From Opitutaceae bacterium (lineage in GTDB: Bacteria; Verrucomicrobiota; Verrucomicrobiia; Opitutales; Opitutaceae), in contig JAUSID010000264.1 of NCBI GenBank assembly GCA_030648295.1, positions 1-64,000 of the forward strand: a DNA stretch of 64,000 nt. The letters are read 5' to 3'. Position 1 is the first letter of the stretch, and each line of letters begins with the position of its first letter. The position numbers were made by a program, and so were the translations under genes. The notes below the pieces were generated by a model. It was not told the origin of the DNA. It saw only the letters and a program-made list of their open reading frames with translations, and did no database searches. Below are positions 1-64,000 of this stretch, piece by piece.

Positions 1-37
1 CTTTCGCCGGCGGATTTTCTGCGGCGATCATCAATCA

Positions 38-1441
38 TCATTGCTTGCTCGTCGCGGACGCCGCTCGCTCCGGCAATGGCAGCGTGTTCGTCTTGGGCAG
101 CCACTTCGCCAACGCTGCCTTCTGGGCGGCATGCTTCGGGTTGCTGACCAGATTGGTCCACTCATACTCGTCCTTGGTCTCGTCGTAGAGTTCTTCGTCG
201 CCGTTGTTGTAGCGAATATAACGCCACCTTTCGGAGCGCACCGCGTGATTATTGAACTGAAAGGTGGTGATCGCTGGCCGGTCCCAAGGTGCCTTGGGGT
301 CGACCAACAGGCGCTTGATGCTCTCGCCCTCGACATGGGCTGGCGTCGGTATGCCGCACAGGTCCAGCAGCGTAGGATAGATGCTCATATTATCGACCGT
401 GCGGTCGCAGCGCCCCGGCTTCATCCCCGGCACAACCCAAATCATCGGCACGCGTGTCTCCTCTTCCCACAGCGCGCACTTGCGCCAGTGGTGTTTCTCG
501 CCCAGACTAAAGCCGTGGTCACTCCAGAAGCAGATGATCGTGTTGTCCTTGTATTGAGACTTGTTAAAGGCGTCCATCAGCCGGCCCACCATGGCATCAC
601 AGAATGTAACGGTGGCCAGATAGGCCTGAAGCCCTTCCTTCCAACGGCCGGATTTCTGGATCAACTCGTGATCGGGCTCCGACAGCGCTAAATTTACGCC
701 TGCTTGCGGAATGTCATTCAGGTCATCGGCAAGGTAAGGTGGCAAATCGATCTTATCCAATGGGTACATGTTGTAATACTTTTGTGGTACGCACCAAGGA
801 AAGTGCGGCTTTCTCAAGCCCACGGCCAAGAAGAACGGTTTGTCATGCTTTTTCTGCAATTGCTGGATGCCGTAGTCCACGAACCGGTAGTCCTGCATAT
901 CCTCATCATTGCAATCCAGCTTCGCCAATGGCATGCCATTACCGATGGAATCCGGTTTCGTGGGCCGCGGATCGCCTACGAACGTTCTCGGGTAGTCGTC
1001 CCAATCCTCAGGCCGGAAATAATACCCGTGATAAATTTTCCCCACGCCATACACACCATAGCCCGCCTTGCGGAATTGCACGTTCAGCGACTGGTCCGCC
1101 GTGACCCCCGTGCGCCAGTCGATCAGGTTGTCGTAAATGCCACTAGTGGAGGGACGCATCCCTGACATCAGGGCCGTCCGCGAGGGATTGCAAAGCGGCG
1201 CGGCGCAGTAACTGTGCTTGAACCAGACCCCCTGCGCCGCCAGATTGTCGATATTGGGTGTCTTGACCTGACTATTGCGCCCCAGGTAGCCGACCCAATG
1301 ATTGAGGTCGTCGATTGCGATCATGAGCACGTTGGGGGTTTTACCCGTTTGGGCCTGCTGGGCGGCCATCAGTCGCTCCATCGGCAGCTTCATGGCCGCC
1401 GCGCCCATGCCCGCCGATTTAAGAAAGTCCCTGCGTTTCAT
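38..1441 (-). CDS. Secreted sulfatase, iduronate-2-sulfatase-like
   Basis: Type I (formylglycine) sulfatase of 467 aa that should hydrolyse sulfate esters, probably on a glycan, outside the cytoplasm. The N-terminus has a twin-arginine export motif (RRDFLK, residues 3-8) and a short hydrophobic stretch. The metal-binding Asp pair is at residues 44-45. The signature C-x-P-S-R places the Cys that becomes formylglycine at residue 84 (CNPSR). Length and order match iduronate-2-sulfatase-like enzymes. It lies 22 bp downstream of a second sulfatase and downstream of a TonB-dependent receptor on the same strand, so the three probably form one operon. The substrate cannot be read from the sequence. 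A separate maturation enzyme would be needed and is not in the window. Confidence 0.9.
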   Translation of the reverse strand: MKRRDFLKSAGMGAAAMKLPMERLMAAQQAQTGKTPNVLMIAIDDLNHWVGYLGRNSQVKTPNIDNLAAQGVWFKHSYCAAPLCNPSRTALMSGMRPSTSGIYDNLIDWRTGVTADQSLNVQFRKAGYGVYGVGKIYHGYYFRPEDWDDYPRTFVGDPRPTKPDSIGNGMPLAKLDCNDEDMQDYRFVDYGIQQLQKKHDKPFFLAVGLRKPHFPWCVPQKYYNMYPLDKIDLPPYLADDLNDIPQAGVNLALSEPDHELIQKSGRWKEGLQAYLATVTFCDAMVGRLMDAFNKSQYKDNTIICFWSDHGFSLGEKHHWRKCALWEEETRVPMIWVVPGMKPGRCDRTVDNMSIYPTLLDLCGIPTPAHVEGESIKRLLVDPKAPWDRPAITTFQFNNHAVRSERWRYIRYNNGDEELYDETKDEYEWTNLVSNPKHAAQKAALAKWLPKTNTLPLPERAASATSKQ

Positions 1442-1463
1442 CGTTATTCGATCCGTCCTTTCA

Positions 1464-2984
1464 TCATTGCCTTTTTACCTGCCACTTGGCCGCGTCCGGA
1501 CGGTGGGGCTGAGGGTCAAAAAATCGGGCGTTCTTACCCACGCGGTTGTAGTCCCCAATGTCTTCGCGTGCCCATTCGGCCAGTTCCAACAACCGCTGCA
1601 CGACATCGGGATGCTCCTTGGCCACGTCATGGCTCTCGCCAATGTCCGTCTCGAGGTCGAACAGCATCGGATTCTTGATTTCGATATCATCCTCGGGCTT
1701 GAACTGCCGCTTCCAATACAGCGGATTCGGCAGCCACGGCACGATAGCTGGACGCGGCAGATGCAGCTTCCAGCGTCCGCTGCGCACGGCCTCCAGGAAG
1801 GTGTGCGTGTAGTAATAAAACGCCTTGGTCGGGCTCTTGGCGCCAGGATCACCGCGCATCAACACGCTGATGTCGTGGCCGTCGATGACGCGGTCGGTCG
1901 GCGCGTGGCCGCCGCTGAGACGCGCGAGAGTCGGCAGGATGTCCATGGTCGTGGCGATTTCATCGCATGTCCTGCCCGCGGGAATGTGTCCGGGTGCCCA
2001 CATGATGCACGGGACGCGCATGCCGCCATCCCAGTTGCTCGCCTTGTTGCCCCGCAAGGGATCGGCACTGCCGCCGTATTCCGGTCCCCATCCTCCTCCG
2101 TTCAGCCACGGGCCATTGTCACTGGCGAATACGACGTAAGTGTCTTGATCCAGTTTCAATTCCTTGAGCGCATCCAGCAAGCGCCCGACGTTCCAGTCGA
2201 TTTCCTCCACGGCATCGCCGTATAACCCTCGCGGGGATTTGCCCCGGAACTGCTTCGAGGCCGCCAAGGGGACGTGCGGCATGTTGTATGCCAGGTAGAT
2301 GAAAAACGGGCGTTCCTTGGGGAAATGGTTGTTCCGAATGAAACCGATGGCCTCGTCGGTGTAGCGTTGGGTCAAAAGCGAGATGTCGGTGTCGGTCTCG
2401 ATCACTTTGTCGCCGCGCATCAGTTGCAGATGGTTCGGTTTGCGAACCGGCGCCACGTCCCCACTTCGGGCCGTGCCGAAGAAATAGTCGAACCCCTGAT
2501 GGATGGGCATCAGATCTGTAAGATAGTCGTCCTGGCGGGGGCCGGCCAAATGCCATTTGCCGAACATTCCCGTAGCGTAGCCCGCGGCCTTGAGCACCTC
2601 GGCCACGGTCACTTCACGCAGGTCCAAGCGCGGTTGAACTTCGTCGGAAATGTTGTGCCAGCGGGCCACCCGCAGCGGATAGCAACCCGTCATCAGTGAG
2701 GCTCGCGAGGGGCCGCAGACGGTCTGCGCATAGAAATTCGTGAAACGCATCCCCTCGCGCGCCATCTGGTCCAGTTGCGGCGTCCGGATCAGCTTGGACC
2801 CAAAACAACCCACGTCGGCGTAACCCTGGTCGTCGGTGTAGATCATGATGATATTGGGCTTCCGACTATCAGCCGCGCGAAGCCTTTCAGGCATCGCATG
2901 GGCCGCCAATTCCATCATTGTCGCACCGGACGCTCCGGCATACAGAAGCGTCGCGAGTAGGATGATGATACGGGACATGGTCAA
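1464..2984 (-). CDS. Secreted arylsulfatase (type I sulfatase)
   Basis: Sulfatase of 506 aa with an N-terminal hydrophobic signal peptide (about residues 4-20). The Asp pair at residues 51-52 and the signature CGPSR with Cys90 are the metal site and formylglycine precursor of the Cys-type sulfatase family. The region after the signature and the NDNGPW-like segment (here ASDNGPW, about residue 290) follow arylsulfatase A-type proteins. It belongs to the same strand group as the sulfatase at 38-1441 and the receptor at 3022-6228 (38 bp gap), which suggests sequential desulfation of an imported or surface-bound glycan. Start at 2984; an in-frame ATG two codons downstream is also possible. Confidence 0.9.
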   Translation of the reverse strand: MTMSRIIILLATLLYAGASGATMMELAAHAMPERLRAADSRKPNIIMIYTDDQGYADVGCFGSKLIRTPQLDQMAREGMRFTNFYAQTVCGPSRASLMTGCYPLRVARWHNISDEVQPRLDLREVTVAEVLKAAGYATGMFGKWHLAGPRQDDYLTDLMPIHQGFDYFFGTARSGDVAPVRKPNHLQLMRGDKVIETDTDISLLTQRYTDEAIGFIRNNHFPKERPFFIYLAYNMPHVPLAASKQFRGKSPRGLYGDAVEEIDWNVGRLLDALKELKLDQDTYVVFASDNGPWLNGGGWGPEYGGSADPLRGNKASNWDGGMRVPCIMWAPGHIPAGRTCDEIATTMDILPTLARLSGGHAPTDRVIDGHDISVLMRGDPGAKSPTKAFYYYTHTFLEAVRSGRWKLHLPRPAIVPWLPNPLYWKRQFKPEDDIEIKNPMLFDLETDIGESHDVAKEHPDVVQRLLELAEWAREDIGDYNRVGKNARFFDPQPHRPDAAKWQVKRQ

Positions 2985-3021
2985 ATTTTGACGTTAGATA
3001 GCCTTTGGGGGACTATGCTGT

Positions 3022-6000
3022 TCAAAAGGTACCCTTTAGCCCAAACGTCCATTGTGATGGGATCTCGGTCCGCGAGCGGAATTGCCCATAAGCCGCCGTT
3101 GATGGGCCGTAAACTTCGACATCTTCGGGCGCGTCATCCACGTTTCTAAAGTTCACGAAAACGCCCAGCCTCTTTTTGAAGTAGTATTCGGCCAATAGGT
3201 CGATCGTGAGCCGTTCGGAACCCCAAAGGTAGGTTCCGGGCTCGATGCTTCGCCCAGCTGCGAGTAATTGGCGCCGCTGGTGCCCGCGATAGTGGTAATT
3301 CACCCGGACATTGTATCGCTCACGAGTGAAGCTTAACCCCCAGCTGGCGGTTCGCGGAATATGGTTGGAGCCCGTGAAGCCGGTCAAACCGGAGCCGGTC
3401 GCACGTTGACTGCTTCCGTTGGCAAACACCTGGAACCCCGATGCCCAGGAAGGCAGGAAGGTGAGGGCCTGTTTATAGCTGACACTAACGCCTGACATTC
3501 GCACAGGGCCATCCACATTGTATTGCGATGATATATCAAAGCCATCGTAAATTGCAGGATCCAAACCATAAAGCGACAGGAACTCAGGAGTCGCAGGAAA
3601 TATGGTGCTGCCGAAGAAATTCTCGAAATCGCGCCGGAAAGCTGCGATCGATACCTGCCCGACGCCGGCGAAGTAATATTCGACCCGGACGCTGGTGGTC
3701 CTGGCACTCCACGCCTTGATGCCTGCATTGTTCACCGTAATACGATTGCCCGCGCTGGGTGCAGATTCGATGTCTGGCAGCGTCAATCCACCGGCGTATT
3801 GGTTAAAGTTGGGACGACCGATGGATTGATAATATGCAACGCGTCCTATAAGATTGTCCAGGATACTATAGCTGGCATTTATATTCGGAAAGAGTCGTAA
3901 GTATTCCTTGTCTACATGGGTTCCACGTTCGATGAATGTGAGCTGGGAGGTTCCGAGCGGATCGGTCGTAATGGGCAGCGGCCGGCCAGTTGGGCCGATG
4001 ATGGGTTCTCCGTTGGCGCCGCGCTGAACATTGAGTGTGGGATCGGTGCGCGGACCTTCCGCGGCAATATTGGTTTGCTCCGCTCGCACCCCTCCGACAA
4101 ATTTAAGCCGGCGCTCCATGAATGAAATATCGGCTCGCAGATAAGCTGATGATATGGTCTCTTCCGCGTGTTTGGATTCGTTCACCAAGGCGCGATAGTC
4201 CGAATTTTGGTTGATCGTAAAATGACCTGGACTATTCTTGTAGAAATCATACAGGGTGCTGCTGCTTACTTTAGGTATGTGGGGAAAATCAAACGGGCCC
4301 GGGGCGTTGGAGAAACTGGCATTGTTAAATGGGGCGGCGCCGTCGTCGCTGCCGGCGGCGCTTGGGGTCGTAGTCTGACGTCCATCTGCTCCCACAAAGC
4401 TGCGGACCAAGGTGCCGCCGCGTACATCACGTGCCGAACCCCGAAAATCGAGGCCGCCCTTCAACTTGAACGGCCACCGCCATAAAAACTCACGTTGCAA
4501 ATTCACGTACGCGCTGCGTTGGAGATCATTCGACTCACTGGGAATATCGCTTGCGGAACCCACGACATAAGACGATGACGAGTACGGATCGACCGGAACG
4601 CCGCTGGTGCCTTCAGTTACCGTGATCGTGCGCGGGCTCAAAAAATAGATGTCATCAAAAGCAACCGTCACGCCAGTCCGCTGGGCGTCAACTCTCGAGA
4701 ACCCCGGATTACTGGCGCCATATGATCGGCCGTTCGTAACGGTGTTGTTACCGCGCGAAAATCCTAACCCGGCCACCGCTTTCCAGACCGGACCGTCGTG
4801 GCGCCAGACGATCGTCGGCGTGTAGGTCTGGTTGTCACGATCCCGCCCGGTCGTGGCCAACTGCAGGCTGCCGGCAGCTACGGCGCCGTGTACCGAGGTT
4901 GGGGTGAAGGTGGGCAATACTCGGTTGAGATTAAGCGTGAGTATCCGGCCGTTGGTCTCGCCGTAGAACGACGAATATAGAAAGGAAAGAGATATCCGAC
5001 TATTGTCCGTCAGCTTGTAATCCATTGTTGCGCCAGCTGAGCTTCGAGCCAGAAATTGCCCATCATCGCGAACTCTAAAGCTCGATAGATAAGGTTTGTC
5101 AGGCGTAGTGTCGGGAAATGTTCCTCCATTTGTAGCGAGTTCGGAGCCGCGCCAAAAGTTTTGAATCCCGGACCCGCCGTTGTATTGCCTGGAGTATCCG
5201 CCCGTGAGCGTGAAGCCGAAGCGCCTGTTCACCGGCCGGATGTAAGCGAAATCGAAACCGGGAAGGACTTTGCGCGTCGGCTCTTCGCGGGGTCCAGGGG
5301 TCTTGTTGAAGCTTCTTTGATCATGGGGCACTATCACGTAGGCGCTGGTGTTGAAGGCCGGGCGGGACCGTTCAAAAGCGCTGCGTGAGACCATATTGAC
5401 CGAACCAGCCAGCGCTCCGCCGGGAGACTCGGGGGTTGGGGTGTATGACACCTCGATCCGTGAAATATTGTTGATGGCGCCCATATCTATCTCGACAGAG
5501 CGCCCAGTGCCGGCCGCACCGGGGCCTCCTGGACCAGCACTCGCGAGGCTGAAATTGTCGATGGTGACAGGTACGTTGGCGGCAGGCACGCCGTCGATTG
5601 ACATCTCGCGCCCTGCGACTGTTATGCCAGGCAGGAACTTCAGGAACTCCAACATGCTGCCCCCTGCCACGTTGCCAAATTCCTCGGTTGAGACGACGTT
5701 TTTTATATTCGGGGCGAATCGTTGCTCATTAATTGCAATCGCGGTGCCTGCCATTTCGCGCGAGGCGCTTACCTCAAACTTGGAGAGCTTAGTAACAGCC
5801 TTTTCATCGGCATTTTCCAGCCCCGTTTGGATTTCGGAAAGCACAATGTCGCTAACCACAATTGCGCCAACTGATACTGTCAGGTCCTTCGTCCCCAAAA
5901 TCAGGCCGGTGAAAAATGCCTTCATCTTCACGGTTCCCGCCGGCACGTTGGTGAAACGGTACTTGCCAGCTGAATCGGTGTAAGTTTCTAGGGAAGTGCC

Positions 6001-6228
6001 GTCGACCGTAAGGCGAACGTTCTCCAAGAATTCACCTTCCGCGTTGGATACACGTCCTTCAATCGTCCCGGTAGATTCCTGCGCATGCACCGGCAGGCCT
6101 GAGGCGATCCAAGCGAAACTGCTGGCAAGCAGGAATAGAGTCCGCCAGCAAAGCACCGCTGCAACGAACGCAAAGATGGAGTGGATCTTCGGAATATTCA
6201 TTTTTGGTGGGGTGGAACTTTGGGGCAC
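3022..6228 (-). CDS. TonB-dependent receptor with N-terminal carboxypeptidase-regulatory-like domain
   Basis: Outer-membrane receptor of 1068 aa. After a signal segment (to about residue 48) comes a carboxypeptidase-regulatory-like beta-sandwich (about 52-130), then a plug domain (about 150-290, with the LEFLKFLPGITV segment typical of PVC receptors), then a 22-strand-type barrel ending in an aromatic C-terminal residue (Phe). Such receptors import large or scarce ligands using energy from TonB-ExbB-ExbD; a matching Ton operon lies at 43318-48288. The two sulfatases downstream on the same strand suggest a sulfated glycan ligand, which is inference. The start at 6228 gives nine residues before a second Met; the ATG at 6201 is a good alternative because the corresponding ATG is kept in the broken copy next door. 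Confidence 0.92.
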   Translation of the reverse strand: MPQSSTPPKMNIPKIHSIFAFVAAVLCWRTLFLLASSFAWIASGLPVHAQESTGTIEGRVSNAEGEFLENVRLTVDGTSLETYTDSAGKYRFTNVPAGTVKMKAFFTGLILGTKDLTVSVGAIVVSDIVLSEIQTGLENADEKAVTKLSKFEVSASREMAGTAIAINEQRFAPNIKNVVSTEEFGNVAGGSMLEFLKFLPGITVAGREMSIDGVPAANVPVTIDNFSLASAGPGGPGAAGTGRSVEIDMGAINNISRIEVSYTPTPESPGGALAGSVNMVSRSAFERSRPAFNTSAYVIVPHDQRSFNKTPGPREEPTRKVLPGFDFAYIRPVNRRFGFTLTGGYSRQYNGGSGIQNFWRGSELATNGGTFPDTTPDKPYLSSFRVRDDGQFLARSSAGATMDYKLTDNSRISLSFLYSSFYGETNGRILTLNLNRVLPTFTPTSVHGAVAAGSLQLATTGRDRDNQTYTPTIVWRHDGPVWKAVAGLGFSRGNNTVTNGRSYGASNPGFSRVDAQRTGVTVAFDDIYFLSPRTITVTEGTSGVPVDPYSSSSYVVGSASDIPSESNDLQRSAYVNLQREFLWRWPFKLKGGLDFRGSARDVRGGTLVRSFVGADGRQTTTPSAAGSDDGAAPFNNASFSNAPGPFDFPHIPKVSSSTLYDFYKNSPGHFTINQNSDYRALVNESKHAEETISSAYLRADISFMERRLKFVGGVRAEQTNIAAEGPRTDPTLNVQRGANGEPIIGPTGRPLPITTDPLGTSQLTFIERGTHVDKEYLRLFPNINASYSILDNLIGRVAYYQSIGRPNFNQYAGGLTLPDIESAPSAGNRITVNNAGIKAWSARTTSVRVEYYFAGVGQVSIAAFRRDFENFFGSTIFPATPEFLSLYGLDPAIYDGFDISSQYNVDGPVRMSGVSVSYKQALTFLPSWASGFQVFANGSSQRATGSGLTGFTGSNHIPRTASWGLSFTRERYNVRVNYHYRGHQRRQLLAAGRSIEPGTYLWGSERLTIDLLAEYYFKKRLGVFVNFRNVDDAPEDVEVYGPSTAAYGQFRSRTEIPSQWTFGLKGTF

Positions 6229-6884
6229 CTTCTAGGCGTATGGGGAGCAGTCTGCAGAAGAGTATACGAAACTCTCCCTCATCTTGTGCGGTTGGACGGA
6301 TGATCGAATAAATATATCAGGATAATCCTTTGAATGCTATGTGAGATCCGTCAAACTTTGTGCCAAATGCGCTATCGTCGTCTATCGGACGACGGTAAGT
6401 CCTTCGTCCCAAAAATCAGGCCGGTAAAGAATGCCTTCACCCTCACGGTTCCCGCCGGCACGTTGGTGAACCGGTAAGTGCCAGTCGAACCGGTGTAAGT
6501 TTTCAAGGGGGTGCCATCGACAGCGAGGCGAGCGTTCTCAAGTTGATCGCCGTTGGCATTGTGCATGCAACGGCAAGCCTGAAGCGATCCTGGCGAAAGC
6601 ACTAACCAGCAAGAATGGCATCCGCCAGGAAATGGCCGATGCAATGGCCGCAAAGATAGAGTCGACCTTAGGGAAACTCATTTATTTCTTTGAGGGAGCG
6701 GAATTTGGGGTACTGGGTACTTTCGAGGCGTATGAGGAGCAGTCCGCAGAAGATGGATCGCGACTCTCCCCTCATCATATCTTGCGCATTGGAAAGTATA
6801 TCAGAATAATCCTTTGGATGCTATATATGAAATACATTTAAACTTCGTGTTAAATACACCATCGTTGTCTATCGAATGACGAGG
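5880..6884. repeat. Imperfect tandem duplication of the receptor 5' end and its upstream region
   Basis: Bases about 5880-6395 and about 6400-6884 read as two diverged copies of one unit of roughly 490-515 bp. Each has, in minus-strand order, the same upstream region, a start codon (6201 and 6681), the signal segment and the first part of the regulatory-like domain. Shared blocks include the segment around 5885-5990 versus 6405-6510 and the upstream block around 6330-6395 versus 6815-6884. The second copy is cut after this part. Percent identity was estimated by eye only. Confidence 0.8.
6400..6681 (-). pseudogene. Remnant of a second TonB-dependent receptor gene (N-terminus only)
   Basis: The minus strand from the ATG at 6681 encodes a broken signal segment and then, in another frame, the carboxypeptidase-regulatory-like stretch ENARLAVDGTPLKTYTGS and FTNVPAGTVRVKAFFTGLI. 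These match residues about 75-115 of the intact neighbour. The reading then ends in DLPSSDRRR where it meets the upstream region of the intact receptor gene. No plug or barrel remains. It is most simply the 5' remnant of a paralogous receptor in tandem. Confidence 0.8.
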
Positions 6885-7125
6885 GAGGCGAGTAAACACA
6901 GTTCTCGCTCTCCGACCTCAAAGCGGGCGGAATGACCAGCAAGTTGGATGCCCTGGCTGGGGGTTTCTGGAGTTTGGGAGGAAAATCCGTGGGCAGCGCA
7001 ATGGCGGAGGCTGATCTTGGAGCTAAACACAGAGTCCGATTCAAATACTCATCCGGCGGTCATTTCTCCTCTGTAGAAAACCCGAATATGTGCATTTAAT
7101 GTCTGTGACGGGGAAGGGGAGAAAA
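6885..7125. other. Intergenic stretch, no clear gene
   Basis: No recognised gene. The plus-strand reading from the ATG at 6939 to a stop near 7100 has a balanced, glycine-rich composition and could be a relic, but nothing identifies it. Confidence 0.3.
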
Positions 7126-7706
7126 TGCCCCGACTTTAGTCGGAGGATTCAGCATGGTAGGAGAGCGGGATGGAGAACTACAAGAGTGGGTCGCATACGA
7201 GGCACGATTTGAAGGTCCAGCTGGTGTGGATCACGAAGTACCGGAAGGCGGTGCTGCATGGGGAAGTGGCGCTGCGGGTGCGGGAACTGATCCGGGAGAT
7301 ATGCGCGGTGGAAGAGGTGACGATCTTGAAGGGGCACGTGAGCAAGGATCACGTGCATCTGTTCGTGGGGTATCCGCCACACGTAGCGGTGAGCAAGCTG
7401 GTGCAGCGACTGAAAGGGAAGAGTTCGTACATGCTGCTGGCGGGGTATACGGAGATGCGGCGGAAGTTTTGGGGGCAGAGACTGTGGGAGCGAAGATACT
7501 TTGCGGCGAGCAGCGGGAACGTGATGGACGAAGGCATCATGGCGTACATCGCGGGGCAGGATCAGGAGCGCAGCGACGACGAGTTTCGGGTGGGGGAGGA
7601 GACGCGGTGACTTCAGTGGGCTTGAGCCCAGCACTTGCAGACGGCTTCAGCCGTAATGGCCACTTGAGTGGCCGCCGCCGAAGCCCCCAACTTTAGTTGG
7701 GGGAGC
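7126..7706 (+). mobile_element. IS200/IS605-type insertion sequence
   Basis: A single Y1 transposase gene is bounded by two small hairpins with the same loop. On the left, a 6-bp stem with a TT loop at 7130-7143; on the right, a 9-bp stem with a TT loop at 7684-7703. A third palindrome lies at 7658-7673. IS200/IS605 elements have subterminal hairpins of this kind and no terminal inverted repeats. Exact cleavage sites were not determined. The insertion sits between the receptor remnant and a truncated isomerase gene. Confidence 0.8.
7170..7610 (+). CDS. tnpA: IS200/IS605 family transposase TnpA (Y1 HUH)
   Basis: 146-aa single-strand transposase. The HUH metal motif is visible as HVHLF (about residues 61-65), and the catalytic Tyr is in the AYIAGQ segment (about residues 126-131), the usual place near the C-terminus. 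The length is normal for TnpA and the frame is open, so it may be active. The ATG at 7170 follows the purine-rich stretch at 7158-7168. No tnpB/iscB-like partner is present. Confidence 0.9.
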   Translation: MENYKSGSHTRHDLKVQLVWITKYRKAVLHGEVALRVRELIREICAVEEVTILKGHVSKDHVHLFVGYPPHVAVSKLVQRLKGKSSYMLLAGYTEMRRKFWGQRLWERRYFAASSGNVMDEGIMAYIAGQDQERSDDEFRVGEETR

Positions 7707-7830
7707 ATTCACTTATGACGCTGTGTTTAGAGTGGGGTGATTCAGCGGCTGATAAACTCGGCCGAAAGTCCCCCGCTGCAACTCACCTTGCCCACCGACA
7801 AACGCAATCCCTTCTTCAGTCTCGGGCTAG

Positions 7831-7978
7831 ACGGTGGGCGTTGTCGCATATCGGTTCGGCCGTCGGCATGGTCGCGACGAATTCCGGCACGGCGCTTTGG
7901 CTTTGGCGATGTCGCAACAAACATAAACTTTGTCGTCACCTGTGGAGCGCTCAGTGGCGTATAATCGCATCACACCAC
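7831..7978 (+). repeat. Dispersed repeat, copy 1
   Basis: This stretch matches 28977-29125 over about 148 bp at roughly 80 percent by eye. The shared core includes the block around 7940-7953 (TTTGTCGTCACCTGT) and a TATAAT-like hexamer at 7960-7965 (TATAGT in copy 2). Copy 2 lies just upstream of an IS1595-like remnant, so the repeat may be the left end of that IS type or a promoter module. Here it precedes a good ribosome binding site and the truncated ORF at 8000. Confidence 0.7.
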
Positions 7979-7999
7979 AGTGATCAACAGGAGCTATCC

Positions 8000-8323
8000 A
8001 TGACAACTGATTCCATGACCGGCAGGTCCCTGACACTTGGCTGGCTGGCCCGGGCGGGAGTGGATCCGGTGAATTTCATCCGCCAATACGGCAAGCAGAT
8101 TGTCTTCCTGCACCTGCGCGATCAGAAGGATGGTCGTTGGTCCGAGACGCTGGGCGAGGGAAGCATGGATTACGCCGCGATTGGTCGGATGTTGCACGAG
8201 GTGGATTTTCAAGGCGATGCCGTCGTCGAGCTTGCACACGAAAAGAGCTTCGAGCAGGCCCATCCGTTGCGCGAAAGCATGAAGCAGAGCCGGGCTGTTG
8301 TGAAAGAGAAACTCGGTTACTGA
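8000..8323 (+). pseudogene. C-terminal remnant of a sugar phosphate isomerase/epimerase (TIM barrel)
   Basis: 108-aa ORF with an AGGAG ribosome binding site at 7989-7993. From about residue 12 it matches only the last third of xylose-isomerase-like TIM-barrel proteins: the GVDPVNFIRQYG helix, the IVFLHLRDQ strand with its metal-site His, the GEG...DY segment and the VELAHE strand with the last metal-site Glu. Family members are usually 260-300 aa, so two thirds of the barrel is missing. The first residues seem to come from the upstream repeat junction. It may be expressed but should not fold as a complete barrel. Confidence 0.75.
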
Positions 8324-8337
8324 GCCACCGAAATGCC

Positions 8338-9327
8338 ATGCCAGCCATGACGACAATTGCCCGCCAAGAACGCGTCCGGCGCGCCATCGAGTTCCGGCAG
8401 CCGGATCGGGTGCCGGTTGTATTCTGGAACCGCGACCAGACCGAGGGCGACGTGCTGCTCTATCACCTCGCGCTCGGTATGCCGGGCGATGGCTCCGCCA
8501 ACGCGTGGGATTGGTCGGTAAACGAGTGGGGTTATCATTTGGTGAAATCCGGCGACGGCACGATGGGCCATCCCGTCGAGCCGGTGTATCGCGAACTGCC
8601 GAGCGCGGACGAGATCAAGATGCCCGCGCTGCGCGAGAAGGAGCGGATGTCGGCCGCGCCGGCGTTTTTCGAGACGTGCGGCGATCGTTACCGGCTGGCA
8701 AGTTTCGACCTGAGCGGCTTCACGGTCTATACGTTCTTGCGCGGCTTCGAGAACGCGATGCAGGATTTCCTGTTGGAGCCGAATGGATTTGCGGCGCTGA
8801 TGGATCGGATCGTGGACTTCGAGTGCGACCTGATGCGGATTGCGGCAAGGCACGGGTTCCACGGGATTCATTTCGCCGACGACTGGGGCACGCAGTCCGG
8901 GATGATGATCTCGCCGGGGCTGTGGCGGGAGCTGTTCAAGCCCCGCTACGCCCGGCAGTTTGCGGTCGCGCACGAACTGGGGCTGCACACGTGGTATCAC
9001 TGCTGCGGCGAGTTTCTGCCGATCATGGAGGATTTCCGCGAGATCGGCGCCGACGTGCTCAACATCTCCCAGCCGAACGTGAACGACATCGCCGAAATCG
9101 GCCGGCGGTTGCGAGGCCGACAATGTTTCATGATGCCGATCAGCTATCAGACGGTCTCGATCACCGGGACGGTGGAAGAAATTTACGCGGAAGCAGAGCG
9201 TCTGCACCGGCTGCTGGGCACGCCGCAGGGCGGGTTCATCGGCTACGTGGAGGAATACAGCGTGATGGGCATGTCGGAGCGCAACTACTGCGCCTGCGGC
9301 GAAGCGTTTCGGCGGTTGTCCAATTGA
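8338..9327 (+). CDS. Uroporphyrinogen decarboxylase (URO-D)-type methyltransferase-like protein
   Basis: 329-aa protein with the URO-D TIM-barrel fold used by MtaA/CmuA/MtbA-type methyltransferases that move methyl groups to or from corrinoid proteins. The HCCGEF segment (about residues 221-226) is at the place of the HSCG zinc/active-site motif in the methyltransferase branch. The GIHFADDWGTQ segment (about 178-188) is the conserved Asp region of the family. It is not a heme-pathway HemE: the N-terminal arginine-rich HemE motif is absent. Start ATG 8338 is chosen as the first Met after the upstream stop; 8347 is equally possible. It is followed after 15 bp by an isomerase gene. Confidence 0.85.
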   Translation: MPAMTTIARQERVRRAIEFRQPDRVPVVFWNRDQTEGDVLLYHLALGMPGDGSANAWDWSVNEWGYHLVKSGDGTMGHPVEPVYRELPSADEIKMPALREKERMSAAPAFFETCGDRYRLASFDLSGFTVYTFLRGFENAMQDFLLEPNGFAALMDRIVDFECDLMRIAARHGFHGIHFADDWGTQSGMMISPGLWRELFKPRYARQFAVAHELGLHTWYHCCGEFLPIMEDFREIGADVLNISQPNVNDIAEIGRRLRGRQCFMMPISYQTVSITGTVEEIYAEAERLHRLLGTPQGGFIGYVEEYSVMGMSERNYCACGEAFRRLSN

Positions 9328-9342
9328 AGAAGCGAGACATTT

Positions 9343-10341
9343 ATGATGAAACGTTTAATCACATTGGTCACCGGACAGTGGGCGGATTTGCCGCTGACGG
9401 TGCTGGCGGCCAAGGCCCGCGCATTCGGGTTCGACGGTCTGGAACTGGCCGCATGGGGCGACCACTTCGAGGTCGATAAGGCGCTCGCCGGGGCGGACTA
9501 CTGCGACGAGAAACGCGCGTTGCTCAAGAAGCACGGCATGGCGGTGCTGGCGATCAGCGGTCACGCGGTGGGCCAAGCGGTGCTCGACCCGATTGATGCG
9601 CGGCACCGCGGCCTACTACCAACCCACGTCTGGGGCGACGGCGACCCGGCGGGCGTGAACCGCCGCGCGGCGGAGGAGATGAAGAACACCGCGCGCGCCG
9701 CGCAGAAGCTCGGCGCGAAGGTCGTTACGGGTTTCACCGGGTCGAGCATTTGGCATCTGATGTATTCGTTTCCGCCCGTGCCGCCGGCGATGATCGAGGA
9801 CGGATACCGGTTGCTGGCGGAGCGATGGAACCCGATCCTGGACGTGTTCGGCGAGTGCGGCGTGAAGTTCGCGCTGGAGGTGCATCCTACCGAGATCGCG
9901 TTTGACCTCTATACGGCCGAACGGGCGCTGGCGGCGTTGCACCATCGGCCGGAGTTCGGCTTCAACTTCGATCCCAGCCATTTGTTTTGGCAGGGCGTCA
10001 ACCCTACGGAATTCATCCGCGCGTTTCCCGACCGCATTTATCATGTCCATATGAAGGACGCCATCGTCCGACTCAACGGACGCAGCGGGATTCTGGGCAG
10101 CCATCTGAACTTCGGCGACCCGCGGCGCGGGTGGGATTTTCGTTCGCCGGGTCGCGGGAGGGTGGACTTCGAGGAGATCATCCGCGCGTTAAATGAGATC
10201 GGCTACGAAGGTCCGCTCTCGGTCGAGTGGGAGGACTGTGACATGGACCGCGAGCACGGAGCGAAGGAAGCGTGCGACTTTGTGCGCAAGCTGGAGTTTC
10301 CAACCGCAGGCCGCGCCTTCGACGCCGCGTTTGAACGTTAA
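9343..10341 (+). CDS. Sugar phosphate isomerase/epimerase family protein
   Basis: 332-aa complete xylose-isomerase-like TIM barrel, the fold of IolE/IolI and sugar epimerases. Expected metal ligands are visible in order: Glu in FALEVHPTE (about residue 185), Asp in NFDPSH (about 212), His in YHVHMKD (about 236) and Glu in LSVEWED (about 289). No signal peptide, so cytoplasmic. It lies between a URO-D-type protein and a Gfo/Idh/MocA oxidoreductase, a pairing common in catabolic islands for unusual sugars or inositols. Substrate unknown. Confidence 0.88.
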
Positions 10342-10376
10342 CGGACGATACGCAGCAAATTACTGAACGGAACACC

Positions 10377-11669
10377 ATGATCGATCATCGAGTCTTGTCC
10401 GAAACACTCACCGCCTGCCGCGCCGCGGCGCGGCGCGATTTCATCCGCAACACGCTTTGCGCCGCCGTCGTGCCGACCCTCGGCGCTCTGGTTGCTGCCG
10501 CCGCGGATGCCAAATCGAAACCCAGAGCGGCTGCCGAACCGGCGGTTATTACCAAGAAGTTCAAAGTCGGCGTCATCGGACTTGGCGGCCGCGGCAACTG
10601 GGTCGCCAAGTTCTTCAAGCAACATGGTGGCTTCGAGATTCACGCCGGCTGCGATTATTTTCAGGAGGAAGCCGACAAGTTCGGCGGGACCTACGGCATT
10701 CCGAAGGAACGGCTTTTCGCCGGCTTGGGCGGCTACAAGAAACTCATCGAGAGCGGGGTGGATATCGTGGCTGCCGAGACGGTGCCGTATTTTCTGCCCG
10801 AGATCGTGACGGCCGCGGTGGCCGCCGCCAAACACGTCTATATGGCCAAGCCCGTCGCGGTGGACGTGCCCGGCTGTCTGGCGGTGCGCGCTGCCGCCAG
10901 GGACGCCAGCGCGCGGAAGCAGATGTTCATGGTGGACTTTCAAGCGCCGACCGATCCGTTGCTGATCGAGTTGCGACAGGGAATTCGCGACGGCGGTCTG
11001 GGTCAAATCGCCTACGTCTGCACCTACGGGGTAGTCGGCCAGCAGTGTGCCGAGCCGGCGCGAGAGATGCCCAAACCCGAACGGCTGCGCAAACAGCTCT
11101 GGGCTTTCGACCGCGTGCTCGGCGCCGACGTCTGCGCGCAGTTCGACGTGCACGCGATTGACCTGGCGGTTTGGGTGTTGGGCAAGACGCCGATCGAGGC
11201 CATGGGCTTCGCGGCGATAAAGCGGCCCAATCCGGTGCTCGACGGAGTTGATGTGCTGCAAACGGTCGCGCGGTTCGACGACGGCGTGATCTGGACGCAC
11301 CAGCATCAGTCGCTCAAGAACAACAGCGACCTGACCGGCGGCGGCGGTTTGGTCTGCAAGATCATGGGCAATGCCACGAGCGCCGTGCTGCCGTATGTCG
11401 GCAAGGCGTTCATCCGTGGCGGCGAGAAACATCGCGTCGGCACGGTGGAGAACACCTACGCCGCTGGCGTGGAGCGCAACGTGGCGCAGTATTACAAGAA
11501 TCTGATCGAAGGCCGCTTTGAAAGCGAGACCGCCCCGCGCGCCGTGGACACACAGTTGACCGCGATTCTCTTTCGCGAAGCCGGCCGCCGTGGCGCACGG
11601 CTGACGATGAGTGAACTGCTGAAGGAAAACAAGAAACTCGATTATGACCTCAGTGGGTTCGATGTGTGA
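10377..11669 (+). CDS. Gfo/Idh/MocA family oxidoreductase, exported
   Basis: 430-aa NAD(P)-dependent oxidoreductase. An N-terminal twin-arginine-type signal (ARRDFIRN near residue 20, then an Ala-rich hydrophobic stretch) suggests Tat export with bound cofactor, common for this branch in PVC bacteria. The Rossmann motif GVIGLGGRGN is at about 65-74. MAKPVAVD (about 155) corresponds to the EKP motif, with Ala for Glu. The downstream HAIDLAVWVLG segment (about 260) carries the conserved Asp/His pair. Likely acts on a sugar or sugar-derived ketone together with the neighbouring TIM barrels. Confidence 0.88.
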   Translation: MIDHRVLSETLTACRAAARRDFIRNTLCAAVVPTLGALVAAAADAKSKPRAAAEPAVITKKFKVGVIGLGGRGNWVAKFFKQHGGFEIHAGCDYFQEEADKFGGTYGIPKERLFAGLGGYKKLIESGVDIVAAETVPYFLPEIVTAAVAAAKHVYMAKPVAVDVPGCLAVRAAARDASARKQMFMVDFQAPTDPLLIELRQGIRDGGLGQIAYVCTYGVVGQQCAEPAREMPKPERLRKQLWAFDRVLGADVCAQFDVHAIDLAVWVLGKTPIEAMGFAAIKRPNPVLDGVDVLQTVARFDDGVIWTHQHQSLKNNSDLTGGGGLVCKIMGNATSAVLPYVGKAFIRGGEKHRVGTVENTYAAGVERNVAQYYKNLIEGRFESETAPRAVDTQLTAILFREAGRRGARLTMSELLKENKKLDYDLSGFDV

Positions 11670-11702
11670 TTCGTGATTCGTAACTCGCAATTCGCAACTC
11701 GG
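11668..11702. repeat. Short AT/CG-type simple repeat between genes
   Basis: Between the oxidoreductase stop and the next gene there is a run of degenerate 9-10 bp units of the form GATTCGTAA/CAATTCGCAACT. Tandem runs of this type are scattered in many bacterial genomes; no function is assigned. Confidence 0.5.
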
Positions 11703-11704
11703 AG

Positions 11705-12580
11705 ATGAATATGAACCTCAGAACATTTGCAGTCATTGCACTGGTAACAGCGTTTTGTTTTTCCTCAGCCCTTGTGGCCTCGGATAAAGCGCCACCCAAA
11801 TTTTACGCCTTCGCCGTGGAAGCCGGCGTGCGAGGTGTCAAGCCCCGAGCCTTGCCGGAACAAGCCGCTATGCTGCGCAACATCGGCTTCGACGGCATGG
11901 GCGACCTGTTCTGGCTCGACGGCCAACTCGAACCAAATCTGCATACACTCGATGCAGCGGGTCTCCAGCTTTACTTGCTGCAAGCCGGCATTGACATCAG
12001 TCCGAAAGCTGCCGCGCCCTATGACAAGCGCCTGCCGAATGCCATCCGCAAACTCAAAGGCCGGTCCGTCACTGTCGTCGTCACCATCCACGGGCTCCAG
12101 CCCGGTGATCCCGCCGGCGTCGAGCCGGCTGTCCGGGCGTTGCGCGAACTCGGCGATGTTGCTGCCGAAACCGGGGTGCGCGTCTCCGTCTATAATCACG
12201 TCAACAGCTGGGCCGAGAGCGTGCCGTTCATCGTCGAAGTGGTGCGGAAGGTCAGCCACCCGCAAGTCGGCTTTAATTTCAACCTCTATCATTGGTTGAA
12301 GGTTGACGGCGACAAAGACTACCGGCCTTTGCTCCGTGACAACGTTGCCAAGTTGTTTAGCGTGATCATCTGCGGCTCGCAAGTTGGCGCGAGCACGTGG
12401 GTCAACGGCATTATCCAGCCGCTCGATAAAGGCGACTTTGACAACCGCAAGCTGCTCGCCATGCTCGACGAGATGGGCTACCACGGGCCGATTGGCCTGA
12501 TGTGCTACGCCATCCCCGACGACCCGCGTGAGCATCTCACGCGCTCAATGAACGTTTGGAGGAGTTGGTTCGCGAAATGA
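11705..12580 (+). CDS. Secreted xylose-isomerase-like TIM-barrel protein
   Basis: 291 aa with a signal peptide (hydrophobic about residues 7-24, cleavage likely after VAS). The rest is a sugar isomerase/epimerase-type barrel: VYNHVNSWAE (about 165), GFNFNLYHWLKVDGD (about 198), IICGSQVG (about 222) and the C-terminal GYHGPIGLMCYAI. The canonical metal ligands are partly replaced: Asn stands where Asp is usual in NFNLYH and Gln/Cys replace the late His/Glu. It may therefore be a non-catalytic or altered relative. It shares the strand and close spacing of the upstream oxidoreductase. Confidence 0.8.
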   Translation: MNMNLRTFAVIALVTAFCFSSALVASDKAPPKFYAFAVEAGVRGVKPRALPEQAAMLRNIGFDGMGDLFWLDGQLEPNLHTLDAAGLQLYLLQAGIDISPKAAAPYDKRLPNAIRKLKGRSVTVVVTIHGLQPGDPAGVEPAVRALRELGDVAAETGVRVSVYNHVNSWAESVPFIVEVVRKVSHPQVGFNFNLYHWLKVDGDKDYRPLLRDNVAKLFSVIICGSQVGASTWVNGIIQPLDKGDFDNRKLLAMLDEMGYHGPIGLMCYAIPDDPREHLTRSMNVWRSWFAK

Positions 12581-12629
12581 AGGAGTCATCATACCGATCA
12601 AGCAACCCGGAACGAAAGAGAACCGTGCA

Positions 12630-13379
12630 ATGAACGCGAACGCGTTTGTCATTGGAGCAAGCTCTCTGCTCGCCGCGCTGACGCTGGCTGCCAAAGAACC
12701 GGCGCCTTTGATAACCAACCCCGGCAACGCGCTGCTCAGCGAGGATTTCAGCGGCGCATCACTCCTCGCGAAGTGGCAGACCGGCGGCCGACCGAAAAGC
12801 TTCAACATCGTGGATGGCGCGTTGCAGGGCGTCTGTGCGCCCGACGACGGCCACGGGCCATCCGTCGCCCTGCCGATCGAGGGTCGCGATCTCATCATCC
12901 GGTTTTCGGTGAAGCTGGCAAAGCCCGGTCTCGCGCTGTTCCTGGTGGACGGCGAGAGTCAGTTCGGCGGCACGGCGCACCTGCTGCGCGTCGGCCTCGG
13001 CAGCAGGGCCGCCGTGTTGCAGCAAGATCGCGGCAGCCTGGAGTCAAGGCAAGCCCGAGCCACCGAGCGGGCCAAGGCCGCGAAGGAAGGCCGCAAGCCC
13101 GCCCCTCCCACGAAGGAGCAACTGGCCGACTCGAAGTTCTATCGCACGGAGACTCTGGACCAAGAATCCGTAGAGCTGGACGACGGCCAGTGGCACCACG
13201 TGCTGGTCGAGATAAACGGCAACGAATCCGTCGCACAAGTGGACGGCGTGGTGCTGCGCGCCAGGAGCGCCGTTTTCGACGCGAAGAAATCCCGCCTTGC
13301 CTTTCTCGTCGGCCGGGCCGGCACGATGCTGATTGACGACGTGAAGGTGTGGGCGAATTCCACCGCTACAAAACAATGA
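12630..13379 (+). CDS. Secreted laminin-G/DUF1080-like (concanavalin-fold) protein
   Basis: 249 aa with an N-terminal signal (about residues 1-21). LLSEDFSGASLLAKWQ begins a beta-sandwich of the kind named DUF1080 / 3-keto-disaccharide hydrolase or LamG-like, and the tail GRAGTMLIDDVKVW is typical of its last strand. A charged insert (about 130-165) interrupts the domain. It could bind or process a carbohydrate outside the cell. Catalytic residues cannot be named. Last intact member of the 8.3-13.4 kb plus-strand group. Confidence 0.7.
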   Translation: MNANAFVIGASSLLAALTLAAKEPAPLITNPGNALLSEDFSGASLLAKWQTGGRPKSFNIVDGALQGVCAPDDGHGPSVALPIEGRDLIIRFSVKLAKPGLALFLVDGESQFGGTAHLLRVGLGSRAAVLQQDRGSLESRQARATERAKAAKEGRKPAPPTKEQLADSKFYRTETLDQESVELDDGQWHHVLVEINGNESVAQVDGVVLRARSAVFDAKKSRLAFLVGRAGTMLIDDVKVWANSTATKQ

Positions 13380-13413
13380 AACTGTCAAATTGTTCCAGCG
13401 AGGAGATACAAAA

Positions 13414-13932
13414 AATGAAACACGATAGAGGAGACGCAAATTTGAAACATAACAACCGTTTCACCTTCGCCTTGCTTGTCCTTCCTTTCGTCGCCGTCCG
13501 GCTGGCGGTGTTGGACGCGCCAGCATTGTGAGTCCGGCCAATAATGCGATCGGTCATATGCAATATCCGAATTTCACCTGGACGGCGGTTTCCGGCGTCG
13601 CTTCTTACAAAATCCAAATATCCGACACGTCCAGTTTTGCGACCATTGTCAGGCAGAGCACGTCGGATATTGCCCGATACGTTCCAAGCGCTGCGCTTGC
13701 TGTGACCATCGAGGCGCTCATCCGCGGCGAATGGAAGCTGGTTCTCGACAGCCCGTGCGCCCTGTTGGAACTTTACAACCTCAAACGCGACCCGCAGGAA
13801 ACCACCGACTTTGCCGCGAAAGAGAAGGCCGTGGTTCGTGATCTTACCGCGGCGTTGCGCCACAACAAGTCCAGCGCGGTGGTGCGGTGCCGTGGCAGGC
13901 GCCAACAAAATAAGGCTTCATCATGGGACTGA
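13414..13932 (+). pseudogene. Chimeric remnant: signal peptide, FN3-like piece and sulfatase C-terminus
   Basis: Three unrelated pieces follow each other. 13414-13531 encodes a signal-peptide-like start (NNRFTFALLVLPFVAV) that stops. In another frame, from 13528, comes a fibronectin-like stretch (YPNFTW, SYKIQISDTSSF, to about residue 52). The same frame then changes to a sulfatase-type tail: IRGEWKLVLD, LYNLKRDPQETTDFA. Such tails close arylsulfatases. The join is at about 13705. This looks like the product of one or more deletions, not a working gene. Its end overlaps the next gene by 10 bp. Confidence 0.7.
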
Positions 13933-14960
13933 GTTCACGAGAGAGAGTGTTGGCCGCATTGCGGCACGAAGAACCCGACCGCACACCGCGCGATTTTTGG
14001 GCGGAGCCACCGACGATAAAGCGGCTGTTCGCCCACCTCGGCCACAACGACAAAGACAAGCTGCTCGACACGCTCGGCGTGGACGTGCGTCATCTGGAAG
14101 CGCCCGCGCCGCCCGAACGAGAAGTCGGTAGCGGTGAGTTCCAAAACTTTTGGGGCGAACGCTACGTGTATAACCATACACCCTGGGGACCGATGCGCGA
14201 GGATACGAAGGGCGCGCTCGCCGGTGCGACAAGCTTTGACGAATTGGAAGCGTTCCCGTGGCCGAAGCCGGATTGCCTCGACCGCTCGCAACTCAAGGCG
14301 CAGTGTGCGCGCTACGAGCAGCACGCACTGCTCTACGGCTTCGCCGACATCTGGCAGCGGCCGGCGCTGGTGCGCGGCTGGGAGGAGATGTTCCTCGACA
14401 TGGCGGAGCAGCCGGAGTGGGTCCACTTCCTCAGCCGCAAGTTCACCGACTTCTACCTCGAAGACTACACGCGAGCCGCGGAGATCACAGGGGGGAGGAT
14501 TGATCTCTATCTCGTCATCAGCGACATCGGCACGCAGCGCGGACCGCTCATTTCCACGGCGATGTTCCGCGAGTTCATTGCGCCATACTTGAAGGAGATG
14601 ACCGACCGCATCCACAGTCTGGGCGGACGGGCGCTCTATCATAGTTGCGGCACGATCCAGGCGTTCATCCCCGGATTGATCGCTTGCGGCGTGGACGTAC
14701 TCGATCCGATCCAGCCAACGTGTCTCGCCATGCAGCCGGAGAGTCTCAAGCGCGAGTTCGGCGACCGGCTGAGTTTCCACGGAGGCATTGACATGCAGGA
14801 GTTGTTGCCGCGGGGCACCCCCACGCAGGTGGAGGCCGAGGTGCGCCGCTACTGCAAGGTGCTCGGCGCCGGAGGCGGCTACATCCTCGGTCCTGCGCAT
14901 CTGTTCCAGCCCGACGTGCCGCCGGAGAACATCCTCGCGGTCTATCGCGCTGCGTGTTGA
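13923..14960 (+). CDS. URO-D-type corrinoid methyltransferase-like protein
   Basis: 345 aa, complete. The family features are clear: the N-terminal SSRERVLAALRHEEPDRTP, the HSCGTI motif (about residues 240-245) that in MtaA/CmuA-type enzymes supplies zinc ligands, VDVLDPIQPTC (about 258), FHGGIDMQ (about 285) and the closing GGYILGPAHLFQPDVPPEN. The last segments are hallmarks of the methylcobalamin:acceptor or O-demethylase-like branch. Together with the corrinoid protein, RACo and DUF1638 genes downstream it is the best candidate for the substrate-side methyltransferase of the locus (inference). Confidence 0.88.
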   Translation: MGLSSRERVLAALRHEEPDRTPRDFWAEPPTIKRLFAHLGHNDKDKLLDTLGVDVRHLEAPAPPEREVGSGEFQNFWGERYVYNHTPWGPMREDTKGALAGATSFDELEAFPWPKPDCLDRSQLKAQCARYEQHALLYGFADIWQRPALVRGWEEMFLDMAEQPEWVHFLSRKFTDFYLEDYTRAAEITGGRIDLYLVISDIGTQRGPLISTAMFREFIAPYLKEMTDRIHSLGGRALYHSCGTIQAFIPGLIACGVDVLDPIQPTCLAMQPESLKREFGDRLSFHGGIDMQELLPRGTPTQVEAEVRRYCKVLGAGGGYILGPAHLFQPDVPPENILAVYRAAC

Positions 14961-15111
14961 GAAACGCTTTCAGCCGCCAGCCCGGACACGTGCTGATCAT
15001 CGACCCGCATCCGAGAAGTGGAGGCGGGCGCAAGCTGCTGGAGCTTGCGCCCGCGCAGCGCTTCAAGAGACGCCGCGCGGCTGGTTCAGTTACGAACAAC
15101 CTCTCCGTCCC

Positions 15112-16014
15112 ATGAATTCTCGTTCAGCGTTCTCCACCCCAATTTGGCTTAGGAACACTGGACAGTTGTTGTCAATTTCCATTCTGTCAGTGCTGGCGCT
15201 GGGCGGATTGGGCGCGCCGGCGACGGTGCATCCGAAGCCCGGCACTCCGGTCACGCGCAGCGAGCGCGATGACCTGACCTTCGCCATGGTGCGGGAGGCG
15301 TTCGCCGCCTTTGCCCGCGAGGTGCGCCAGCATGATCCGCATCTGCTCATCGACACCGGCGACGCGATTCTGCGTCCCAGCGCCTGGCATCAGGAGCACG
15401 AGGGCAGATGGACGCACGACACGCCGGAGCAATACGCGCAGATGCTGACGCTCGCAAACCCCGATCCCGTCAGCGCCATCAGCCTGCACGTGGATGAGGA
15501 TGACAAGCAGCGCATCGCCAAATCGCTCGAAATCGCGCGCCTGCTCAACAAGCCCCTGTTCATTGGCAAATTCGGCGCCGGGGGCACGGAAGCCGCGCAG
15601 GCGGTCAAGTTCCGCTGCCTGCTCACCGCCATCGAAGATAGCGGCGTCCCGCTCGCCGCGCTAGGGGTGTTCGACTTATCGAGCCAGAAGGACTGGACCG
15701 TTACCGCCACCAACGCCCGGTCCTGGCAGTTTCAAGAGATTGCGGAAGCCAACGCGCGCCTGCGCCAGCCCAAGGCGGAATCTGCCAGGCAGAAAACCTC
15801 AACACCGAAGCAACCATTGAAATACCCCATCGTTTTCATCACCCATTTGATCTCTGCGGCGGGGATACACGCTGCTGCCAAACCCAACATTCTCCTCATC
15901 CTCGCCGACGGCCAAGGCTACGACGATTTAAGTCGCACGGGCAACCCGCAACTCAGGAAACCGAAGGTCGATCGCCTCGCCGCGCAAGGCGTCCGATCCG
16001 AGCGATTCACGTGA
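15112..16014 (+). pseudogene. Chimeric remnant: glycoside-hydrolase-like piece fused to a sulfatase N-terminus
   Basis: 300-aa reading from the ATG at 15112. Residues about 1-45 are a signal-like start. Residues about 60-215 look like part of a cellulase-type TIM barrel (HLLIDTGDAIL, NKPLFIGKFGAGG with a Gly-Lys-Phe-Gly segment like the catalytic strand, then ALGVFDLSS). At about 15820 the frame continues into a sulfatase N-terminus: a second signal, NILLILADGQGYDDLS with the metal Asp region, and a truncated DRLAAQGVRSERF that ends before the Cys-x-Pro-Ser-Arg site. Neither enzyme is complete. A sulfatase C-terminus lies at 13705-13880. Confidence 0.7.
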
Positions 16015-16823
16015 ACTCGTTCTGTTTGCCAACCCGCGCGGCGCACATGGTCGATCCACCCGCAGGCACCCATCCCGTTGTTGCTCGCGCGATCGCCGTG
16101 GTGGCGTGCCGCGTGCTCGAGGCGGAAATCGTCGCGCTGACACGCGGCGCGACGCACATTGTCCGTCGCGAGAACTTCGAGATGGGCCTGCACGACCAGC
16201 CGACGGCGCTGCGCACCCGGCTCGCGGGCGCGATCGAGCGCGCCGAGGCCGATCCCGCGGTGGAGGCGATCGTGCTCGTTTACGGTCTCTGCGGGCTCGC
16301 GCTTGTCGATCTCGCGCCCCGGCGCTGTACACTCGTCGTGCCACGCGCGCATGACTGCGTCACGCTTTTCCTCGGCAGTAAGGAACGCTACGCGGCGTGC
16401 ATGCAAGCCGATCCGGGACTCTACTGGTATTCACCCGGCTGGAACCGCGACAAACGGGTGCCTGGCCCCGACCGCGAGGCGCAGCTCCGCGCCGCCTACA
16501 CCGAAAAATTCGGTGCCGAGGACGCGGAGTCGCTGCTCGAAATGGAGCGTGAGAGTTTCGCCCAGCACACCGGCGCCGGCTACACCGATCTTGGCCTGCC
16601 CGACGACGAGCAACAGCGCGACTATGCCGCGCGTTGCGCCGCGTCGCTCGGCTGGAGCCTTACCGCGCATCGTGGCGATCCGTCGTTGCTCCGCGATTTG
16701 TTGCACGGGCCGTGGGACGAGGCGCGCTTTCTCGTGGTTCCACCTGGCCAGCGCATCGCGATGTCAGTCGATGCCGCCGTGATGAAGGCCGTGCCGGTCG
16801 CTCCGCCCGGCGCCGCACCGTGA
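16011..16823 (+). CDS. DUF1638 domain-containing protein
   Basis: 270-aa DUF1638 protein. Conserved segments are VYGLCG (about 85), the VPRAHDCVTLFLGSKERY block (about 105) and GLYWYSPGW (about 133). DUF1638 genes occur beside corrinoid methyltransferase, corrinoid protein and RACo genes in methanogens and acetogens; the biochemical role is not settled. The Cys/His residues in the first two blocks could bind metal. Start is GTG at 16011 (overlapping the upstream stop); ATG 16047 is a credible alternative because conservation begins near residue 27. Its stop overlaps the RACo start by 4 bp, so translation is probably coupled. Confidence 0.85.
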   Translation: MNSFCLPTRAAHMVDPPAGTHPVVARAIAVVACRVLEAEIVALTRGATHIVRRENFEMGLHDQPTALRTRLAGAIERAEADPAVEAIVLVYGLCGLALVDLAPRRCTLVVPRAHDCVTLFLGSKERYAACMQADPGLYWYSPGWNRDKRVPGPDREAQLRAAYTEKFGAEDAESLLEMERESFAQHTGAGYTDLGLPDDEQQRDYAARCAASLGWSLTAHRGDPSLLRDLLHGPWDEARFLVVPPGQRIAMSVDAAVMKAVPVAPPGAAP

Positions 16824-18263
16824 GCCAGCCGCCATCCATCCATGTGCAATGGCCTGACGGCGCGTCGACGCTCCCGCTGCCCGTCGCGCACCACGATGGC
16901 GCGACGCTCGCCGATCAACTCGCCGACGCCGGCCACCCGCTCAATACCCGCTGCGGCCGGCACGGACTTTGCGCCGGCTGCTCCGTGCAGCTCGTGGCGG
17001 GGAAATTCCTCGGCCGTGATGGCACCGAGGCAGTCGCGCCCGCCGAGTTCAAGGCCTGCCAGGGCCGGCTCGCACCGGACGCCGACGCGATGATCGCTGT
17101 TCCGTCGCGCTCGCTCGCGACGCACCGGCCGCAGGTCGTCACGACATTCAAGGTCGGCGTGCCGGTCGCGGACCAGCCGCTCGTGCCTGTCGTTCCCGGC
17201 GAGAGCGATCACGGGCTCGCGATCGACATCGGCACGACCACGGTCGTGGTTTCGCTGATCGATCTTCGCACGGGCAGCATCGTGCGCGAAGAGGCGTCGC
17301 TCAACCGCCAGATCGAGTTCGGCGACGACATCCTCACGCGTATCCAGCTCGCCGGTCAGCCGGGCAAGCTCGCCGCTCTCCGCGACGCCATCGTCCTGCG
17401 CACACTCGCACCACTAATCGAAAGCGCGTGCGTCGGCGCGGCCATCGCGCCAACCCGGCTGGTCGGCGCAACCGTCGCGGGCAACACGACGATGCTCCAC
17501 CTGCTCACCCGCACCGATCCTACGCCGATGGGCATCGCGCCGTTCCGCGCCGCGTTTCTCGGGCACCGCGTGCTGACCGCCGCGGAAATCGGCCTTCCCA
17601 CTCCTCCGCCGGCCATGCCCGTCCACCTGCTGCCGGGCATCAGTGCCTATGTGGGCGCCGATCTCGTCGGCGGGCTGCGTATGCACGGGGCTCAACCACT
17701 GCGACAAACCCAGCCTGCTCGTGGACATCGGCACGAACGGCGAGATTCTCCTCATGCATCGTAGACGGCTGCTCGCCACGGCGACCGCGGCCGGCCCGGC
17801 ATTCGAGGGCGGCCGGCTCGCCCGTGGCACGCGCGCCGTGGCCGTCGCCGTCGCCCATGTGCATTTCGACAGCGATTTTCCGCCTGCGCTTGAGGTGATT
17901 CCCCCTGCAAGGGGCATCGTGGGTCTCTGTGGTTCGGCCTACGTCGATTTTCTCGCGCAGGGCCGGCCGGATCTCGTTGCTCGAGCCCACAGGCCGGATT
18001 TCCCAATCGGCCTGGCGGATGCTGCCGGCCGAACATCAGCATCATTGCGGCACCACGCGATCGAAAGCGGATTGCTGCCGGGTTTTCGGCCGGAGCAAAT
18101 CGACGTTGTCGGCAACACCGCGCTCGGCGGCGCCTGGCTCGCATTGATCGACCGCACCGTGCTGCCGGAAATGATTGCGGCAAGCACGGCCGCCGAGGTG
18201 GTCGAACTGAACCTCGAACCCGGATTCGAAGACACGTACATCGATCACCTCGCGCTGCCATGA
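16820..18263 (+). CDS. Reductive activator of corrinoid proteins (RACo/DUF4445 type), one frameshift
   Basis: ATP-dependent protein that re-reduces inactive Co(II) corrinoid to Co(I). GTG start at 16820 in a GTGA overlap. Residues about 1-85 form a 2Fe-2S ferredoxin domain with CGRHGLCAGC and a later Cys (KACQG). The ASKHA ATPase-like half starts at AIDIGTTTVVV (about 135), with AGNTTMLHL and, in the second frame, LLVDIGTNGEI and AAGPAFEGG. The frame breaks at the GGGG run 17687-17690: removing one G restores an uninterrupted reading (MHGLNHCDKP into LLVDIG) to the stop at 18261-18263. Restored length is about 480 aa, shorter than the roughly 600 aa of studied RACo proteins. The break may be an assembly error or a young mutation. 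Confidence 0.88.
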
Positions 18264-19594
18264 ACCGCGCCATCGCAGATGCCGACATTTTTCCTGGCGT
18301 CCTCGCGGCAGCGCAGTTCGACGCGCTGGCGGTGCGGCATCGTTGCGCCACCGGGCTCAACCTGGGCGCAATCGATGCCAACGGTACGCTCCTCCGCGGC
18401 CGGGGCGAGCGGGGCGCATGCGTGCGCGACGAAGCATGCCGGCCGTTTCGCGCGCAGGCCATTGCGGAGGCCGCGTGCTGGGGCGAACCGTGCGTCCTGT
18501 GCTGCGCCTGCAATCGCGCGCTCTGGGCCGTCCCGGTGACGCAGAACCAGCGCGTCTGCGGCGGACTGCTCGTCGCCGGTGTCGCACTGCACCGCCCACG
18601 GCGAGCCGGCTCGCTCGACCGGAAAATCCTGCGCGCCTGCCGCGTCCTGCTCGACCTTGCTACCGAGCACAATCTCACCAACGCCGCGCAGCTCGCGGAG
18701 CGCCGCCAGTTCGCCCACCGCGAGCGCGAGAAAGCCGAGGCGATGCACGCGTTGAAGGGCCGGCTGCACGACGACATCCGCAGCACCTACCTGCACGAGG
18801 AGCCGGCGCTCCTCGCGGCCATCCGCCGAGGCGAACGCCCCGAAGCACGGCGCATCCTCAACCGCGTGCTGGTCGGCATCTACGCCGCCGGCGAGTCGCA
18901 CACCGCGTTGCTCAAGAGCCTCGCGCTCGAACTCGTCGTCATGATGACTCGCGCCGCGGTGCAGGCCGGCGGCAACCCGGAAAAAATCCTCGGGCTGAAC
19001 TTCCAGTCGCTCACCGCGCTCGCCCGCGTGACTGACCAGGAGACGCTCGCGCCCTGGCTGTGCGACATGCTCGAGCAGCTCATCGACGCGATTCAGGCGA
19101 ACACCCGCCGGCCCAACTCCGTGCAGCTCGTCCGCGCGCTCGAGTTCATGCAGGAGCACCTCGCGGACGAACTCGCGCGCGAGGACGTCGCCCGCGCGGC
19201 CGGGCTCTCGCCGAGCCACTTCTCGCATCTGATGCGGGCAAGGACGAACTGGTCGTTCACCGAATTGCTCGCCCATCTCCGGATCGATCGGGCCTGTCAT
19301 CTTCTGGCGCACACCGAACACCCGCTGGCAAGCATTGCGCAGGATTGCGGCTTCAGCGACCAGAGTTACTTCACGCGGGTCTTCCGCAAGCGCACGGGCC
19401 AGACGCCGGGCGACTACCGGGAGGGGAGAGGGTCGGCGGAGCACGGCCGTGACGCAGGACCACGTCGCGATGCGGCTCCGGTAAACATCCTCGGGCCGAG
19501 CACCAAAGTCCTAAACAAAAGCACCGGAGTCCAAGCGCCGGGCCGTCGTTTCATGCTAGGGTCTGCGGTACCCAATCATCATGACCACGCTTGA
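18260..19594 (+). CDS. AraC family regulator with PocR sensory domain
   Basis: 444 aa. Residues about 8-165 fit the PocR domain, which contains Cys-rich segments (ACVRDEACRPF, PCVLCCACN) and senses small ligands such as diols or C1 substrates. A helical linker follows. Residues about 290-395 are the AraC DNA-binding double helix-turn-helix, ending in FSDQSYFTRVFRKRTGQTPGDYRE. The last ~45 residues are not part of the family and come from the repeat/rearrangement region. The ATG overlaps the RACo stop (ATGA). PocR-AraC regulators often sit beside corrinoid methyltransferase genes, so this is the likely local activator (inference). Confidence 0.88.
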   Translation: MNRAIADADIFPGVLAAAQFDALAVRHRCATGLNLGAIDANGTLLRGRGERGACVRDEACRPFRAQAIAEAACWGEPCVLCCACNRALWAVPVTQNQRVCGGLLVAGVALHRPRRAGSLDRKILRACRVLLDLATEHNLTNAAQLAERRQFAHREREKAEAMHALKGRLHDDIRSTYLHEEPALLAAIRRGERPEARRILNRVLVGIYAAGESHTALLKSLALELVVMMTRAAVQAGGNPEKILGLNFQSLTALARVTDQETLAPWLCDMLEQLIDAIQANTRRPNSVQLVRALEFMQEHLADELAREDVARAAGLSPSHFSHLMRARTNWSFTELLAHLRIDRACHLLAHTEHPLASIAQDCGFSDQSYFTRVFRKRTGQTPGDYREGRGSAEHGRDAGPRRDAAPVNILGPSTKVLNKSTGVQAPGRRFMLGSAVPNHHDHA

Positions 19595-19640
19595 ACTGTT
19601 ATCCCAAGTCGTCGGTGCCGGGAAAGCGAAAGACGCCAGG
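19387..19640 (+). repeat. Direct repeat copy 1: araC 3' end plus corrinoid-gene 5' end
   Basis: The end of the AraC gene, the intergenic DNA and the first codons of a corrinoid-protein gene recur at about 24440-24640. The best conserved part is 19506-19620 versus 24498-24620, including the shared block AAAGTCCTAAACAAAAGCAC and the start region around the ATG at 19581 (24580 in copy 2). The two copies flank the metF-mtrH-amidohydrolase-folD segment. Confidence 0.85.
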
Positions 19641-19658
19641 GACATCGCGATGTCATGA
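19581..19658 (+). pseudogene. Truncated corrinoid-protein gene (first 25 codons)
   Basis: MTTLELLSQVVGAGKAKDA... is nearly the same as the first 19 residues of the intact corrinoid protein at 24580. It then runs into unrelated residues and stops at 19656-19658. The stop overlaps the ATG of the methylene-THF reductase gene, so the remnant may now act only as a translational leader. Confidence 0.85.
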
Positions 19659-21241
19659 TCGATTTGCGATCCAACCTGCGGTTGAAGGAAATCCTCTCGG
19701 AAACGGATCGTTTTCCGATCGGGGTCGAGTTGGTTTCCACGCGCGGTACCATGACGCAAACGCAAACGCTGAAAACCCGGAGTTTTTCAGCAGACCTGAC
19801 GCATAGCCCGCGAGTTGCTTGGGTGTCGATCACTGATAATGCCGGGGGAAATCCGCAACTCGCCCCCATCGCCTTGGGCACGCCGATTCTGTATGCCGGG
19901 AAAGAGGTGGTCATTCATCTGACGTGCAAAGATATGAACCGTTATGCGCTGGAAAGCCAACTCTGGCTGCTGGCCAGTCAGGGGTTTCATAATATTTTGG
20001 CGTTAACCGGAGATTACCCGATCGAGAGTTTTGCAGGGCGCGCCAAGCCGGTCTTCGACATCGATTCCGTCGCGTTGTTGACCATGATGGAGAAGATGAA
20101 TGAGGGGCTGGAAGTCACCTCTGGCAGCGCCAAAACCCAGACGACGCTCGATGCGACCCATTTTTTTGCCGGCGCGGTGGCGAGTAATTTCAAATTCCAT
20201 GAGAACACCCTGCTGCCACAGTATTACAAGTTGGAAAAAAAGATTAAAAGCGGGGCGAAATTCATCATCAATCAGATCGGCTTCGATTCCCGCAAGGGCC
20301 ACGAACTGCTCGAATACCTCCGACTGCGTCAACTCGATCACCTCCCGGTGATTGGCAACGTCTATGTATTAAGTCCTTTCGTAGCGCGCCTGTTCAATCA
20401 AATGAAAATTCCGGGCGTTATCCTCACGGATGAGCTCAACGGAATCTGTCAAAAGCAGGGCGCTTCCCCCGATAAGGGCAAGAGGTTTTTCCACGAATTT
20501 GCCGCGAAGCAACTAGCGATCTATCGGGGACTCGGTTACAGGGCGGGCTACTTGGGCGGGGTTCACAGCTACGCGGCAATCGAAGAAATCCTTGAGTTGG
20601 AAAAATCCTTCGCCTCGGATGATTGGAAACTATTTGCCCGGGAAATCCTGTTTTCCCGCCCCGGTGAATTCTTCCTTTTTGAACAAGATAAAGATACCGG
20701 CCTGTCTCGTCCGGGCGAAGTGAATCGGGAGTGGAAGAAAGGCCTGCCCGAAAGGCATACCAACAAAAATGTCACCTTGGGCTACCACCTCTCGAAGCAC
20801 GTTCATTCGTTGATGTTCGAAAAAGGAAAAGGCCTTGCGCCACTGGCCGAAAAGATCTGCCAAAAAGCAAAGGATCCCGGCCAAGGCCCGCCCTGGATGC
20901 GCTTCATCGAGCATCTCTCAAAATCGGTCCTGTTTTCCTGTCAGGATTGCGGCGATTGCTCTTTGGGGGAGACCGCTTTCCTGTGTCCCGAATCGCAGTG
21001 CGCGAAAAATCAGCGCAATGGCCCCTGCGGCGGAACGCGGGACGGAAAATGCGAGGTCTTTGACTATGAGTGCATTTGGGCGCGGGCCTATGACCGCATG
21101 AAATACGAGGGGAAATCCGAACAGCTGCTCGATCATGCCCCCGTCATCCAGAATCAGGGGCTGCGCGGAACATCGAGTTGGGCCAATTTTTGGCTGGGAA
21201 AAGATCATGCTTCAAAAAAATCCGCGGCGAAATCCTCATGA
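19655..21241 (+). CDS. Methylenetetrahydrofolate reductase fused to MetV-type zinc domain
   Basis: 528 aa. Residues about 20-310 are the FAD-binding MTHFR (MetF) TIM barrel (IGVELVSTRG, ILALTGDYP, FIINQIGFD). Residues about 415-500 form the MTHFR C-terminal/MetV domain with the Cys-rich pattern SCQDCGDC, LCPESQCAKN and GPCGG, which binds zinc in acetogen enzymes. It interconverts methyl-THF and methylene-THF; next to a demethylation system the oxidative direction is plausible. Here MetF and MetV are one chain, whereas acetogens often encode them separately. The ATG overlaps the upstream mini-ORF stop and the 3' end overlaps the next ATG. The base composition of 19655-24400 is visibly less GC-rich than its flanks. 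Confidence 0.9.
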   Translation: MIDLRSNLRLKEILSETDRFPIGVELVSTRGTMTQTQTLKTRSFSADLTHSPRVAWVSITDNAGGNPQLAPIALGTPILYAGKEVVIHLTCKDMNRYALESQLWLLASQGFHNILALTGDYPIESFAGRAKPVFDIDSVALLTMMEKMNEGLEVTSGSAKTQTTLDATHFFAGAVASNFKFHENTLLPQYYKLEKKIKSGAKFIINQIGFDSRKGHELLEYLRLRQLDHLPVIGNVYVLSPFVARLFNQMKIPGVILTDELNGICQKQGASPDKGKRFFHEFAAKQLAIYRGLGYRAGYLGGVHSYAAIEEILELEKSFASDDWKLFAREILFSRPGEFFLFEQDKDTGLSRPGEVNREWKKGLPERHTNKNVTLGYHLSKHVHSLMFEKGKGLAPLAEKICQKAKDPGQGPPWMRFIEHLSKSVLFSCQDCGDCSLGETAFLCPESQCAKNQRNGPCGGTRDGKCEVFDYECIWARAYDRMKYEGKSEQLLDHAPVIQNQGLRGTSSWANFWLGKDHASKKSAAKSS

Positions 21242-22164
21242 ATCCTCCTGAACTTCACGTCATCGGCGAACTGATGAACAATTCCTACGGGCGCGCCCGG
21301 AAAGCGTGGCAGGCACGCCATGTCGCCGGCTACCAGGAGTTGGCCAAAATTCAGACGGATCTGGGAGTCTCCTTCTTGACCCTCAACGTGGACGGCACCC
21401 AAAGGCTCTCCGTCACGCTCCAGGAGATGCTCGACTTTCTGCCTCACGTCATTCCGGCCATTCAGGAAGTGACCGATGTGCCCCTCAGTTTTGACAATCC
21501 AAACGTCGCCTTTCATCGCGAATGTCTCAGGCACTACAATCCGGCGAAATCCAAGGGTCGCGCCATCCTTAATTCAATTTCAATTTCTCGAAATAATATT
21601 GCCGAAATGATTCAGCTGGTACGGGAGTACAACCTGAACGTCATCGTCATGGCTTCCGAGTGTTTGCTGCCGGACGGCTCCCATGGTTCGGCCAGAACCG
21701 TTGGGGATATATTGAACGCGACAAAGCATTTTGTCTCCATGCTTCGCGAGCAGGCCGGCATTGCCAATGAGCGCATCATCATCGATCCCGGGCTGGCGCC
21801 CGTTGCTTCTGACACCAGCGGGCTGATCAATCTCTGCCTCGATTCGATCCGGGCGATTCGTTCTGAAAAGAATCTGGCAGGTATTCATATCTCGGTCGGA
21901 CTTTCAAACTTCGCCATTGGCGCCCCCAAGCCGATGCAAGTTCCTCTGGAACGAGCCTTCCTGGCCCTGGCGATGGAAGCAGGCCTGGACTTTGCGCTCT
22001 CAAATCCCGAGAAAAATACGGTCCCGATGTCCCAGGACGAGAAGCTCGTTCAAGATTTAATCCGTATTCTTGAGGCGGGTAGAGTTCGATTAGGCGAGAC
22101 CCAGGAAGATGCGGGATACCGACAACTGGATGCATTGATGGAACTTTGGGGCGATCGGAATTGA
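21238..22164 (+). CDS. Pterin-binding methyltransferase (MtrH/AcsE-like, DHPS fold)
   Basis: 308-aa TIM barrel of the pterin-binding family that includes AcsE and MtrH, which move a methyl group between a corrinoid protein and tetrahydrofolate. Segments visible: VIGELMNNSYG at the N-terminus, LTLNVDG (about 45), VPLSFDNPN (about 80, the Asp of the pterin pocket), ILNSIS (about 110), IIDPGLAPVA (about 181) and GLSNFAIGAP (about 218, pterin-binding Asn). Start ATG 21238 overlaps the upstream stop (ATGA). It links the corrinoid protein at 24580 with the folate genes on both sides. Confidence 0.9.
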   Translation: MNPPELHVIGELMNNSYGRARKAWQARHVAGYQELAKIQTDLGVSFLTLNVDGTQRLSVTLQEMLDFLPHVIPAIQEVTDVPLSFDNPNVAFHRECLRHYNPAKSKGRAILNSISISRNNIAEMIQLVREYNLNVIVMASECLLPDGSHGSARTVGDILNATKHFVSMLREQAGIANERIIIDPGLAPVASDTSGLINLCLDSIRAIRSEKNLAGIHISVGLSNFAIGAPKPMQVPLERAFLALAMEAGLDFALSNPEKNTVPMSQDEKLVQDLIRILEAGRVRLGETQEDAGYRQLDALMELWGDRN

Positions 22165-22186
22165 TTCGTTCACAGCAGCCAAAGCG

Positions 22187-23473
22187 ATGAATCCAAACAT
22201 ACTGGCCCATTTACGAGTCACCCCGGCAAATCCGACACGTTGGATTGTGGTGGGGCAATTGCTGGATGCGAAAAACCGGCGCATGCTAAAAAATGCCCAC
22301 TTGATCTTTGATCAAGACCACATTTTGCATGTGGGCTCCGCAGCACCGGAGGCGGCGATTCTAAGCGGGCAAAGGACTCCCGATTTGACCCTTCTTGAAG
22401 CTACGGCGATGCCCGGATTGATCGAAGGTCACTCACATATTTTTCTCGAAGGCTCGGAGTTGGCTGCCGAAAAGCGGGCCGACTACCAGAAGCAAGATCC
22501 CCAAACGCTTTATCAGAATGCCGAAACTCGCCTTCGCACCCTGGCGCGCTTGGGAATTATCGCCATGCGCGACGGAGGGGACAAAGATCAGGTTGGTCTG
22601 CGCTTGAGCAAGCTTACCGCCGCCAAAGATTGCCTGCCGTTCACCGCCAAAGTCTTCAGTCCTGGGGCAGGTATCCACCGGCAGGGACGCTACGGTGGTT
22701 TTTTTGGAAAACCATTGGAAGACCACGCCAATATTGAGAGCTGCGTGCAAGCGCGGGTTGCCGCAGGCGCGGATCATATCAAGATCGTTCCCACCGGAAT
22801 TATTAATTTCGCCAAAGGCCTGGTCGTCGCCAAACCCCAGTTCAGCATAGAAGAAATTCAACAGTTTAAGCAGGCGGCACACGCGCAGCAAAAGCATCTC
22901 ATGGCCCATGCTTCGGGTGATATCGGCGTAGGGTATGCCATTGAGGGCGGAGTTGACACCGTGGAACATGGTTTCTTTATTACCGACGATCAATTGGCAG
23001 GAATGCGCGACAAAGAAATTGCGTGGGTGCCGACCTTTACGCCCGTGCAGGAACAGTTGGATCATGCCGACCTCATGGGCTGGACCGGCGAAACGCTGGA
23101 CCACTTGAGCAGGATTCTCGAAAACCACGCGTGCAGTCTTCAAAAAGCAATGGCGCTGGGCGTCAACGTGCTCGTGGGCAGTGATGCCGGATCGTGTGGC
23201 GTCGCTCACGGGACCGGGTTGTTTTACGAGATGGAACTGCTCGAAAAAGCGGGGATGCCCACCCTCAATATTCTCTGTCAGGCGACGCATGGAAACAATA
23301 ATGTGTTAACCGGTAAACAGCCTTACGGCTCGCTCGAAAAAGGTTTTAGGCCGCGATTTATCGTGACGGGAAACAATCCGCTGGAGACGGTAAAGAACCT
23401 TTCTCGCGAGCGGTTGGTGGTGTTTGATGGCGCGGCTGAAAGCAGCGCCACGGTCAGTCTGGAAAATTTGTAA
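22187..23473 (+). CDS. Amidohydrolase family protein (imidazolonepropionase-like)
   Basis: 428-aa metal-dependent hydrolase. The metal-site signature is complete: HxH in GLIEGHSHIF (about residue 83), Lys in HIKIVPTG (about 197), His in LMAHASG (about 237), His in VEHGFF (about 259) and Asp in VGSDAGS (about 325). Known relatives are imidazolonepropionase and prolidase-like enzymes that cleave C-N bonds. Its place between pterin methyltransferase and FolD suggests a substrate linked to one-carbon metabolism, for example a cyclic amide or formyl/formimino compound, but this is inference. No signal peptide. Confidence 0.85.
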   Translation: MNPNILAHLRVTPANPTRWIVVGQLLDAKNRRMLKNAHLIFDQDHILHVGSAAPEAAILSGQRTPDLTLLEATAMPGLIEGHSHIFLEGSELAAEKRADYQKQDPQTLYQNAETRLRTLARLGIIAMRDGGDKDQVGLRLSKLTAAKDCLPFTAKVFSPGAGIHRQGRYGGFFGKPLEDHANIESCVQARVAAGADHIKIVPTGIINFAKGLVVAKPQFSIEEIQQFKQAAHAQQKHLMAHASGDIGVGYAIEGGVDTVEHGFFITDDQLAGMRDKEIAWVPTFTPVQEQLDHADLMGWTGETLDHLSRILENHACSLQKAMALGVNVLVGSDAGSCGVAHGTGLFYEMELLEKAGMPTLNILCQATHGNNNVLTGKQPYGSLEKGFRPRFIVTGNNPLETVKNLSRERLVVFDGAAESSATVSLENL

Positions 23474-23499
23474 AACGCATAGCTCGACAGCTAAAAGCA

Positions 23500-24513
23500 A
23501 TGCCCGCCAAATTACTTAAAGGAACGGAAATCCGGGAAGAAATTCTTGCCGAGATCAAACAAGAGGTTGAGGCAATCAAGGCCGCGCACGGCGTCGTGCC
23601 CGGCCTGGTCACCATCCTCGTCGGCAGCAATCCCGCGTCGCTTTCCTATGTTTCCCTGAAGATTGAAACCGCGCACAGACTCGGCTTCAAAGAAATCCAG
23701 GACAACCAACCGCCGGATATTTCCGAAGCGGCGCTGCTGGCCTTGCTCGAGAAATACAAACAGGACGACACTCTTCACGGCATCCTCGTCCAGCTGCCTT
23801 TGCCGCCCCATATCAATGAGAAGAAGGTGCTCAACGCCATTGATCCCGACAAGGACGTGGACGGCTTCCATCCCGTCAACGTGGGACGGTTGTTGATTGG
23901 CGGCAGCGAGGTGAAATTCCCGCCCTGCACGCCAGCAGGAATTCAGGAGATGATCCGGCGTTCCGGAGTCGAAACCAGCGGAGCGGAAGTGGTCGTCGTC
24001 GGGCGCTCCAACATCGTCGGCAAACCCATCGCGAACATGCTCATGCAAAAAGGCCCGGGCGCGAATGCCACGGTGACCGTCGTGCATACCGCCACCCGTG
24101 ATCTCGCGGCCCATTGTCAGCGGGCCGATATTCTCATCGTCGCCGCCGGAGTTCCGGGACTGGTCAAGCCGGAGTGGATCAAGCCGGGCGCGTGTGTCAT
24201 TGATGTCGGCGTGAACCGGGTGGGAGAAAAGATCAGCGAAAGCACGGGCCGGAAGGTCGCCATTTTGAGGGGCGATGTGGATTTCGACGAAGCCGCAAGA
24301 ATCGCCGGTTTTATCACGCCCGTTCCCGGTGGCGTTGGCCCTATGACGATTGCCATGCTCATGCGGAACACCCTCAACTCGCTGAAATTCAAGTTGGGAA
24401 TCCAGCCGGGAGCCGCTAGCAGCCGCAGGCTGACGCGAGGCCTTTTCCAGCGCGCGGGCCGGACGCCCGGCGATTACCGGGGCGCCCCGCAGGCACCCGC
24501 ACTAAAGTCCTAA
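23500..24513 (+). CDS. folD: Bifunctional methylene-THF dehydrogenase/methenyl-THF cyclohydrolase, with foreign tail
   Basis: 337 aa; residues 1-300 are a complete FolD. Visible: SYVSLKIETA with the YxxxK catalytic pair (about 50-54), LVQLPLPPHI (about 98), DKDVDGFHP (about 120), VVVGRSNIVGKP (about 164, NADP loop) and ITPVPGGVGPMTIA (about 275). It oxidises methylene-THF to methenyl- and formyl-THF. Family length is about 285-300. The last ~33 residues (SRRLTRGLFQRAGRTPGDYRG...) are not FolD: they match the end of the AraC regulator at 18260, so the true stop was lost when folD was joined to a repeat copy. Confidence 0.93.
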   Translation: MPAKLLKGTEIREEILAEIKQEVEAIKAAHGVVPGLVTILVGSNPASLSYVSLKIETAHRLGFKEIQDNQPPDISEAALLALLEKYKQDDTLHGILVQLPLPPHINEKKVLNAIDPDKDVDGFHPVNVGRLLIGGSEVKFPPCTPAGIQEMIRRSGVETSGAEVVVVGRSNIVGKPIANMLMQKGPGANATVTVVHTATRDLAAHCQRADILIVAAGVPGLVKPEWIKPGACVIDVGVNRVGEKISESTGRKVAILRGDVDFDEAARIAGFITPVPGGVGPMTIAMLMRNTLNSLKFKLGIQPGAASSRRLTRGLFQRAGRTPGDYRGAPQAPALKS

Positions 24514-24640
24514 ACAAAAGCACCGGAATCCTAGCACCGGACCGTCGTCTTTAGGTAGGATTCGCGGCACCCAATCATCATGACCACACTTGAACAGTTA
24601 TCCCAGGCCATCGGTAATGGAAAAGCGAAGGACGCCAAGG
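24440..24640 (+). repeat. Direct repeat copy 2: araC 3' end plus corrinoid-gene 5' end
   Basis: Counterpart of 19387-19640. Bases 24440-24513 encode the AraC-like tail of FolD, 24514-24579 match the intergenic DNA of copy 1, and the ATG at 24580 opens the intact corrinoid-protein gene. The position just before the intact corrinoid gene suggests the promoter/leader of that gene is inside this repeat. Confidence 0.85.
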
Positions 24641-25215
24641 TTTTTGCCCAACGCGCCCTCGACGAGGGCACCGCTCCCGGCGATATCGTTGACCAGGCCC
24701 TCGTCCCGGCCATGGCCGCCGTGGGCGAGAAATTCAAGAACAACGAGATCTTCGTCCCCGAGATGCTCGTCGCCGCGCGCGCGATGAAGGAAGCCATGCT
24801 GCTCCTTGAGCCGCGCCTCGTGGCCGCCGGCATCACACCCAAATTCACCGCCCTCATCGGCACCGTGCAGGGCGACCTGCACGACATCGGCAAGAACCTC
24901 GTCGGCGTGATGTTGAAGGGCGCCAACTTCAAGGTCGTCGATCTCGGCACCAATGTCCCCGCGGCGAAATTCGTCGCCGCGATCAACGAACACCGGCCGC
25001 AGATTGTCGGGCTCTCCGCGCTCCTGACCACCACGATGCCCGCAATGGTCGAAACCGTGCGCACGATCCGCGCGAGCGGTTGCCCGCCCGTGAAGATCAT
25101 GATCGGCGGCGCGCCAATCAGCCAGCAGTTCGCCGACGAGATCGGCGCCGACGGCTTCGCGCCCGACGCCGGCTCCGCCGTCGATCGCGCCCGCGAGCTC
25201 GTCGGCGCCATATAA
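24580..25215 (+). CDS. Methyltransferase cognate corrinoid protein (B12-binding)
   Basis: 211-aa corrinoid shuttle protein of the MtaC/MttC/MtvC type. Residues about 1-85 are the helical cap (MtrC-like/Met-synthase domain). Residues 88-211 are the Rossmann-like B12 domain with GDLHDIGKNLV (DxHxxG; His at about 103 as lower cobalt ligand), the GLSALLTT SxL motif (about 147) and MIGGAPIS (about 172). It accepts methyl from a substrate-specific methyltransferase and gives it to the pterin methyltransferase. The large MttB/MtgB or MtaB protein usually beside it is absent; URO-D-type proteins at 8338 and 13923 are the only methyltransferase-like candidates in the window. Confidence 0.93.
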   Translation: MTTLEQLSQAIGNGKAKDAKVFAQRALDEGTAPGDIVDQALVPAMAAVGEKFKNNEIFVPEMLVAARAMKEAMLLLEPRLVAAGITPKFTALIGTVQGDLHDIGKNLVGVMLKGANFKVVDLGTNVPAAKFVAAINEHRPQIVGLSALLTTTMPAMVETVRTIRASGCPPVKIMIGGAPISQQFADEIGADGFAPDAGSAVDRARELVGAI

Positions 25216-25432
25216 CAACCTTGCGACGCCATCGCTCTTCATGAAATTCCGGCAACTCGCCATTCCGCGCGCCGGCGACACCGCGTGCGGCTTCGGCAAC
25301 ACCGCGATGGTGCCTCGCCGAGCAAAAGATAATCCCGCGCGTTTTCGCCACCGTCGTCCGTGCGGTCACCGCGGCGCGCACCCTCGTCACTTCCGCCAAC
25401 TATCTCCCGGCGGAATATGCGCTCTGACGTCG
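25216..25432 (+). other. Spacer with a possible frameshifted short ORF
   Basis: An ATG at 25241 reads MKFRQLAIPRAGDTACGFGN in frame 2. Near 25313 a shift into another frame gives CLAEQKIIPRVFATVVRAV and a stop at 25425-25427. The two halves together would make a ~60-residue protein, but no family is recognised and a true frameshift is not shown. No strong hairpin or terminator seen. Confidence 0.3.
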
Positions 25433-26035
25433 ATGCCCGCTCCTACGGCAATACTCGCGAACAGATCGGGTGCACCCCGGGCAAAACCGACGGAAGTTGC
25501 GCTGCCGCGTTGCATCGTCATCACCGGTCCGCGCTGCGCCGGCAAAACGCGCTGGCTCCAGCAGTGTGTGCGCAGTCTCGTCGAATGGCAGCCGACGGCC
25601 CGACCCGCGGTCCTGCTCGCCGAGGGAGGGCGGACGCGCATGGAGCTTTTCTCTCAGAGCACGCCTGGCGTCGCGGTGCGGAAGCTTTTTTTGACATGCA
25701 CGTGCTGCCCGGCAGTCGCCAATTTGCCCGGTAACGTGCGCGCGCTGGTTGAGACGGCGCAAGCCGACTGGCTCTTTGTCGAACTGCCGGTGATCGCCGC
25801 GCCGGGTTTGCTAGCGGAGATCGACCGCACCCTCCGCTGGCCGCGGTCGCTCGTCGCTTGTCTCACACCCGCGTGGGCGAAAGCGCAGCGCGCGAAGTTG
25901 CTTTCGCCGTTTCAATCGCTGTTGCTCAAGGAGGCGAGCACCGTGATCGCCAGTCCGCTCGACGCCGCGCAGGCCGTTGACCGGCTGCTGCCAGCGTGCC
26001 GCGCCCGCACGGCCACGTGCACTATCTCTCCATGA
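25433..26035 (+). CDS. Short CobW/G3E-like P-loop protein
   Basis: 200 aa. A P-loop GPRCAGKT (about residues 29-36), an Arg/Glu segment, a CxCC metal motif (TCTCC, about 85-89) and a Walker-B-like VELPVIA (about 112) follow the order of G3E GTPases of the CobW/HypB/UreG group, which deliver metals or cofactors. The NKxD guanine-specificity motif is not seen and the protein is about 120 residues shorter than CobW, so nucleotide specificity and activity are uncertain. The position between the corrinoid protein and a DUF6580 transporter-like protein suggests a role in cobalamin loading or activation (inference). ATG 25433 is the first Met close to the P-loop. Confidence 0.65.
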   Translation: MPAPTAILANRSGAPRAKPTEVALPRCIVITGPRCAGKTRWLQQCVRSLVEWQPTARPAVLLAEGGRTRMELFSQSTPGVAVRKLFLTCTCCPAVANLPGNVRALVETAQADWLFVELPVIAAPGLLAEIDRTLRWPRSLVACLTPAWAKAQRAKLLSPFQSLLLKEASTVIASPLDAAQAVDRLLPACRARTATCTISP

Positions 26036-26610
26036 AAACCAACCTCCTCGCCCTCGCCCTGATGCTCGTGGCCGCGCTCTGGCGCGTTGCGAACGTGTTC
26101 GAGCCGTCGCTGTTCAACATTGCACCGATCACGGCGCTCGCATTTTGCGGCGCGGTGTATTTCCGCGACTGGCGCTGGTGGCTCGTTCCGTTTCTGGCAC
26201 TCACGGCCTCCGATCTCTGGCTGAATCATTATCACGAGAGCCGGTTCGGCTACACGTGGTCTTGGAACGAGATGTTTTTGCGCATGGCGTGCGTGGCCGT
26301 CGCAGTTGGCATCGGCCGGCTCGTCGCGCGCCGCCGCAACCTGCTCACGCTGGCCGCAGGGACCCTCGGCAGCGCGCTGATTTTCTACTTCGGCACCAAT
26401 TCTGTGTCGTGGTTCGCCGATCCGTATTACGCGAAGACCATGGCGGGTTGGTGGCAGGCGCTCACGATTGGTCATCCGGAATTTCCGCCCACGCTGTGGT
26501 TTTTCCGCAACACGCTGATCGGAGATGTCCTCTTCACGATCCTGTTCGCCACCGCCTTTGAATTCGCCGCGGCGCGCGAACCCGTGATCGCACGCGCCGC
26601 TCGGGGGTGA
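26032..26610 (+). CDS. DUF6580 family putative transport membrane protein
   Basis: 192 aa with about five predicted membrane segments. The family features FNIAPITALAFCGAVYFRD (about 25-43) and ALTASDLWLNH (about 57) are present. DUF6580 proteins resemble substrate-binding membrane subunits of ECF-type transporters but their ligand is unknown. The ATG overlaps the stop of the CobW-like gene (ATGA), so the two are co-translated. In this setting a cobalamin, cobalt or methyl-substrate transport role is possible but unproven. Confidence 0.8.
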   Translation: MKTNLLALALMLVAALWRVANVFEPSLFNIAPITALAFCGAVYFRDWRWWLVPFLALTASDLWLNHYHESRFGYTWSWNEMFLRMACVAVAVGIGRLVARRRNLLTLAAGTLGSALIFYFGTNSVSWFADPYYAKTMAGWWQALTIGHPEFPPTLWFFRNTLIGDVLFTILFATAFEFAAAREPVIARAARG

Positions 26611-26659
26611 CCGTACCGGCCAAAGCTCATGCGTCTGCACGTGACGCTCGGGCACCGAC

Positions 26660-26900
26660 GGCGCAATCTTTCGCCCGGTCTTGGAGAAAATCGGCGCGAT
26701 TCAGATGATCGACGTACACCTGCCGACGACTGACGGCCGCAACGTGATCCTCACACGCTCCACGCAACCGAAGCTGGATGGGGACCTTTTGTTGGAGAAG
26801 CTGAAGCTGAAACTACCTGAGCAACCACCGCCGAAAATCACCGCCGCCCAACTCAGGGCAAACGAGCCGGCGTAGTGCGGACTTTTGAAACGCCTGACTT
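26660..26900 (+). pseudogene. C-terminal remnant of an IS1634-family transposase
   Basis: The reading LEKIGAIQMIDVHLPTTDGR ... LLLEKLKLKLPEQPPPKI to the stop near 26875 matches the last ~60 residues of the intact transposase at 27110-28876, and the following bases resemble DNA just after the intact gene (GTAGT...GAC...). It is an older, diverged copy that lost its 5' part. Confidence 0.8.
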
Positions 26901-26956
26901 AATTTGCCGCTACTTGCGTTTTTTCGGAGCTCGAATCCGCCAAGTTGGGTTAATGT

Positions 26957-28953
26957 TAGCCCGACTTCCGCTACTGGGGCCAGAAAGCTGTGATTTTTGG
27001 CCTCTGGGGCGACGCAAGTGATTGTGCGGCAGGCGACGGATTTTTCAAAAGGCGTGTAGTCCCGACCAACTCCCTATCCGACGAAGGCGTGCTCTGGTAA
27101 GCTACGGCCATGTTCCTCAAGTGCCGCGAGCGGCGCAAGGACGGGAAAACCCACCGGAGCTGGTCGATCGTCGAGAGCCGGCGCTATGCGGGCAACAAGG
27201 TCGCGCATCGGCACGTGTTTTATCTTGGGGAAATCAACGACAGCCAGCGGCGGGCTTGGGAGCGGACGATCGCGGTGATCGACGAGCGCGACGGGACGCC
27301 GCGGCAACTGGCGCTATTCCCCGCCGACCGCACGCCTCCGCCAAGCGAGGTGGAAGCCGTGCAGGTGCGGTTGAGCGAATTGACGCTGGCACATCCGCGG
27401 CAGTGGGGTGCCTGCTGGCTGGCCAACGAGCTGTGGCGCACGCTGCATCTGGACGACTTCTTCGGCGCGAGACTGCCGGTCAGCCGCGAGGATACCGACT
27501 GGGAAAAAGTTCTGCGCATCCTCGTCATCTACCGGCTGCTGTCAGCCGGCAGCGAGTGGCGGCTGCACCGTCATTGGTTTGGCACTACAGCGCTCGGCGA
27601 TTTGCTCGGCGTGGACGAGCGCGCCGTGCAGGACGACACGCTCTACCGCTGCCACGATCTGCTCCTGCCACTCAAAGAAGAGCTGTTCGGCCACCTGCGC
27701 CAGCGCTGGAGCGATCTGTTCGGCGCTCGTTACGACGTGCTGCTCTACGACCTGACGAGCACCTACTTCGAGTGCGACGTGCCGGCCGATGAAACCGATC
27801 CCCGCCGCTTCGGCTACAGCCGCGACCGGCGCAGCGACTGCGTGCAGGTGGTCATTGCCCTGGTCGTTACGCCTGAGGGCCTGCCGCTCGCCTACGAGAT
27901 GCTGCCGGGCAACACGGCCGACAAGACGACCCTGCGCCAGATGCTCGCCACCATCCGCCGCCGCTACGGCGCGGCCGAACGGATCTGGATCATGGATCGC
28001 GGCATCCCCACCGAAGAAATCCTCGCCGAGTTGCGCGCCGCCGACTCCGGCGTGCGTTATCTGGTCGGCACACCCAAGGGCCGGCTCACCCGCTACGAAG
28101 CGGCGCTGGCCGAGAAACCCTGGCAGACGGTGCGTCCGCAGTTGCGCGTCAAACTCCTGCCGCAGGAGGGCGAACTCTACGTCCTGGCCGAGAGCCACGC
28201 GCGCATCGCAAAGGAGCGCGCCATGCGCCGGCGGCGGCTCAAAGCCTATTGGAAACGTCTGCGCGAACTGCAGCGTCAGCGCCCCGACCGCGACGAGTTG
28301 TTGAAAAAACTCGGTGCCGCGCAGGACCGCGCCGGCCCCGTTGCGACGAGCCTGGTGACCATCGAGATCACCGCCGACGGCGCGCTCTCGTATCAGCTCA
28401 AACGTGACAAGTTGCGCGCCGTACGCTCCCGCGAGGGGCGCTATCTGCTGCGCACCAACCTCGCGGCCGACGATCCCGAGCTGATTTGGCGCTGTTATAT
28501 GCAACTGTGTTTTGTCGAGGAGGCGTTTCGCACGCTCAAGGGCGACCTGGGGCTGAGGCCCATTTTTCATCAGAAGCCAGAGCGGATTGAAGCGCACCTG
28601 TTCGTCGCGTTCCTCGCCTACTGCCTGTCGATCACCCTGCGCCAGCCACTGCGCGGCCTGGCTGGTGGATTGATGCCGCGCGTCGTGTTCGAAAAACTGG
28701 CGACCCTGCAAATGCTCGATGTCTGCGTGCCTACGCTCGACGGCCGCGAGCTGCTCCTGGTGCGACACACTGAACCCAGCATCGAAGTGGCCCTGCTGCT
28801 CGAGCAACTCAATCTCACCCTTCCGCCTCAAGCTCCGCCCAAGATCCGATACCCTGCCACCAAATCGGCCGTGTAGTCCCGACCTTTGGGAAACCCGACC
28901 GATGAACCAACGACTTCTGTTGTCGTCATGCCCCAGTAGCGGAAGTCGGGTTA
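26957..28953 (+). mobile_element. IS1634-family insertion sequence with terminal inverted repeats
   Basis: The transposase gene is flanked by an inverted repeat of 24 bp with 23 matches: left end 26957-26980 and right end 28930-28953 (core CCCGACTTCCGCTACTGGGGC). No clear target duplication was found directly outside. The element is about 2.0 kb and has an intact reading frame, so it may be functional. Confidence 0.85.
27110..28876 (+). CDS. IS1634 family transposase (IS4-type DDE)
   Basis: 588 aa. The acidic triad regions are visible: DVLLYDLTSTYFE (about residues 210-222, first Asp), WIMDRGIPTEE (about 288, second Asp) and CFVEEAFRTLKGDL (about 466, catalytic Glu with the YREK-like helix). 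Normal length and no frameshift. It does not belong to the surrounding metabolism; its insertion separates the corrinoid locus from the DUF455 gene. Confidence 0.92.
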   Translation: MFLKCRERRKDGKTHRSWSIVESRRYAGNKVAHRHVFYLGEINDSQRRAWERTIAVIDERDGTPRQLALFPADRTPPPSEVEAVQVRLSELTLAHPRQWGACWLANELWRTLHLDDFFGARLPVSREDTDWEKVLRILVIYRLLSAGSEWRLHRHWFGTTALGDLLGVDERAVQDDTLYRCHDLLLPLKEELFGHLRQRWSDLFGARYDVLLYDLTSTYFECDVPADETDPRRFGYSRDRRSDCVQVVIALVVTPEGLPLAYEMLPGNTADKTTLRQMLATIRRRYGAAERIWIMDRGIPTEEILAELRAADSGVRYLVGTPKGRLTRYEAALAEKPWQTVRPQLRVKLLPQEGELYVLAESHARIAKERAMRRRRLKAYWKRLRELQRQRPDRDELLKKLGAAQDRAGPVATSLVTIEITADGALSYQLKRDKLRAVRSREGRYLLRTNLAADDPELIWRCYMQLCFVEEAFRTLKGDLGLRPIFHQKPERIEAHLFVAFLAYCLSITLRQPLRGLAGGLMPRVVFEKLATLQMLDVCVPTLDGRELLLVRHTEPSIEVALLLEQLNLTLPPQAPPKIRYPATKSAV

Positions 28954-28976
28954 GCGCTGGTGGCCAGTTGGGCTGA

Positions 28977-29125
28977 ACGGTGGGCGGCGTCGCATCCCGA
29001 TTCGGCCGTGGACACGGTCGCGGCGGACTCCGGCACGGTGCTTTGACTTTGATGATGTCGCAAAAGATATAACATTTGTCGTCACCTGTTGAATGCTCAG
29101 TGGTGTATAGTCGCAGCACAAACCA
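28977..29125 (+). repeat. Dispersed repeat, copy 2
   Basis: Matches 7831-7978 as described there. This copy begins about 24 bp after the right end of the IS1634 element and runs up to the IS1595-like remnant. Confidence 0.7.
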
Positions 29126-29129
29126 AACC

Positions 29130-29588
29130 CCGCCATGCGCCATCGTACCGGGACCGAATTTTGTCGGTTTCGCATTTCAGGGAATGCCCCGGCCCAACAA
29201 CGAACACACCGCCAGATGTTTACTCGAATGGAAAATCCACTACGCCCATTCGCCCCGCACCATCGCGACGATCGCCTGCAGCACATCGCGGGCACCAGCC
29301 GGGCGACACTATGTCCACGACCGGCAGGTCCAAAACGCCAGCCGGGAGGCGCCGCCCATTTATGGCCGCGTGCCCATCGTGTCGTCTCCCTGCTCAAACG
29401 TTGGCTGCTCGGGACGCATCAGGGTGCGGTTGGTTCGGACTACCTCCAGGATTATCTCGACGAGTTCACGTTTCGATTCAATCGCCGCACCTGGGGCTCA
29501 CGTGGAAAACTGTTCTATCGGGCTGGCGCAACAGGCCGTGCAGGTCGTGACGACGACCTACGATGCCCTCGGCAAATACCATCTGTAG
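29130..29588 (+). pseudogene. Remnant of an IS1595/ISXO2-like transposase
   Basis: In one frame the segment LKRWLLGTHQGAV, YLQDYLDEFTFRFNRR and RGKLFYR (about 29390-29520) matches the C-terminal third of ISXO2-like DDE transposases, including the conserved LDEFxFRFNRR. The end (LAQQAVQVVTTTYDALGK) is in a different frame. The N-terminal zinc-ribbon and first catalytic Asp are absent. Frameshifted and truncated, so inactive. Confidence 0.75.
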
Positions 29589-29666
29589 TGGCTTATGGTG
29601 CCACGTAAACAATGGGTTGAAATCCTTCCCGGCCGCGACATCCCTCCCCGCTTTCTCCCACGTCAC

Positions 29667-31067
29667 ATGAAAATCACGGATAACCTCAGCCAGATCGTCT
29701 CCAAGTCAGTCATTCCCACCGTCCGCGTCGCCGGCCAACTCGAGGCCGCCCTCAAGCGCAAAGCCTGCTACCCGTTCAAGTTCCCCCGCGACTCCCGCCC
29801 GCTCGGCGGCCAGTTCACGGTCCAGGAAAACTCCCGCCGGCTCCTCCGCTACTTCTACTTCGAACGCCGCCTCATGCAGGCCCTCGGCGCATGGACGCTC
29901 ACCATCCCCGAGTTCGAGGTGAAACTCGAGACCGGCCGCCACATCTTCTGGCACGCCGATGCCGCCCGCTTCCTGCGCGAACGCCTCACCGAGCAGGAGA
30001 TGCGTCCCAAGGCCATCGACGCCTTTCGCGATCCTGAGATCGACCGCCTCATCGAGGAAATTCTCAGCGCCAATTCCGCCGCCGAGTTCCTTGTCGGCGT
30101 CAATCAGGTCGCCGGCCGCGCCCTCACCACGGCCTACCGCCATCACTGCGACCTCACCGACCAGGTCACCGACATCCCCACCATCCGCTGCCTGCGTCGC
30201 ATTCTCTCCGACCAGGAGCCCATGCTCGCCTGGGCCGAGGCCGCGATCGCCGCCTATATCGAGGGCGGTGTGGACGAGGCCGGCCTGGCCCAATGGCGCT
30301 GGCACCTCGACCGGCTGCTCCGCTCCATCGGCGGCGTCACCGGCGCCGATCCCCGCAGCGAGGCTCCCACCCCGCTGCGCATCGACGCCAAGCCCTTCGA
30401 GCGCGGCACCGTGCCAAACCGCGATGTGCGCTTCGACACCTTCAAGAACACCGGCGACTACGATGCCGCCGACGGTGGCGAACGCTTCCCCGCCGATTCC
30501 TACGAATCCCTCCGCCTCCGCTTCATCCGCACGCAGCGTGACGAAGTCGATGCGATCGAGGCCTTCGGCACCTTCATCTGGGACATCCGCTTCAAGGACT
30601 TCGATGCCGAATACGACCTCGCCCGTATCACTTGGGACGAGGCCCGCCACACCGAGATCGGCCACCGCGCCATGCTCATCGCGGGCTACGATCCCTTTGA
30701 GCTCCGCAACCGCCTCACCGGCTCCACCTGTCGCGGGCCGATGGACCCGGCCTTCGCCATGGCCGAGATCAATCTCTTCGGCGAAGTCGGCGTCCTCAAG
30801 ACCATCAACCAGCTCATTGATGCCGCCGCCGACCGCAACGACGAGGTCCTCCGCCATGTCGCCGACTACATCCGTTCCGACGAGCGCACCCATGTCCGCA
30901 AGGGCGGCCGCATCATCGGCGTGATGACCAACCTCGAGGCCAAAGCGCTCGAACAGCGCACTCGCGAACTCTTCACCGAATGCCTTGTGAGCCTTGGCGC
31001 GGTGAAAAAAGACATGGACGTCTTCACGGTATCCCGCGAGGACATCGAGCGTCTCGTCGGGGAGTAA
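29667..31067 (+). CDS. Ferritin-like protein of the DUF455 family
   Basis: 466 aa. The C-terminal half (about 275-440) is a ferritin-like four-helix unit with diiron ligands: Glu in RDEVDAIE, EARH in TWDEARHTE, Glu in MAEINLFGE and ERTH in RSDERTHV. DUF455 proteins are putative diiron oxidases or oxygenases of unknown substrate. The N-terminal ~270 residues (helical, rich in Arg/Asp) are an extension beyond the usual ~270-aa length. The ATG at 29667 is preferred to one at 29595 because it lies closer to the conserved start. Neighbours on both sides are mobile DNA and broken genes, so no context helps. Confidence 0.75.
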   Translation: MKITDNLSQIVSKSVIPTVRVAGQLEAALKRKACYPFKFPRDSRPLGGQFTVQENSRRLLRYFYFERRLMQALGAWTLTIPEFEVKLETGRHIFWHADAARFLRERLTEQEMRPKAIDAFRDPEIDRLIEEILSANSAAEFLVGVNQVAGRALTTAYRHHCDLTDQVTDIPTIRCLRRILSDQEPMLAWAEAAIAAYIEGGVDEAGLAQWRWHLDRLLRSIGGVTGADPRSEAPTPLRIDAKPFERGTVPNRDVRFDTFKNTGDYDAADGGERFPADSYESLRLRFIRTQRDEVDAIEAFGTFIWDIRFKDFDAEYDLARITWDEARHTEIGHRAMLIAGYDPFELRNRLTGSTCRGPMDPAFAMAEINLFGEVGVLKTINQLIDAAADRNDEVLRHVADYIRSDERTHVRKGGRIIGVMTNLEAKALEQRTRELFTECLVSLGAVKKDMDVFTVSREDIERLVGE

Positions 31068-31224
31068 CGTTACCATCGTCAATCTTTGTGCGGCCTGCCA
31101 CGGCCGCCCTTCTTCTATGGGTTCTTCCGGAGAGACGCGGGCGGCCGCGAGCGCGTCGGTCAGCGACGTGGTGAAATCGGCCGACCCTGGCCAGCAAGGC
31201 GAGGGCCCGGCTTCCGCCGGGCGC

Positions 31225-31306
31225 AAGAGTTGAGGCTACCATGTCGACAACGTACAGGCGACCATCGGGGCCGAATTCGACGTCCGTTGGAACGGCGTTA
31301 CTGGAA
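31225..31306 (-). pseudogene. Fragment of a PQQ-type beta-propeller domain, inverted
   Basis: The minus strand reads SNAVPTDVEFGPDGRLYVVDM, a characteristic blade of the beta-propeller that normally precedes HEAT and cytochrome c parts in PVC membrane-bound dehydrogenases. It faces the opposite way to the HEAT/cytochrome ORF that starts in the same DNA. It looks like a piece left at an inversion breakpoint. Confidence 0.6.
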
Positions 31307-32878
31307 ATGATACGCGCAAACAATGAGGAAGATGTATACCTCCGAGATGCCGGAGTCGTAGCGCTCGCCCGCCTCGCCGCGTCGGGCCAACGGAACGAGG
31401 TTTTCGCACCTTTACAGAATTCCTCAACAGCGGTCCGGATGGCGTTGCTGCTGGCGCAGCGACAACTGTCAGCGTCAGAAATCGCCAGCTTTCTCAATGA
31501 CCCGGAGCCGCGTCTCGTTGCCGACGCTGTGCGCGCGATTCATGACACCCCTCTTGCGGCGGTTGCCCTGCCTCAACTTGCTGCGTTAACGACGAGGCTC
31601 TCCAGTTTCGACGACACCACTGGGCGTCGCGTGCTGAACGCCCGCTTTCGACTGGGTCGCGCCGAAGACGCAGAGGCATTGGCTGACGTGGCAACTTCGT
31701 CGGACGTTTCCCCCATCCTTCGTCGCGAGGCCCTGGCGCTACTCAGCGAATGGTCCAAGCCGTCCCCCGTGGAACGGGTATACTGGTGTGTGGGCCCCAC
31801 TGGAGCAGCGGGGGGCGACACCGGCCACTGCGGCGGTCCGCCCCGAGTTCTTTCCAAACTGATGCAGTCAGCGCCCATCGAGGTGGCCGCCGTTGCCGTG
31901 GCGTTAGCAGCGCAATATAAAATTACCGAAGCTGTTGATACCGTTTCGGCAGTCGCCCGCGATACAGCACAATCGCCGGCGAATCGCGCTGCCGCGGTGC
32001 GGGCATCGACCTTCCTGCCGGACAGTCGCGCCAACAGTGTAGCTCGCGAGTTACTGGTGCATGCATCACCGCTTCTGCGAGCAGCCGGTCGCGATTTGTT
32101 GGTGGCGCGGGATTCGGTGGCCGCGCTAGATGAGCTTTCTGCCGTGTTTCGGAGCGGCACGCTAACTGAACAGCAGTCCGCTGCAACCACACTCAGAGCG
32201 CGTGTTGAGCCACGTGCATATAATATATTGAACGCGCAAGCGGGCGAGGTTGCACAGGGGAAACTACCACTTGCGCTGGCCCTTGACTTGCATGAGGCTC
32301 TGGACCACGGAACGAGCTTGAGTGGACTAAACGGGGAGCGCAGTCGGAGGCAGTCTCAGTTTAGCAAACAACAGGAAGCGTGGAAGGCGACATTACAGGC
32401 TGGAGACCCGCTGCGTGTCTACCGGATGGCGCTCGAAGGAGGGGACGTGCCTCGGGGCCGGGATCTGTTTTATACCAAGGTAGAGTTTCAATGCGTCCGT
32501 TGCCACCGAGTCGGGGGAAGCGGAACCTCAGACGTTGGTCCCGATTTAACCGGTATTGGCGGAAGGCAATCACGTGAATATCTGCTGCGTTCAATTGTTG
32601 ATCCAGGAGCAGAAATTGCTCCCGGTTTCGTATATACTACACTCACCTTGACGGACGGTAGTTTCATTTCAGGTGTTCTACATTCCGAGTCCGCTACGGA
32701 CCTGCGCTTGGTTACGACGGGCGCGAAGCCAGGCGAAACTTTTTCCGTGCCCAAGTTAGAGATCAAATCCCGGGTATCGGCGTCGGCGATGCCGCCCCTT
32801 GTATCGCGGATGACGTTACATGAGCTTCGCGATCTTGTAGAGTATCTTGTAGTCCAATCTGGAACGCCAAAGTCGTAA
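31241..32878 (+). CDS. Truncated HEAT-repeat and cytochrome c protein (PVC heme-binding type)
   Basis: 545 aa. From about residue 22 on, HEAT-like helical repeats (YLRDAGVVALARLAASG and following) run to about 370. A class I cytochrome c domain follows: CVRCH at about 416-420, VGPDLTGIGGR and the Met-ligand region SAMPPLVSRM (about 522), as in the Pirellula/Verrucomicrobium-type heme-binding domain. Normally a signal peptide and beta-propeller of ~500 residues come first; here the first 21 codons are antisense to a propeller fragment and there is no export signal, so the protein is probably non-functional or mis-localised. An esterase gene follows after 20 bp. Confidence 0.7.
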   Translation: MSTTYRRPSGPNSTSVGTALLEMIRANNEEDVYLRDAGVVALARLAASGQRNEVFAPLQNSSTAVRMALLLAQRQLSASEIASFLNDPEPRLVADAVRAIHDTPLAAVALPQLAALTTRLSSFDDTTGRRVLNARFRLGRAEDAEALADVATSSDVSPILRREALALLSEWSKPSPVERVYWCVGPTGAAGGDTGHCGGPPRVLSKLMQSAPIEVAAVAVALAAQYKITEAVDTVSAVARDTAQSPANRAAAVRASTFLPDSRANSVARELLVHASPLLRAAGRDLLVARDSVAALDELSAVFRSGTLTEQQSAATTLRARVEPRAYNILNAQAGEVAQGKLPLALALDLHEALDHGTSLSGLNGERSRRQSQFSKQQEAWKATLQAGDPLRVYRMALEGGDVPRGRDLFYTKVEFQCVRCHRVGGSGTSDVGPDLTGIGGRQSREYLLRSIVDPGAEIAPGFVYTTLTLTDGSFISGVLHSESATDLRLVTTGAKPGETFSVPKLEIKSRVSASAMPPLVSRMTLHELRDLVEYLVVQSGTPKS

Positions 32879-32898
32879 TCCGATCCCTTCCTCTTTCC

Positions 32899-33723
32899 AT
32901 GACCTTCGTCACTTCGTTTCTCAAATGCCGTTTCAGAATTCTTTCGACGTTGGCCTTGGGCGCCATATCTACCGGGCAGGCGGCAGATTTACCGCCTCAA
33001 CGTGAATGGACAGTCGACGGGGTAGTGCGCTCGGCGTTGGTTTACGTTCCGACTGCGGTAAGAACGCACGTTACGCCAGTTGTCTTCGCGTTTCACGGCC
33101 ACGGAGGGAACATGCGGCAGGCAGCCCGGAGTTTCGCGATTCACACGCATTGGCCTGAAGCGATTGTGGTCTATATGCAGGGCCTCAATACGCCCGGCGG
33201 AAACGATCCCGATGGCAAGTTGCCCGGCTGGCAAAACGCTCCGGGAGTCCTAGGCGACCGCGATTTGACATTTTTCGATGCCGTGCTCGCAGATTTGCGG
33301 CACGATTACCGCGTCGACGACCGTCGAATCTATTCTACCGGCCACTCAAACGGCGGCGGTTTCACGTATTTGTTGTGGCGCACGCGCGGTAACACGTTTG
33401 CGGCGGTCGCACCTTCGGGATCAGCCATTTCAGCCGCGGAGGAAAACCTAAGACCAAAACCCGTGATGCACGTGGCGGGAAGGAAGGATGAACGCGTGAA
33501 GTTCGCCGCGCAGGAGCAGACGATGGAGGCTCTGCGGACGCTCAACCAATGTGGCGAGGGTCTGGCGTGGGATAAGGATTGCACGCTTTATCCTTCGGCC
33601 ATCGGCGCGCCCGTGGTGACGATGATCTATGACGGCCCTCACGCCTATCCTGCGTCCGCATCTGCTCTAATCGTGAGATTTCTCAAGGAGCAAACGAAAC
33701 ATCGAGGTGGGAATACACAGTGA
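32899..33723 (+). CDS. Secreted polyhydroxybutyrate depolymerase/feruloyl-esterase-like hydrolase
   Basis: 274-aa alpha/beta hydrolase of the LpqC/PHB-depolymerase family. Signal peptide at about 1-28. Oxyanion region VVFAFHGHGGN (about 62), nucleophile Ser in YSTGHSNGGG (about 151-155), acid Asp in AGRKDERV (about 195), His in YDGPHAYP (about 240). It should hydrolyse an ester such as an aryl or acetyl ester on a polysaccharide. It shares the strand with the truncated cytochrome gene and is followed by a GTGA overlap with a short ORF. Confidence 0.88.
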   Translation: MTFVTSFLKCRFRILSTLALGAISTGQAADLPPQREWTVDGVVRSALVYVPTAVRTHVTPVVFAFHGHGGNMRQAARSFAIHTHWPEAIVVYMQGLNTPGGNDPDGKLPGWQNAPGVLGDRDLTFFDAVLADLRHDYRVDDRRIYSTGHSNGGGFTYLLWRTRGNTFAAVAPSGSAISAAEENLRPKPVMHVAGRKDERVKFAAQEQTMEALRTLNQCGEGLAWDKDCTLYPSAIGAPVVTMIYDGPHAYPASASALIVRFLKEQTKHRGGNTQ

Positions 33724-33971
33724 AACTGGCCAGGCGTGATTCGACGAGAGAGAAATCGGTCGATGCGGATTCGCCATCGCTGGATAAACATGGCGTCATC
33801 GACATGATCGAGATGCTATTGAAGTGTGGTGACTTCGGCCGCGCAGATTTCAACGCCGGCGAGAACGTGCGCGGCATGCTGAACAGCGACCAACAAGCTT
33901 CAAATATTATGATGATCAGCGGGCTGCAGATTAACGGCCCCTCCGCGATGGTTTCCTGCGCCCTGATCTGA
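33720..33971 (+). CDS. Short hypothetical protein or remnant
   Basis: 83 residues starting at a GTG that overlaps the esterase stop by 4 bp. No family is recognised. The run VIDMIEMLLKCGDFGRADFNAGENVRG has a protein-like composition and downstream bases (to about 34038) continue similarly in another frame, so it could be a frameshifted remnant of a longer gene. Confidence 0.3.
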   Translation: MKLARRDSTREKSVDADSPSLDKHGVIDMIEMLLKCGDFGRADFNAGENVRGMLNSDQQASNIMMISGLQINGPSAMVSCALI

Positions 33972-34108
33972 CGCTGCCCGGCTCATTCGAGATTGAACGG
34001 GCTGAGGGCTTCGGCAGCTCCGAATGGCGCATCTGACATAAAAAACGCCGCTTCCCACATAGACAGAGTTACGCGAGAGATTTATTCTTTTGAGCTAATT
34101 ACTGGCGC

Positions 34109-34630
34109 ATGATCCCCATCCGAAAATCTATTTCCTCTTGGCCGTTCAAGAGCGAACGATGTTCAGCCTTTTCGAGTCCCGCCACGGTGGCAAGACTGCC
34201 CTTAGTGCCATCGAGCCCTTGGGTGCCGCGGAGATGGCACCTAGAAATTGTTCGCGCTGCCGTTGGCCTGCTTTTCATTGTTGGCATCGTTCGTGGCGAG
34301 CCGACATTCTTCGCAAGTCGCGTGGCTCCTATTTTGGACAAGCATTGCGCCGTTTGCCACGAGGAGAAAAATTATGGTCGAGACCATCACCCGCGATGCT
34401 TCACGATGTGGCTGGCCGGCGGCGGGTTAAAGCCCGGGTTTGTATATGGGGAGACGGACGCTTCCTCCTACAATATTGTTAAAGACGACATGCATGTCCG
34501 TGACTTGCATGCCACTATCCTCCACCAATGTTGCATCGATCATAACAAATATGCATTCAACGTTCAAGGGCTTGATCAGAGGCTCACTGGTGTGGTGCGA
34601 GCGAAGATAAATTATGATATTCTGAGCTGA
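34109..34630 (+). pseudogene. Collapsed DUF1549/DUF1501 pair: fused N- and C-terminal ends
   Basis: 173-aa reading. Residues about 45-88 contain a membrane/signal segment and the planctomycete cytochrome c start: SRVAPILDKHCAVCHEEKN with a CxxCH heme motif, as at the N-terminus of DUF1549/DUF1553 proteins. Immediately after, RDHHPRCFTMWLAGGG, YNIVKDDMHVRDLHATIL and the closing segment match the C-terminus of DUF1501 proteins, the usual operon partner encoded next. The join is at about 34372. A deletion removed about 4 kb of the expected two-gene unit. Not expected to be functional. Confidence 0.8.
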
Positions 34631-34637
34631 ATCACAC

Positions 34638-37469
34638 ATGAGCGCGCACGAATCTCACGATGGAAGGATGTCACCTCGGGTGACCATGCATCGCCTTGCT
34701 CCCGTGCATTGCACAGTTATGAGACTACGTCGGGCTTTTAATCTTCCAATAAGGGCCTTGTGCCAAGCCGAAGGCGGCCACGGGACTTGCGCCGTGGCTA
34801 TAGGCCTCCGACTTTCAGCTATTATATGTTCAACCGGCGTTAGTCGAGAAACTGGTCGACGGCCAAGCTCTCCGATCTCGATCCAACCGACTTTGGCCGT
34901 TGGTTCTCGGTGGACAGCCGTGCTGGCAATCTTTGTCGGTTCGATTCTTTGCTGCCACGCGAAGGAGCTTCTCCTCAGTCCTTCGCAGCGGGTTTTTCTG
35001 GAGGACAACTGTTTCGACTGCCACGACAGCGAAACGCACAAAGGAGGACTGGATTTGGAGACGCTCCCTTTTGATCTGAAAGAAGAGATGTCATTGGCAA
35101 AGTGGATTGAGGTCTATGATCGTGTGCGCGAGGGGGAGATGCCGCCAAAAAAGCGTCCGCGCCCTGCGCCGACTGATGTTTATGATTTTCTGGGTCACTT
35201 GGCCGAACCGTTAGTTGCCGCCGACCGCGCCTGGCAGATGGCGGACGGACGCGCCATGTTGCGCCGATTAAACCGGCAGGAGTTCGAAAACGCGCTGCGC
35301 GACCTGCTTCAGGCGCCGTGGTTGCAGATAAAGGATATCCTTCCGGAAGACCGCGTAATGTACGGTTTCAACAAAGTTGGCGCGGCTCTGGACGTTTCTT
35401 ATATAGAGATGGGGCGGTATCTCTCCGCCGTCGATTACGCCTTGCGTCAGGTTGTGGCCCGCCAAGCCTCGCGGCCGGAAGCCAAGGTAGTGCGCTACTA
35501 CGCACGCGAGCAGAAAGAATTTACACAGAATATGAACTCGCTCCGGCTGTCTTACCGGAGCACGTTTCCTGTCCTCGGGGCACGGGGGCAGCCGGACGTG
35601 AGATTGGGGAAGGTCCCTATCACGGTCGGCGCGGCTGATCCTGAAACGCGCGAGCAGGAGGGAATGGGCGTTGTGGCGAGCAGTTACCAGCCGCTCGAAC
35701 CTGCTTTCGACTCGTTCACGGCGCCCGTTGCCGGACGGTACCGCATTCGTGTCTGTGCCCATTCAATCTGGGTCGGTCCCGGACCGAGCAAAATGTGGTG
35801 GCTGCCGAACTTGGATGATATATCGCCAGGCCGACGCTCCGAGCCCGTGGTCATTTACGCAGTATTGCTCCCGAACCTGATGCGCCGCATCGGCCAATTT
35901 GATTTCACGTCCGAGCCCGCGGTAAAGGAGATCGAGACATGGTTGCTCGAGGGCGAGACGATTCGTCCTGATGCAGTGCGTTTTTTTCGATCGCGCGGGT
36001 CGAACGATCGAAACCCCCTCGCCAAAGAAGAGGGTATGCCAGGGGTGTCATTCCGCTGGGTGGAAGTTGAGGGACCGCTCTACGACGCGTGGCCAACGAC
36101 GGGGCACCGGCTGCTGTTCGGCGATCTGCCGCTTGAAAAGCCAGAACCTGGCTCAGCGGAACAAGTCGAGTTGATTTCCCGCCATCCTGACGCCGATGCC
36201 GAGCGATTACTCAGGGGATTCTTACAACATGCGTGTCGGCGGCCGGTGGGCGAAGTGGAGTTGCAGCGATTCCTGCCGTTAGTCGATCACGCGCTCAAAG
36301 GGGGAGCAAGCTTCGTAAATGCAATGATTGCCTGCTATTCCGCCGTGCTTTGCTCGCCGGAGTTCATTTATCTCCATGAAACGCCGGGGGAGATCGACGA
36401 TCATGCGTTGGCGTCCCGGTTGAGTTTTTTTCTCGAGAACTCCGCGCCAGATGACGAGCTGCGCGGGCTAGCGACGCAAGGTGTGCTGGGACATTCAGAC
36501 ACGTTGCGCGCGCAAACCAACCGCTTGCTGGACGGCCCTACCTCGCGCCGGTTTAGCGACGCGTTTCTCGATTATTGGCTCGACCTGCGCAAGATTGCGG
36601 CCACTTCGCCTGACTCGACCCTCTATCCCGACTATTATCTGGATGACTTCCTCACTGAGTCGGCGCTGGAGGAGACCCGATTGTACTTTGCCGAGTTGAT
36701 TCGCAAAGACCTTCCGGCTCGCTATATTGTTTCCTCGGATTTCGCCTTTGTGAACGAACGGCTGGCCGTCCACTATGGTTTGCCTCCAATGGAGGGCGTC
36801 GCCCTGCGTCGTGTCGCGCTGCCGCCCGACAGTTTTCGGGGCGGCCTTCTCACGCAGGCGAGTGTGCTAAAGGTGACCGCCAACGGCACCACGACATCGC
36901 CTGTTGTGCGCGGCGCATGGATCATGGGGCGAATCCTTGGGCAGCCTCCTCGCCCGCCCCCGCCCGGCACACCGGCGGTCGAGCCGGACATCCGGGGAGC
37001 CGTTACGATCAGGCAGCAACTTGACAGCCATCGCGCGCAAGAAAGCTGTGCCGTGTGTCACACGAAAATCGATCCGGCGGGATTTGCACTCGAAAACTTC
37101 GATATTATGGGGGGATGGCGGGATCGCTATCGCGCAGTGGCGCCAGGCGTACCGACGATGGCTGGCTTCGGTCACAATGGCCACAAATACCTCTTTCATC
37201 TGGCTCTGCCAGTCGATACGAGCGGCCAGTTGCCCGATGGCCGCAGGTTCAACGATATCAGGGAATTTAAGCGACTCCTTCTCAGCGACGAAAAGGCGAT
37301 CGCGCGCAACCTCGTGCGGCAACTTGTGGTCTTCGCAACCGGCGAACCTGTGCGTTTCAGCGATCGTATTAAGATCGAAGAAATCCTTGAACGAAGCGGC
37401 GCACAGCAATTTGGCGTGCGGACGCTGATCCATGAGACTATACAGAGCGATATGTTCCGCAACAAATGA
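34638..37469 (+). CDS. DUF1592 family protein (DUF1587/DUF1592/DUF1588/DUF1585), planctomycete-type cytochrome
   Basis: 943 aa in the longest reading. After a hydrophobic signal (about residues 92-106) comes a cytochrome c-like segment with CFDCH (about 121), then DUF1587 (LRRLNRQEFENALRDLL, about 208), DUF1595 (ACRRPVGEVELQRFLPL, about 530), DUF1592, DUF1588 (GLLTQASVLKVTANGTTTSPV, about 737, and SCAVCHTKIDPAGFALENFD with a second CxxCH) and DUF1585 at the end. Such proteins are exported and always paired with DUF1552 proteins; their role in glycan breakdown is proposed but untested. True start is uncertain: TTG at 34893 would place the signal peptide at the N-terminus. Confidence 0.88.
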   Translation: MSAHESHDGRMSPRVTMHRLAPVHCTVMRLRRAFNLPIRALCQAEGGHGTCAVAIGLRLSAIICSTGVSRETGRRPSSPISIQPTLAVGSRWTAVLAIFVGSILCCHAKELLLSPSQRVFLEDNCFDCHDSETHKGGLDLETLPFDLKEEMSLAKWIEVYDRVREGEMPPKKRPRPAPTDVYDFLGHLAEPLVAADRAWQMADGRAMLRRLNRQEFENALRDLLQAPWLQIKDILPEDRVMYGFNKVGAALDVSYIEMGRYLSAVDYALRQVVARQASRPEAKVVRYYAREQKEFTQNMNSLRLSYRSTFPVLGARGQPDVRLGKVPITVGAADPETREQEGMGVVASSYQPLEPAFDSFTAPVAGRYRIRVCAHSIWVGPGPSKMWWLPNLDDISPGRRSEPVVIYAVLLPNLMRRIGQFDFTSEPAVKEIETWLLEGETIRPDAVRFFRSRGSNDRNPLAKEEGMPGVSFRWVEVEGPLYDAWPTTGHRLLFGDLPLEKPEPGSAEQVELISRHPDADAERLLRGFLQHACRRPVGEVELQRFLPLVDHALKGGASFVNAMIACYSAVLCSPEFIYLHETPGEIDDHALASRLSFFLENSAPDDELRGLATQGVLGHSDTLRAQTNRLLDGPTSRRFSDAFLDYWLDLRKIAATSPDSTLYPDYYLDDFLTESALEETRLYFAELIRKDLPARYIVSSDFAFVNERLAVHYGLPPMEGVALRRVALPPDSFRGGLLTQASVLKVTANGTTTSPVVRGAWIMGRILGQPPRPPPPGTPAVEPDIRGAVTIRQQLDSHRAQESCAVCHTKIDPAGFALENFDIMGGWRDRYRAVAPGVPTMAGFGHNGHKYLFHLALPVDTSGQLPDGRRFNDIREFKRLLLSDEKAIARNLVRQLVVFATGEPVRFSDRIKIEEILERSGAQQFGVRTLIHETIQSDMFRNK

Positions 37470-37574
37470 CCGCATGAATGCTTTAGCAAGAAAGCGGCGC
37501 CTGTCAGAGCGGCGTAGCCCGCTAACATTCGCGACTATATTACAAGTCAAACCCTTCGAGGAGAGATTGAGCCG

Positions 37575-38924
37575 ATGAAATCACCTTCCCGGTCAAAGCC
37601 CGCAAACAGCGCCTTTGTCTCGACATTTCGCCTGATGTCACGCCGGCGGTTTCTGCGGGGCGCCGGGGTCGCCCTTTCGCTGCCCTTATTCGAGTCGATG
37701 GCCCCCGTTTTTGCCAGGCCGAGTTCGGCGTCTTCTGTGAACGGCGTTGGGAAGCCGCGGCGGATGCTCGGAATCTGCAATAATCTTGGACTGCTGCCAG
37801 AACACTTTTTTCCACAACAACGCGGGCGCGGTTATGAGCCCTCAACCTACTTGAATATTCTGGCGAAGCACCGCAACGACCTTACGGTATTCAGCGGAGT
37901 CTCGCATCCTGAAGTAGACGGCGGGCACCCCACCGATGTTTGCTTTCTAACCGGCGCCCCCCATCCGGGTGGGACTAGTTTTCGCAACACCATCTCGCTC
38001 GATCAATATGTTGCTGAGCGTCTCGGTCATTTGACGCGCTTTCCATCGCTGACGCTCGGCGTAAACGTGCAGCAAGGCGAGCGCGGTTTGTCTTGGACGG
38101 CTGCGGGAACCCTCATTCCTTGCGAGGAAAAGCCATCGGAGGTATTCAAGCAGCTGTTTGTTCAGGGAACACCGGAAGAGATGGAGGCACAGGTTCACAA
38201 GCTCGATCTAGGCCATAGCATTCTCGATGTTGTTGCCGGCCAGGCGAAGGATCTCGCGCGCAGCCTGGGGCGGCGTGACCGCGATCGTCTGGACCAATAC
38301 TTTACCTCTGTGCGAGAACTCGAGCAACGATTGCAGATGTCCAAGGTATGGGAAAGGAAACCGAAGCCAGTCGTAAATGCGCCGGTGCCGTTCGATCCGC
38401 CGAGCCCACGCCTTTATATGGAGAAGACCAAAGCGATGTACGATCTTGCGCGGCTCGCTTTCGAAACGGATTCTACCCGTTCGATTTCGCTGATGCTCGA
38501 CAGCGTGAATTCGCCGACGATCGAGCTCGGCCAGATGAAGACCACGGACGGATATCACAACCTTTCTCACCACGGCAAATCGGAGGCGAAGCTCAGTCAG
38601 CTCCGAACGATTGACGAATGGCACATGAGGCTCCTTGCGCAATTATTGGCCGATCTCACGGCAATTCGGGAAGACGGAGAGACACTCCTCGATCGTACGA
38701 TGGTCCTCTACGGCTCAAATCTTGGGAATGCCAACACGCATGCGAATACGAATTTGCCCCTGCTACTCGCAGGTGGCGGCTTCCGGCATGGCCAGCATCT
38801 CGCGTTCGACCCGCTCCGAAACTATCCCCTGGCAAATCTTTTTGTCTCGATTCTCCAGCAATTCGGCATCGAAGCTGACAGGTTTGCAACGGGCTCCGGC
38901 ACTCTGCGCGGGTTAGAAACCTAG
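37575..38924 (+). CDS. DUF1552 domain-containing protein, Tat-exported
   Basis: 449 aa. A twin-arginine signal, [10 protein letters not shown] (about 22-31) followed by a hydrophobic stretch, predicts Tat export. The DUF1552 body shows [12 protein letters not shown] (about 70), [13 protein letters not shown] (about 107), [11 protein letters not shown] (about 330) and [17 protein letters not shown] (about 390), the latter resembling alkaline-phosphatase-fold metal motifs as in DUF1501. A purine-rich site lies at 37557-37565, 10 bases before the ATG. It is the normal partner of the DUF1592 protein just upstream (105 bp gap). Confidence 0.9.
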
Positions 38925-39215
38925 AGCTAGTCCGAAGAACTATGGCCTATGGCCGAAACCAACGCGTATCTTTTAGTCGTTTTTTAAAGTATTGTTCGAT
39001 CATTGGGTCTCCTTTACTCGATCAGCCAACAGGAGACCTCGACTCCGACGGAGCCGTTAATTATGTGCCCAACCGCACGCAGTCCACCGAGGGGGGCGTC
39101 GCTCGCGGCCACATAAAGCGGTCGGGAACAAAATACTGACAACGGTCCGTGTTTCAAAAGCCAGCACCTCGGCATCGTCTGCGCGAACCCTCCGGAGGCG
39201 GGCAAGCCTCGGCAT
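38925..39215. other. Gap with possible dockerin-like trace
   Basis: No gene is supported. One plus-strand reading contains TGDLDSDGAVNYV (around 39030-39066), which resembles a dockerin/EF-hand calcium loop, but it is too short to call. The right side merges into mobile DNA. Confidence 0.3.
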
Positions 39216-39728
39216 CTGGCTCATCCATTGTCGGCCGTACCACGCGTGGTCGAAGGGGAAAATCGAAAAACGGTTCCAGGGATGCCAGTCGCAGTGTCTG
39301 CCGACGCTCGTGTTTGATCCCGTGCACTCGCTCGAGGAGTTGAACCGGCGGTTTTGGAAATGGGTGGAGACCGACTACAACCAGCGTCCCCACACGGCGC
39401 TCGCCGGCGAATCCCCTCCGCGCAACGCTTCGCGCGGCTGGGCACGTCGCTGCGGCTCTTGGAGCCGAATGCCGACCTCGATCGATTGTTCTTCATGCAG
39501 GTGAAGCGTCGCGTGCGCAAGGACGCGACGTTCTCCCTCGGGGCGGAGTGCTGGGAGGTCGCCGCGCATCTGCGCGGTCAAATCATCCTCGCGCGTTTCG
39601 ATCCCATCACGTTCGCGCGGGTCGAAGTCTGGCTCGGCGAGCGGTTCGTCGGCCTGGCGGTCAAGTGCGACAAGCAGCGCAACCCGCGAATCTTTAGAAC
39701 GAACGACTATGACCGCGAAGTCTACTGA
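39216..39728 (+). pseudogene. Truncated DDE (rve/Mu C-type) integrase
   Basis: The reading RPYHAWSKGKIEKRFQGC (about 39232) carries the last catalytic Glu of retroviral-type integrases, followed by FWKWVETDYNQRPHTALAGESP. Near 39418 the frame shifts and continues as RFARLGTSLRLLEPNADLDRLFF and a Mu-transposase C-terminal beta-barrel (DATFSLGAECWEVAAHLRG) to the stop at 39728. The N-terminal half with the first two Asp residues is missing. The gene overlaps the ATPase start by 20 bp, the normal layout of such transposons. Confidence 0.75.
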
Positions 39729-40558
39729 GGGTCCCTCGCTGGACATCGCGCTCAAAACCCTCTGGGGCGCGAGCCGCTGGCCGGGCATGGCCGATGGTGA
39801 AGTCGTGCTGTCGCACCCGTCGTGGCAAGAGGCGTATCGACGGCACGATCAGTTGGCCGGCGTGCGGGCGAGCAGCATCCTGCATGGCCCGAACGGGGTC
39901 GGAAAAAGCAAGCTGCTCCATCACTGGAGCTCACGTCTCAGCGAGAAGCAATATCGGTTGCTGCGGGTGGCGCATAGTTCGCGTGATGGGATCCGATCTG
40001 CTCCGTCACCTGGTCAAGCTGGGCGGCAAGGAGCCGCTGTATCGCCGCGGCGACAACGTGCTCCTCCTAGCCGAACTGTGGCAGGACTGGGCGCCGGCGT
40101 GGCCGATCTTGATCGTCGAGGAAGCGCAGGATCTCGCCGTCGCCTCGCTGGAGGAACTGCGACTGCTCACGTGCGCGCGATCGGACGCGACCCCGCCGTT
40201 CTCGCTGCTCCTCTGCGGCGACGAGGAGCTGCTCGGGCGGCTCGAGCTGAACGTGAACAAGCCGGTCGTGTCGCGTCTGGGGTTTTGCTTTCACCTCTCG
40301 CCCTGGCCGGCGGAAAGCTTCTCCGCGTACCTGCATCAGCGACTCGCAGAAGTCGGGATCCACACCAGTCCGTTCGAGCCCGCTGCTGAAACGCTGCTGT
40401 TGCAGGCGGCACAGGGCATCCCCCGCACGCTCAACGCGCTTTTGCAGCGGGCGATGGAACAAGCCGCGTTGGCGAACCGTCGCGTCGTCACCTCTGGCGA
40501 CGTCCAGCTCGCGTTGGACACGCTGCCGTGGCTCGCGCGCGCACGGCCCACCGGATGA
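39709..40558 (+). pseudogene. ExeA/TnpB-type AAA ATPase of the transposon, frameshifted
   Basis: Start at ATG 39709. Walker A is HGPNGVGKSK (about residues 63-72). At about 39985 the frame changes; the second frame gives GSDLLRHLVKLGG, Walker B PILIVEEAQDL, a sensor LLLCGDEELLGRL, and the lid RVVTSGDVQLALDTLPW. The joined protein is about 280 aa, the usual length for transposition-helper ATPases (TniB/IstB/ExeA group). Confidence 0.8.
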
Positions 40559-40565
40559 CGCCGCC

Positions 40566-40850
40566 ATGCCGAATTGCGACGAAACCATCGATGCGATGGG
40601 CGACACGGTGCGGCAGCTGCTCGGCACAGTGCAGCGCCGGTTTTATGCCGCGCAATCTCCACGCGACCACGCCGAAGGACGGGCAAGCTTCCACCGCGAT
40701 AGACGGATGTTGCTGTACGCACTCACGTGGCCCGCGGTGTGGCTCGAACGCCGCGGGCTCACGTGCTCGTCGACGCGTTACCACGACCTCGTCGCCGATC
40801 GCCTCGCAGAAATCGCGTTGCACGGCGATCCGGCGCGTTATGGCGCGTAA
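40566..40850 (+). CDS. Hypothetical protein of the decayed transposon
   Basis: 94 aa, helical and Arg-rich, no family recognised. It begins 7 bp after the ATPase stop and its 3' end overlaps the next ORF by 11 bp. Position suggests an accessory gene of the integrase/ATPase element. Confidence 0.5.
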   Translation: MPNCDETIDAMGDTVRQLLGTVQRRFYAAQSPRDHAEGRASFHRDRRMLLYALTWPAVWLERRGLTCSSTRYHDLVADRLAEIALHGDPARYGA

Positions 40851-41091
40851 CTTTCCCACCTATCTGCTGAAATGCCTCCAGGATTGGTTTCAGCACCACG
40901 GCGACGAGTTTTACGACGAACTCAAGCACATCCGCAACGCGCTCGACCAAGTGCTCGCATCGGACCGCTTCGCTGTCGCGGTGCAGCGTGACGCGCGGCA
41001 CGTCGAGCTGCTCGCTTCCGTCCATCGCCTGATCCGGGCGCAGCGTGAAAAACGACAGAAGAGCGACGACCGTCAGCTGTCGCTGTTCTGA
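40840..41091 (+). CDS. Hypothetical helical protein of the decayed transposon
   Basis: 83 aa, starting inside the end of the previous ORF. Mostly amphipathic helix with a basic C-terminus (REKRQKSDDRQLSLF). Not identified. It precedes an array of short repeats at 41138-41221 that could be the transposon end, so it would be the last gene of the element. Confidence 0.45.
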   Translation: MARNFPTYLLKCLQDWFQHHGDEFYDELKHIRNALDQVLASDRFAVAVQRDARHVELLASVHRLIRAQREKRQKSDDRQLSLF

Positions 41092-41137
41092 GTATCGTCG
41101 CGATTACCGTGGTGCCGCCAATCACTGCTTGCTGAAA

Positions 41138-41221
41138 CGTCACGCTTTGCACGGCGCGCCGTGAACAGCGTGACGTAGCGCCGACTTCGTCACGATGAAA
41201 AGTCCCTGGAATAGCGTGACG
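41138..41221. repeat. Four alternating 9-bp sites, likely transposon end
   Basis: CGTCACGCT at 41138-41146, AGCGTGACG at 41167-41175, CGTCACGAT at 41188-41196 and AGCGTGACG at 41213-41221. The last two of each orientation differ by at most one base. Spacing of starts is 29, 21 and 25 bp and orientation alternates. Integrase/ATPase transposons carry several transposase-binding sites at their ends, so this may be the right end. Confidence 0.6.
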
Positions 41222-41520
41222 CGGAACAACAAGGTGCGAACGGCGCGAATGGCCATGGGCGGGTGAAAAGAGGCATGCAGGAGACCGACAGCGTGGAGCT
41301 GCTGCAGCCACTGAGCGTCGGCGACATCGGTCTTGCGACCGGGAACGTTCTTGAGGTGCCGGGCGTTGACCAGGCAGATCTCGATGCCGGCGTCCTCGAG
41401 CATGGTGTAGAGAGGAATCCAATACACGCTGGTCGCCTCCATCGCGACCGTGCCGATGCCGCTCTCCTTGAACCACGCGACCAGCGCCAGCAGGTCCTGT
41501 CCAAGCTGGGACAGGATTTG
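41215..41520 (-). pseudogene. Fragment of an IS110-family transposase
   Basis: The minus strand reads LVAWFKESGIGTVAMEATSVYWIPLYTML and ARHLKNVPGRKTDVADAQWLQQLHAVGLL, the N-terminal DEDD domain of IS110 transposases with its Glu (AMEAT) and Asp (KTDVADA) residues. Start and C-terminal half are missing. It ends against hipB in a short inverted repeat at about 41492-41513. Confidence 0.75.
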
Positions 41521-41777
41521 GCGACCGCGCGGCGCAAGCGCCAGCTCACCGTCGCCATGATGGTGGAGCGGATGGGCGTGGCCACGAACACCTATCGCCG
41601 CGTGGAGAAAGGCGATCCGTCCATCAGGGTGCGTATACGATGGCGCTCTTGGTTTTGGGTTTCGGCAACGCGTTGGGCGATCAGATCGATCCCAAGCGCA
41701 ATGATGTCGGCCTGCAACCGGACGAAGCTCGGCTCCCGAAACAGGTACGGGTGAAAAAGGCACCGACCTCGCTGTGA
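41491..41777 (+). pseudogene. HipB-like antitoxin (HTH), frameshifted
   Basis: LGQDLATARRKRQLTVAMMVERMGVA and TYRRVEKGDPSI form an XRE/Cro helix-turn-helix as in HipB. Near 41622 the frame changes, and in the new frame GAYTMALLVLGFGNALGDQID and LPKQVRVKK complete the typical ~90-aa HipB. The 5' end joins the IS110 fragment, so promoter and start are lost. Stop TGA 41775-41777 overlaps the hipA GTG. Confidence 0.75.
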
Positions 41778-42930
41778 AGCACGCCCTCCAGGTTTATATC
41801 GGCGACGAATCCTGGCTGGCGGCGGCGGGTCGCTTCGCGCTCGAGCCGATCTTCCGCTCGTGGCAGGTACGCAGTTTCATAAGACGCCGGCGGGGTTCGT
41901 GTTTCACGCGGCGATTGCCGACACGGAACCGGATGGCTGGGGCCGGCGCGTGATTTTGAGAGACCACGCCAGGCGCCGGCAAAAAGCGCGGCGCGCGGGA
42001 GGCGACGCGGGATCGGCTCAACTGAATGCGGTCGATTTTCTCTTGGCTGCGGACGACGGCAGCCGGGTGGGCGCGCTGCGGTTTTGTGACGAAGCTGGCG
42101 CGTTTCAGCGCGCGGCCGAACCCGGCCCGGCGCACCGCTCTACCCTTGGTGGAATTGGCCCACCTGATGAGCGCCTCGCACGCGGTCGAAACCGAGACGG
42201 AAACCGCCGCGGACCTCGCCTACCTGTGCGGGCGCGGCACATCGCTCGGCGGCTTGCGACGGAAATGCACGGTGGTCGATGACGACGGCCTGCTCGCGAT
42301 TGGAAAATTTCCGAGCGTACAGAGGACGAACGCGCCGTCACCAAGGGTGAGGTGCTGGCGATGACGCTCGCCAAGACGGCCGGCCGGCCTGATGGTCGCG
42401 GCGGCGCGGCTCGTCGACAGCGATGGCGTGCCCGTGACGCTGGTCCGCCGCTTCGATCGCACGCTCGACGGCAAGCGGTTCATGTATGTCTCGGCCGCTA
42501 CCCTGCTCGGCGTCGAGGCAAGCGAGTCCCAAGAGCACGTCTACACCGAAATCGTCGATGCGCTCCGCATGCACGGCGCCGCAGCGCAAGCCGACATTGA
42601 GGAGCTCTGGCGACGCATGGCATCGACCTCAATCCGTTTCCGGATCGCGCACGCGAATTGAAAACGTGGGTGTCGGCGGACAGCGGGCCAGAGGCAACGA
42701 TCGATGCGCTGATGCCCGTCATCGCCTTTTTCCGAGTCTCCGCCCGCCGCGCGAAAGAGATGCTGCGTGAGGTGGAGCGCGCCGTGGCCGGGTGGCGGAA
42801 GATCGGGCGGGCGCTGGGGATGTCGAATCGGGAGTTGGGGGAGTTCGCCAACGCATTTGAGCATCCCGAACGCTGCCGCCGCCCAAAAGCGTTTGGGCTG
42901 ACCGGCTGCTCCGAATGTTTTGCGTGGTAG
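41774..42930 (+). pseudogene. HipA-like toxin kinase, several frameshifts
   Basis: GTG at 41774 overlaps the hipB stop. Pieces of HipA appear in changing frames: VYIGDESWL at the start, FHAAIADTEPDGWGRRVILRDHARR (about 41900), LAYLCGRGTSLGGLRRKCTV with the P-loop-like kinase segment (about 42220), VTLVRRFDRTLDGKRFMYVSAATLLG (about 42430) and the C-terminal ARRAKEMLREVERAVAGWRKIG (about 42745). The catalytic Asp region between 42550 and 42660 is damaged. At least three frame changes make it inactive. Confidence 0.75.
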
Positions 42931-43090
42931 CTACAGTCACGGCCGAGGCTTAAACTCCTCACGACCACGGCCGCGATGCGCGCCCAAAACAGGAAGAAAA
43001 ATTCAGAAAATTCGGCAACTATTTCACACAAAAAAGCAGAAAAGTGTGAACTGCTGTTGTAACACTTTCAAAGCCAGCAACTCTATGATT

Positions 43091-43131
43091 CGTCCCGAAC
43101 GTAGCGCTCTACCAGGCTAAGCTACGCCCCG
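43091..43131 (-). pseudogene. 5' half of tRNA-Pro(CGG), truncated at the anticodon stem
   Basis: The minus strand carries a tRNA acceptor strand (CGGGGCG), D-arm (GCTTAGCCTGGTAGAGC), anticodon 5' stem and loop TTCGGGA (anticodon CGG), then only two bases of the 3' stem. No T-arm or 3' acceptor follows. The cut at the anticodon stem next to mobile DNA suggests an attachment site used by an integrated element. Confidence 0.8.
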
Positions 43132-43270
43132 ACATCACTGCGACAGCCGAATGCTCCGGCTGAGTCGTTCAAGGAGTCGCACGGCTACCGTTGGCGCAAG
43201 CAGAAAATCCGGTTTTGTCCGCCGCGTCGCGAAAAGATTCGGGCGGCCGGACGCGCCGATCACCACCCAT

Positions 43271-43297
43271 AAAAAACCCCGGACAAGGCGTCCGGGG
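43271..43297 (-). terminator. Rho-independent terminator of the Ton operon
   Basis: On the minus strand an 8-bp GC stem (43290-43297 with 43277-43284), 5-base loop and six T residues (43271-43276). It lies 21 bp past the last gene of the exbB-to-coiled-coil group. Confidence 0.9.
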
Positions 43298-43317
43298 TGG
43301 GAGAGGGTTACCCCACT

Positions 43318-43863
43318 TCAGCTGCGGGGCGCCGCGGGCAGGGGCGGCGGTGCCGGCGGCCGGACGAGCGAGCTGGCCTGCGCGCGGCGGGCGATCATTT
43401 CCACCATCCGCTGCGATTCGAGTTCGGCATTGCGCCGGGCCACCTTCGCGAGTTCGACCTGCTTCGCCAGATCGAAAGCCTCGCGCGTGAGCCGGTCGCG
43501 TTCCTTATGCAGCCGGTCGAGTTCGACCTCGAGCGCCTGGGCGCCTTTGGCGGCCTTGTCGGCGTCGGCGCGGGCCGTGTCGATCTCCGCCTTCAGGTCG
43601 GCGTCGATCTTCGCCTGCTTGGCGCGACGATCCTCCTCCTTCTTCTTTTCCTCGGCTTCGCGCTCGGCCTGCTTTTTCGCCGCCTCGTCGCGGGCCTGCT
43701 GCTCCGCCTGCTCCTTCTGCTGTTTCTCGTCCGCGATCTTTTTTGCGAGTGTCGTGGCGCGGGTATGCTCACGCTGCGCGGCCTCCTTCTGGTGGGTGAA
43801 GTAAACGACGAGGAATAGCCCGAGCAAAACGCTGGGGACGGCCAAATAGATCCACTTTTTCAT
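43318..43863 (-). CDS. Membrane-anchored coiled-coil protein of the Ton operon (2)
   Basis: 181 aa from ATG 43863. One N-terminal membrane helix (about residues 5-22) is followed by a long charged coiled coil rich in Glu/Lys/Ala (about 25-165), then a Pro-rich tail (RPPAPPPLPAAP). It should sit in the inner membrane and reach into the periplasm. No family is recognised. Last gene of the operon, before the terminator. Paralogue-like to the next upstream gene in layout. Confidence 0.75.
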   Translation of the reverse strand: MKKWIYLAVPSVLLGLFLVVYFTHQKEAAQREHTRATTLAKKIADEKQQKEQAEQQARDEAAKKQAEREAEEKKKEEDRRAKQAKIDADLKAEIDTARADADKAAKGAQALEVELDRLHKERDRLTREAFDLAKQVELAKVARRNAELESQRMVEMIARRAQASSLVRPPAPPPLPAAPRS

Positions 43864-43885
43864 CTTTGAGTTGTCTGGAGGGGAA

Positions 43886-44449
43886 TTACTTCTTGGCCGC
43901 GGCGGCGGCGGCAACGGCGGCGGCAGCGGCGGCCCGGGCCGCGTCCTCGGCCGCCTTGTCGGCGGCGGCGATACGCTCGAGCACTCCGCTGAGACTCTGG
44001 GTGTTGGCCTCGGCTTTCTTCACGAACTCACGTTGGAACTTCTGCTCATCGACGGACCGTTTCTTGTCCTCCTCGATCTTCGCGAGCTCCTTCTTGTTCT
44101 CTTCGACTTCCTTCGAGAGACGTTTGACCTGGTCCTGGAATTTGCGCGCGTCCTCGCGCGCCTTGACGCGGGCCTGTTGGGCCAGTTCGCGCTGCTCCTT
44201 CTCCTTCGCGTCACGTTCCTCGCGCGCCCTCTTCTCCTTCTTGCGCTTATCCTGGGCCTCGAGCGCCGCCCTCACGGCTCCGGCCTTGGCGAGGTTTTCC
44301 TGCCGGATCTTCTCGTTCTTCTGCTCGATCCTGGCCTTATCGGCCGCCACCAGCTTTTCCTCGTAGCCGGAGGCGTATTTCCAATATACGGCGGCGAACA
44401 GCACGAGACCTGCCACAGGGGCAATGACATACACGTAGTTTTTCTTCAT
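43886..44449 (-). CDS. Membrane-anchored coiled-coil protein of the Ton operon (1)
   Basis: 187 aa. N-terminal helix (about 6-24), long Lys/Glu/Ala coiled coil (about 30-165) and an Ala-rich end. Same plan as the following gene; possibly they pair. It follows the TPR gene with a 16-bp gap. Such coiled coils could bridge the periplasm or bind the TPR protein, but no function is known. Confidence 0.75.
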   Translation of the reverse strand: MKKNYVYVIAPVAGLVLFAAVYWKYASGYEEKLVAADKARIEQKNEKIRQENLAKAGAVRAALEAQDKRKKEKRAREERDAKEKEQRELAQQARVKAREDARKFQDQVKRLSKEVEENKKELAKIEEDKKRSVDEQKFQREFVKKAEANTQSLSGVLERIAAADKAAEDAARAAAAAAVAAAAAAKK

Positions 44450-44465
44450 TGGAGATGGACGGGGA

Positions 44466-45950
44466 TCACAAGGTTGTGTCCGGTTTCTTCTTCTTCTTCG
44501 CTTCTTCGGCTTCCTTGTTCTTTCGGGTTTCTTCGCGATCTCTCACCGTGTCTTCGATGTGTTTCTTGAGATTCACCATCTGCTGGTCCTTCGCGAATTC
44601 GGGATGCTTGGCCGCCTCGGTGATGGCGCGCAACGCCTCAACCCAATCGTCGAGCTCCATCGAGGTATAGGCGATCAGCTGATACGCCACCTGCGGTTTC
44701 TCGATGCTGCCCTTCTTGAGCGCGCTCTGGTAGAACTGGCGCGCTTCGCGCGTCTTCTCCAGCTGGCGGTAAATCTCGCCGATGTGCAGATCGATCATCC
44801 CCTCCTTGGGGAACAGCTTCGTCGCTTCCTTCAGCGCCTCGATGGCCTGAAGCTCCTTGTTCGCCTGCTGGTAGTAGGACCCGAGCAGCCGCCAGTTTGC
44901 CAGCGTCGACTCGATCGCGCCGTTCTTCAGGCCGGCGTGGAGGATGTCCGTCGCCTTGCCGAACTGGCCGGCGGTCAGGTAGATCGTGACCAGGTTGTAG
45001 TTGTCCTTCGGCGTCTTCATGTAGCCGAGGGCTTGGGCCCGCTCGAGTGAGTTGATTGCCCGCACGTACAACTCGCGTTTTCGGAGTTCGTTCGTCTCAG
45101 TCGAGGCGAGATTCAGATAGGTCGCCATCACCAGCGGCCAGTAATCCTTCTTTTGCGGGAACTTCTTGACCAGCAACTCGAGCAGGTCGGCCGAGCGCAC
45201 CATGTCGTTCTCCTGCTGATAAACGGCGAGCAGCAGCATGTACCAGCCTTCCTTGGGCTGGAGTTGCGACTGCATGCCGCGATCGATCACGGCACGCGCC
45301 TGCCGCAGGATATCCGGGTTGATATTCTTTTGGTCGCTCACGGCCTGTTGGTACAGCAACTGGGCGTAGAACATCTGCGTCTCGACTGACGGCTTCGGAT
45401 TGTTCTCCAGATGCCGCTTCAAATTGGCGGCCGCACGCGCGATGTACTCGCGCTGTTTGGGCGGATCCTTGATGCCGGCCGCTTCGCCAAAGAGGATCTG
45501 GGCGAGATACAGGACAATCTCGTTGATCTCCTTCGGGTCGATGTAGTGGTACTGGTCGTTCAGCTTCACGACCTGCTCCCAAATTGGGATTGCGGCGGCA
45601 TACTTGTCCATGCCGAGCATGATCTTGGCCTGGATGTTCAGGAGGAACACCTGATCGTAGCTGCCGGCCGGGGCGGTCGCCAGCACGCCTTGGATCAAGG
45701 CCAGCATTTGGTCGTAGGGAATCGGCTTTTGCTGCTGGAGCGGACCGAGGTTTTTCAGCGCCTCGCTCGTCTTTTCGCCGAGGCTGTGCGGCTGCTTTTC
45801 CTTTTGCTGCGATGCCGCCGGCGGTGGCGGCGGCTGGGACCGCCCCCTCTGTCCGCGCTGCGCGGCTCGCATGGCCGGCGCTGCGACCAGCGCAAGGGCG
45901 AGCGCCAGTCCTGCGGAGAGACGCAAAGTCGATGTGGTTTTCACGGACAA
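44466..45950 (-). CDS. Secreted TPR-repeat protein of the Ton operon
   Basis: 494 aa. Signal peptide (about 8-30), a Pro/Gln-rich spacer (about 35-50), then TPR-like helical pairs from about 70 to 460 (examples at IMLGMDKYAAAIPIWEQVV and GEIYRQLEKTREARQFYQSALKKG) and a highly charged Lys/Glu tail. It starts directly after tonB (adjacent base), implying coupled translation. TPR proteins beside ExbD/TonB genes are known in Bacteroidetes and Verrucomicrobia Ton clusters; a scaffold role is likely. Confidence 0.85.
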   Translation of the reverse strand: MSVKTTSTLRLSAGLALALALVAAPAMRAAQRGQRGRSQPPPPPAASQQKEKQPHSLGEKTSEALKNLGPLQQQKPIPYDQMLALIQGVLATAPAGSYDQVFLLNIQAKIMLGMDKYAAAIPIWEQVVKLNDQYHYIDPKEINEIVLYLAQILFGEAAGIKDPPKQREYIARAAANLKRHLENNPKPSVETQMFYAQLLYQQAVSDQKNINPDILRQARAVIDRGMQSQLQPKEGWYMLLLAVYQQENDMVRSADLLELLVKKFPQKKDYWPLVMATYLNLASTETNELRKRELYVRAINSLERAQALGYMKTPKDNYNLVTIYLTAGQFGKATDILHAGLKNGAIESTLANWRLLGSYYQQANKELQAIEALKEATKLFPKEGMIDLHIGEIYRQLEKTREARQFYQSALKKGSIEKPQVAYQLIAYTSMELDDWVEALRAITEAAKHPEFAKDQQMVNLKKHIEDTVRDREETRKNKEAEEAKKKKKPDTTL

Positions 45951-46607
45951 TTACTCTTCGTTAAGGGTGAACACGATGGGCACCTGCATGTGGGTGTTCA
46001 CATTCCGGCCGCTCTTGCGGCCCGGCTTGAACTTCCATTTGCCGACGGCCTGCACGGCGGAGGCCTCGAACTCGCGTTGTGAGGAACGGATCGCATACGC
46101 GTTCTGGACGTCGCCGTTGGTGTCGACGATGAAGTCGACCACCACCTCGCCCGCGATGCCGGCACGCCGCATTTCAAAGGGATACTGCGGCCGGGCCTGA
46201 AACCGCGGCACGGGTTGCTGGTCGAGTTTGGAGATGTCGAACACTTCCATGCCGCGGAAGCGGGACATGTCACGGTTCTCGGGAATCGCGATGATGCCGG
46301 CAGCCGGTTTGACGTTTTCCGGCGGCGGCGGCTGGATTTTCTGGACAAACGCGTCGGGCGGCACGGCCTGCGGCACGTCGGTCTGCATCGGCGGCGCGAA
46401 GTCCATCGGCTTGATTGGCTCGTCGGTTGCCTCGACCACTTCCGGCTCCTCGGGCTCGAGCTTCGGCATCTCGATCAACTCGATGGTGGGGAGCGGCGCT
46501 TCCTTCTTCTTCTCCGGCGGTCGCGATGGGAAGAACTTGTTTCCAAACAGCACCCCGCCGTGCAGCAGCAGGGAAATGACCAAACCGATGATGAGATCGC
46601 GGCGCAT
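45951..46607 (-). CDS. tonB: TonB family protein
   Basis: 218 aa. N-terminal membrane helix (about 8-24), a Pro/Glu/Lys-rich spacer (about 28-110), and the TonB C-terminal domain (about 130-215: PQYPFEMRRAGIAGEVVVDFIVDTNG, WKFKPG). It transmits the proton-motive force to outer-membrane receptors such as that at 3022-6228. Follows exbD after a 7-bp gap. Confidence 0.92.
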   Translation of the reverse strand: MRRDLIIGLVISLLLHGGVLFGNKFFPSRPPEKKKEAPLPTIELIEMPKLEPEEPEVVEATDEPIKPMDFAPPMQTDVPQAVPPDAFVQKIQPPPPENVKPAAGIIAIPENRDMSRFRGMEVFDISKLDQQPVPRFQARPQYPFEMRRAGIAGEVVVDFIVDTNGDVQNAYAIRSSQREFEASAVQAVGKWKFKPGRKSGRNVNTHMQVPIVFTLNEE

Positions 46608-46614
46608 GGGGAAA

Positions 46615-47076
46615 TTATTTGCCCGTCGGACTGGTGACGGTTTCGACCGAAACCTGGTCGATGCCCGCCCGACGCACTTCGTCGAGGACCATCACGGCGG
46701 CGCCGAATTTGGCGCGGTTGTCGCCCCGCACCAACACGCGCGGGGGCGCGCTGGCAAAACGCATCCTGTAATCCTCGAGCCGGGGAGGAATTTCGGCCGC
46801 GGAGATGAGCTCCACCTGGCCGCTCTGCCCGACCTTCCAGTAGAAGGTGCCGGAATCGGACACCTGGATGCTCAGCATCGTCTCGTCCTTCGTGACCGTC
46901 TGGGGCACATCCACCGCCTTGGGCAGTTGCACGGGTACGGACGCGATCTTGTCGAGCGACAGCGTGAACAGCACGAAGGTCGCCAGCAGAAAGAAGATGA
47001 CGTCGATCAGCGGTATGATCTCGATGCGGGCCTTCTTCTTGACTTCTTCCGCCGCCTTGGGACTTGGACCAGCCAT
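46615..47076 (-). CDS. exbD: ExbD/TolR family protein (second copy)
   Basis: 153 aa. One N-terminal membrane helix with the conserved Asp (IIPLIDVIFFLLATFVLFTLS, Asp at about residue 25), then a periplasmic ExbD domain. ExbD forms the proton channel with ExbB. It has the same opening as the first copy, so the two arose by duplication. Confidence 0.92.
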   Translation of the reverse strand: MAGPSPKAAEEVKKKARIEIIPLIDVIFFLLATFVLFTLSLDKIASVPVQLPKAVDVPQTVTKDETMLSIQVSDSGTFYWKVGQSGQVELISAAEIPPRLEDYRMRFASAPPRVLVRGDNRAKFGAAVMVLDEVRRAGIDQVSVETVTSPTGK

Positions 47077-47115
47077 GAGGGAGAGTGGTTAGGAGTTGAT
47101 CGGAGCGGACGCGGC

Positions 47116-47547
47116 TTACTGTTTTCCGGGGGCTCGCACCTTGGTTTCAATCAGGACTTTTTCGATGCCGGCCTTGCGGGCCTCGTCGAACACGTAGATC
47201 GCGGCATTGAACAACGCGTTCTCGTCGCCGTTGATCAGCAGCTTTCCCTCCGGATTGCGGGCGTGAAAGTCCTTCAGCCGGTTCAGGAACTCGTCGAGAC
47301 TGACGGGATCCTTGTCCCACGCGAGCGTGCCATGCTCGGTCACGGTCACGGTGGCGGTGCCCTCGGTTCTGCGCGCTTCCCCCGTGACCGACATCGGCAG
47401 GGTGACCTTTATGCCCTCCGTCTTGTTCAGCGAGAGCGTGAACAACACGAACGTGGCGAGCAGGAAGAAGATCACATCGATCAGTGGAATGATCTCGATG
47501 CGGGCCTTCTTCTTTGGCCCACCGCCTGACATACTTGTTCCGGCCAT
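47116..47547 (-). CDS. exbD: ExbD/TolR family protein (first copy)
   Basis: 143 aa with the same membrane helix and conserved Asp (about residue 24) and a periplasmic domain ending in VFDEARKAGIEKVLIETK. Two different ExbD proteins in one operon are common in Bacteroidetes/Verrucomicrobia Ton clusters. Confidence 0.92.
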   Translation of the reverse strand: MAGTSMSGGGPKKKARIEIIPLIDVIFFLLATFVLFTLSLNKTEGIKVTLPMSVTGEARRTEGTATVTVTEHGTLAWDKDPVSLDEFLNRLKDFHARNPEGKLLINGDENALFNAAIYVFDEARKAGIEKVLIETKVRAPGKQ

Positions 47548-47601
47548 GATGAGAAGTGCTTAAAGGATGACGAAGACGCAGCCGATTTATTAGGGCGAAA
47601 C

Positions 47602-48288
47602 TCAGCGGGTGAACGGCGCGCCGGTCTCGGACTTCTTCAGGAGGATTTCCAGCGCGTGCGATGCGTCCGCCACTTCCTGCTTCGCCTGCTCGGCGCGGGC
47701 GTTCAGGTAATTGTAGGGCAGCAGGCCCATGATGGCGATCGCGAGACCGCAGGCCGTGGCGATCAGCGCCTCGGCGACACCACCGGTGATGGTGGAGGCC
47801 GCGCCGGTGACGTCGCCGCCGCCGAGCGCGCCGAAGGTTCTCATCATGCCCGTGACCGTGCCGAGCAGACCAAGGAGCGGGGCGGCCGTGATGCACGTAT
47901 CGAGCGTGGCCATGCCCTGCTGATAACGAGCGAGCTCCTGGCCGGAGGCGCGGACGAACGCATTGGAGAGGGAGTATTCGCGGTTGGTCAGGCTGTAGAC
48001 CAGAATCTTCGCGATGAAATCCTTGCTCTTGCGGCCGATGGCGAGCGCGCCCTCGATGTCGCGGCGCTCGACCGCTTCGAGCATCTTCTCGACGACTTCC
48101 GGCTCCCGGCTTGTATTTTCGCGAGCGATGAAGAGCAGCCGCTCAATCACGACGGTGATGGCGACGAACGAGAGCAGCAGAATCGGCCACATGATTTCTT
48201 TTCCGGCGTGGAAAAGATCCATGGCACTCATGGGCGTGCCGTCGTTGTTCACGAGCAGGAACGCGAAGACGATACTATTGGTAATCAT
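47602..48288 (-). CDS. exbB: ExbB/TolQ/MotA family proton channel protein
   Basis: 228 aa. Three membrane segments; the MotA_TolQ_ExbB domain (about 95-210) with DTCITAAPLLGLLGTVTGMMRTFGALG and VAEALIATACGLAIAI. First gene of the operon; the promoter should lie in 48289-48706, but no confident -35/-10 pair was picked. Confidence 0.93.
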   Translation of the reverse strand: MITNSIVFAFLLVNNDGTPMSAMDLFHAGKEIMWPILLLSFVAITVVIERLLFIARENTSREPEVVEKMLEAVERRDIEGALAIGRKSKDFIAKILVYSLTNREYSLSNAFVRASGQELARYQQGMATLDTCITAAPLLGLLGTVTGMMRTFGALGGGDVTGAASTITGGVAEALIATACGLAIAIMGLLPYNYLNARAEQAKQEVADASHALEILLKKSETGAPFTR

Positions 48289-48706
48289 AGGAGGAAGATT
48301 GAAGGGTGATGATTCGTGAGGAAGGGGGCCGGCGGGCCGTAATCAGACACCGCCCAGGAATTGCTCGGGGGAGGCTGGAGTGTCACCCGACATTGTAGAA
48401 CCGGCTTGCTGGCTTGCTGTTTTGCAACGCAGCGACAATCGGAGAAACCTTTTGGCACCGCCGTCCGTCCTTATGCGGGGATACTGTGATTATCAGCATG
48501 CGCTGAGGTAAAATCTTGGGGGAAAAACTAGGTAGATCGCGAACTACGGGTCATCGAAAGTTGGCTGTCAACTTACTTTCATATCTGCGCTGGAATTTCA
48601 TAATTGCAACCGGGTGCAATTAGAACGGGCGCTCCTTGATTGGCGGACGCGGAGAAAGTCTGATGCAAAATTGAAGCCGCAATCGTCAGGGGGCGGGGAA
48701 GGATTT
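48289..48706. other. Upstream region of exbB
   Basis: No gene. It contains a small palindrome at 48493-48506 (TCAGC-ATGC-GCTGA). Probably holds the promoter of the minus-strand Ton operon. Nothing else recognised. Confidence 0.4.
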
Positions 48707-48780
48707 TGGCTGCCCGACTAGGAGTCGAACCTAGACAGAACGAGTCAGAGTCGTTCGTGCTACCATTACACTATCGGGCA
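48707..48780 (-). tRNA. tRNA-Gln (anticodon CUG)
   Basis: Full cloverleaf on the minus strand: acceptor TGCCCGA with TCGGGCA, D-arm, anticodon loop CTCTGAC (CTG), T-loop TTCGACT. CCA is encoded at 48707-48709 (as TGG on the plus strand). Confidence 0.92.
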
Positions 48781-48867
48781 TCGGAAAAGGATTTGACCTG
48801 CGGCGCGCCCGGCTGTCGGGCCGAGGCTCCCGGCCGGGAATCCGCTCCCGCGGCGGGAGCGCAGAGG

Positions 48868-48942
48868 TGGAGCCGGCGATGGGATTCGAACCCGCAACCG
48901 CCTGTTTACAAAACAGGTGCTCGACCATTGAGCTACGCCGGC
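48868..48942 (-). tRNA. tRNA-Thr (anticodon UGU)
   Basis: Cloverleaf with acceptor GCCGGCG/CGCCGGC, anticodon loop TTTGTAA (TGT), T-loop TTCGAAT. CCA encoded at 48868-48870. Confidence 0.92.
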
Positions 48943-49104
48943 AAGGAGAAGCGCTGCGCCTGCCAAACTTGACTGGGAAAAAACGGGAAGAAAGTGCGCG
49001 TTTGGCCCTCCTTCGCCAAGGCGTCAGAGGGCATCCTGCACTGTCGGAACCTGACTGTGTGAAACAACCAAATGCGCCATCCGTAGCTGCGAAACAGCGC
49101 CGGA

Positions 49105-49179
49105 TGGTGGCTCCCCGGGGACTCGAACCCCGAACCTACTGATTAAGAGTCAGCTGCTCTACCATTGAGCTAGGAAGCC
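49105..49179 (-). tRNA. tRNA-Lys (anticodon CUU)
   Basis: Cloverleaf with acceptor GGCTTCC pairing GGGAGCC (one G-U), anticodon loop CTCTTAA (CTT), T-loop TTCGAGT. CCA encoded at 49105-49107. Confidence 0.92.
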
Positions 49180-49450
49180 GAAAACCAAGAGGCCGAAAAG
49201 CTCATGAAGGAGGTCCGGTTGTCAACAGCGATCCTCGGCGCCGCCCTCTGAAAACGGGCGGGTTAAACGATCAGTAGCTGGGCGGTTCGCGCCCGATGAA
49301 AACCTTCAATCGCAGAATGAGCGCTCCGCCCTCCCGACGCCGGCCGATGAACCGGCCGGCCGGCTGGCCACGCGTGTCGTCCGGCCCGCGAAACGCGGTC
49401 CTAGCGGGTGACGTTGGTATCCTGATACGCGCGTCAGCGGGACCGTCGCA
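49180..49450. other. Intergenic DNA between tRNA-Lys and the M14 peptidase
   Basis: No gene or repeat recognised. Confidence 0.4.
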
Positions 49451-52252
49451 TCACTGCTGCGAATTCGCCGCCGGTGCCGCGTTCCTCGCGCCGGCGAGGT
49501 GAAGCGCGTTGAACAACAGCTTGAACGTGCCGTGCGGCTGGGCGCGAAATGCCACCTCGCTGCCCATCAGGTGAAGCTTCCCTGCGCCGACCGAGACCGT
49601 CGCGACCGTGACGCTGTCCTTCAGGTACTTTTGTCCCCATGCCCAGCCGCTGCGCAGCGGCTTGTCCGAGTCGAACCACGCCACGGATTTGACTGCGCCC
49701 GCCGCTCCGGGATTGGCGAGGGTGAACGCGGCGCTCTTTTCGAAATAAAAATTCGCGCGTTCGGGCATGCCCCACGCCAGCGGATCGTTCGTATCGACGC
49801 GCGCCTCGAGCACGCTGCCGGGAACGTAGAACTTTTCGTCCGGAAGATTTTTCAGTTTTCCATCGGCTGACCGTTCCGTCAGCGCGCTCTGAAGCGGCAG
49901 TCCGAGCTGGTACGCCAGGTTCGTGGACGAACCGATGGTTACGATGGTGCCGCCCGCTTCGAGAAATTCCTTCAACGCCGGCACGGATTTGTCGGGCGAA
50001 ATGCGGCCAATCTGCGCCTCGTATCCCGGCGGCAGGTTGCGCGGCCGGCTCACCGCCGGCGGCCGCACTCCGGCGGCCGGGATGGCTCCCGAAGCAAACA
50101 CGATGGCATCGTACTTCTCGCGCAGTTTGCCGGCGTCGATTTCCGGCGCATAAATCACGCTGAAGGGAAACTCGAAGCGTTCGAGCAGCCAGCGAGTCCA
50201 GCCCGACTGCATCGAGCCGCCGTAACGATCCCACAACGCAATCCGCACCGGCGTCAGCCGGATCAACTCCCCGGCTGCCGGCGTCTTGATCGCGTGGACA
50301 TCCAATCCGAGTTGAGCGGCGGCATTCTCGACCACGCCGCGGGCGATGCCGCGATCCGGAACATAAATCGCGCCGCTGCCCGCCGAGGGCGCGTCGGCCG
50401 GCGGATTTTTCAACCAGTACACTTCGGCGCCGGCCTTCAACAGCCGGTTGACGAGGATGAATCCATCGTTCTGCCGGTGGCTGATCGCGAATCCCGAGCC
50501 TTCGCCGGCGATTCTGCCCGCTGGCGGTGATTGCAGTTGGCCGTAGGGCAGCCGTTCGAATGGTCCGTCGAACGCGTCGAGCACGCGGTCGAATTGCACG
50601 CCCATCTGGAGCGCGAGGGTCCAGCCGGCGACATCGTACGGCTTGTTCGGCGGTCCGCCGTCGAACTTGAAATCATTCGGGTGATCCTGCGGCTCGAACA
50701 TGTCCAGCACGTGCGGCCGGAATGCCTGCGCCGTTTTCGCGATGTACGAGCCGGCGGGGTAGTGCCGGCCGGCGACGCTGAAGTCGCTTGTCGCGCGATG
50801 CAGCACCACGCCCGTTTTCACCAGCGTGTTGATGAATTTCACCGCGGTCGGAAAATCCGGCTGATCGGCCGGCACGATGTACCCGCGGGGATCGCGCCAC
50901 TCGGGTTTGCGCAGCACGTCGTAAAACTTCGAGGCGAGCCGTGGCGGAGCATTGGTCGACGGGGTGTCGGTGGTGTCGGTCGGCTCCTCGGGCTCCTTGC
51001 CCGAGGCGCGATCCGCCGCCGCCAGTTTCACGATTTCGTCGATGCGCGTCGGACGCGGCGTCCAATGATCGCGGCTCCCGCGCTCGATCGAGTTCCGGCC
51101 CATCCGGTAGATATTATAGAGCAGCCGATCGCGGTGCCGGGAGGCATGGTCGAGCACCGCCCGGTTTGCGCTCACGGAGTAGTCGATCGACTGGCGGTAA
51201 TGCCAGAGCTGCGGCGCTATCGGCGCGGTGAGGTCGTTCGACGGCAGCTGGCGCTTGGCCACGAGTGGAATCCGCATCGGCGTCGGGCTGCCGACAATCT
51301 CGGTGAGCAGCCCGATCATGTTGTGAAAATAGGTCGTGGTACGCAGACCGCCGTTCCACCACGTCGAGTAGTTGGCCCCGCTGCGCGAGGTCGCACCGGC
51401 CTTCGCCTCCTCGAGGAACCGCGTCTGGATCGCGTTGCCCAGCGTCTCCACGCCCACGACGACCATCGGATCGAAGTTGTAATTGAAGGGGTCGCGGAAC
51501 GGCGGCACGAAGATGATCGTTCCGGCCGGGCCCGACTGGTGATGATTGTACACCACCTGCGGAAACCATTCGAGGTAGAGCTGCCGGTTGATGTTCGTGC
51601 TCTCGCTCATCGCCGACAGGTAGAAGTCCCGGTTGTTGTCGTGGCCGATGTATTTTTGGTACAGCCGTGGCAGCCCGCTGGTGGATCGCTTGGTTGGATC
51701 CGGGTCGCGCATATACCAGTTGCTGACGAGTTCCTGGCCGTCGGGATTGGCGTGGGTGCAAAGCACGATCACGTCTTTCAGGATCCGGAGCATCTCGGGA
51801 TCCTTCGCACTCGCGAGCTGCCACGCCGTCTCGATCAATTGATGCGTGCCGACCGTCTCGGTCGCGTGCAACCCGCCGTCGATCCACACGACGGCCTTGC
51901 CCTCGGCGGCCAACGCGCGCGCCTGCTCGTCGGTCACGCCTTCCGCGCGCGCGAGCTTTTGCGCGATGTCCTTGTAGCGTGCGAGCGACTTCAGGTTTTC
52001 CGGCGCCGTGATGACGAGCATCCACTGGATGCGATTCTCCTCCGTCCGGCCCATGTCAACGAGTTGCACCCGATCCGATTCCGCGGCGAGTTTCTTGAAA
52101 TACGCCTCGGTCTGGGTGTAGGTCGCGAGATGGTAATCGTCGCCGATGTTGAAACCGAAGTGCTCTTTCGGCGAGGTGACCTTGGCCTCCGCACTCGTAA
52201 AAACGGAGAATGCGAAAGTGAGCGCGAGGAGTGGCAGCAGGGGCAATTTCAT
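49451..52252 (-). CDS. Secreted M14 family zinc carboxypeptidase
   Basis: 933 aa from ATG 52252, where MKLPLLPLLALTFAFSVFTSAEA is a signal peptide. The M14 domain (about 25-330) shows GGLHATETVG (HxxE zinc ligands, about 118-121), CTHANPDGQE (about 158), NNRDFYLS and YNHHQSGP (third zinc His, about 230). The remaining ~600 residues form an extra domain with a class-I-glutamine-amidotransferase-like region (about 690-830: VIYAPEIDAGKLREKYDAIVFAS, FLEAGGTIVTIG) often fused in these large M14 proteins. Extracytoplasmic peptide hydrolysis is expected. The SDR gene ends 102 bp upstream. Confidence 0.9.
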   Translation of the reverse strand: MKLPLLPLLALTFAFSVFTSAEAKVTSPKEHFGFNIGDDYHLATYTQTEAYFKKLAAESDRVQLVDMGRTEENRIQWMLVITAPENLKSLARYKDIAQKLARAEGVTDEQARALAAEGKAVVWIDGGLHATETVGTHQLIETAWQLASAKDPEMLRILKDVIVLCTHANPDGQELVSNWYMRDPDPTKRSTSGLPRLYQKYIGHDNNRDFYLSAMSESTNINRQLYLEWFPQVVYNHHQSGPAGTIIFVPPFRDPFNYNFDPMVVVGVETLGNAIQTRFLEEAKAGATSRSGANYSTWWNGGLRTTTYFHNMIGLLTEIVGSPTPMRIPLVAKRQLPSNDLTAPIAPQLWHYRQSIDYSVSANRAVLDHASRHRDRLLYNIYRMGRNSIERGSRDHWTPRPTRIDEIVKLAAADRASGKEPEEPTDTTDTPSTNAPPRLASKFYDVLRKPEWRDPRGYIVPADQPDFPTAVKFINTLVKTGVVLHRATSDFSVAGRHYPAGSYIAKTAQAFRPHVLDMFEPQDHPNDFKFDGGPPNKPYDVAGWTLALQMGVQFDRVLDAFDGPFERLPYGQLQSPPAGRIAGEGSGFAISHRQNDGFILVNRLLKAGAEVYWLKNPPADAPSAGSGAIYVPDRGIARGVVENAAAQLGLDVHAIKTPAAGELIRLTPVRIALWDRYGGSMQSGWTRWLLERFEFPFSVIYAPEIDAGKLREKYDAIVFASGAIPAAGVRPPAVSRPRNLPPGYEAQIGRISPDKSVPALKEFLEAGGTIVTIGSSTNLAYQLGLPLQSALTERSADGKLKNLPDEKFYVPGSVLEARVDTNDPLAWGMPERANFYFEKSAAFTLANPGAAGAVKSVAWFDSDKPLRSGWAWGQKYLKDSVTVATVSVGAGKLHLMGSEVAFRAQPHGTFKLLFNALHLAGARNAAPAANSQQ

Positions 52253-52353
52253 TGGTGACGAAGGCAAAATGTCGCTGCGCGACGAAGCGCGAACGGCGTC
52301 AGCACGCGGACGCTGGCAAATGAAAACGGCGCCGACGAGACTGTTTCTGCGTC

Positions 52354-53139
52354 TCAATACGCCTTCACCATCCCGCCATCGACGAGCAGCGTCTGGCCCG
52401 TGACGTAGCTGTTTGCCGGCGAACCGAGGAAGACCGCGACCTTCGCATACTCCCCGGCGGTGCCGTAGCGACCGAGCGGAATCCCTTTCAACGCGTCGCT
52501 TCTGATCTGCTCGAGCGGCAGGCCGCTCTTTTCGGCCCGACGTTGATCAAGCTGGTCAAGCCGCGCCGTGTGGATTCGTCCCGGCCCGAGCACGTTCACG
52601 AGAATGCCATCGGGTGCGAGTTCGGCCGCCAGCGTTTTCGCCAGCCCCATCACGCCGGTGCGAAATGTGTTTGAGAGGATGAGATTCTCGATCGGGCTGC
52701 GCACACTCGAGGACGTGAAGGTGACGATCCGGCCGCGGGCCTGGCGCAAATGCGGCAACGCCGCGCGGATCGTGCGCACGTAGCTGAGCAGGTTGAGTTC
52801 GAACGCGCCCTGCCACGCGGCGTCGTCGAATTGCTCGAAGGTTCCCGCGGGAGGCCCGCCGCTGTTGTTCACGAGCGCAAACACGCCGCCGAACGCTGCG
52901 ACCGTCTGTTCGACCAGCTGCACGATGTCGCCGGGTTTCGTCATGTCCGCCACGACGTGTCGCGGCTCGTTGCCGGTTGCGGATTTGATCTCGTCGACGG
53001 CCCGCCGCAGCTCCGATTCGCGCCGGGCGCAGAGCATGACCCTTGCGCCTTCACGGGCGTATTCGAGCGCGGTCGCCTTGCCGAGTCCGGCGCTCGACGC
53101 GCAGACGATGACGGGTTTGTCGGTGAGGCCGAGGTTCAT
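52354..53139 (-). CDS. SDR family oxidoreductase with altered catalytic residues
   Basis: 261 aa. Rossmann SDR with CASSAGLGKATA (about 13-24, cofactor loop), NNSGGPP (about 90), catalytic Ser in TFTSSSVRSP (about 141). The Tyr-x3-Lys pair is replaced: the aligned segment reads LSNTFRTGV (about 154-162), with Ser at the Tyr position and Arg at the Lys position. A subgroup of SDRs shares this SN..R pattern. The C-terminus LVDGGMVKAY is normal. Reaction unknown. Confidence 0.85.
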   Translation of the reverse strand: MNLGLTDKPVIVCASSAGLGKATALEYAREGARVMLCARRESELRRAVDEIKSATGNEPRHVVADMTKPGDIVQLVEQTVAAFGGVFALVNNSGGPPAGTFEQFDDAAWQGAFELNLLSYVRTIRAALPHLRQARGRIVTFTSSSVRSPIENLILSNTFRTGVMGLAKTLAAELAPDGILVNVLGPGRIHTARLDQLDQRRAEKSGLPLEQIRSDALKGIPLGRYGTAGEYAKVAVFLGSPANSYVTGQTLLVDGGMVKAY

Positions 53140-53449
53140 GGCCGTGATTTGTTCATCGATGGGAGCACGGCCACAAGTTGGCCAAGCGGGCCGGACCCTT
53201 CGAGCGCGGAATTGGCCGGATGATGATCGCAGAGGAGACGCGATCCATCGGGGTCGCTGGCGGGTTCACGCATCTTCGATCTCGCCGCCGAACGGGATCG
53301 TGCTACCTACGAGGCGCCGCCCAGTCCGCCGGAGATCAGTGCTGTCGTGACCGCCGCAGCGATTCAAATGAATGGCTCGCCGACTCACCATCGCGCCACG
53401 CTTGCCGGTGAGCGGAAAGAAGTCCGGCAACCGACACCCCTCATGAGAC
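53140..53449. other. Gap before the receptor pseudogene
   Basis: No gene supported. One reading around 53250-53420 is protein-like (TYEAPPSPPEISAVVTAA) but unidentified; it may be the lost 5' part of a neighbouring gene. Confidence 0.3.
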
Positions 53450-54853
53450 CTCGCGTTACGGCTCCGATGCCGCGGCCGGCGTCGTGAACACGATCTTGCG
53501 CACTGATTACGACGGCACTTCACTCTCGTTCGGCGGCAGTATGCCGGAAAAGGAAGGCGGGGCCGATCGGCGGATGACGCTGACCTGGGGCAAGCGGATC
53601 AACAGCGGGCGCACCGCGCTCACGTTCATGGCCACTCGTTCAACGAGCGGCTGGCGTTGCGCGGCGAACTGTTCGTTTACGACGCGCGTTCCGAAACCCG
53701 CCGCGAGAAGCCGGCGGTGGACGGCCAGGACGAGTTCTACATCCACGCTGGAATCGACAATCCTTTCAATCCATTCGGCTCGCGCTTCTATCATCCGACT
53801 GGCGCGCCGAATCCCGATGGCACGAGGCGGCTCGTGGGCAAACGCAACCGGCTGCCCTTCGTGCGCGCGCTCGACCTTTCCGCCGCGGTGCGCACGGAGC
53901 GATTCAGCACCGCGGGCACCGCCACCAAGCCGAAAGTCGCGGTCGCTTACCGACCCAGCCGCACGCTGCTCTTCCGCGGCAGCTACAACCAATCATTCCG
54001 CGCCCCGAATCTCGTCCAGACGAACACGCAGCCGCTCCAGCGGAACGGCGCCTCCGCCGATCCTTACCGGGCTGACGTGACGCCGCTCCTCACCGACGAC
54101 TCGAGCAACCGGACGAATCTTCGGATCGGCAACGAAAACCTCACGCCGGAGGAATCCGACACGTGGACCGCCGGCCTCGTGGTCGAGGTGCCATTCGTAA
54201 AGGGGCTTTCGATGACGTTCGATTATTTCGAATTGAAGCAGCGCGGAGTCGTCGGCCGGGCGGTGATCATCACCGAGAACTACATCAATCTCGCCGGCCG
54301 CGACGTCCGCGGCTGGGAGGCATCGATGCAATATCGTTTCCCGCGCACGCGTCTCGGGCGGTTCAGCCTGCGCTCGGACGTGACCTATGCGCTGCGGTTC
54401 AAAACCAAGGAGAATCCAGGTTCGAATTGGGAGTCGTCGCGCGAGGAAAACGGCCGGCCGAAATGGCGGGCTACCGCGAGCCTCGCGTGGCGGCAGGGCG
54501 GCTGGTTCGCGAGCTGGTTCACGAACTATGCGGGCGAATTCGTCGACACCTCCGCGGCGACTACCGCCGCCGTGTGGCAGGCGCTGGGTTATCCGGATTA
54601 CATCCGCCACTACGACAATGACGGACTGGATCGCTACTACTTCCGCGTCGAGCCGGCGATTTCACACACGGTGAACGTCGGTTACGAGTTCAGCCGCCCG
54701 CGAGGCTGGCTGCGCCACACCTCCGTGCGGGCAGGCGTGAGCAACGTCCTCGGCGCGGAGCCGCCGTTCCTCGACAACACGACCGCCGGTTCGACCGGCA
54801 CGATTGCGTCGCGCGGCCGCACCTACACGACGCACGCCTCCAAACGCTTTTGA
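53450..54853 (+). pseudogene. TonB-dependent receptor, truncated and frameshifted
   Basis: The reading RYGSDAAAGVVNTIL (53454 on) is the end of a plug domain, followed by SFGGSMPEKEGGADRRMTL. At about 53625 the frame changes and barrel strands follow: RGELFVYDARSET, FRGSYNQSFRAPNLVQ (conserved PNL motif), ENLTPEESDTWTAGLV, ending in HASKRF, a normal outer-membrane C-terminus. Signal peptide, TonB box and most of the plug are missing and part of the barrel seems deleted, so it is not functional. Confidence 0.8.
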
Positions 54854-55038
54854 CCCCGTTTTGACGACGAGCGGCCAATGGCGGATGAATCGCGCGGCCA
54901 TCAAGACGGCACGGTGAGCGCGCGAGGTAGGATGTATTATCTGGAGACTGCCAGGGAGCGGTCATGACGCGCCGCGACCGGCGAGGTTGTCGGGTTGCGG
55001 TCGGAGCAAATCGCTGCCACGTATGCCGCCTTTCTTTC

Positions 55039-56778
55039 ATGGCCCGAATACTGCTCGCCGCTGTTTTTGTTTTTGTCGCCACCGGCGTCACCGCCGTCCC
55101 CGTCACGCTGAAGCCGGTCACCTCGAAGAACGGCACGGTTGTCGCGGCCCATCCGCAGGCGGCCGAGGCCGGGCTCGCGGTGCTGAAGGCGGGCGGAAAC
55201 GCGATTGATGCGGCGGTGGCGACATCGCTCGCCGTGAGCGTGGCCGAGCCCTACGGCTCCGGGCTCGGCGGGAAATTGATGCTCCTGTTTTACGAGGCAA
55301 AGAGCGGCAGGACTTACGCCGTCGACGCGATGGATGCGGCGGGAAGCGTTGACGTTCCCGCATACGTGCAACGGCCGGTTGAGGATCGAAGTTATGGATA
55401 CGGGTCGGTTTGCGTGCCGGGGCTGGGTGCCGGGCTCTGGGCCGCGCATGAACGATGGGGCCGCCGAAAATGGGCGGCCAATGTGCAGCCGGCGATCGAA
55501 CTGGCACGCGACGGATTTCGCGTGCTGCCGAAGACGCGGGAATTTTTCGGCGAACAGGAGAAGAAGCTACGCCGCGGTGATGCCGAAATCGCGCGGCTGT
55601 TCCTGCCGGATGGAAAACTCCCCGCGGTGGACACGTTGCTCGCGAATCCCGATCTCGCCCTGACGTTTGAGCTCTACGCGAAACACGGACGCGACGGCAT
55701 TTATCGCGGCCCCGTGGCGGAGGCGATTGTCGCCGCCGCCCAACAGGGCGGCGGCGTGCTCACGCTCCAGGATTTCGCGCGCTATCAGGCGCGGATCACG
55801 GAACCGATTTTCGCCCCGTTTCGCGGCTACACGCTGGTGTGCGCGCCGCCACCCGCCAGCGGCGCCGCGCTGTTTCTGCCGATCATGAAGGCGCTGGAGC
55901 AGGAGACGTTTGGCGGCGGACCACTTCGGACGGCGGCCAACCTGGATCGGATTGGCCGCGTGTGGCGTGCGGTCGGACCCGAAGTGTCGCGCACGATCGC
56001 CGACGTGCCGGAGTCACGTTTTCTGTTCGAAAAACTCCTCGCGCCGGACTCGATCGCCAGGATTCGCGAAAAGGCGTTCGGTCCGGCGGAGAAACAGCGC
56101 AAGGTGTCCGCGCTGGGGCGGGGAGCCGTGCCATTCGCCGCATCGTTGTCAGCCCGCGCGGTGATCGACGAGTCGCCATTCTACGAGAGCGAAATGGCCG
56201 CGACGACGCACTGGATCGTGGTTGATCGCGAGGGCAACATCGTGTGCGCGACCCAATCGCAAAGCCTGCATTTTGGCGCGGGCGTGGTGCCGCCGGGAAC
56301 GGGGATCGTGATGAACGACTCGATGAGCAACTTCAGTTTCGCCGAGCCGAAGAGCATCAATTACGTTGCGCCCGGCAAACGCTCGCGGAGCACGATCGCG
56401 CCGACGATCGTGTTGCGCGATGGCAAGCCTGTCCTCGCCATCGGGATTCCGGGCGCGTCGCGGATTCCGACCGCGCTGCTCCAGGTACTGTTGGATCGGC
56501 TTGCACTCAACCGGCCGCTGGCCGAGGCGATCGGCGACACGCGCGTGCATTACTATTCACCGTTTCGCAGCGAGGAACCCGAGGCCTTCGAAGCCGAGCA
56601 GTCGCTGCCGCACGCCGAAGCCGAGGCGTTGCAGGCGCTCGGGTGGAAGGTCGTGCTATTCGAACCCGCGGGCACCGGCCGGCATTTCGGCGGAATCAAC
56701 GCCATCGAATTCAACGCTGACGGCACGCGGACAGGTTACGCCGATCCGCGCCGGACCAACGCGGCGGTCGGGTACTAG
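55039..56778 (+). CDS. Gamma-glutamyltransferase family protein, secreted
   Basis: 579 aa from ATG 55039, which gives a signal peptide (ILLAAVFVFVATGVTA). Ntn-hydrolase of the GGT type: GNAIDAAVATSLAVSVAEPYGSGLGG (about 53-78), and the self-processing Thr at the start of the small subunit in ATTHWIVVDREGN (about 392-404), followed by NDSMSNFSF and GKRSRSTIAPTIV. Acts on glutathione or gamma-glutamyl compounds in the periplasm. An upstream extension to 54964 in frame lacks a signal and is less likely. Confidence 0.9.
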   Translation: MARILLAAVFVFVATGVTAVPVTLKPVTSKNGTVVAAHPQAAEAGLAVLKAGGNAIDAAVATSLAVSVAEPYGSGLGGKLMLLFYEAKSGRTYAVDAMDAAGSVDVPAYVQRPVEDRSYGYGSVCVPGLGAGLWAAHERWGRRKWAANVQPAIELARDGFRVLPKTREFFGEQEKKLRRGDAEIARLFLPDGKLPAVDTLLANPDLALTFELYAKHGRDGIYRGPVAEAIVAAAQQGGGVLTLQDFARYQARITEPIFAPFRGYTLVCAPPPASGAALFLPIMKALEQETFGGGPLRTAANLDRIGRVWRAVGPEVSRTIADVPESRFLFEKLLAPDSIARIREKAFGPAEKQRKVSALGRGAVPFAASLSARAVIDESPFYESEMAATTHWIVVDREGNIVCATQSQSLHFGAGVVPPGTGIVMNDSMSNFSFAEPKSINYVAPGKRSRSTIAPTIVLRDGKPVLAIGIPGASRIPTALLQVLLDRLALNRPLAEAIGDTRVHYYSPFRSEEPEAFEAEQSLPHAEAEALQALGWKVVLFEPAGTGRHFGGINAIEFNADGTRTGYADPRRTNAAVGY

Positions 56779-56866
56779 CCCGCATTTTTTTCGCGACGGC
56801 GCTCGAATAAGATGGCGAGGCGCGAGCCGCCTTGCGCCGGACGCCGGACCGCATCTCAATCCCTGC

Positions 56867-58300
56867 ATGCGCATGCAACGCCTTCCGGCCCTCTTGATCG
56901 TCACGCTCCTGCCGCTTGCCGCCCAAGCGACCAAGCCGGAGGTGCTCCGGCGGATCGACGCCACCAAGGGGATCTACGAGGAGATGGCGCTGAAAATCTG
57001 GTCGTATGCGGAGGTCGGCTACAAAGAGACGCGCAGTTCGGCCCTTCTCCAGGAACAGCTGCGGCGGGAGGGTTTCAGGATCGAGGCGGGCGTGGCCGGC
57101 ATGCCGACCGCGTTCGTCGCGGCCCATGGCAGCGGCCGACCGGTGATTGCGATTCTGGGGGAGTACGATGCGTTGCCCGGTGTTTCCCAGGAGGCGGTGC
57201 CCGAAAAGAAGGAGCGGCCGGGAGCGAGCGCGGGACATGCGTGCGGGCATCACCTGTTCGGTGCGGCGTCGTTGCAGGCGGCGGCGGCGGTCAGGGAATG
57301 GATGATCGCGACGGGGCAGCGGGGCACGATTCGGTATTACGGCACCCCGGCGGAGGAAGGCGGTTCGGGCAAGGTCTACATGGTCCGCGCCGGGCTGTTC
57401 AACGATGTGGACATCACGCTCCACTGGCACCCGTCGGACCGCAACGGCATCCAGATGGCGTCCTCCCTGGCGAACAAGTCGGCGAAGTTCCGGTTCCGCG
57501 GCGTCGCGGCGCACGCGGCCGGCTCGCCCGACCGCGGCCGTTCGGCGCTGGACGGCGTGGAGGCGATGAATCACATGGTCAACCTGATGCGCGAGCACGT
57601 GCCGGATTCGACGCGCATCCATTATGTGATTACGCGGGGGGGCGAGGCTCCCAACGTCGTGCCCGCCTTTGCGGAGGTGTATTACTACGCCCGCAGCCCC
57701 GGCCGCGAAGTGCTGGCGGAAATCTGGGACCGGCTGGAAAACGCCGCGCGCGGCGCCGCGCTCGGCACCGGGACGAAGGTCGAGTGGGAGGTCACGGGCG
57801 GCGTTTACGAACTCCTGCCCAACGAGGTGCTCGGCCGGTTGATGCACGACAATCTGTCCGCGATCGGAGGCGTGAAGTATGACGAAGCGGAAAAGGCCTT
57901 TGCGCTGAAGATTGCGAAGACGGTGTTCGGCAAACCGCCGGCACCCGAAGCGGCCGCCATCGTGCCGACCTTCGTCGCGAACCCGCCGCGCGAAGGGGGT
58001 GGCTCGACCGATGTCGGGGATGTGAGCTGGGTCGTCCCCACGGTTGGGCTGCGGGCTGCGACGTGGGCTCCCGGCACTCCCGCGCACAGCTGGCAGGCGG
58101 TCGCTTGCGGAGGAACGACGCTCGGCTTGAAGGGAATGAACGTGGCGGCCAAGACCCTTGCGGCCACGGCGATCGACTTGTTCACGCGGCCGGAAACGGT
58201 CGCCAAGGCGCGCGCGGAACTCGAAAAGCGCCGCGGTCCCGATTTCAAATACACCGCGTTGGTCGGCGATCGGCCACCGGCATTGAATTATCGGGACTGA
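56867..58300 (+). CDS. M20 family amidohydrolase/peptidase (AbgB-like), secreted
   Basis: 477 aa. Signal peptide (LPALLIVTLLPLAAQA). Metal-site segments of the M20 family: ILGEYDALPG (about 95), GHACGHHLFG (about 124, Cys/His), TPAEEGGSG (about 160, Glu), LHWHPSD (about 187) and GSTDVGDVSW (about 384). Resembles aminobenzoyl-glutamate utilisation protein B and related aminoacylases, in a normal length for that group. Start ATG 56867; 56873 also possible. Follows the GGT gene by 88 bp, so both may break down glutamyl or acyl-amino compounds together. Confidence 0.9.
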   Translation: MRMQRLPALLIVTLLPLAAQATKPEVLRRIDATKGIYEEMALKIWSYAEVGYKETRSSALLQEQLRREGFRIEAGVAGMPTAFVAAHGSGRPVIAILGEYDALPGVSQEAVPEKKERPGASAGHACGHHLFGAASLQAAAAVREWMIATGQRGTIRYYGTPAEEGGSGKVYMVRAGLFNDVDITLHWHPSDRNGIQMASSLANKSAKFRFRGVAAHAAGSPDRGRSALDGVEAMNHMVNLMREHVPDSTRIHYVITRGGEAPNVVPAFAEVYYYARSPGREVLAEIWDRLENAARGAALGTGTKVEWEVTGGVYELLPNEVLGRLMHDNLSAIGGVKYDEAEKAFALKIAKTVFGKPPAPEAAAIVPTFVANPPREGGGSTDVGDVSWVVPTVGLRAATWAPGTPAHSWQAVACGGTTLGLKGMNVAAKTLAATAIDLFTRPETVAKARAELEKRRGPDFKYTALVGDRPPALNYRD

Positions 58301-58410
58301 CCCCGCTGGCAGGGCAGACGAAAGCTTCCGGTGCTCCATACGCTGCCCGGAAGTTTCCGGACAAAACTCTTGCCAAGGGGGCGCGGCGTCTCTGTTTTCG
58401 ACCGCTCTCC

Positions 58411-58605
58411 ATGCAAAAGACCAAGAAGTCCGTTGCCAAGCGGTTCAAATTAACCGCCAGGGGCAAGCTCATGCGCCGCACGCCTGGCTTCCGTCACCTG
58501 CTTGGCGCAAAGAGCACGAAGTCCAAACGACGTGCTTCCCGCGACAAGCTCGTGGCCGAGGGCCATGCCCGGGCACTCAAGCGCTGCCTGCCGTTCGGCC
58601 TGTAA
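58411..58605 (+). CDS. rpmI: Ribosomal protein bL35
   Basis: 64 aa, the normal length. The family pattern KSVAKRFKLTARGK and HLLGAKSTKSKRR is complete. It precedes rplT, as usual; infC is not upstream here. Confidence 0.96.
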   Translation: MQKTKKSVAKRFKLTARGKLMRRTPGFRHLLGAKSTKSKRRASRDKLVAEGHARALKRCLPFGL

Positions 58606-58694
58606 GTCGTTAGCCGACCGCGCATCCACCATAACTTCGCCGGCGGGTGAAATCAAAAGCCGACCCACCGCGATTAACCTAAAAGGAAAATAAC

Positions 58695-59096
58695 ATGGCT
58701 CGTGCAACCAACTCCCCCGCGTCGCGCAAGCGGCGCAAGAAAGTGCTGAAATACGCCAAGGGCTATTTCGGCAACAAGTCCAAGCTCTTCCGCTACGCGA
58801 AAGAAGCCGTCCAGCACGCCTGGCAGTATGCCTACGCGGCGCGCCGCAAGAAGAAGGGCGATCGTCGTTCCCTCTGGATCGTCCGGCTCAACGCCGCCTG
58901 CCGCAACAACGGCATCAGCTACAGCCGGTTCATCGAGGGCCTGCATGCCGCGAACATCCAGCTCGATCGCAAGGTCCTGAGCGATCTCGCGATTCGCGAC
59001 GAGGTGGCCTTTACCGGCCTGGTCAAACAAGCCCAAGACGCGTTGAAGACCAAGGCAGGCGCGGCCAAGAAGGCCCCCGCCGCCGCCAAGGCCTGA
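58695..59096 (+). CDS. rplT: Ribosomal protein bL20
   Basis: 133 aa. Conserved start MARATNSPASRKRRKKVLK, then GYFGNKSKLFRYAKE and YSRFIEGLHAANIQLDRKVLSDLA. A short Ala/Lys-rich C-terminal extension (about residues 118-133). Ribosome binding site AAGGA at 58682-58686. Confidence 0.97.
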   Translation: MARATNSPASRKRRKKVLKYAKGYFGNKSKLFRYAKEAVQHAWQYAYAARRKKKGDRRSLWIVRLNAACRNNGISYSRFIEGLHAANIQLDRKVLSDLAIRDEVAFTGLVKQAQDALKTKAGAAKKAPAAAKA

Positions 59097-59151
59097 GTCA
59101 GTTTCTCAACGCGAGCCCCGGCGGGCTCGCCTCCCTGTTTCCAATTTCAGG

Positions 59152-59192
59152 AAGGACGGGTCCCGCGCCGCGGGATTCCGTCCTTTATTTTT
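59152..59192 (+). terminator. Rho-independent terminator after rplT
   Basis: Long GC stem, outer arms AAGGACGG (59152-59159) and CCGTCCTT (59178-59185) and inner arms TCCCGCG/CCGCGGGA, followed by a T-rich run. A second, shorter hairpin (8-bp stem, 59111-59130) precedes it. Confidence 0.85.
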
Positions 59193-59219
59193 GGCCACTC
59201 ACGAATCTTTCTCTTTCCT

Positions 59220-59288
59220 CTTTCTCTTAATCTTCCTCCCTCCGATTCTGTTTTGAGAGAAAGAAGAAAGATAAAGATTAAGAGAAAG
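59220..59288. repeat. 15-bp inverted repeat in the pheS leader
   Basis: CTTTCTCTTAATCTT at 59220-59234 is inverted at 59274-59288 with a 39-base purine-rich loop. It lies 26 bp before the pheS ATG, so it could be an attenuator or mRNA stability element. Function unknown. Confidence 0.65.
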
Positions 59289-59314
59289 GCATTTCGTCCG
59301 CCTCTGCACTTTCC

Positions 59315-60358
59315 ATGCAAGATCAACTTTCCGCCCTTCTCGCCAAAGCCTCGGCCGAATTGCCCGGGCTGAAGGCGCGTCCCGAGTTCGAGGCCGCCAA
59401 GGCCCGCTATGTCGGCCCGAACGGCGAGCTCACCGCGCTGATGAAGCAGATGGGCACCGTGCCGAAGGAGCAGCGGCCGGCCGCCGGCAAGCTGATTAAC
59501 GAAACGAAGACACAGCTCCAGGCGCAGCTCGACGCCGCGCTTGCCCGCATCGGTGCGGCGGAACTTGCCGCGCAACTCGGGCCGGCGGTCGATCCGACGC
59601 TGCCTTCACCTGACGTCGGGCCCGGCACGTATCATCCGCTGACCCTCGTCCGCGAGGAGATGTGCCGGATTCTGCGCAAGGTCGGCTTCGTGGTGGCCGA
59701 CGGACCGGAGGTTGAAACCGAATACTACTGCTTCGATGCGCTGAACACGCCGTCCGATCACCCGGCACGCGACGAGAAGGACACGTTCTATTTCCCGGAC
59801 TCGGCGCGTTTCGGCAACGTGTCGAAGAAAACTCCCGAGGAGAAATACCTGCTCCGCACGCACACCTCGTCGGTGCAGATCCGCACCATGCTGAAGGGGC
59901 CGCCTCCGATCCGGATCGTTTCGCCCGGTCGCGTTTACCGGCGCGACACCACGGACGCGACGCACAGCGCGAACTTCCACCAGCTGGAGTGCCTCTACGT
60001 CGACCGCAACGTCACGGTCCGCGACCTCAAGGCGCTGCTCGATTACATCTTCGCGTCATTGCTCGGCAAGGACACCAAGACGCGATTCCGGCCGCACTAT
60101 TTCGGCTACACGGAGCCGAGCTTCGAGGTGGACCTCAGCGCGCGTCACCTGCCGAAGGTGAAGAAGGAATGGATTGAAATCGGCGGCTGCGGGATGGTCG
60201 ACCCGACCGTGTTCGAGGCGGTCGGCTACGATCCCGATATCTGGAGCGGCTATGCGTTCGGCATGGGCCTCGAGCGGCTGGCGATGCTCCTCTACGGCAT
60301 CGATGACATCCGTTACTTTTACCAAAACGATCTGCGGTTTTTGAAACAATTTGCCTGA
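59315..60358 (+). CDS. pheS: Phenylalanine--tRNA ligase alpha subunit
   Basis: 347 aa. N-terminal coiled coil (about 1-90), then class II catalytic core: ADGPEVETEYYCFDALN (about 128), RTHTSSVQIRTM (motif 2 region, about 186), FHQLECLYVDRN (about 222) and GFAMGMGLERLAML-like motif 3 GYAFGMGLERLAMLLYG (about 314). With PheT it charges tRNA-Phe. Confidence 0.97.
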   Translation: MQDQLSALLAKASAELPGLKARPEFEAAKARYVGPNGELTALMKQMGTVPKEQRPAAGKLINETKTQLQAQLDAALARIGAAELAAQLGPAVDPTLPSPDVGPGTYHPLTLVREEMCRILRKVGFVVADGPEVETEYYCFDALNTPSDHPARDEKDTFYFPDSARFGNVSKKTPEEKYLLRTHTSSVQIRTMLKGPPPIRIVSPGRVYRRDTTDATHSANFHQLECLYVDRNVTVRDLKALLDYIFASLLGKDTKTRFRPHYFGYTEPSFEVDLSARHLPKVKKEWIEIGGCGMVDPTVFEAVGYDPDIWSGYAFGMGLERLAMLLYGIDDIRYFYQNDLRFLKQFA

Positions 60359-60365
60359 AGTTACT

Positions 60366-60570
60366 CCCGCGAATCACGCGAATGAACGCGAATACACCCC
60401 GGTTTGTCATTCTGAGGCTTGGCGAAGAATCCAGCACACTGTCCGCACGCGGTCGCGCCGCTGGATTCTTCGGCAGCCCTCAGAATGACAGGTGTTGGGT
60501 ATTCATCGCCTCGTTCACGCAATCCCACCTGCTCCAGCACTCATTCGCGTAAATTGGCGTGATTCGCGGG
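60366..60570. repeat. Nested inverted repeat (REP/MITE-like) between pheS and pheT
   Basis: Outer arms CCCGCGAATCACGC (from 60366) and GCGTGATTCGCGGG (to 60570). Inner arms about 31 bp: 60405-60435 and 60460-60490, matching apart from a few bases (core TGTCATTCTGAG...GAAGAATCCAGC). Two palindromes are nested in one ~205-bp unit. The inner motif belongs to a type of dispersed bacterial repeat I recognise (GTCATTCTGAG...GAAGAATC). Confidence 0.8.
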
Positions 60571-60584
60571 CCACAAATTTTCCA

Positions 60585-63047
60585 GTGAAAATCTCTCTCA
60601 ATTGGCTGAAGGACTACGTGCAGCTCGACGCGTCCGTCGACGAGATAACCCGCGCGATCACTTTCCTTGGCTTCGAGGTCGAGGGTGTTCAGCCCACCGG
60701 TGCGCCGAAGCTCGAGCACGTCGTGGTCGGCGAAATCCTCACGCGCGCGCGGCACCCGAACGCCGACAAGCTTTCCGTATGTACGGTCGATGTCGGCCCG
60801 GCCGGCGGGGTGAAGACGATCGTCTGCGGGGCGCACAATTGCGATGCCGGCAATCGCGTCCTGGTGGCGCTGCCCGGCGCGGTGTTGCCCGGCAATTTCC
60901 AGATCAAGGAGTCGAAGATTCGCGGCCAGGCTTCGGCCGGCATGATGTGTTCACCGGACGAAATCGGCATGGGCTCGGATCACAGCGGGCTCCTGATCCT
61001 CGACGGGAAGCCCGCCCTCGGTACGTCGATCAACGAGGCACTGCCACCGGGCGACACGGTTTTCGACATCGAGATTACGCCGAATCGTCCGGACGCTCTC
61101 TCGCACCTCGGCATCGCGCGGGAATTGGCCGCGTGGTTCAAGCTGCGGCTGATGTACCCTCAGGAAAAATTCCACGGCGCGCTCGCCGACGAGGGCCCCC
61201 GTCCTGATTTGCTTGCCGGCGTCCGGGTCGACGCACCGGAGGACTGCCCGCTCTACACGGCTCACGTCATCACCGGAATCAAGATTGGCCCGAGCCCGGG
61301 CTGGATGCAGGAACGGCTCAAGGCCGTGGGCCTGCGTCCGATCAACAACGTCGTCGACGTCGGCAACTACGTCATGCTCGAGACCGGCCAGCCGCTGCAC
61401 GCCTTCGATGCGCGCAAGCTGGGCGGCAACCAGATCGTGGTTCGTCGCGCGACCGACGGCGAAAAGATCGTCACGCTCGACGGCAAGGAACGCACGCTCA
61501 GCAGCCGGATGCTCGTCATCGCCGATGCCAGCCGGCCGGTGGTGATTGCCGGAATCATGGGCGGCGAGAATTCCGGTGTGAGCGACGACACGACCGATCT
61601 GGTGCTCGAGTGCGCGATCTTCAAACGCCAGTCGATCCGCTGGACCTCGCGCAAGGTCGGGCTCACTTCCGATTCCTCCTATCGTTACGAGCGCGGCGTC
61701 GATCCGCATGGCGCACTCGAAGCGGCGTACCGCGCGATTGACCTCATCATCGAGACGGCGGGCGGCCGGGTGGTCGGACCGGCGTATCGGATTGGCGGTG
61801 ACATCCCGTGGCAGCGCGAAATCGTGGTCACGCACGACTACATCACGGAAAAAATCGGTTTCGACATCCCGGCCGAGGAAATGCGCGCCGCGTTCGAAGC
61901 GCTCGAGCTCACGGTGACGCGCGAGGAGGAAACCGAGCATCCGGCTCGCGGGCCCGCGTGGACGGTCAGCATTCCCAGCTGGCGTGATGACCTCGATCGC
62001 CCGATCGACCTCGTGGAGGAAGTACTGCGGTTGTACGGCACGGAAAAAATCCCGGTAACGGCGGTGACCTCGCCCGGTTTGCTGGTCGACGATGATCCCA
62101 TCGTACTCTTCAACCGGCGCGTGACCGATTACCTCGTCGGCCACGATTTCCACGAGTGCGTGAACTACACGCTGCGTCCGGCGAAGGAGATCGCCACGTG
62201 GGTGTCGCAGACCGCGGCCCAGGAACTCGCGCTCGCGAATCCGTTCGTCGAGGATCAGTCGCACCTGCGGCCAACGCTGATCACGGGATTGATGGAATCG
62301 CTGCGGCTCAACCAGTCTCGCGGCGTCACCGTGTCGCGGTTATGCGAGACGGGCCGGATATTCATCGAACACAACGGGCAGAACCTCGAGTGCGCGGCGG
62401 CCGGATTCATCATCGCCGAACCGGTCGGCGCGCGCAACTGGCTGCGTCGCGAGCCGGCCGACTTCTACGCGGTCAAACATCACGTTGGGGCGATCGCCGC
62501 GATCGGTGGAGTCGATCTAAACTGGCAGCCGCTCACACCTGTGATCGGCCCCTACGGCTGGCAGGAGGGGCACTCCGCGTGCGCCGGCGACATGGCTGAC
62601 GGCTGGGTGGCGCGGTTCGGGCTGCTGAATCTCGCGATGGTCAAGTCGCTCGGCATCGAGGGGAAAGTGTACGCCGGAATTTTCGCGCTGCGGCCGGAAA
62701 AGCTGTCGGCGGCCGAAACGCGCCGCCGGTATTCGGACTTCAGCCTGTTCCCCGCGGCCTGGCGCGATCTCGCACTGGTCGTCGACACCGCCATGCCGGC
62801 GGCCGACGTGGAAAAAACGCTGGCGAAGGTCGCGCGCGCCGCGACGGGCAATGCGTTTTCCGTCGAAGCCGTGAGCGTGTTCGATGTCTACCAGGGCAAG
62901 GGGCTGCCGGACGGAAAGAAGAGCCTGGCCTTCAATCTCGTGTTCCGCTCGTCCGAGCGAACGCTCACCGACGACGAAGTGAACGCCGCGTTCACGAAGA
63001 TCCAGAGGGACATCACGGCCGACGGGAAGATCGCGATCCGGGCCTGA
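60585..63047 (+). CDS. pheT: Phenylalanine--tRNA ligase beta subunit
   Basis: 820 aa from GTG 60585 (VKISLNWLKDYV is the conserved N-terminus; the longer reading includes repeat DNA). tRNA-binding domain (about 40-155: HPNADKLSVCTVDVG), B3/B4 editing domain (about 200-390), B5 (ITEKIGFDIPAEEM, about 420), class-II-like core and the FDX-ACB anticodon-binding C-terminus (SVFDVYQGKGLPDGKKSLAFNL). Confidence 0.97.
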   Translation: MKISLNWLKDYVQLDASVDEITRAITFLGFEVEGVQPTGAPKLEHVVVGEILTRARHPNADKLSVCTVDVGPAGGVKTIVCGAHNCDAGNRVLVALPGAVLPGNFQIKESKIRGQASAGMMCSPDEIGMGSDHSGLLILDGKPALGTSINEALPPGDTVFDIEITPNRPDALSHLGIARELAAWFKLRLMYPQEKFHGALADEGPRPDLLAGVRVDAPEDCPLYTAHVITGIKIGPSPGWMQERLKAVGLRPINNVVDVGNYVMLETGQPLHAFDARKLGGNQIVVRRATDGEKIVTLDGKERTLSSRMLVIADASRPVVIAGIMGGENSGVSDDTTDLVLECAIFKRQSIRWTSRKVGLTSDSSYRYERGVDPHGALEAAYRAIDLIIETAGGRVVGPAYRIGGDIPWQREIVVTHDYITEKIGFDIPAEEMRAAFEALELTVTREEETEHPARGPAWTVSIPSWRDDLDRPIDLVEEVLRLYGTEKIPVTAVTSPGLLVDDDPIVLFNRRVTDYLVGHDFHECVNYTLRPAKEIATWVSQTAAQELALANPFVEDQSHLRPTLITGLMESLRLNQSRGVTVSRLCETGRIFIEHNGQNLECAAAGFIIAEPVGARNWLRREPADFYAVKHHVGAIAAIGGVDLNWQPLTPVIGPYGWQEGHSACAGDMADGWVARFGLLNLAMVKSLGIEGKVYAGIFALRPEKLSAAETRRRYSDFSLFPAAWRDLALVVDTAMPAADVEKTLAKVARAATGNAFSVEAVSVFDVYQGKGLPDGKKSLAFNLVFRSSERTLTDDEVNAAFTKIQRDITADGKIAIRA

Positions 63048-63114
63048 CCTCAGGGCAGACCCTGGCAGGCCGCTCCACGGCCGACTCCCGTCGGCCCCGT
63101 TCAGGCTGGACGGC

Positions 63115-63258
63115 TCAGGCGAGCGCCTCGCGACAGTACTGAACGCACTTCGCCACTTCCGCGACCGGATTTGAACCCTCCGGGATCTTGTATTCGAGTT
63201 CGATGTCGCCCGGGAACGTCCACTTTTCCTTCCGCATCAGCTGGCACGCGCTGCTTGT
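63115..63258 (-). pseudogene. C-terminal remnant of a sugar phosphate isomerase/epimerase
   Basis: On the minus strand MRKEKWTFPGDIELEYKIP and AKCVQYCREALA (stop 63115-63117) match the last ~45 residues of xylose-isomerase-like barrels, including the final Glu strand. Nothing more of the gene is upstream. Confidence 0.7.
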
Positions 63259-63340
63259 TCTTTCCAACCCAATCGCGGCGGTTGACGCCGTCTCCCTGAA
63301 GACAACGCATTTGGCCCTTCAAGGTTTCTGGTTCCGGCAA

Positions 63341-64000
63341 TCACCGGCCCGGGCCGGGTGGCTTTCCCGGCGGCGTGATGTTCCGCCAGAGTTCGACCTT
63401 GTTGGACTGATGATTCGCCCCGAAGAGGCTCGGTGCGCCGTTGCCGTCCAGGTCGACGATTCGCATGCTGTGATTGCCGTTCGTGCCGATCACCTGTTTC
63501 GTCCAGCGCTTACCACCGCCGTGGTTGAGATAGACGGAGACATTCTGCGGGGCGTCGCCCTGCAGCATTGCAGCCGCGACGATATCAGGCCGGCCGTCGA
63601 GGTTGAAGTCGGCGATGCCAACGAAGTGCTGCACCGTCTCGATGTCCGGCTCGACGACGTGCTCGATCCACCGGCCCGACTTTGCGTTCGCGGGCGCCTC
63701 GAACCAGGAGATCCGATACCGCTGGCCTTTGGGTTCCGACGGCGACAGCGCGATATCGAGCCGGCCGTCGCCGTTGAGATCGCCTGTGGCGACGAAAACC
63801 TTGTCCTGTTTCCATTCGGGTCCGAACACGCGGACCGGCCAGCGGCCCAACAGGTCGCCGCGATTCTCGAGCCAGGTGCCGTTGATCACGACGTCGAGGT
63901 CCCCGTCGCGATCAAGATCCGCTGCCGCCAGGCCCTCGCCATCGGAGATGGTCTCGGTGGCACGGGTCCATGTATCCAGCGACTCCTGACGATAGATGAA
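63341..64000 (-). CDS. FG-GAP/VCBS repeat protein, 5' end outside the window
   Basis: Partial, 219 residues to the stop at 63341. FG-GAP-type repeats are visible: GLAAADLDRDGDLDVVIN, ATGDLNGDGRLDIALS, GIADFNLDGRPDIVAA and MRIVDLDGNGAPSLFG, each with the Asp-rich calcium-like loop (DxDxDGxxD). Such secreted beta-propellers are common in PVC bacteria. The ATG at 63889 is internal; the frame stays open to the window edge. Function unknown. Confidence 0.85.
   Translation of the reverse strand, partial: FIYRQESLDTWTRATETISDGEGLAAADLDRDGDLDVVINGTWLENRGDLLGRWPVRVFGPEWKQDKVFVATGDLNGDGRLDIALSPSEPKGQRYRISWFEAPANAKSGRWIEHVVEPDIETVQHFVGIADFNLDGRPDIVAAAMLQGDAPQNVSVYLNHGGGKRWTKQVIGTNGNHSMRIVDLDGNGAPSLFGANHQSNKVELWRNITPPGKPPGPGR

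Follow-up and report, generated by a model that had tools for sequence, protein, structure and literature searches.

A tRNA-Pro(CGG) gene that breaks off in its anticodon stem, at the border between variable DNA and a conserved operon, raises the questions of what cut it and whether the cell has lost the gene. The DNA analysed here (the window, 64,000 nucleotides) makes up the first 64 kb of the 123,591-bp contig C56 in the draft genome of an Opitutaceae bacterium (9.1 Mb, 294 contigs, 96.6% complete, 4% contamination). The features that bear on the border are as follows:

1..43090, no strand: right-hand part of an insertion whose site is empty in six relatives; it continues past window base 1
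43091..43131, minus strand: cut tRNA-Pro(CGG), nucleotides 1-41, identical to C15:3907-3947
43091..43138, minus strand: 48-bp direct repeat (GTGATGT plus tRNA nucleotides 1-41), an exact match to C15:3900-3947
43318..46607, minus strand: native chromosomal flank with the Ton1, Ton2, TPR and TonB genes, in the same order beside intact tRNA-Pro in relatives

The cut gene and its intact counterpart

Read on the minus strand from 43131 to 43091, the cut half is CGGGGCGTAGCTTAGCCTGGTAGAGCGCTACGTTCGGGACG, with unrelated DNA after nucleotide 41. The break lies two bases beyond the 7-nt anticodon loop TTCGGGA, in the 3′ strand of the anticodon stem. Consistent with half a gene, ARAGORN called no tRNA-Pro in the window. 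A genome-wide pattern search for the 5′ region of tRNA-Pro revealed two exact copies, the cut one and another starting at C15:3907, and, on C110, an additional match with one mismatch, which belongs to another proline tRNA gene (anticodon TGG). The sequence C15:3907-3980 was scored as a full tRNA and is the sole intact tRNA-Pro(CGG) gene in the genome. The preliminary description of this DNA had reported a truncated tRNA-Pro(CGG) and proposed a search for an intact one elsewhere. The truncation is borne out by the 41 nucleotides identical to the intact gene and ending in the anticodon stem, and the intact gene is present on C15. The gene is not lost; it has been rebuilt at the other end of the island.

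Judging by its exact match at both places, the 48-bp repeat is the identity block of the attachment sites. Which of the two 5′ halves is the native one was assessed from the upstream DNA, which reads ctccttgaacgactcagccg in the window vs. ctccttgagcgactcagccg in the relative G014. The bases upstream of the cut half are similar to the flanks in relatives, those upstream of the C15 gene dissimilar, and because of this resemblance to the native flank we regard the cut half as the original chromosomal 5′ half. An Rfam match to anti-hemB at 43269-43350 covers a GC-rich terminator-like hairpin and was rejected, its score being under the gathering threshold.

The empty site and the extent of the insertion

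For the empty-site comparison, the flanks of intact tRNA-Pro genes in relatives were compared with the C56 and C15 proteins. Six genomes carry, each on one contig, an uninterrupted arrangement of the TonB operon (Ton1 side), intact tRNA-Pro and MBL/PRT: G002, G005, G006, G008 and G025 of the same genus, and G029 of another genus, where the contig is a single one of 6 Mb. In the genome under study, the cut copy is next to the TonB side, and the intact copy on C15 is next to the MBL/PRT/DegP/Prs side. Since the flanks are split between the two tRNA copies, at least 47 kb must lie between them, the insertion comprising at least 43,090 + 3,899 bp (window 1-43090, an assembly gap and C15:1-3899). 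On C15, the stretch from the rebuilt tRNA to MBL is 1 kb, longer than in most relatives, which counts against the explanation proposed below.

The features of a site-specific tRNA island are found here, namely an intact gene plus a displaced fragment in an orientation that fits the native flanks, with the ends on two contigs. Because these are different contigs of a draft genome, the joining is indirect, and we infer that a single island, interrupted by an assembly gap, has window 1-43090 as one end and C15:1-3899 as the other. Window bases 1-141 match exactly the ends of contigs C32 and C33, which looks like an assembly-graph junction; no such overlap partner was found for the left end of C15.

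It might be argued that C15 and C56 come from different strains or organisms binned together, so that the cut gene has no connection with the intact one, as a draft genome of 294 contigs with 4% estimated contamination would allow. This is very improbable, since Ton1 and the intact tRNA-Pro(CGG) each occur once in the genome, the two contigs hold complementary flanks of one conserved locus, and two other genomes (G047 and G321, see below) have this architecture in full on one contig each.

The border drawn in the preliminary description was therefore placed correctly: the tRNA break separates variable DNA from a stable TonB operon conserved beside tRNA-Pro in relatives, and in relatives without the island the TonB and MBL sides are joined at an intact tRNA-Pro. 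The same description had taken 39216-43131 for a decayed mobile island. An integrated element does end at the tRNA, with a break at the anticodon loop, but this interval makes up just the final 4 kb of an insertion that is far longer. It contains the following features:

39229..39444, plus strand: DDE transposase remnant, C-terminal part of the integrase core, a passenger (Pfam rve_3, E 1e-4)
39794..40558, plus strand: AAA ATPase of the same transposon-like remnant (Pfam AAA_22, E 5e-5)
41140..41763, minus strand: IS110 transposase fragment, N-terminal DEDD domain only (Pfam, 8e-13)
41506..41622, plus strand: HipB-type helix-turn-helix (Pfam HTH_31, 2e-4, residues 82-120 of the ORF 41263-41754)
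42392..42661, plus strand: HipA C-terminal domain piece (Pfam HipA_C, 7e-12)
43020..43054, no strand: two TTCACA-type motifs in inverted orientation, GCAGTTCACA and TATTTCACA, within the element arm adjoining the cut tRNA

The ATPase also matches the NCBIfam model pepcterm_ATPase (8e-18), and the IS110 fragment an NCBIfam model over 93 aa (2e-21), both under the cut-offs; the hipBA pair is frame-broken. Profile matches thus support every piece of mobile debris previously listed (transposase/ATPase, IS110 piece, broken hipBA). These pieces are passengers or later insertions and most likely not the integrating agent, the integrase being located at the far end, on C15. With such fragments at most 4 kb from the cut, the tRNA could be imagined as severed by a transposon, an IS element or a chromosomal rearrangement, its fragment being mere debris. 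We consider this even less probable than a binning error: the tRNA is broken where related elements break other tRNA genes, at the anticodon loop (nucleotides 40-42), both ends are marked by the exact 48-bp repeat, and an integrase adjoins the rebuilt gene in an architecture that recurs.

Further into the insertion, window 1-39 kb encodes sulfatases, a TonB-dependent receptor, a DDE transposase, a PSD/DUF1552 pair and a corrinoid/C1 set (URO-D-type methyltransferase, RACo, MTHFR and FolD). The ORFs scanned in window 1-43090, a subset of the total, included no recognisable conjugation or phage structural genes, and the scanned cargo resembles ordinary chromosomal genes, so that the island may be fixed or composite.

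The integrase and the proposed exchange

The C15 contig bears a tyrosine integrase gene (C15:2461-3765, minus strand, 434 aa), whose start lies 142 bp from the 5′ end of the intact tRNA-Pro. Its product matches phrog_1 (1.3e-7), XerD (3e-4) and, under the model's cut-off, Pfam Phage_integrase (0.006). The residues R258, K285, R344, H345 and Y376, which align with the catalytic ones, are invariant in the alignment with relatives, and the ORF looks complete and is not split by integration. The protein is predicted to be active and is the most likely agent of the insertion.

Normally, the tRNA half carried by an island is the 3′ one, and the original promoter stays in place. The data here point to the opposite polarity: very probably, an integrase element entered tRNA-Pro(CGG), supplied a new 5′ half and left the cut half as a scar. 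In this scheme, the attP of the island, a copy of the tRNA 5′ half adjoining the integrase gene, would have recombined with the chromosomal tRNA-Pro(CGG) via the tyrosine integrase, the crossover most likely falling inside the 7-bp anticodon loop, although its exact point is deduced indirectly. Because attP carries a 5′ half, the chromosomal one would be displaced and the intact gene rebuilt at the integrase end. The chromosome's own 5′ half would have stayed with the TonB operon (window 43131 to 43091), and at the other end (C15:3900-3980) the island 5′ half and the chromosomal 3′ half would together form one intact tRNA-Pro. What is seen in the sequence is the cut half, the 48-bp repeat, the empty site, the adjoining integrase and the same architecture in related elements.

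The supply of a 5′ half in place of the usual 3′ half had been overlooked in the preliminary description. The Islander database holds 3,760 islands with a 3′ fragment vs. 159 with a 5′ fragment, 3,919 in total (PMC4383910), so that the reversed kind is known but rare. The least probable explanation is the classical one, in which the incoming element provided a 3′ half and the resident tRNA gene retained its 5′ half and promoter. Most islands are of this type, and the relatives of the C15 integrase do mostly face the tRNA 3′ end, but the displaced piece here is a 5′ half located with the native TonB flank, and the intact gene is bordered by the integrase at its 5′ end and by the native MBL flank at its 3′ end.

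If the reversed exchange is correct, the sequence upstream of the rebuilt tRNA is that of the island, and its promoter is therefore probably supplied by the island too. This element DNA has one sigma-70-like site (9/12) 78 bp upstream of the tRNA, where 0.1 would be expected. At the opposite end, the TTCACA-type motifs may be candidate integrase arm sites: GCAGTTCACA recurs in both G264 arms compared, and TATTTCACA, inverted, in the arms of G017 and JAUSGG. A 9-mer common to three arms was reached in 3 of 100 shuffles, and as this statistic comes from simple shuffles of nine arms, it is suggestive only.

Related elements and the polarity of the integrase family

Duplicated or cut tRNA 5′ halves with related integrases were found in five further genomes, at tRNA-Pro again, at tRNA-Ala and at two tRNA-Arg genes. 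Two cases are complete on one contig. In G047, a tRNA-Arg(CCT) 5′ half (40 nt + 1 bp) is followed by a 4.58-kb element with the integrase and by the intact tRNA-Arg, and in G321 a tRNA-Arg(CCG) 5′ half (nucleotides 1-41) lies 6.9 kb from the intact gene, which adjoins the integrase. In G342, the tRNA-Ala(CGC) 5′ half (42 nt + 3 bp) is on one contig, and the intact gene with the integrase on another. The closest integrases are at tRNA-Pro: those on G264 C8 (59% identity to that of C15) and JAUSGG010000126 (52%) adjoin cut 5′ halves; that on G264 C75 (47%) adjoins the intact gene, and G017 has an N-terminal integrase piece (about 50%) beside an intact tRNA-Pro. The breaks in tRNA genes of this reversed group are all at nucleotides 40-42.

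The link between the truncation and mobile DNA, on which the preliminary description depended, held in relatives to the extent that cut tRNA-Pro halves with a legible integrase are element ends. In G003, a tRNA-Pro 5′ half broken at nucleotide 39 lies close to the end of a short contig, on which neither a recognised integrase nor TonB genes were found alongside.

Among integrase relatives with a tRNA nearby, the majority face the tRNA 3′ end at 36-74 bp, and the fragments beside them start mostly in the T-arm. Members of the reversed group face the tRNA 5′ end from 108-142 bp away (the unproven L128 excepted, at 44 bp), with breaks at the anticodon loop; this wider spacing would leave room for a tRNA promoter. 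L128 was not accepted as a proven reversed case: it faces the 5′ end of tRNA-Arg, and no second 5′ half turned up in its 15 kb. In a small third group, located at tRNA-Met/tRNA-Lys, the tRNA piece is a 3′ half although the integrase lies 5′ of the break; L066, L115, L137 and L203 show this third arrangement, with tRNA-Met 3′ halves whose broken end is toward the integrase. G046 (L080), a candidate for the reversed group, was reclassified because its integrase and tRNA-Thr are separated by a 3′ fragment of tRNA-Lys.

On the integrase tree, a first version with 29 rows did not settle the question of polarity. With 47 rows, one polarity change was counted; with 75 rows, including more 3′-facing members, there were two, the long branch L081 being involved, and in either case none of 500 shuffles was as low. 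A single polarity switch is not claimed, since the 75-row tree gives two changes. Taken together, the trees indicate that polarity is strongly clustered among these sequences, the exact number of changes being unsure owing to long branches.

The element resembles the 5′-fragment islands of Islander in that an intact tRNA and an equally oriented displaced 5′ fragment flank the island and the integrase lies inside it, and the anticodon-loop region is among the recognised crossover subsites. Another reversed element is that reported by Zhao and Williams in 2002 (J Bacteriol 184:859), as cited in PMC6563490. The integrase lineage and host group may set the present case apart from the known 5′-fragment islands. 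According to the review PMC8371274, citing Cossu et al. 2017, pTN3-like archaeal integrases leave a rebuilt tRNA under an element promoter, as may be the case here; those are different, archaeal elements whose integrase genes are split by integration, whereas here the ORF is whole beside the tRNA. Closer at hand, the 3′-polarity Verrucomicrobiota integrases L065, L068, L071 and L076 are homologous (about 25% identity) and also lie directly beside tRNA genes, but they belong to the 36-74 bp, mostly T-arm class described above. No description of the C15 integrase lineage was found in the part of the literature searched.

With the present work, what looked like a 'broken tRNA' becomes a mapped integration event with its likely integrase named. 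For annotation, it carries the warning that a tRNA 5′ half can mark the end of an island whose integrase sits at the far end. More tentatively, with the odds slightly against it, we propose that one integrase lineage, found mainly in Verrucomicrobiota, differs in its target (anticodon loop vs. T-arm) as well as in which side of the tRNA gene it carries, through one or a few switches, and that the host tRNAs (Pro, Ala, Arg) receive a new upstream region with each integration and may pass under element control. In the family as sampled, polarity and target position follow the integrase phylogeny, with homologues on both sides of the switch, and why nearly all islands restore the 3′ half of a tRNA gene thereby becomes a directly testable question.

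Arrangements of integrase relatives at cut tRNA genes

Relatives of the tyrosine integrase encoded on contig C15, which also bears the intact tRNA-Pro(CGG), were found beside tRNA-Met(CAT) 3′ halves (nt 27-77) at four loci (L066, L115, L137 and L203), with the integrase lying on the side of the broken end. This is a third type of arrangement, placed between the two polarities in which an element carries either the tRNA 3′ half, as is usual, or the 5′ half, as in the island under study.

A complete minimal element of 4.58 kb (locus L094, contig G047:C19, 2522-7180) is bounded by a tRNA-Arg 5′ half and an intact tRNA-Arg. Only four clear ORFs are present there, the integrase and three others without family matches, one of which, bearing an “HYHYLLNFGG” stretch, may encode a replication protein.

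Other tRNA-Pro 5′ halves

An integrase 52% identical to that of C15 adjoins a tRNA-Pro 5′ half at locus L126 (JAUSGG010000126.1), which comes from a MAG bearing an Armatimonadota label; this reflects either cross-phylum transfer or a mislabelled or contaminated bin. Another 5′ half (L092, G003:C286:123-161) lies close to a contig end and is cut at the exact end of the anticodon loop. An intact tRNA-Pro(CGG) was looked for in this relative's genome (G003, 98% complete) and not found.

Apparent assembly junction, tRNA clusters and cargo

Both the end of contig C32 and the start of C33 match window 1-141 exactly; this segment is apparently an assembly-graph junction within the island, directly beyond a sulfatase gene. 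Two weak tRNA matches lie close to the island's left end (C15:160-310). The tRNA arrays at C17:296-2101 and C181:25489-27760, on separate contigs of the same genome, agree in scores and order and are apparently near-duplicates.

Features of the window:
48707-49179, cluster of tRNA-Gln, tRNA-Thr and tRNA-Lys
8137-24510, putative C1 cluster: URO-D-type methyltransferase, RACo activator, AraC regulator, MTHFR, amidohydrolase and FolD

Genome G022 has these three tRNA genes in the same order, at a distance of roughly 15 kb from its tRNA-Pro. The genes at 8137-24510, inside the insertion, look like a corrinoid-dependent methyl-group (C1) cluster.
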